Part shown: in pieces, positions 1 through 29,871 of the stretch
How the letters are laid out: each line of letters starts with the position of its first letter
How positions within the stretch are numbered: the first letter of the stretch is position 1
Source of the DNA: a virus
DNA: 29,871 nucleotides
Reading direction: 5' to 3' (one strand)
Virus record (IMG/VR): IMGVR_UViG_3300042397_002194
Coordinates: 1-29,871 of that record
Position numbers and translations under genes: made by a program
The notes under the pieces: model-generated
Seen by the model: only the letters and a program-made list of their open reading frames with translations
What the model was told of the DNA's origin: nothing
Database searches by the model: none

Positions 1-183
1 AGAATGATTTTCTAAAAGATGTAGGAAATTTGATGCAATATCGTATGCATATCCTGATGCATTTTTACCAATAAGTGTTAAACTAGTAGAGTAATTGTTA
101 CCAGGATTTCCTGGTAGGCCGTCATCTACTACAATTGCACTACTAAACTTAGTAGGGTCAGTGAAATAAACAGTAAATGCCAT
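1..183 (-). CDS. Tail/fibre protein, N-terminal part only (runs off left edge)
   Basis: The reading frame starts at ATG 183-181 and stays open for 61 codons to the left edge. It begins MAFTVYFTDPTKF and continues with a segment containing STSLTLIGKNASGYAYD, then FLHLLENHS at the edge. The pattern 'TSLTLIGKN..GY......NFLHLLENxx' resembles a short N-terminal module I associate with marine T4-like phage tail-fibre or baseplate-appendage proteins. A strong Shine-Dalgarno AGGAG (plus-strand ctcct, 190-194) lies 6 nt upstream of the ATG, inside the end of the 218-aa gene, and the two genes are separated by one base (TAA-C-ATG). The position after the collagen-like fibre and the 218-aa protein fits a tail-tip component. 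The rest of the protein is outside the window, so its function cannot be decided. Confidence 0.7.
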   Translation of the reverse strand, partial: MAFTVYFTDPTKFSSAIVVDDGLPGNPGNNYSTSLTLIGKNASGYAYDIASNFLHLLENHS

Positions 184-184
184 G

Positions 185-841
185 TTATGCTCCTACCCCG
201 CTGATGCTTTGAATTCTAACTGTGTAATCAATTTGAATCATACGATTCAAACTTTTCTGCACTGGGTGAAAAACAACATGAGTAAGCAATAATTCGTTTC
301 CGGTTGCATCGTAGCCAACTAGTCCAAGTTCATCAAATACGTATTGTCCGTCAAGATTAGAACTATTATCAAAGGCAAGTTGTCCGTTAGGTTCTCCAAA
401 ATCTAATAGACAACTTACTAATAGATCGCTATAGGTAGCCCCAGTTAAGTGTCTCGATTCCATGTAATTTCTTGTGGGATCTAAATTGGAAGAATTAGCA
501 GCATCAACAATTTTTTCATAGGTTTTATTGTACAAAGCAGCATTTTGCCCAATAGAGTTTGGAGTTAAATAGGTAATAATACCGGTAGGATCAACACGAC
601 TGCCACCATTACCAAAAGACATTTTACTTACAAATCCATAGCCCTGATTGCCAATACTGTTAGTCAATGCAAGACTAAAGTTTTCATAGTGAATTGCGTT
701 TCTTTTATTAACAAAAACTTCATTAGTTTTTGGATCATAAATTTTAATATGACCTTGCAGACTGACTCCCCCTGTTTCATTAGGAGCAGAATCCTGAATT
801 TTAGGAATATCATCAATTGGTGTTTTATTTTCTTCATGCAT
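185..841 (-). CDS. Virion structural protein of unknown role (218 aa)
   Basis: A 218-aa soluble protein with no signal peptide or membrane segment. The N-terminus (about residues 1-25) is polar and probably flexible. It is followed by a beta-rich region (GHIKIYDPKTNEVFVNKRN at about 30-47) and ends in a strand-rich segment with LLLTHVVFHPVQKSLNR and IDYTVRIQSI. It lies between the collagen-like fibre gene (24 nt upstream) and another appendage gene (1 nt downstream), so a role as a fibre-attachment or baseplate-peripheral protein is likely by context. I recognise the general look of a conserved T4-like marine phage structural protein but cannot name the family. A TATAAAATA element 20 nt upstream may be its own late promoter. 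The Shine-Dalgarno is weak (GGATAAG). Confidence 0.8.
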   Translation of the reverse strand: MHEENKTPIDDIPKIQDSAPNETGGVSLQGHIKIYDPKTNEVFVNKRNAIHYENFSLALTNSIGNQGYGFVSKMSFGNGGSRVDPTGIITYLTPNSIGQNAALYNKTYEKIVDAANSSNLDPTRNYMESRHLTGATYSDLLVSCLLDFGEPNGQLAFDNSSNLDGQYVFDELGLVGYDATGNELLLTHVVFHPVQKSLNRMIQIDYTVRIQSISGVGA

Positions 842-860
842 GATTGTACTTATCCATTAT

Positions 861-869
861 TATTTTATA
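861..869 (-). promoter_or_regulatory. Candidate T4-type late promoter for the 218-aa gene
   Basis: On the minus strand this reads TATAAAATA, one inserted A relative to the T4 late-promoter octamer TATAAATA. It overlaps the stop region of the collagen-like fibre gene and ends 19 nt before the ATG at 841. AT-rich sequence makes chance matches common, so this is tentative. Confidence 0.3.
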
Positions 870-3024
870 CTATGTTAATTGTATTTCCCATTGCTGAATG
901 AATAGAACATTGATAATACAATGTCGAAGGAGCATTCATAGGAACTGTAAATGTTGTAGTTCCTGTAGCACTTCCAGAAATCCCAGATGTATATGCGGCA
1001 CCGCCGTTACTAACCCTAATTAAAAACGGATGACTTGCTCCTGTAGTGTTAATAAAATTATAGGTAAATCCTTTATAAAGATATAATATAGGATCATCTG
1101 TGTTGCCTGTAACAATACCCGGGCCAGTAAATGTATAGGCAATGGTTCCGTTACTTGCTAACGACCATGTTATGCCTGCAAAAATTCCAGTTGCGCCGGT
1201 TGGACCAATTGCGCCAGTTGCGCCAACAGGGCCAGTAGCACCTTCGGCACCAGTGGCGCCGGTCGGGCCAGTAGCACCTCCTGGATCGCCTTGTGGTCCT
1301 GTTGCACCTTCAGGACCGCTGGCACCAGTTGCACCAGTTAGTCCAATTGCTCCAGTTGCTCCTTCGGGTCCTGTTGCACCTGTAGGTCCAGTGGGACCTA
1401 ATTCACCTGTTAAGTCAAATAACCAAGAACTATAGGTGCCAGTGCCTTCTGTTGTGATTGGGTTAAGTGTAAGATTTTTTCCTGCAAAACTTACAATTTG
1501 ACCGTAAATTGTTGCACTAGATCCTGCATAGGCATACACATAATTACCGCCCATAAATGCAGATTCAGATACCGCAGATTTATTTGTAACAAATGTTACA
1601 GTAGATGTTCCAATTTCAACTGTACTAGTTGATATTAGCCCTGCAAAACCAGGACCAGTTGCACCTTGTGGTCCAGTAGATCCAGTAGGTCCAATATCAC
1701 CAGTTCTTGCAAATGTTAAAATAAGTTCAGCTTGATCGTCAAATCTAAATACGCCGTCAACATGGGCACAATCTATTTTAAAATATCCATCTTCTTCAGT
1801 AATGGCGGTAATTGTAAAAATTGCAAACGTGCTAGGAACATTGGCGACGCCAATTCTAAAATGTCCCTTTAATGGACTAGTACTATCGTCGATAGTTCTT
1901 AAAAAACTTTGAAGGTCGACACCGTTGATATCTCGATCATCTACGTATAATGAAGTAGCGTCAGGCAATGTTTGATCATTAAATTTAACTCGACCGTTAC
2001 CCGGATCGTCGTCTGTTACTGCTGTACTAAATCTATAATTAACAGTTAGGCCGCCAAAACTTCCAGCTGGACCGGTTGAACCTTGAGGGCCAGTTGCACC
2101 AGTTCCGCCTCTAAGGCCAGTTGCACCAGTAGATCCGTTTACTCCCTGAATACCAGTAGCACCTGTAGCACCTGTGCTGCCTATTGGACCAGTTGCACCG
2201 CCCGGATCGCCTGCATCTCCTTTTGGTCCGGTAGCACCAGTAGATCCTAACGTACCAGTTGCACCTGTAGAACCTTGATAACCTTGTGCTCCAATCTCTC
2301 CTTGGGGACCGGTTGCTCCAGTAGTGCCGATTGTACCTTGAGAACCAACTAATGTAATAATCCAATCATTATAAGTTCCAGTATTACCAATTAATAATGG
2401 TCTTATTCTAAGTTGATTCCCTGTAAAACTTTCAATTAATCCGTCAATCAATGAAGTAAGACCCGAGCTAGAACTTGCAGTTGCTCTTACTCGAGAACTT
2501 ACGGTGTATGCCACAGTACTCGATGATACATTAGTAACAAATGTAACTGTCGAAAGACCGACAGTAATTAAACTTTGCGAATATAAAGGAGGAAATCCTA
2601 ATCCAGTTGCACCAAATCCTGTTGAACCAGGTTCTCCAGTTGCGCCTGTTGGGCCTGTAGCGCCTGTTGGTCCGGTTGCACCTGCGCCAGTTGCGCCTGG
2701 TAGACCAGTTGCACCGTTAAAGCCTGTTGCGCCAATTGGACCTGTTGATCCAGTTGATCCTTGCGGGCCATCCACTCCGTTTAATCCACTTTGACCGGTT
2801 GCGCCAATATTCCCTTGTGGACCAGTTGCACCAACACCAGTTGCACCAGTAGGACCAGTTGCACCAGTTAGACCAGTTGCACCAGTTGACCCTTGAGCTG
2901 CGGTTTGAAGTTGTGTTTTAAAGTTTCCAAACGTAAAGGCGTAATTTGTTCCGCTAGATAGCACCGGAAAAATAGTGTCATCCGTCGCACTAGTTAATGT
3001 TGTAAGTTGTGAAATTCTTGCCAT
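865..3024 (-). CDS. Collagen-like tail fibre with C-terminal cupredoxin domain (719 aa)
   Basis: A modular fibre. Residues 1-42 form a short head ([20 protein letters not shown]) of the kind that starts many phage collagen-like fibres, probably the attachment end. Gly-X-Y stretches (mostly [10 protein letters not shown]-type) occupy about 43-148, 230-328, 438-460 and 537-612 and should form a trimeric collagen-like stalk. Between them lie globular domains: about 150-232 and 463-543 are copies of one domain (both with STVTFVTN and GTY..W), and about 328-445 is a separate domain (NYRFST through ILTFARTGD) I associate with other phage fibres. The tip, about 613-719, is a cupredoxin-like beta-sandwich ([33 protein letters not shown]) with a possible type-1 copper set H665, C706, H709, M712. 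The start lies one base after the giant gene's stop; the Shine-Dalgarno (AGG) is weak. Host-receptor binding is inferred. Confidence 0.88.
1180..1412 (-). repeat. Collagen-like Gly-X-Y coding repeat, fourth segment
   Basis: The fibre gene encodes an unbroken Gly-X-Y series here (about residues 537-612), dominated by GAT, GPT, GPE and GAE triplets. At DNA level it is a degenerate 9-nt repeat (plus-strand forms such as ccagttgca and ccagtagca). It separates the second copy of the STVTFVTN domain from the cupredoxin tip. Confidence 0.9.
2050..2335 (-). repeat. Collagen-like Gly-X-Y coding repeat, second segment
   Basis: Gly-X-Y series of about 98 residues between the first STVTFVTN domain and the middle globular domain, including charged triplets ([13 protein letters not shown]) and a GPAG end. 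Charged and Pro-bearing triplets of this kind stabilise bacterial and phage collagen-like trimers. Confidence 0.9.
2590..2899 (-). repeat. Collagen-like Gly-X-Y coding repeat, first segment
   Basis: Gly-X-Y series of about 100 residues directly after the N-terminal attachment head, with three apparent one-residue breaks (GVGATG, GAGATG, GFGATG), which may introduce kinks in the stalk. Confidence 0.9.
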
Positions 3025-3025
3025 A

Positions 3026-6000
3026 TTATGAACCTATTAAAGGATCTCCTGTTTCGCTGTCTAACGTATCTCCAGACTCTAATACTAGATACTGATCTGT
3101 AGTTGTATTCTGACCATAGTAATATTTATCTGGTAGGAAAGATGGACATTCTAACAAGAATTTAACCTGTTCAATATTTCTAGTGTGTACATCACTGTAT
3201 TCAAATCCAATTTCTTGCGATATCGATTGAATTACTTTAAGTTCTGCACCAACTTGTGGTTGGAAATTAATAACAACCATACTTGTTGCTGTGTTAATAC
3301 TAAACTCTGGATTTAAAGTTACTATGCTAGATGTGCCTGCAGAATTAACATCTCCAGAATCGTAACCAATACTAACATCAGTAATTTTATAAGACGATGT
3401 TGTATTTTTTAGTGTTTTAACTCCGTTGTTAAACATTGATGTAAACGTATCAGAGATAGGTTTTCTCAATGTTCGACCTTGGTAAACAACTTCAACATGG
3501 TTATAGGCATTAACTATAGATCCAGTAAACACTACGTTTGTTAATGTAAACGTAGTATTAGTAGTACTGTTAATAGAAAATTTATCAACACGTTTATATT
3601 CAACTAAAGGAATATTTTGTGACGGACCTTGATCTAACACAATAGAACTTTCTTTGTGTAAAATTTTAACTCCAGTTCCGAGTGTTCCCCTACGTAACCA
3701 ACTTAATTTATTTCCTTCAAGTTTAAAGAATTCAATCCTTTCACCGTCAATCAAAATAACGCCTGGGCGATTTTTATCGTGGTTCGGAGGAGTAAGAACA
3801 CTCGAATCTTCAACAGTAATTGATGTATCAGTTGACAATAAATCTGCTGCTAATTGAGTAGAATTTTGCTGGCTAATACGTTTATAATGAGTTCTTCCTA
3901 AGTTGTCTTGGAAGATTCGATAACCAATTAATTTTTCACTTGTTTGGTCAACAACGCTCATGATGACTACTGTGTCAGTGTCACGCAGTTTAAATCTTTC
4001 ATTAAGTATTACAGTTCTGTTGTCGCTTTCGATTCTAAAATCAGCTTCTCTAGTAATAGGAAGGCCATTAATTTCTACCCAAACATATTCACTGCTTACC
4101 ACAGTTCTACTTAATTTAAAAATACCAGCATAGTTGCCTTTGTATCTTTCTCTTCTAAATAAACTGTTATCATGGTTGCTAAATGTAGTAACTTTAATAA
4201 CGCTTGAGGATGAAACATCAACTCTATTTGTCAACACCAAACGATTGTTAACTACATAGTAATCATGATCTCTAAGAATAGTAATTGCAACAACATCATT
4301 GTTAGTCAATCTTCCTTCAGAAAAATCAACTGAATTATTATCTTGATTTAATTTGATTTCTTGACTAAATGACTGTCGTACTCCATTAACATAGACTTCG
4401 AGCACTACTCTGTCAGGCAATCCTTGAGGATAATCAATGTGTTGATCTAACGAGAAACTTCTTACTCCGTTTGCAGCGGAATAATAAACGGTATCAGGCG
4501 GACTTAATCTAACTCCGTTTCTTTCAACAACTAGTTGACTATGGAACGGTTCTATATTTCCCGGTGGATAAGTTAGTGCAAAAGAAGTAGTTCCTGTAGT
4601 TGCAGAAATAATTTGCTCTTGCACTTCACTAAATGCTTTAGCATCACTGGCAAAGAACCAAACTTGTAACAAGTCTCCAATATTTAAATTACTAGCAAAC
4701 GTTATTTTAACTCTGCCAGATGTTCCTGATTTTAACGAGCCAGATAAAACATAGTCACTTCTCTTTATGCCGTTAACAGTTACGTAGGCACTATTAACAT
4801 CTGTATAATTAGAAGCAAAATCAAAAACTTTCTGGCCGCTAATATAGGTAATCGGTACAGATGCTTTTTCTAAGAAGTTTTTACCGCCAACACTCATAGT
4901 TGTGATAGATAACAATTCCGGATCCGGGTTTTGATTTTTAAATGGATCAAAACTACCCTGGCCTGCATACTGCCAGTTACCGCCATTACTGGTGCTATAA
5001 AATACGTGACTAGTATTATTTTGAATATTAGCATCATCTACTAAAATACCAGCTCCGGGAACACTACCAGAACGACCTAATGCAACTCCAGTAATGAATC
5101 CTTGGTCGCCGTTAAAGTTTGAACCTCTCCAAGCATTTTCATAAATCATTTCAATGTACTGATTTGTTCCGTCACTGTATAACGTGACTTCAAATTGATA
5201 AGCCGGTACTGTTGTAGCTGAAGTTCTTTGATTATAATGAGAACCTTGGAACCTTAGACGCCAGTACACAAAATTACCAATTTCACCGTTACTTAAGAAT
5301 AGACCAGGAGTTTCGCCAGTAGAAAGAGGAATATCTCTTAATCCGGTAGCCGAATTAATTCCATAGTCTTGCCATAGGTCGCAATACTCAATATATATTG
5401 CAGGATTGGTTAGGTAACCCAATAATAACGGAGTCCAATCACTTGAACCATCACCGAATGTTAAGTAACCGTTAGTTCCTACATATACTTGATCATACAA
5501 TGTTCCAAACATGTTCCAACTAAAGCCCAATGGGTAAGGCCCTGTAAAGGTGTCATCACCAGCCTGGCTAGCAATTACATTTCCTTGTCTACGAGGCAAC
5601 GCATTATTAGGACTAAAATACGGTCCACGAATACCTGCATACGGATCGTCTAAAAATACTATTTCATTAGTAAGATAATCAATTGTATAATCTGTTCCAT
5701 AGATCAACAGATCGTTGTTAAGTAGAACTTCTACAGACTGATTGTTAGGTGGAGTAAATCCAATTGGATATCTATTAGTGAACGCATCTTTGAAATACTT
5801 TTTATTGATCATCAAAGCAGCGCCGGACTTAGGATATGTATAAACGTTAATTCCTAAACTGTCAGATACTTTGCCTGGAAGATTCTCTTCTGGGCCGTAA
5901 CTGTTAGTTGTACTAATTAATTTGTCGCCGTCAATATTAATATCTTCTAAATCTTCTGATCTAGAAGGTACCCATTCATCGTTAACTAATTCTAAATAAC

Positions 6001-9000
6001 CTCCAGATATATATGTATCTAAATCTAAATCTACTATTGGTAAAGAGCCGTCACTATCTTCAGATCGGAACAAAATCCTATCTTCAATGTTATAAATTTG
6101 AGCAACTGAAATAGTACTTAAAAATCCAGTTCCTGTAAATGGGATAGTGTCTACTCTTACAAACTTATCTGACCCTGCTGTCTTTACATAGGTGTTGTAG
6201 TTAACATTTTGTGCTGGCACAAACGGCAACGAATACACCAACGGGTTCGGATTAACAAACGACAGCGAAGTTCCTGTTGCTACAAAAACTGGAGTATTAA
6301 GTGTTACTTTCCATCGAGATGCTGTTTGGTTTTCAATGTTAAAAGGCATTGCAGTAGACGATGTAACAGTATAGATAACTGTTGCAATTGTTACTGTGGA
6401 ATTAACTTTTAAATCAATGACGTTTTTATTATCAGGAATATCGAAGTATAAAATAGTACCTGCATTATTTGTTGTGTTTGCAGAAACTACAGTAGAAATT
6501 CGAGGACCTTTTGTTTCGTAGGATCCTAATTCTGGAACAAAATCATCCCAATTACTTTCACCAAACGGAGTTGAATCCCAACCCTTTGACACTTCAAAAG
6601 GCAAGGTATCGATTGTTACTCCTGGATATTCTAATCCATACATTAACATAGTAGCTGTATTACCAGGCATACCCGAAATAGGAGAATAGTAATCTCTAAT
6701 TCTATCAACTGCATGATACAAAGAATGATCTTTTTTATACTCTATCGATATGCTTGATAATTTTTTTGGTATTTCTTTTAACTGAAGTTTACCAAATAAT
6801 TTAGAATACCCATTAACTTTCTTAGAATATTTGATAAGGTTATAATCGCCTGATAATACACGAATACCGTTAACCTTAACTGTAACATTATTTTTATCTG
6901 GGTTAGGTGCCCATGTTAAATCAAATTCTCTACTAGATCCTGTAGCAATATAAGAATCATGTGCTAATGCAGAGGTAACTTCATTGTAGCCCGATACTCT
7001 ATCAAACTTCATTACAACTTTGTTTGATCGGACAACATCATTAGCCAATCTAGGGTAAACACGAGCTGCAATTAAATTTGTCGGGCCGCCTCCGATTAAA
7101 TTAACAATAGGAGTAGCAGTATATCCAGCTCCTGGATTAGTTACAACAATCTTAGAAATTTTTCCAAGTGCAATATAAGCAATTGCTTTGGCGCCGCTTC
7201 CTGTAGTATCTCCCGGTTGAGGTACAATCTCAACAATAGGAGGTATTTCATAACCAGACCCACCGCTGTATACATCAATAGATTCCACACGGTAGGTATA
7301 ATTACGGAGCCAGGATTTCCAAGGATTTCTATTAAGTTCAGGCCTGTTAAACGAAACAGGAATAAATCTTCCTTGGCTCGAACTGTATACTGACGGTAAA
7401 TCAAAGTCAGTTATAACAGTGTTTGACACATCAGTAGCGGTGTAACTATTTGTAAAATTCCTAATTTTAGTATGATACGGTTTAGTCTCATTAATATAAT
7501 CTTGATAATAAGATTCGTTGTTTAATTTATAAACAGGACGCTGATCTAACTCACCTGCATAATTGTAAACATTAATAAAAGAAGTTTTAAATGCCCAATC
7601 TAAAGATTTTTGTTCAGACATTGCATATTTTACAAGTTTAAAGAAAAGTTTGTTATAGTAAACTTTTAACTGTCCGACAAACACATCTTCAAAAATTCCA
7701 TAGATTATATTTTCAGTTTCTTTAGCAGGATTTTGATCGAATGACGTTTGATCCCATCCTGACACTTGATCCCATCCATATACTGATTCTGTATAATTCC
7801 AAATTGAATTATCTATTTTAATAGTTCCGTTTTCCTGATATATTAAATCGTACTTGTCATTAAACGATCCTACTCCAGAATTTTCAAATCGTCTTCTTAA
7901 AATAATATATCTTCCGTCACCACCGTTCCTGACTTTAATGTAATTTCCTCCAGGAATAGAATCTAATGCAGGAAGTTGATAAGGGGCATCTATTGTTGCA
8001 ATGATATCTTGAGAAGGATTGTAAGTGTCATCTATCCAATCAATATACTTCCAAAAATTTGTTGTGTCAAATGATTGTGTGTATTTTCTTAGGAAACTCT
8101 TATTTTCGTAATCCCATTCATATCTGCTCCATTTACCGTTAACTGTTTCATCAGTTCTTACAACTACACTAAAGGGTCTAACAGTTAATGTAGGAGTAAA
8201 AGTATAATTCTTACCAGAATTTACTATATTTGCGTTAACAATTTCTCCTACAATGTTGACTTCAGTTTGAATTATAGCGTCAGTACCGTCACCATCGATA
8301 TAAACCGTAGGGCCTACAAACGTATTAGATTCTTGATTAGATATAGATAATTTTTTGTTTAATGTTCCGAACCCAAAGCCCGGATTAACAATTCTTACAG
8401 AAATTATTCTTCCGTGTTGTACTTCACATGTTAGCTGTGCTTTTTTAAGATTTCTTGTTACAATAGAAAAATCTCTTTCAATTATATCTTCAACAACAAC
8501 ATCGTATGTTCCTAAAAATGAATTTGGTATTTCATCTTTAGATAAAAACTTATCTAAACTTACACTGTCAACAATATTATTTTTTTCTAAGATAGAATTA
8601 GAATATTCAACAAAAGTTCTTAACGCCGATATTCTATCTTTGAAAATACTTTGTCGAGGTCTAAATCCTACACCATATTTTTGTCTATCAGATAATAAAA
8701 TATCTGGTACAGGATTTCCTGTAGCATCAGTTCCTAATAAACTATCTATTAACTTTCTAATTAGTAGTGTAGTAGGAACACTAGCAGCATTTCCGTCTTG
8801 AAGTAATAGCCATTCAGTGTGAGCATTAGTTTCCTTGCCTGTTAAGTCTATATCTACAGAAAGATTTATATTTTTTCCATAGATAGAACTATCCATGTTA
8901 GTTAACATAACTGCATTATTTGCAATTATTGATACAAATTTTAAACCTTTAGATTTAGGATCTGCAATAGTTGAAGCAACATCATATGCACTTAGTCGTC

Positions 9001-12000
9001 TTGAAGTACCTAGAGGAACTGTTACCTTATTTTTTACCCAGTAATAATAAACATTACTAAATGAATTTGAAATAGGATCCCATACTTGTTTAATAGATAT
9101 GACCGAGTTATCTGAGAACTTAGGTTGTCCGCTGATACCTTCAGATAACCCCTCATTTGTATCAGCAATAGCACTCCATTGGCTTGGAAGTAGAGATGTT
9201 CTTACCCACTCATAAACATCAATCATAGACCCAGGAAATAAATTGTTCCAATTATTTCTTCTAAATTCTAATTCGCCTTGTTCATACCATAGATACTTGA
9301 CAGAACTTAAATCCCACCATAGTTCGCCTACGTGCTCGTCTAACCAGTTATTGTTTGTATTAGCAGCTACACCATTAACTCCTATAGAGTAAATTGCAGG
9401 ATCAAACAATGATTTAAAAGTTAACTCTTGGTCTGCAATACCTGAAATTTTTCCTTTAATAGGATCAATAATTTCTAAATAATCAACAACTGTTTCTTTA
9501 TCTGTATCAATAGTTTTAATAGATTTAATAAAGGATAGATCAATAAGTTCGCTTTCTTCTCTTAGAACTTTCCAACTACTTAAAGATGCAGATGTAGAGT
9601 TATAAAAATATAAAGCCCCTAATTGATTATTAGTCTGAGGTAGGCCTGGAGCTCCGATAATAACTCCTGTATTAGACACAAAAGAACTGTTACCGTAAAG
9701 TTGACCTGGAGTAGAAAGTTGATTAAACAACTCCTCGCCGAATACAAATTTATTTTTTTCTTTTACAAATGTAAACGCTGCTCCAGAATTTTTAATTACA
9801 GAATAAAATTGAGTAGTACCAGAATCAAACGTAGTAGATTCTCTCTGTTCACTTAATTCATCAAGAACATATTTTTCTTGTGTGTTATTTTGATTTCTAT
9901 ATGTATCAAATGACACATATGGTTTATGACTAGATCTTGCACTACCAATTACTAAAGTTTTGCCGTCGGGTGAAATATTGATGAGATTACCAAAATCAAA
10001 TCCATAATTAGAATAAGGGTTATCTATTACGTGATTTAATTTAAATCTATCTTCACTCCATTTCATTACAAAAACTTTTCCAGATTTTGTTGGACTATCA
10101 CTGGCACTGATAGCAGAAATAAACAGATACTCTCCGTCTCTGTCCATACAAATACTTTCAGCAAAACCAGAGCCGGGGCCTGCAAGACCATACAATTCTG
10201 GACTGTCTGAAGAAATATGTTGGATATTAGAATAACTATCGCCGATGTTCGATGTGTAGATATACACAGCACCAGTAGATGTAGACCAGCCCGGCGCTGC
10301 TACTGCAACACGACTACCTGTATAGTTACCCGATATTGCATGACCAAATCTACTATTAGCAGTTAACGGTGCAAGAGTTGTAGGTAATCTAGCATTAGAT
10401 ACTGCACTTGCAACTATTATTGCAGAAGTTGTACTAATTGTGTTGACAATATTATGATATACGGCCCCTTCATTTATTGAAGAACCATTTGATTCTGGGC
10501 TAGATACAAATACAACTTTTGAAGATGTTGATCTGTTGCCTAAATAGATACTGTGTCCAAAATGGCTGTCTGTTTCTGGTTGGGGACTGGAAAATACCAG
10601 TTCAAATACATCTTCGTTATTAGTAAAATCATATTTTACAATCTTAACCAAACCTTGATTTTCATAAGTCGAAGTAGTACCAATTACAGATACGGTGCTA
10701 AATTTATTAGACGATAATGTTTGTTTAATATATGATGCAGTAGGGGCACCTATATAGATATAATCATTGTCTTGGTCAAACTGAATTGACTTACCAAAAG
10801 ATGAGTTATTATCGCCAGTGAAATACTTTTCAATTTTAGAAGGATTCGGATTCAAAAATCCAGCAGATAAAATATCTGTTTTTAAATTGCCTTGTGTTTT
10901 GTAAACATATACTCTACCATAATCATCGGAAAGTCCACTATCAAAATAAAAGTTAGGAGAGGCAGTTATAAATTTAGAACCATCATCTGACCCTGCAATA
11001 CTAAAACCGTATTGCTGATTAGTTCCCAATGTGTAAGCTACATAAGGAGACTTAAACTCAAAAGAATTAAAGTTTTTAACTTTTTGGTATACTGACCATT
11101 TATTGTTTCCGTCATTGTCTACCCAGATTTTTTCATTTCTTGAAAATTTATCCAACGCTTCTGAAGATCTTATATCATCAAATTCATTAAATCTAACACT
11201 AACAAATTTAAAAAATAATCCTATTTGTGGATTAAAAGGAGTAGATAAAAACGATAAAGCTGAAGATACAGTGAACGAATTCAAAGACATTATGTCGTTG
11301 ACTCTGTATACTCCATCAATCTGAGAATCAAATTGACTGATACTGATTATGTCTCCTGATTGTAAATTATGCTTAAATTCTGTTGTAATTGTTAAACTTT
11401 CTCCAGGAACATCTACACTTGCATCAACTACTCGAGTAGGCATTTGAGTGTACCTAACAACATCCCAATCACCGTTAGGAGTGAAACCTATCCAAATAGT
11501 GTCACCTTCTTTTAGTGCCCTATTATTTGCAATGTCTAATAAACTTTCTCTATTAAATGCAGTAGCGGTAACATCGTCTAATCGTACATAACCTGCTGAC
11601 GGCAAAATAGATACACTGTCAGTAAGAACATTGTTTGATGTTTTAAAAGGCAGAGAATTATAATTCTTAGGTTTAATAACAATTTCATCATCAGTTTGGT
11701 AACTAATGAATTCACTAGCTACTACAGGTTCTGTGTCAACAAAATTAACTATCTGTGGATTTTCTTTAAATTTTAATTCATCTAGAGTAATTTCTAAAGT
11801 TTCGTTATTGGCAAAAGCTCCGAAATCTCCAACTCTAAAAGCCCAATCTTCATAATAATCAATAAATCCTCCCTGAGAGATAACACTAGCTTTTGCCAAT
11901 TTATTGATAGTATTTTTAGTTCCCTTTTCTTTAATATAACCTTGATAAAATTTATATTGACTAACGGAGTTTGTAAAAATATTAGTTAAATAATTTCTTG

Positions 12001-15000
12001 GACTATATCCGATGAGATGCTGTGCTAATTGTTGTTGATTAGAATCAAAATTATCAATATCTAAACTATAGAAATCTTCAAATTGATTAATTTTATAATC
12101 AAAGTTAGGCAACAGCTCTGCTACAGGTTTTTTACCCAACACAGTCCATTGATTGAAATTAAATTCTTCAGACCCTAATACTTTTAAGATTGCAGAGTAA
12201 TAATTACCTGCATAAAATACAACGGTGCCGATTGGATAGTCTGTATATTTTTCCCAATTAGAAATTTGAGCTTCGTCGTATAAAAATCCCGGACTGAATA
12301 TATCACCGTTCCATCCTGCTGTAATAAATCCTAGTAATTTGATTCTTCGTTGTCTGTAGCCTGTTTGAGGATCATATATGACATCGTTAAACAAGGAAGA
12401 ATTATTTAGAATAAGTGTGTGTTCTTTCTGAATTAAATTTATTCTAACAAAATAAATTCCGTCAGTTGTATTCACAGTTTTAATAGTGAAGATGCTTTCA
12501 TCTCTCGATGTAGAAATATTTTTACTAGATAACACAGTTCCGTCAGCTTTTAATACACTGTAATCATAAAAAATATTTGTTAAACTATCTGCAACAGCCG
12601 AAGTATCTTTAAATTTTAAAGAATTTGCAAAAGGACTTAGTGTAATAACTGCGCCAACAGCCCATTTCTGAGTGGTCCAATAAAGCATTTCTTTGGAGGA
12701 AAAAGTCCAATTTAATATTTCTGTTAAGTCTTTGTTATATTCATCAAACGTAAATCCGTGAGTTTGTAACCACTTTTCATAGCCTAATATTAAAGCATGA
12801 ATATCTTCTACATTAGAATATTCTGTTCCGTAAGGAACTTGAACTATTTTTTTACTAAATTTTGAAGGCAGTCTTACTGAGGTTCCTCCTATAATAGGAA
12901 GGCTTGGTAATAATTGAAATTTAGAAATATCAAATGTTGATCCTGAATTATGTCCAACTTTTGTTCTATAAAATCTTCCTAAATATCTAACAATCTGACC
13001 TTGTTTATAATACCTATATCCAGAGTTAGTGCTTACGGAAGTTGTGTCAAGTCCGGTTATAGGATTAACATTAGATGAAGCCCAATCTACGTAGGCCTCG
13101 TCTTTACCTCCAATTGTCATTGCTGGGTCAGTGGCTGTAAATTCGGGCATCAGACAAGTAAAATACGGATACTTAGTGTCATAACCCCTAACCGAATATC
13201 CTCTGTCAGTGCGTTCAACAATAATCCCGCTAACACCTAAACTCTTAACTGGGCTGCTCTTATCAAGAAAGACTTCATGATCCTCATCTACTAAAGATAC
13301 ACCCGAGTTAGAACTGTTAGGACTTACACTATCAATAATGATATTAAATTTAGACTTGTTAACAAACCCGCCAAGTTTGTGTGACAGTTTCATTGAAAGA
13401 AATTTAATTTCTTTCTTTAGTTCTTGCAAATATTGTTTATTTTTTTGATTACCTGTTTCAATAAGAAACACACTGTATCCCGCAGACAATATAGTTTGAT
13501 CATCTTCAATGTCTTGAAATAATTTTAAAACATCAAAGTTAAGAAATTCTTTATTTTCTCCGTAACCATATTGTCCTGCAAGATTTTTAGATATCCTACT
13601 TGTGTCAAATAACAAACTAGAATATGTTGCAGGATTAGTCAGTGCCATTAATAGTTGCACTGCAAACGGATAAAGAGAACTTTTCCTCCATGCAGATTCA
13701 ACAGGGCCGTTGTCTCCAAATTTCCAATTTTCGTTTGTTTTTAGATAATCGATCCCAGTAGCAATATTTGCTGCTGCGGGATCTAATAAAACTCCGTTGT
13801 CATCAACTGGAAGTATCTTAGAAAGACCTGTTCTAATATATTTTGAATTTACGGCAGGATTGTTAGGATCTCTTATATATCCTTTTTCAAGATCTTCCCA
13901 AAGGATTGTATTACCTCGAGTATACGGAGCAGGGCCATAAGTATCAACCCACCACTCTGGCATAATTGTAAATCCTAGCATCTCCCAAGGATGGGTATGA
14001 GGGCGGTCAGTATCAAAGAAGAATTTGTAAATTCCTCTCCAGTTACCAGGTAATGGTAATCTAGTAACTAAATCTTTACCTGATCTATAATTCCATGTTT
14101 TTCTATTTTCAGAAGTAGTAGTGTTATTAGAATAATTAAATCCGTAAAAACTATCCCACTTTAAAAATTCTCTAGATAAAATATCATTTACTTCTTTTAA
14201 TGTGAATTTGTTTTTCCTAAAAGCTCCAGGAAGAACATCTTGCATATTAAGTAATTCAGGATTATAATTTATTTTAATATTATTAAAAATTCTACGCTCA
14301 AATTCAAGAATAATATCATCTCGATAGTCGTTAAACGCTACCGTAATACTCCCGTCATGGCCTTGTATTACTTTTTGTGGTTCGCCCGAGTAAGTATCAT
14401 CGATATAAATTTTTGGTTCAAATTTTGGATATAACCCTAATTTAGTAGGGGTAGGAGGAATGAAACACCCTTCGGTGCTGGTGTAATCACTGATCGTTAT
14501 TGAATCACCTTTTTCTAAATCAATTTTAATATTGACAGAAGAGTCAATTGAATCAAATTCGTATTCAGATTCATGTAATAATTGAGAAACAGTTCCGTTT
14601 ATGTCAGTCCTATATACAATAACGGCTCTAAGAGATAGTTGATTAATATTAAAGGTAGAAGTTAAAGAATAATTTTTATTTCTACTATCAGTTACTGGAA
14701 ACGTTCGAGTAACAACATCTGTACCGTATGGAACCATGTCACTTAGAGAATAAGGGAAAGATTCTTCCTTGTTAACATTCATATTATACAACGCAATGTC
14801 TAAAGATTTTTGCGGAGTATATGTTCCTTTAAATTTAGTAATCTGGTCAATTAAGCCTAATTTAAATTGATTGTAATGTTGGGCAACAGATTTAATTGCA
14901 GTTAACAAATTGTATTTGTCATTAGCAATAAAATATGCTGCAAACGAAAGAGGATTTTTATTCGAAATTAATCTCTTACCGTATTTTGATAATCCGTCGA

Positions 15001-17365
15001 TATCTCTAATATTATTTGTACCTGGAAAGTTTCCAATAAAGTTAGGATGGCTATCGGCCATAGTCTTAACGTGATCAGACAATTCAGATAGTGTAAATTG
15101 AGATATCGGGCCGTTAAATGGATTGTTTGTAAATCCAAGTGATGTTTCATAGAACCCTTTATCGCTAGGTGTTCCGGTAGTTTTAATTTTTAAAAGAACT
15201 CGATCGCCGCTCGATAACTGCTGTTTAAAAACTACAAAATATCGTCTACCTGAAGGATATAATGTATATTCTTTATTGAGCGTTTTTTTATTATCGTTAA
15301 CAAAAACGTCAACTGTAAGTTGTTGATATCCTGCATTTTCAACTGACGTTATTTCTAATTGACTTAATGTCGATTCAACAATCTGATATTGAATAATAGG
15401 AATTTGATAATTTTCGGCAGGTGTCCAAACATTTAAAAATTGTGACGATCCTCTTTTTAAATTTTTTCTAATAAATCCGTTAGATACAGGAACTGAATAC
15501 GAATTGTTTCCGTCAACTACAAAATTAACGTCATTCATAAAATAGTTTTCAAACAGATAGTATGCTTGATTAGAAATATTTTTATATTTTAGAGGAAACC
15601 CTAATACAGGATCATTGTTTCCGTCCCCTATACTATATCCAAAAATTTTAGATCCTAAAAATATTTCTTTATATTTGCTCGAGCTGTAAGCAGTCGCATC
15701 ATTATCAAAAATTTCAAATCGAGGCGCTTGATTCAAAGCAGTCTTTTGTTGGCTAGACACCCACGAAGATCCGTTAAACCACCAGTTTTCTCCACGTTTA
15801 ATATTTCCTTTTGAGATGACAACAGAGTCACCTAATTGAGGTAATACATCATCTTCTTCGTCGAGACTAATTCTAAATTTTTCCCCAATTTTAACAAAAT
15901 TAACAATATAAGTTTTGTTATTAACAAAACTATCACGATCTGCGGTAAAGATAACTCGGTCACCTTGACCGATTTCTTCTCCATCAATATAGAATCCAAC
16001 TGCTCCTTCTACTGTAGAAAAAACATCATTTGTAACGGTATCTATGAATTGAACATTCTTCTTAGCAAATGATCCAAAATTATTAAGTTGTATATCTGCT
16101 TCAAACTCAACAATTGGTCGTTTTGCTCTGTTTGCAAAAGGTAACTCTACAGGAATTCCGTTAAGTTCTGCACTTAACTTAATAACATCTTCGTGGAACC
16201 ATCTATTATATCGGCTCCATGGATTTTTGTCTTGAGATGATTTATTAATAGTAATATATTCAGGAATTAACGGAAGGTTAATAGATTGATCAAACGCATA
16301 TTGATCAAATGTGTCACTATCAAATCTTTCATCAAAAACTGTAGAAAATCTTTCAGGTGCAACCAGTGAATTAAAATCAACAAGTTTAATTGCTGACCCC
16401 ACTCCTTCGACAATAAATTCTTTGTCTTTATAAGATTCAGGAGACACATCACCGACAAAATTAATTTTTAAGCCATTAGTAAGAACAATTCCTGAATAAG
16501 AAGTATAGTTACTTTTTCCTAAAATTTCTTTTTCAACGTCAATAACACTGTTCTCTTCGACGTTCTTGATTACAAACTCTCCTCCTTTTAAAATATTGTC
16601 TTCAGAAACATAATAAAGAGTCTTAGGAGTAGTATGATCAATCTTTAATGTAATAGTACCTTCTGAGATTCCATTATTTTCTGTCGCTCGATAAGGAGCT
16701 TCTTTTCCAGAAATTCTCGAAGTTTTAAACCAGAAAGTGCTATTACTTTTAACGTTAAATTTATAAGTAACTCCTCTATAAAGAGTAATCTGGGGTGCAG
16801 GAGTTAATCCATCAGGAGTAAACACAAAATTAAATCCGTCAGCTGTATCTGTTACATTATATGTGCTGACTATTTCTCTTTGCTGATTAGCAATAGAGAC
16901 TGAATTAGGGCCAGATGGCATCCAGTAATATTTTTCAAAGTTTACAAACTTGTCCCAATCAATATGCGGATCATAAGAATAAAATTCTGGAGATAACAAT
17001 CTATCTAATTTTGAAATGTTTGCACCTTCAAAATTTAATTGATTAATTAAATCATCATATGATGTGGCTTTGATAATTTTTAATATATCATTGGTAATAA
17101 CCAATGCAGGTTCAAGTTGATAATCTTGTCTTATTTTTAAATTGGATTCAATATAAAAATCTTTATTAGGATTAAACGTTGGAGTAACTTTACTACCGAC
17201 CCATCCGTCGAGTCTTTTTAACTGGGGAGGCTGTATTAACTGATCAATAGTGCCTGCTAAAAATTTACTATTCTTATTTGTTCTAAATAAAACTGGAAGA
17301 AGATCTACACTCTTTCTTGTTCCTGGCTCATTTTTATTCATCACCTGATTTAATTCATCAGACAT
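3026..17365 (-). CDS. Giant gp7-position baseplate/appendage protein (4779 aa)
   Basis: One uninterrupted frame of 4779 codons, roughly 525 kDa. It overlaps the gp6 stop by one base (TAATG) and has a strong AGGAG 7 nt upstream (17373-17377). In T4, gp7 (about 1000 aa) follows gp6; the N-terminal region here ([19 protein letters not shown] at about 38-56, then YQLEPALVI) resembles large marine phage proteins at this locus, sometimes labelled VrlC-like. By residue: about 175-265 cupredoxin-like domain without metal ligands; 974-1170 conserved block ([42 protein letters not shown]); 2110-2600 seven FG-GAP motifs, probably a beta-propeller; 2978-3065 and 3358-3428 Gly-Tyr repeats; about 3292 [10 protein letters not shown]; 3530-3615 conserved block with [10 protein letters not shown]; 3933-4140 nidogen-like domain ([18 protein letters not shown]); 4190-4480 tandem VNG sandwich repeats; 4533-4570 [13 protein letters not shown] and LRRGTLGTG. 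No membrane segment is seen. It probably forms the outer wedge and bears adhesin domains. Confidence 0.85.
9560..11040 (-). other. FG-GAP / integrin-like beta-propeller region of the giant protein
   Basis: Seven successive motifs of the FG-x-(S/A/L) type are visible, at about residues 2117 (YGFSIAG), 2188 (FGKSIQF), 2268 (FGHSIYL), 2340 (FGHAISG), 2402 (FAESICM), 2458 (FGNLINI) and 2557 (YGNSSFV). Most are followed some ten residues later by a (V/I)xxx(A/S)(P/A/S) strand (IYIGAP, VFVSSP, VAVAAP, LFISAI, LVIGSA, VIIGAP). Copies 1, 4, 5 and 7 also show a closing GxVYVYK, GAVYIYT, GKVFVMK or GALYFYN strand. The number and spacing suit a seven-bladed propeller with an insertion between motifs six and seven. 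Confidence 0.75.
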
Positions 17366-20300
17366 TAATATACTCCTAATGTGCTATTGATAATAGTTGC
17401 TGTGGTTTTAATTTGACTAGAAGTAATTGCATCTATTATTTCAATATCATTAACTGTTGCACCATTAATGAAAATTTCGTTATTTTGACATGCAATTTCA
17501 TATAGGCTTCCAAATGGTACATCTGATTTAGGAACAATGATAAAGTTAGTAATATCAGGTGTAAGTAAATTCATAATGTAGGTCGAAAGTTCACTAAAAT
17601 AAAATGTTTTACCAAATTCCCAATTTTCTAAAGCAAAAAATTGTTCGATTCCGGATAAAATTTTAGATTTTAATTCATTTTCAGTAGTTGATCTAGAAGC
17701 ATTTCTAACTGCCTTAAATGTAGCTTTTAAATTTCTACTGGCCTTATCGCCAAACAGTACTTTGTATTTTACTGGCTGATAAATCAATTGATCGCTAATT
17801 GATTTAATTGGCTCCAGTACTGTGCTATAATTTTCTTCTAATTCTGAACTTGTTGGGGCTAGAGGTTCTAATCCGTTTTGAGAAATTAACCAATTTCTAT
17901 AATTTCTATCATAGCTTTGCGTTAATATGTAGATATCAATAATATTTGTTTTACTAGGATCTAATCTTCTATCATCACCGCTGTTATGTTTGTAATGAAA
18001 TTTTAAATTTTTTCTTCCTGTTCTTGCAATATAATTTGGTTCAAATGTAAAAAATGATTCGGTAGAAGTAGAATATCTTTTTACAACTTCAATAGACTTA
18101 TCGTAGAAATAATACAAATTACCTTCTACAGGGTTATTTTGAATTGCATCGGCTTCGGTCGGAAATGCTGTTATAGTTTCATCAGTTAGATAATATGTTA
18201 AGTCATTATTTGATTTTTTAAAATAAACAAATTTATCTTTAAATCCAGTTTGAGCACTAAAGGAGAACGGTGCTACAATATTTAAAAATGAATCGGGATT
18301 TTCAATCTGACTGTCTTCGTACTCATCAAGGAACGAAACTTTAATTTTTCTAGGCTCGATATACCCATCTGACTCAACAATGTTACTATCAATCTGCCAG
18401 CCGTAATCTATTCCAAGTGGTAAGGAAGAAAACTGTGCTTCAGAGGTTGATACCGAAACAACAGAAGTTAGTGTATTATATCCTGTTCCAGAATTTACAA
18501 TTATAATACTGTCAATTTCTCCGTTCTTTATTATAGGATAAAAGCTACCGTTGCTTCCAACAGTTACATTAATAATAGGTGTTGAGACGTATCCCTTTCC
18601 TCTATTAATCACTGTTAGCCCTCTAACTGATCCGTTGGTTCCGGTACTGGTCAGTTCTATTATTGAATTTCCGTAGTTAACAGGTGCTTCATTTGTTCCA
18701 AGTACTGTAATTTGGTCCTTCACTAGAGTATTCTTTACGAAGTCATAATTTTTATTTGTACTATCAAAATAGAAAGAAGTATCTTGCTCGCTTTCAAAAA
18801 TATAATCTGTAATCCTATACTTTACATCATATCCTATACCGTTCCATGTAAATGCAAATAGCCAACTAGAATCTTTATTTGTATTTGACGAATCCTTTTG
18901 ATAAGTCAATGTGAAGGGGCCTGTTACATCAATGTCAGTGTCATTAATGATATACCAACTTCTTGTATTTTCTGCAAAACTTAATCCAAAATTTCTCTTG
19001 GCTAGACAAAGGTTAACAATATCCGTTTGTAATGTGTAGCTAAAAACATTATCAAACGGCGGAATTATTTCTGTTGCAATTGCACCAGTAGGAACATTTT
19101 GAGTAACTATGATTGGTCCTGAACCATCAGGCAAATTGCCCTGGCCGCCATAAGATCCGTCACCTATGACTAATACCGCTTTAACCCATTTGAAATTTTT
19201 TGTCTTTGAATCTGCTGTAGTTGTTAAATTTCCATTAGGTAAAAAATAATTACCCGTTGGTGGTACAAATTTAATTAACGAGTTTGGTTCTAAATATCCT
19301 AGATTACCTGCTGAAAATATTCCTGTAGATAAAGGGAAACCTGTAACTTTATCTACAAAATACCCTGTGGTTTGATTTGTACTCTTTGTTGATTGATTCC
19401 ACACAACTGGCGGATCAGTTAAAGCAGGACGCGGCCAGTAATTTAAATAAAAATTATTCATACTTTTTGATTCTGTAATAGGAAGAAGTTTATTAATTAC
19501 AGTTGCAAAAATTTCATTTTTATTTGAATAAGAGAATTGAAAGTTTAAAATTTTATCTTCTTGATAAAGAGCGCCATCGTTTCCAAAAATATTAGTACTT
19601 GAATATTTTCCGCTAACATCACTAAGTTCATAATATTTAGAAATACCACTAGAAACTCTGTTAATGCTTTTAATTTTAACAATGTCAGCACCAGCAGTTA
19701 GTGGAGCAATATTGTAATCTTCAGCAGTGATCATCCTATTTTGAGTGTAATAGGATTGTGGTGCTTTCAGTCTTATATTGTCATCGCTTTCTGCAGATTC
19801 ACTATTATTGACAGTGTATTGTAAACTGAAAGTCAATGTCAGTTGATGTTTTTGACCAATTTTATTGAAATACGGTAAATTAATTTGTACACCGTTAATC
19901 TGCTCGGGCTTGATAGAATATTTTAAACCGTTACTCTGTCTATAGAATAATACGAATTGACCTTTAGGTAAATTACCAAACAGGCCGTCTGCAAAATTTA
20001 AATCAATTTGATCGTTTTCTCTTGTAGTAATTGCAAAAATATTTCGTTCTTGGTTAGATAAGCTGTTATAAATTACGTTGTTACCTGTAAGAGCTGGAAT
20101 TTTTTTCCAATTACTAGAATAATTTCCGCTAACATCAAGCTGCCATAGCCATACGTCAGAGTCATTAATATCAGTGGCATTTATTCCAACAATCTCATTT
20201 GGAACAGGTGCATCAATATTGAAAGTAGTTAAATTTAATGTGCCTTGGCGGAAATGCACAAAGAATCCAGTATTTGCACTTCCACTTCCTTTGTTGTCAT

Positions 20301-21021
20301 TCCTAAAAATAAAACTAAACTGATCTGCCGGACGTGGTACAGATTCGTAAATAACAGTATTTTTTGTAAATTCGCATCCGGTAATTTCAAAAGGCATTGA
20401 AATTCCGCCAATGGTTTTACTGAAACTAAAAATAGGAACATCTGTATTAGCGGTGTCAATTTTGTATTGTTCTGTATCAATGCCGCCAATAACTTTTTTA
20501 TCGTACGGCCTTCCAAATGTTAGACTTCCGGGCATCGCACTGTTTAATATGGTAATAAATTGTTGATACCAATTACTATTACTAGTGTCGTTCCAAGCAA
20601 CTACTGTGTTGGCAAGATTGCTTCCGTTAGCATCAAATACATTGTCCGTAGTTGATAGTGCTGTTAATTTTAAAAAGCCGTTAGCAGGTTGATTTCGTTT
20701 TGCATTGTAATTAATCAACTGTGCAAGACGCAGAATGCTGTCACGACGTTGTGCAGTTTCTAAAAAGTTTTCACGTGCATTTAAATCAACACGGAAACTT
20801 AAATTCTGACCTAAGAAGGCAATTAAATCTATAAGAGCAATGTACTCACTTGATTCTAGATAATCATTAAAGTCTTCGGGGTATTTTTCTCGGAGGTAAG
20901 AAATCATAGTTCTTCGAAGTGTTTCGAAGTCGTAAGATTTAAAATCAGAATTTTTAAATGACTGATATACCTTTTTCCAATCTTCTGCTACAAGCAATTT
21001 CGAGTTGGTTGACGGGATCAT
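17365..21021 (-). CDS. 6: Baseplate wedge protein gp6 (1218 aa)
   Basis: T4 gp6 family, the core wedge protein whose dimers form the continuous baseplate ring. The N-terminal region (residues about 12-115) has the familiar pattern FETLRRTMISYLREKYPEDF, ALIDLIAFLGQNLSFRVD and ARENFLETAQRRDSILRLAQ. The C-terminal region (about 1110-1218) is also typical: a helical NELKSKILSGIEQFF, then ENWEFGKTFYFSEL, FIIVPKSD and FGSLYEIACQNNEIFINGA. The protein is nearly twice the length of T4 gp6 (about 660 aa). Part of the extra length is a Gly-Tyr repeat pair at about 794-857 (VINRGKGYVSTPIINV and IIVNSGTGYNTL) that recurs in the giant neighbour. AAGG lies 10 nt before the ATG. The gene stop overlaps the ATG of the giant gene, so expression of the two is probably coupled. 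Confidence 0.93.
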   Translation of the reverse strand: MIPSTNSKLLVAEDWKKVYQSFKNSDFKSYDFETLRRTMISYLREKYPEDFNDYLESSEYIALIDLIAFLGQNLSFRVDLNARENFLETAQRRDSILRLAQLINYNAKRNQPANGFLKLTALSTTDNVFDANGSNLANTVVAWNDTSNSNWYQQFITILNSAMPGSLTFGRPYDKKVIGGIDTEQYKIDTANTDVPIFSFSKTIGGISMPFEITGCEFTKNTVIYESVPRPADQFSFIFRNDNKGSGSANTGFFVHFRQGTLNLTTFNIDAPVPNEIVGINATDINDSDVWLWQLDVSGNYSSNWKKIPALTGNNVIYNSLSNQERNIFAITTRENDQIDLNFADGLFGNLPKGQFVLFYRQSNGLKYSIKPEQINGVQINLPYFNKIGQKHQLTLTFSLQYTVNNSESAESDDNIRLKAPQSYYTQNRMITAEDYNIAPLTAGADIVKIKSINRVSSGISKYYELSDVSGKYSSTNIFGNDGALYQEDKILNFQFSYSNKNEIFATVINKLLPITESKSMNNFYLNYWPRPALTDPPVVWNQSTKSTNQTTGYFVDKVTGFPLSTGIFSAGNLGYLEPNSLIKFVPPTGNYFLPNGNLTTTADSKTKNFKWVKAVLVIGDGSYGGQGNLPDGSGPIIVTQNVPTGAIATEIIPPFDNVFSYTLQTDIVNLCLAKRNFGLSFAENTRSWYIINDTDIDVTGPFTLTYQKDSSNTNKDSSWLFAFTWNGIGYDVKYRITDYIFESEQDTSFYFDSTNKNYDFVKNTLVKDQITVLGTNEAPVNYGNSIIELTSTGTNGSVRGLTVINRGKGYVSTPIINVTVGSNGSFYPIIKNGEIDSIIIVNSGTGYNTLTSVVSVSTSEAQFSSLPLGIDYGWQIDSNIVESDGYIEPRKIKVSFLDEYEDSQIENPDSFLNIVAPFSFSAQTGFKDKFVYFKKSNNDLTYYLTDETITAFPTEADAIQNNPVEGNLYYFYDKSIEVVKRYSTSTESFFTFEPNYIARTGRKNLKFHYKHNSGDDRRLDPSKTNIIDIYILTQSYDRNYRNWLISQNGLEPLAPTSSELEENYSTVLEPIKSISDQLIYQPVKYKVLFGDKASRNLKATFKAVRNASRSTTENELKSKILSGIEQFFALENWEFGKTFYFSELSTYIMNLLTPDITNFIIVPKSDVPFGSLYEIACQNNEIFINGATVNDIEIIDAITSSQIKTTATIINSTLGVY

Positions 21022-21044
21022 AGATACATTACCTTAATTTACAA

Positions 21045-21052
21045 TATTTATT
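21045..21052 (-). promoter_or_regulatory. Candidate T4-type late promoter for gp6
   Basis: On the minus strand this reads AATAAATA, seven of eight matches to the T4 late octamer TATAAATA, placed 23 nt before the gp6 ATG and leaving room for a short leader with AAGG. It lies in one of the few real intergenic gaps of the cluster (53 nt). Confidence 0.4.
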
Positions 21053-21056
21053 GCTA

Positions 21057-21076
21057 AATTAACCGAGTAGTTAATT
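21057..21076 (-). terminator. Weak hairpin just after gp25
   Basis: A perfect 7-bp inverted repeat AATTAAC / GTTAATT flanks a 6-nt loop and overlaps the last two bases of the gp25 stop codon. In the transcribed strand it is followed by TTTAGC rather than a proper U-tract, and the stem is AT-rich, so it is a poor intrinsic terminator. It could instead mark or protect an mRNA end upstream of the gp6 promoter candidate. Confidence 0.25.
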
Positions 21077-21509
21077 AGCTTGCCAACCCTACTCTTTTAT
21101 CAAAAGATAAAATCATACTGTCACTGACGTCAGTACCTTGATAGGTCAATGTGATTTCAATAAGAAAACCGTAGTCTTGTTCGACAATGTTTACTAGAGT
21201 AGGAATTACTCTAGGATCAGAATTTAATATCCTGTCAATGTCTGACGAAATTTGTTGTTTAACGTTAGGAGTTAATGGCTCGTATATAAGGTCCCATATT
21301 ATAGAACCAAATGCGGGATTCATTACTCGTTCTCCCTTCCTTACGTTAAATTGATTTAATATATCTTGTTTAATTAATTCAAAATCATAAAGTTTTATAT
21401 TAGTAGAATTTTCGTCTACTGTACTAAATCCTCTATAAAATTGACTACGTTGATTAGTAGTAACATTGTTTACATTAGGAGGAGTGATAACTGTGTTTTT
21501 ATAAGCCAT
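21075..21509 (-). CDS. 25: Baseplate wedge protein gp25 (144 aa)
   Basis: gp25/GPW family (called lysozyme-like in older annotation, though the T4 protein is structural and not needed as an enzyme). Landmarks are LYDFELIKQDILNQF, the conserved core RKGERVMNPAFGSIIWDLIY, EPLTPNVKQQI, then RILNSDPRVIPTL and a C-terminal strand pair IEITLTY and MILSFDKRVG. The length is close to T4 gp25 (132 aa), with a longer N-terminus. In T4, gp25 joins the gp6 ring to the sheath and starts the contraction lattice. It lies 16 nt after the gp5 stop and 53 nt before gp6, the usual gene order. The short gap to gp5 contains no Shine-Dalgarno, so translation may depend on reinitiation after gp5. The first ATG in frame was kept because the conserved region starts well downstream. 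Confidence 0.95.
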   Translation of the reverse strand: MAYKNTVITPPNVNNVTTNQRSQFYRGFSTVDENSTNIKLYDFELIKQDILNQFNVRKGERVMNPAFGSIIWDLIYEPLTPNVKQQISSDIDRILNSDPRVIPTLVNIVEQDYGFLIEITLTYQGTDVSDSMILSFDKRVGLAS

Positions 21510-21525
21510 ACAACTATTTATTCAG

Positions 21526-23865
21526 TCACTGAGGTGACGATCTAATGGGGTTACCACTACTGTCAGTCCAGACAGTTCCGTCACTACTTGTAACCGGTGC
21601 TCCCTTAAGTTGTATTAAGAAACATTCGTAAAATCCTCGCTTTTTGGCCTTTATGTTTGCTACATTATTTGCGCCCACTGCCCTCATTGCTGCTTCAAAG
21701 TATCCAGGATCAGTAGGAGGAACTTTGCATCTACGTTGCATATATCTAACACTTACTTCAGCTGCTATAGTAGGGTCATTTAACAACTTAGGATTATTAA
21801 TTAAATCGTGTCCTGTTAGATCTTTGTATACCTGATAATTTCCTCGTCCAGTTATTTGGATATAACCTCGACCAATAAATTTCTCTCCATCCCCTGGTTC
21901 TGTATTACCCAGTCCTTTACCTTTGGCTGTTTGATAGCCGTAAATAAATTCAGGAAATTTTCCTCCAGGATTGCCTGCCCATTGTTGAGCCAATGCCCTG
22001 TCTCCTTTAAACACTCCAGGAAATACTTCTAGTAATCTATCAGCAGTATAGTTAAAGTTTTCTTCAACTGTTTTCCATCTTGTTTCACCTCCTGCAATTC
22101 CTAGAAGTGCAGCAACCTGATTTGGATGGTTATGGCCTAATTTGGCACAGGCCGCTTTGATAGCAGCGATTCCTTGTTGGCTTGCTGGATTTTTTAAATC
22201 TTTAGCATATTGAGGATCGCATGTTCCGGGAACCGATTGTGGCGGATTAGCGGGCGGAGTAACCTTGGGCGGACTAGGCCTAGTGTTAGGTGGGGCAGGA
22301 ATTGGCTCAACTGGCCGAGGACTGCTTGGTATACCCGCCGCTGGTCGTGCCTGTGCCTCATTGTCAGTCGATGCGGGAGTAAATTGTTGTGGGTTAATAT
22401 TTTCATGCTGGTCCCACGGTTCGTGTGTAGGAACACGTTGCATGATACTTGATATCGGGTCAGCTTTATAAAATTTTCCGTTTTCCCAACCTTGAGTTTT
22501 TTTCCTATTAGGTAATGAATATAAAGGACGGTCGGGCGCAGGTTCTGCTACGCTAGCAGTAGCTGCTGATTCTGCTGCTGGTCCGTTCATATGTATTTGC
22601 GTAGCCGATTCGTAATAATTTCCAGCAGCTCCTACATGAAAATCTTTTCCAGTACTTTGTCGCATATTACCTTCAGAGGCAAGATCCATAGATCCATTTG
22701 AAGACATAATAAGATAACTACCAGTTAATACTTCGTGACCTTCATTAATTGTTAATTTAGAAGTTCCTCCAATAATTTCGTTTTTTGTTTTAGAAACTGA
22801 AATTCTAGACTCACCGTCAACAGTTAAAAAATGAAAGCCTCCAACATTAGTTTCCATGTTGTTAACTGAACGAAGATTAATATTACGACCAGCTTCTAAA
22901 TTAATATCTCTATCTGCTCTAAAGTTAAAATCTTGTTCTGTATGAATACTAACAGAGTCTTGTGCATAGATATCTAACTTGCCATTACTAGTCATCTCAA
23001 TCCAAGCAGTTCCTTTACTATTAGCGATATAAATTAAATCATGACTATTATGCAACAAAATTTGATGCCCTGTTCTTGTTCTTATCCTTACTAATTCGTT
23101 TTCACCGTTCTTATCACCATCGTCCATAACAAATTGCGTTCCGCCTAGCCTAGACACTGGTTTAGTTCGTACACTGTCGTAGCCAACATATCCTTTTTTT
23201 CCGTTAGGATCTAAAGGGCCGGGAGTAGATATACCAAATACCATACTAGGTATTTCTCGCCTTGCTGAACTAGATGTTACTCCCCTAACAGTGTCAGTTA
23301 ATAGTCCTTGTGCCAACAATCTATCTGCAAAAGGATGTATAGGTTTTGTATACTTGTCAGGGGTAGGGTTAGAAAGATCTCTACCTTTCTTTAAAAATTC
23401 ACCGACAGGAACATTACGGGTTCCATATTTTATTTGTTGTTCAGCAGTCATTGCAACAGTTTGGCTTGCTCCAATCCCAGGTACCATATGATTTTGAAAT
23501 GTCGATGGAATACACCCTATCCAATACCCGGAGTTAGATTCTGCATTAACAAACATACACATAACTGTGGTGCCTATATCAGGAGGAACAAACCACATGC
23601 CGTAACTTTTTTGTACATCGTTAAAATCTGCAGAATTAGTTCCTTCATTACGGATATCTGTAACTCCATAAAAAGGACTCATGTATCGAACTATGAAAGT
23701 CTCATTTTGTAAATTAAATTCTCCTTGAGAAGATTTTATTAAAGATACTTCTAATCCTCCCATATAAGTAGGATCTAAATAATTTCTAACAATTCCTAAC
23801 CAAGGACCGGCGTGCGGTAATAAAAATGATTGTGATTGTCTGCTGGATCTACTTTGAATAGTCAT
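21526..23865 (-). CDS. 5: Central spike / cell-puncturing protein gp5 with C-terminal GH19 domain (779 aa)
   Basis: The membrane-puncturing needle of the tail. Residues about 17-130 form a gp5-type OB fold (GPWLGIVRNYLDPTYMGGLEV, MWFVPPDIGTTVMCMF, GYWIGCIP). About 240-425 is a strand-repeat needle region, shared with gp5 and VgrG, with a repeated two-strand rhythm (GTAWIEMTSNGKLDIYAQ, DRDINLEAGRNINLRS). About 430-545 is a Pro/Ala-rich linker. About 548-755 is a GH19 chitinase-like muralytic domain: GGETRWKTVEENFNY with E594 the likely catalytic acid and E601/E602 in the second conserved acidic site, and the family signature FIGRGYIQITGRGNYQ at 663-678. T4 gp5 instead carries a GH24 lysozyme between OB fold and needle. 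The start overlaps the hub gene stop (ATGA, 23862-23865), which fits the 1:1 gp27-gp5 complex known in T4. Confidence 0.93.
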   Translation of the reverse strand: MTIQSRSSRQSQSFLLPHAGPWLGIVRNYLDPTYMGGLEVSLIKSSQGEFNLQNETFIVRYMSPFYGVTDIRNEGTNSADFNDVQKSYGMWFVPPDIGTTVMCMFVNAESNSGYWIGCIPSTFQNHMVPGIGASQTVAMTAEQQIKYGTRNVPVGEFLKKGRDLSNPTPDKYTKPIHPFADRLLAQGLLTDTVRGVTSSSARREIPSMVFGISTPGPLDPNGKKGYVGYDSVRTKPVSRLGGTQFVMDDGDKNGENELVRIRTRTGHQILLHNSHDLIYIANSKGTAWIEMTSNGKLDIYAQDSVSIHTEQDFNFRADRDINLEAGRNINLRSVNNMETNVGGFHFLTVDGESRISVSKTKNEIIGGTSKLTINEGHEVLTGSYLIMSSNGSMDLASEGNMRQSTGKDFHVGAAGNYYESATQIHMNGPAAESAATASVAEPAPDRPLYSLPNRKKTQGWENGKFYKADPISSIMQRVPTHEPWDQHENINPQQFTPASTDNEAQARPAAGIPSSPRPVEPIPAPPNTRPSPPKVTPPANPPQSVPGTCDPQYAKDLKNPASQQGIAAIKAACAKLGHNHPNQVAALLGIAGGETRWKTVEENFNYTADRLLEVFPGVFKGDRALAQQWAGNPGGKFPEFIYGYQTAKGKGLGNTEPGDGEKFIGRGYIQITGRGNYQVYKDLTGHDLINNPKLLNDPTIAAEVSVRYMQRRCKVPPTDPGYFEAAMRAVGANNVANIKAKKRGFYECFLIQLKGAPVTSSDGTVWTDSSGNPIRSSPQ

Positions 23866-26800
23866 AGTTCTTCTTCAATAGGCGGTAAGCCTAACCTTCT
23901 TCGTATTATAGGATCAGTACCTGTATATGTTGGTGCATTAGGATCATTCAGACTATTTACAGCATTGTTCATATACTTTTCTAAAGGACTGGCAACAGAT
24001 GCGGAAATACTGCCAAATTTAGATGTTACACTTTTTCCTAAATTTTTAAGTTGTGTAACTCCTGAATCTGGATTCCCTAACATCTTTTGAGCTGAAGAAA
24101 TTTGACTTTCAAAAGATCCTGCAATGCCAGCTGCGCCTGTTAATCCTGCAGGAAGATTGCTACCGAATCCCACAGTTTTAGAAATATTATTTTGAATAGA
24201 CATTATTTTGCTTGCCGCAGAGTCTGCAACTGTTTTTCCAAAAGCACCGACAGATTCTAAAGGTGCTTTAATTGTTCCCGGAATTGACAACTTTCCAAAA
24301 ATTGCAGCGTTTCTTAGAGCCTGGTCAACTGGTATTCCTTTTTCAAGAGCGTCTTCTATTACTCGAGCCCTTTCTTCAGAAGGCAAAGAGTCAGATTTTA
24401 CTGAAAAAGGTAAATCAGGAATAGGTGCTTTTGTTATCGGAGGGATTGCAGGAATATTTTTTAAAGCATCTTTACCAATATTTGCAAAAATAATTCCCTG
24501 TCGTTTGACCATATCGAGATTTACATTGGTTGGTAATTCTTTAGCAACTTCTTGCAATTGATCAATAACTTTGCTGTCAAGTTTTCCTGTAAGTCCAGAT
24601 AATTGTGCTGTATCAATTCCCAATTTAGATGCAAGGGCGCTAGGTCCTTCCTCAAAATTTTTCAAGTTAACTCCAAAAATTGCAGAATTTCTCAGAGCTT
24701 GGTCGGGCGAGATTCCTTTATCAATAGCATCTTGAATAATTGCAGATCTCTGTAAAGGCGTTAATCTATCAGCGCCGGCTGATGTAATATTTGAAATTTT
24801 TCCTTGTATGTTGTTCATTAATCCTGCAGAGTCTATTGATTTAACTGTATCAATAGAATTCGATACTGCTGCTACTGCACTTTTTGCAAATGCTCCTGCA
24901 GACGATACTGCATCGCCTACAATTTTTGATGTTGCATTTCCTACATCAGTTAATATACTAGATACATTTTGTGCATCCATTGTTTTAACTAAATTATTTA
25001 CATTTCCCGGAACCAATGATGTTAATTGATTTCCTATCTGTGTCAGTGCGGCTGCTCCAGATAGCGGACTTCCTAATAAAGATGATAACGCTCCTGCATT
25101 AACAGGGATTCCCTTAGTCAACGGATTTATCCCGGTTAGTGCATCGCCAATTTGTAACCCAGAAGCAATGTTGCTTGTTTGATTTAATAAATTCAAACCG
25201 GGACCTAATGCACCAGTAACTGTTTTAAGATTTATGTTACCTCCTTCTAATAAATTAGCAAACTGTCCCGGTAACCCTACAGACGGAAGCCCTTTATCGA
25301 GCCATTTTACTAATGCAACTTCGTTAGGCTGTACTCCAGCTCGTGCAACATCAGCTGGTGCTTTATCTACAATTTGTTGTTCTCCAGCTTTAGGATCTTG
25401 AGTATATTGTGTATCTTTTGCTTTTGGATCTAATTTAGAATTATCATTTATTTGACCGTTATACCTCATAAGATCTAATTTTTGTTTGAAAGCACCGTCT
25501 CTAAATGTACTATTACATTTTAACACTTGATAGGCTCCGCTAAAAGGCACAGCAGTTTTACTAAAAATTGCAAGTCCAGTAGTCTCATCAATGTCGACAG
25601 GATTTCTAAAATTAATACGAATTACAACTGGTCCGTTGTTAAAATTTGCTTCACCGGTTTCAGTTATAGCATAGTCTTTTAATTCTGGTAAAAAATTACC
25701 CATGCCACCAGTTGATAGATAGAACGGATCCCCTAAAATTTCTATTTCGCCAGTGAGCATGTTTACACTTTCTAAAATTGCTTTGTGAGCTGTATAAGCA
25801 ATTTGATAATAGGGATTTTGTTGAATGGGCTGGCCTCGGCCATTAGTAGATCCTGCTGATGACGACGGCATAGTTGGAGGCCTATCGTTTTGATCTTTAG
25901 GAGCTTCTCTAGCAGCATTAGTCTGATGCCTGACTACTTGATCATTAGATGCTCCTGCGGCTTGTGCAGTGTCAGATGCATCATTATTTGACAATTTAGG
26001 ATTAGCTGCCTGAAAAAATAAATTGTTAAAGTTAAGTCTAAAATTTAATACGTCAATATTTTGACCTGTATAAAGATAATTGTAGATTCTTTTAATATAA
26101 TTTTTCATGCTGTCTGCATTAAAATTAGTATTTTGTTGTCCAGGTAGTTTAGAATAATGGACTTTATACGGACAAATTATATATTGATATGTAAATGTCT
26201 GTACATTAAATGTAGTGTCCATAGGACCAGGTATTGTGTTGATCATTATTTGAAAATAATCAATCATTCCGTCGCCTTTTTTAGCTTCTTCGATATTTTT
26301 TAAAACATGTTGTTCAAAATATAAACTGTCACGAATTACTGCTTCTATAATTTCATGAATGTTAGAATCTTTTGCAAACTGAATTTGATTTTTATCTGGA
26401 TAATACCGTTGTTGAGCATCTTCTTTTTTTGTTGGTTGGGGAGCGGGATTATTAGTTGACCCTTGTCGACTTAATCTTGCCGCTTCTGCTCTGTCATACG
26501 ACCCGTCGTCAGTGCCAGCTTGTTTAGTTTCAACAACTTCTTCTATAGGAGGAAATTTATAAACAACATTTGATCTTAATTTTTCGTTAATTTTTGCTTG
26601 AGAAATTGGTGTATCAACTGTTTCAACTTTCAAACTTTCGCCCGACTTAGGAAGAGCTGGAAAGTACACTTCATACGTGTCAAATATTTTTGCACCTTCT
26701 GCAGATTTTTCTTTAGCAGCACGTTCTTTAGTGCTTCTATTAATTCCTTCAAACAGACTGTCTATAACTTGTTTTACAGTATCTCCACTAAATGAGATGT

Positions 26801-27602
26801 CTGAAAAAATCTGATTAGGAGTAGCGAATCCGGCTTCGTTATACGGAACAGCAGAAACTCGATATTTTGTACCTGTTTCTGTTATTTCCATTTCTGTCCC
26901 GGTTAGTTTTAAAGGAAAAAATCGAGTTGCATTAATTAGTTTAGTTTCAGAAACTGGTCCGCTAATGTCGTCAGGATACCCTAAAAAATCTAAACGGATA
27001 ACGTAACAGGCATTTAAATATCCTGTCCAACCGGCTGCAAGAGCCGAAACATGTAACGCTTCGATAAACCCATTTGCACTCATAGGTTCATAAATTTCAA
27101 ATTTAATCTTTGTTGCAATTGCAGGACCTGTTTGTTTATTAGGAGACAACAAAGTTTCAACTTCAAGACCATCAATAAAAATATCAAAACGTCCTGGACT
27201 AATTTTATTAAATTCTTCCACAATCTCTTTAGCGCCGTAGTCTTCTTTAACTCCTACTAATATTTTTTCTGAACCTATAAATCGACCTTCTTCTTCAATA
27301 TTTCTATCTTCAAATATATCAATTTTTTTTGAAGTAATATCAGCAGAAATTGCACCAGACCCTTTGCCTTTAGACGCTGCAATTACGTATTTTAATTTTT
27401 TTTCTCTGTAAGAGTTAGGTTTTTTTAAATTTTCAGGAGTTAATGCTGCAAGAGTAATATTATAAGTAACATTCCTATAATTGTTTAATACATTTTCTTT
27501 TTCTCCCGGCACCTTTAAAGACGACGGACTGCGAAATGAATCTGATAGAGATTCTTTTTTTGCTTCTTGAGAAGATACTTCGGCTGTTCCTGCATCAATC
27601 AT
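23862..27602 (-). CDS. Probable baseplate hub protein (gp27 position, 1246 aa)
   Basis: Large two-part protein. Residues 1 to about 760 look like a structured, strand-rich region with RFDIFIDGLEVETLLSP and FEIYEPMSANGFIEAL at about 150-190, RFFPLKLTGTEMEITETGT at about 225, and a middle block with IIEAVIRDSLYFEQHVL at about 425. The region from about 380 to 410 is polar and Gln-rich. The C-terminal half (about 760-1246) is low in charge, rich in Ala, Gly, Leu and Ser, and alternates short helices with Gly/Pro turns. It contains two near-copies of a 30-residue unit (DKGISPDQALRNSAIFG at about 958 and EKGIPVDQALRNAAIFG at about 1086). The tight ATGA overlap with the spike gene and the gap of one base to the LysM-type wedge gene suggest a hub or hub-associated protein. 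I do not recognise a named T4 counterpart; gp27- or gp29-like are possibilities. An AGGA precedes the ATG by 8 nt. Confidence 0.6.
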   Translation of the reverse strand: MIDAGTAEVSSQEAKKESLSDSFRSPSSLKVPGEKENVLNNYRNVTYNITLAALTPENLKKPNSYREKKLKYVIAASKGKGSGAISADITSKKIDIFEDRNIEEEGRFIGSEKILVGVKEDYGAKEIVEEFNKISPGRFDIFIDGLEVETLLSPNKQTGPAIATKIKFEIYEPMSANGFIEALHVSALAAGWTGYLNACYVIRLDFLGYPDDISGPVSETKLINATRFFPLKLTGTEMEITETGTKYRVSAVPYNEAGFATPNQIFSDISFSGDTVKQVIDSLFEGINRSTKERAAKEKSAEGAKIFDTYEVYFPALPKSGESLKVETVDTPISQAKINEKLRSNVVYKFPPIEEVVETKQAGTDDGSYDRAEAARLSRQGSTNNPAPQPTKKEDAQQRYYPDKNQIQFAKDSNIHEIIEAVIRDSLYFEQHVLKNIEEAKKGDGMIDYFQIMINTIPGPMDTTFNVQTFTYQYIICPYKVHYSKLPGQQNTNFNADSMKNYIKRIYNYLYTGQNIDVLNFRLNFNNLFFQAANPKLSNNDASDTAQAAGASNDQVVRHQTNAAREAPKDQNDRPPTMPSSSAGSTNGRGQPIQQNPYYQIAYTAHKAILESVNMLTGEIEILGDPFYLSTGGMGNFLPELKDYAITETGEANFNNGPVVIRINFRNPVDIDETTGLAIFSKTAVPFSGAYQVLKCNSTFRDGAFKQKLDLMRYNGQINDNSKLDPKAKDTQYTQDPKAGEQQIVDKAPADVARAGVQPNEVALVKWLDKGLPSVGLPGQFANLLEGGNINLKTVTGALGPGLNLLNQTSNIASGLQIGDALTGINPLTKGIPVNAGALSSLLGSPLSGAAALTQIGNQLTSLVPGNVNNLVKTMDAQNVSSILTDVGNATSKIVGDAVSSAGAFAKSAVAAVSNSIDTVKSIDSAGLMNNIQGKISNITSAGADRLTPLQRSAIIQDAIDKGISPDQALRNSAIFGVNLKNFEEGPSALASKLGIDTAQLSGLTGKLDSKVIDQLQEVAKELPTNVNLDMVKRQGIIFANIGKDALKNIPAIPPITKAPIPDLPFSVKSDSLPSEERARVIEDALEKGIPVDQALRNAAIFGKLSIPGTIKAPLESVGAFGKTVADSAASKIMSIQNNISKTVGFGSNLPAGLTGAAGIAGSFESQISSAQKMLGNPDSGVTQLKNLGKSVTSKFGSISASVASPLEKYMNNAVNSLNDPNAPTYTGTDPIIRRRLGLPPIEEEL
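24294..24380 (-). repeat. Helical repeat copy 2 in the hub protein gene
   Basis: Encodes the second copy of an approximately 30-residue unit: RARVIEDALEKGIPVDQALRNAAIFG read as two short segments (RARVIEDALEKG and IPVDQALRNAAIFG). The DNA is also alike (for example aaaaattgcag, tttctt, gagc-tggtc) but with many synonymous differences, so the duplication is not recent. Confidence 0.85.
24673..24760 (-). repeat. Helical repeat copy 1 in the hub protein gene
   Basis: First copy of the unit, RSAIIQDAIDKG followed by ISPDQALRNSAIFG, about 128 residues before the second copy. Both copies are preceded by LTPLQ or LPSEE and are followed by non-repetitive spacer sequence. Confidence 0.85.
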
Positions 27603-27603
27603 T

Positions 27604-27900
27604 TTAAATTCCTAAAATTGCATTTATAGTTGATAATTTAGGCAAATAAATTCGCTGGCCTGGGATCATATCAAACACTGGATCTTTAATAATGTCTTTA
27701 TTTCTAACAGCAAATACCCACCATAAATTTACATCATTGTATAAATCATAAGCAAGTAGATCAGGCCTATTAGAATACTGTTGTGTTACTGTAAACAAAA
27801 TATCATCAGTTTGATTTGGAAGATCTCTTAACACTAGGAGATCAAGATAAGAGCCGTTAATACTTGTATTATAGTAAGGGCTTGTTTTTTCGTACATCAT
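27604..27900 (-). CDS. 53: LysM-like baseplate wedge protein, gp53 type (98 aa)
   Basis: Small protein whose second half carries the LysM-like pattern of T4 gp53 and related tail proteins: a segment YSNRPDLLAYDLYNDVNLWW, then VFAVRNKDIIKDPVFDMIPG, then the strand RIYLPKL. The pairing 'RPDLLAY.LY.....WW.....N.D.I.DP.....G..IYLP' is characteristic. T4 gp53 (about 196 aa) helps tie wedges together around the hub; this version is half that length and keeps only the core domain. The ATG overlaps the stop of the upstream gene (ATGA at 27897-27900) and AAGGA lies 5 nt before it. A second in-frame ATG follows immediately (MM), so the exact start may be either. It precedes the hub gene by one base. 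The gp53 name is by domain, not by full-length match. Confidence 0.78.
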   Translation of the reverse strand: MMYEKTSPYYNTSINGSYLDLLVLRDLPNQTDDILFTVTQQYSNRPDLLAYDLYNDVNLWWVFAVRNKDIIKDPVFDMIPGQRIYLPKLSTINAILGI

Positions 27901-29318
27901 AGATATCCTTTTCCTCTTAATTTTCCGCCAAGCCAGCCATCAACAGAATAATCTTGAAGTTCTTTTCTACTGTACATTACATTTAAAGAAATGTTAATAG
28001 TTGAAACTATAGGAACTAATGTGTTCTTGTATTCACCTTTAATTGCAATATAATCAACAGAATCTGATAGGTCAAATTTAAAAGATGCAATTGCTACAGG
28101 AACATTTCTTAACATGTAATCACCGTAGCCTTCTAATCTACAGACTGGTGGAGGACTTCCTGCATTAGGATCATTGCCGCCCCATCGCATCTTTGTTAAT
28201 GATCTAAGCAAATGAATTACCCCTAACCAAATTTTACCTTCTTCTTCATTCTGTACGGTAAATTTGCCAGAAATGCTAATTTGTCCTACTTGACTGCTTT
28301 TAAAATAATATTGTGTATAATTGCTATGCATTGGACTAACTGAACCATACACTGCTTGGTTATCATAACTGATAGTAGGAGTATAAGGAAATAATATGCC
28401 TCCTAAGTCTTTGAGAATGCCTGAAGGCCCCGCAGCAGGGCCTATCAAATATGCAGAGGGAACACGAATCATAACTCTAAGATCTTTTGATTCTTCCCAA
28501 TCAGCTGTTGCTCTGGTTATCAGTTTTCCTCTTTCTGCGCCCAAAGGAACTCCGCTTCTACTTTGTCTAGTATCTTGTTCATTTGCAGGGTCAAGAAATG
28601 CTTTTCCTTCCATCTCAGCCACCCTTGCATATTCAGCATCGTCTGCTGCTTGAAGAGCCTCGTCTCCGCTGTCTGGAACATTAGTAGGGTTGTTGTATTT
28701 TTCTTCTGTTTCAGCATCGCTTTTTGAATCATTAATTAATTCAGGGTCTGATATTTTAATTGTTGCAGTAGGCTCATTAGCATCTTCGATAATTTCGTTG
28801 TCGCGAGCTTCTTTTTCTTCTAGTCTACTAACTTCTTCGTAGGTGTTTTTATCTGCTTCAAATGTGTTTTCTGCCCGTTGTTGTTCTGACAATGCAGCAT
28901 TATACCCATCTTTAGTAGCTTCTACTTGTGTTTTGGCATTTTCAGCATCTGCAATTAATTGCTCTTTTTGAGCGGCTAACTCTGCAATACGAGCTTCGTT
29001 CCTAGCACGTTGTTCTGGAGATATATCTTCTCTAGCATTTTGCCTTTGTAGGAAATTTGTAGTTGTTTCATTTTGAAATACTTTCCCGTCAGCCTGAGTT
29101 TGAAGATCGACAGACTTTACATAAGTATCATTGGCTTTTCGAGTAATATCTCGTTGCTCTTTAACTGATTCTTGTGAAGTAGATGCAACCGACTTAGTAT
29201 AAGCGGTGCCTGTTTTCATTTCTGCAGTGGTAGGAAGACCGGCTGCTTTGTTCCAAGCATCAAATTCTTCTTGGGTGACTTCTAATAATTCACCGCTCGG
29301 TAGCGTTCTCCATGGCAT
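27897..29318 (-). CDS. Baseplate/tail-tube-associated structural protein with coiled coil (473 aa)
   Basis: First gene of the leftward cluster. The N-terminus (MPWRTLPSGELLEVTQEEF) leads into a polar, helix-forming section; residues about 90-180 are strongly charged heptad-like sequence (ARNEARIAELAAQKEQLIAD, EQQRAENTFEADKNTYEEV), probably a coiled coil. A disordered acidic stretch follows (about 180-260). The C-terminal domain (about 275-473) is compact: RVPSAYLIGP, GGILFPYTPTISYDNQAVYG, a segment LGVIHLLRSLTKMRWGGNDP, SPPPVCRLEGYGDYM, SFKFDLSDSVDYI and a VSTINISLNVMYSR strand. I have met this type of domain in large-phage baseplate or tail-tube proteins at the start of baseplate operons; a gp48/gp54-like cap or tube-initiator role is a guess from position. 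The SD AGGGG lies 9 nt before the ATG. Confidence 0.65.
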   Translation of the reverse strand: MPWRTLPSGELLEVTQEEFDAWNKAAGLPTTAEMKTGTAYTKSVASTSQESVKEQRDITRKANDTYVKSVDLQTQADGKVFQNETTTNFLQRQNAREDISPEQRARNEARIAELAAQKEQLIADAENAKTQVEATKDGYNAALSEQQRAENTFEADKNTYEEVSRLEEKEARDNEIIEDANEPTATIKISDPELINDSKSDAETEEKYNNPTNVPDSGDEALQAADDAEYARVAEMEGKAFLDPANEQDTRQSRSGVPLGAERGKLITRATADWEESKDLRVMIRVPSAYLIGPAAGPSGILKDLGGILFPYTPTISYDNQAVYGSVSPMHSNYTQYYFKSSQVGQISISGKFTVQNEEEGKIWLGVIHLLRSLTKMRWGGNDPNAGSPPPVCRLEGYGDYMLRNVPVAIASFKFDLSDSVDYIAIKGEYKNTLVPIVSTINISLNVMYSRKELQDYSVDGWLGGKLRGKGYL

Positions 29319-29339
29319 TGTATTTTTCCCCTATACCAT

Positions 29340-29347
29340 TATTTACC
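29340..29347 (-). promoter_or_regulatory. Candidate late promoter for the leftward structural operon
   Basis: On the minus strand this reads GGTAAATA, six of eight matches to the T4 late octamer, 21 nt before the ATG at 29318 and just upstream of AGGGG. The spacing resembles that of the other two candidates (19 and 23 nt), which is the main argument for it. Confidence 0.3.
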
Positions 29348-29372
29348 CATAAATAAATCACGCTTAAAATGG

Positions 29373-29402
29373 TTGACACCAGTGTTGTAAAAGTGCTACA
29401 CT
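29373..29402 (+). promoter_or_regulatory. Sigma70-like promoter with extended -10, driving the plus-strand gene
   Basis: A perfect -35 TTGACA (29373-29378) is followed after 18 nt by TACACT (29397-29402), four of six matches to TATAAT, with TG one base upstream (TGcTACACT), an extended -10. The promoter sits within the 107-nt divergent gap, 23 nt before the ATG at 29426. A late-like octamer CATAAATA also lies upstream on this strand at 29348-29355. Confidence 0.6.
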
Positions 29403-29425
29403 ATTCAAAAGGAGACAATCAATAG

Positions 29426-29871
29426 ATGTCTATAACAATATCGCCAACAGGACGAAAAGTCCGTTATTTAAATAATAAGGATTTATTAGCAGAAATTCAT
29501 AAGAGCAAAAATAGTTTTTCAGTTTTTACCAAACCAGAATATAGTCAGCACGACATTATTCTTACTAGTTTAGACAAAATTAATATTAGAACTGTCGCAG
29601 ACGCCAAAAGAAATCAAGCAAAACGGTTAGGAATTCTAGCGTTTAATGCAGCTAGAATAAGCGGAGATAAGAAAATCAAGTTAGCAGAATGCACTCCAGA
29701 CTATACTACTATTAAAAAAACAGATCTAGTATTCCGTATTATGACATTTGATCATATTCCGCTTGCTCCGGGTCGTAAAAAAACTGTTAAAAGTACAGCC
29801 GACGGGCACGATAAAATCAATTTTCCTCCATTCCAACACTGGAAATACAATGACGAAGGCGAGTTAATATG
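29426..29871 (+). CDS. Plus-strand phage protein of unknown function, N-terminal 148 codons
   Basis: Starts at ATG 29426 (MSITISPTGRKVRYLNNKDL) with AGGAG at 29410-29414, 11 nt upstream, and stays open to the right edge. The visible part is basic, with no signal peptide or membrane segment. Landmarks: LLAEIHKSKNSFSVF, HDIILTSLDKINIRTVADAK, then a Lys/Arg-rich helix RNQAKRLGILAFNAARI, KKTDLVFRIMTFDHIPLAPG, RKK and INFPPFQHW. The conserved-looking 'DLVFR.MT.DHIP..PGRKK' and 'NFPPFQH' stretches give me the impression of a family shared among marine T4-like phages, but I cannot name it. Its opposite orientation and sigma70-like promoter suggest early or middle expression, unlike the leftward structural genes, so it may act in replication or regulation rather than in the virion. 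Confidence 0.75.
   Translation, partial: MSITISPTGRKVRYLNNKDLLAEIHKSKNSFSVFTKPEYSQHDIILTSLDKINIRTVADAKRNQAKRLGILAFNAARISGDKKIKLAECTPDYTTIKKTDLVFRIMTFDHIPLAPGRKKTVKSTADGHDKINFPPFQHWKYNDEGELI

Follow-up and report, generated by a model that had tools for sequence, protein, structure and literature searches.

Genomic context of the giant gene

The window, that is, the whole stretch of DNA analysed here, is a 29.9-kb viral contig in which a giant virion protein is encoded among genes for baseplate components:

865..3024, minus strand: collagen-repeat tail fibre, directly downstream of the giant gene (Pfam Collagen)
3026..17365, minus strand: giant virion protein of 4,779 aa carrying the propeller, a single ORF (PHROG 10938, virion structural protein, E 0)
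17365..21021, minus strand: gp6-like baseplate wedge subunit, directly upstream of the giant gene (PHROG 10646, E 7e-283)
21075..21509, minus strand: gp25-like baseplate wedge subunit (Pfam GPW_gp25, 3.8e-9)
21526..23865, minus strand: gp5-like hub/tail lysozyme with a GH19-like domain

Genes for gp53-like, gp5-like hub/lysozyme, gp25-like and gp6-like wedge proteins lie upstream of the giant gene, and the collagen-repeat fibre downstream of it (865..3024) contains a gp10-like 'baseplate wedge tail fiber connector' domain (PHROG 677, 2.6e-37). The order of these neighbours supports the baseplate setting proposed in the first-pass annotation of this DNA, with the giant gene adjoining gp6 in a T4-like baseplate operon. 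Its position after gp6 and before a gp10-like fibre suggests that the giant protein occupies the place of T4 gp7, which likewise follows directly after gp6, though the protein described here is more than four times larger. In T4, gp7 is a peripheral wedge protein (PMC3004832). Homology of the scaffold to T4 gp7 was unsupported, as a sequence search of the scaffold against the PDB gave no match and Foldseek of a 916-aa scaffold piece returned weak partial matches with no baseplate protein among them. It is thus the gene order that places the giant protein in the baseplate, since the scaffold model matched neither gp7 nor other baseplate proteins convincingly.

Homologues of the giant protein are structural proteins of 3.3-4.6 kaa in the jumbo myophages 121Q, RaK2, GAP32, PA5oct, Atu_ph07, Phosso and SCTP-2, and the annotation of the PA5oct homologue states that it was seen by ESI-MS/MS. 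The GH19 chitinase/endolysin-like domain of the gp5-like hub (window 21526-23865) is a probable tail lysozyme.

A predicted seven-bladed propeller of the FG-GAP_2 type

The following features were assigned within the giant gene:

9578..11080, minus strand: inserted FG-GAP seven-bladed propeller, residues 2096-2596, 501 aa (AlphaFold2, Foldseek, profile against PDB, site mapping)
10853..11011, minus strand: blade 1, YGFS at residue 2119 (motif and four AlphaFold2 strands)
10589..10798, minus strand: blade 2, FGKS at residue 2190 (motif and AlphaFold2 strands)
10412..10561, minus strand: blade 3, FGHS at residue 2269 (motif and AlphaFold2 strands)
10211..10348, minus strand: blade 4, FGHA at residue 2340 (motif and AlphaFold2 strands)
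10022..10165, minus strand: blade 5, degenerate motif GFAES (motif, AlphaFold2 strands, hhalign)
9728..10000, minus strand: blade 6, FGNL, with a long B-C loop bearing the conserved TTFDxxxTxF (motif, alignment, AlphaFold2)
9557..9697, minus strand: blade 7, YGNS...IIGAPG (motif and AlphaFold2 strands)

The first-pass annotation had placed an integrin-like propeller at 9560-11040, limits that are refined here to 9578-11080, from seven FG motifs spaced by about 56-100 residues, with GAP-like strands and GxVYxY closures. This layout was borne out by the motif positions and by shuffling. The seven FG-like motifs stand at residues 2119, 2190, 2269, 2340, ~2402 (GF), ~2458 and 2557, with spacings of 71, 79, 71, 62, 56 and 99 residues; a GAP-like strand comes after several of them (ITASP, YIGAP, FVSSP, VAAPG, IIGAPG), and several repeats are closed by G-x-V-Y-x-Y (GRVYVYK, GAVYIY). 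FGx[SA] occurs six times in the 501-aa segment, against nine times in the remaining 4,278 aa of the giant protein and a shuffle mean of 1.5 (P 0.004), while the full FG..GAP pattern was observed five times (two overlapping) against a shuffle mean of 0.05, a number reached in 0 of 5,000 shuffles. When the blades were compared with one another as hhalign profiles, all 21 pairs beat the best of 128 column-shuffled controls.

The AlphaFold2 model of the propeller (pLDDT 85.4, pTM 0.85) contains 28 strands in seven groups of four, the scaffold strand WKVLRE serving as the fourth strand of blade 7. Against the PDB, the best 50 Foldseek matches of the model were all integrin alpha chains (E 1e-13 to 8e-11, top probability 1.00), at ~14% identity and with TM-scores of roughly 0.5-0.66 when the better-fitting normalisation is taken. 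As a single sequence the segment gave near-empty searches against Pfam, the PDB and in tblastn, and scored 14.8 bits with Pfam FG-GAP, below the curated cut-off of 23. A search of IMG/VR that used the conserved C-side flank as bait yielded homologous propellers, of which 56 were aligned. The profile of these 56 sequences matched integrin alpha-4 in the PDB at 1.2e-15, nearly all the other significant matches being integrin alpha as well; 44 of the 56 homologues matched Pfam FG-GAP_2 (PF14312; E up to 0.01, best 1.7e-13), and the L069 propeller reached 42 bits against FG-GAP_2/FG-GAP (cut-off 23). Since the match appeared only with family profiles, the reading of the motifs went beyond what a single-sequence search shows. 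A fold other than a propeller, or a lack of FG-GAP matches for most motifs, was looked for and neither was found: the predicted fold is seven-bladed, its top matches are integrins, and most motifs match at the family level.

The term 'integrin-like' holds for the fold and fails for the calcium loops, as the integrin DxDxDG motif occurred in none of the 56 members, whose A-B loops (median 5 residues) are too short for it. Together with the score of the window sequence below the Pfam cut-off, this points to an FG-GAP_2-like protein, and we describe the segment as a modelled FG-GAP_2-type seven-bladed beta-propeller with the integrin-alpha fold, not as an integrin.

Some members carry further domains. 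In L053:4616-7144 a domain of ~120 aa (STRxEVI...YYGEETILNWM...IRYWMLNGLAGFAQSVID), for which no Pfam match was obtained, appears twice, in the C-D regions of blades 3 and 5, and L032:4940-7162 and L069:4856-7159 have an extra ~90-aa domain (SNITLSETVTNIGNTIIVNFHTDV...) between blades 6 and 7.

Insertion in the turn of a predicted beta-hairpin

The propeller is flanked by the following elements:

11186..13018, minus strand: N-side conserved scaffold block, residues 1450-2060 (alignment A2)
11081..11101, minus strand: N-terminal arm of the host beta-hairpin, KWSVYQK (W-x-V-Y arm conserved with and without propeller)
9539..9577, minus strand: C-terminal arm of the host beta-hairpin (alignments, L289 model)
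8531..9577, minus strand: C-side conserved scaffold block, residues 2597-2945 (alignment A1)

The earlier proposal that the propeller is inserted between conserved scaffold blocks was confirmed and could be sharpened to the turn of one beta-hairpin. Homology to the 121Q protein ends at residue 2052 and restarts at 2629, leaving a gap of 56 residues in 121Q against 577 here. In many propeller-less relatives a W-x-V-Y arm is followed by a short turn and then by a W-x-x-x-R arm. Alignment A7 gives this turn a length of 2-4 residues in most propeller-less relatives (26 at the most), against 393-537 in the propeller-bearing proteins. In the AlphaFold2 model of one propeller-less relative, L289 (whole model pLDDT 77, pTM 0.61), DSSP assigns strands at 573-578 and 581-587 on either side of a two-residue turn, with a local pLDDT of ~90. 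GAP32-like and 121Q-like proteins have arms that are harder to recognise.

Distribution and origin

Among the matches listed, 153 of 199 distinct homologues carry the propeller and 46 do not, in a sample that is not unbiased, each scan having retained its best 80 matches. In a FastTree phylogeny of the flanks (200 rows among the matches listed) the presence and absence of the propeller required two label changes, against a mean of 42 for shuffled labels. The propeller rows form one clade of 155 tips with support 100, in which L223 is the sole propeller-less row among the matches listed. One gain early in the clade and one loss constitute the simplest account on this midpoint-rooted tree. In L223:5084-7903 the hairpin turn still holds ~26-32 residues, and the propeller was probably lost secondarily.

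No isolate with a propeller at the hairpin site was found in the phage collection. One scan of genome contigs yielded no bacterial source of the propeller; its single search pattern was taken from the scaffold, outside the propeller, so that this negative says little.

Sequence divergence and loop variation

No other region of the giant protein is as poorly conserved as the propeller. Between close relatives its identity is 40-64%, compared with 64-81% in the adjoining scaffold, and for the other relatives the median identity is 28% versus 54% in both adjoining blocks. For the propeller most dN/dS values fall at 0.05-0.3, compared with 0.02-0.08 for the C-side scaffold; being well below 1, they gave no sign of positive selection on the propeller. 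The propeller is thus retained under purifying selection and changes faster than the rest of the protein.

Variation in length is concentrated in two classes of loops. Among 56 members the B-C and D-A loops have median lengths of 11 and 13 residues (SD 4.9 and 2.4), and the A-B and C-D loops of 5 and 4 (SD 1.0 and 1.2). The long variable B-C and D-A loops share one face of the propeller, the face on which integrins and many other propellers usually bind their ligands. Invariant or nearly invariant columns of the family alignment are almost all Gly, Pro, Ala, Phe, Trp or Val, and no conserved acidic or basic cluster was found in it beyond the TFD motif.

Possible functions of the propeller

From the computed fold, site, clade, rate and loop pattern, we propose that the propeller most likely helps the phage to touch its host, probably as a sticky add-on, and as candidate function we lean towards adhesion or first-contact recognition of a ligand on or around the host. 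The propeller would have been inserted once, early in one jumbo-myophage clade, into the two-residue hairpin turn of a giant baseplate-wedge protein. Its two ends should be near each other because a propeller closes on itself, and it might therefore hang from the hairpin and leave the scaffold undisturbed. We infer that it is exposed at the baseplate periphery, where its variable face may bind a host-side ligand (polysaccharide, surface protein or matrix) and could add adhesion or first-contact recognition to that of the tail fibres. The chain enters and exits on the D-A side, so that part of the variable face may point at the scaffold.

The main alternative, which we consider possible but rather doubtful, is that the propeller serves as a rigid-disc spacer or assembly module contacting wedge, sheath or fibre proteins, for instance as a docking site for a fibre, and binds no ligand of the host. 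Contacts between proteins are a frequent task of propellers, and retention in almost every member of the clade, with a single loss and under purifying selection, is what would be expected of a part of the particle; the conserved TTFD loop of blade 6 also fits such a module. Fast evolution and loop variation are also compatible with a structural module under loose constraint. A purely structural role is harder to reconcile with the fact that the least conserved part of the giant protein bears its long variable loops on one face, that whole extra domains lie between blades in some members, and that related phages manage without a propeller.

A propeller of the glycosidase or lyase type, degrading surface polysaccharide, appears highly improbable. 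Depolymerases are common among phage receptor-binding parts and some relatives have CBM5/12-like modules in this region, but the residues conserved in the family, as given above, include no acidic or basic cluster beyond the TFD motif, and the fold matches in the PDB are integrins, not enzymes. That there is no propeller, and the motifs are a chance FG-like run in a generic beta-rich phage protein, could draw on the score of the window sequence below the Pfam FG-GAP cut-off, but it is refuted by structure prediction and the FG-GAP_2 and integrin profile matches, together with Foldseek, the blade comparisons and the shuffles, and has a negligible chance of being correct.

Adhesion or first-contact recognition remains the reading that we favour. 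A bolder version of it, which we regard as unlikely, would make the propeller an integrin-like contact sensor located in the wedge rather than in a fibre, the docking of whose variable face could be coupled directly to the switch of the baseplate from the resting to the contracting state, with the inter-blade loops providing a second layer of exchangeable binding domains.

Relation to known systems

The closest known counterparts are the FG-GAP_2 (PF14312) proteins of bacteria and giant viruses, which share the short A-B hairpin and the FG...GAP...GxVYxY layout; here, however, the propeller lies as an insert inside a phage baseplate-operon protein, and the copy in the window has diverged so far that by itself it stays below the cut-off. 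The integrin alpha propeller, with seven four-stranded FG-GAP blades, is the best PDB match in both fold and profile, but the propeller described here differs from it by the missing DxDxDG loops, by the ~14% identity and by having no known integrin beta partner; to our knowledge, none is to be expected in a phage.

Viral fold matches in BFVD included giant-virus FG-GAP proteins, an FG-GAP protein of an uncultured Caudovirales, the 'hemagglutinin' of Atu_ph07 and a virion protein of cyanophage S-TIM5. FG-GAP/integrin-like phage proteins have a published precedent in gp213, the 'hemagglutinin' of Sinorhizobium jumbo phage AP-J-162, reported to have an FG-GAP or human-integrin-like fold (PMC11242549). 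This gp213 and its Atu_ph07 relative (A0A2L0UZX4) come from a related jumbo phage group, but are separate small proteins of 375-394 aa, not embedded in a giant baseplate protein; the giant baseplate proteins of Atu_ph07 and Phosso are without propeller. Those of 121Q, RaK2, GAP32, PA5oct and SCTP-2 (PHROG 10938) are homologous in the scaffold before and after the site and have no propeller, a short turn closing the hairpin where this is recognisable.

Our literature search found no paper combining FG-GAP, bacteriophage and propeller, and no PHROG family covers the propeller segment. What is new, as far as our tools show, is a propeller that sits in the hairpin turn of a core protein of the baseplate operon across a large environmental clade, with empty sites in relatives. 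A predicted integrin-fold, adhesion-type propeller cleanly grafted into the core of the operon in a widespread clade of environmental jumbo phages, with relatives that retain the empty site, offers a test case for the gain of host-contact domains without disturbing the injection machine. It would also represent a candidate host-recognition domain that is not part of the tail fibres and lies in a place that annotation pipelines do not search.

Other modules in giant phage proteins

Many FG-GAP repeats were also seen in L330 (Sinorhizobium phage Phosso gp108, 3,692 aa), a giant gene different from the baseplate one. Propeller-less relatives (L187:4559-6985, L193:4787-7015 and L197:4329-5096) have CBM5/12 (chitin-binding-like) modules in the corresponding part of the giant protein, and a weak CBM5/12 signal is present at residues 1453-1474 of the window protein. 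Just upstream of the hairpin, an insert of LamG appearance by eye, which gave no Pfam match, occurs in L004 (SCTP-2, residues ~2120-2350) and L091:5822-7105. In the propeller-less scaffold model the best local fold matches, although weak, were ubiquitin E1 enzymes. The piece just before the hairpin (window ~11186-11420, residues ~1985-2060) has the pattern HxLxxGDIIxI...GxYxV...FxV, which by eye resembles the FCCH domain of these enzymes.
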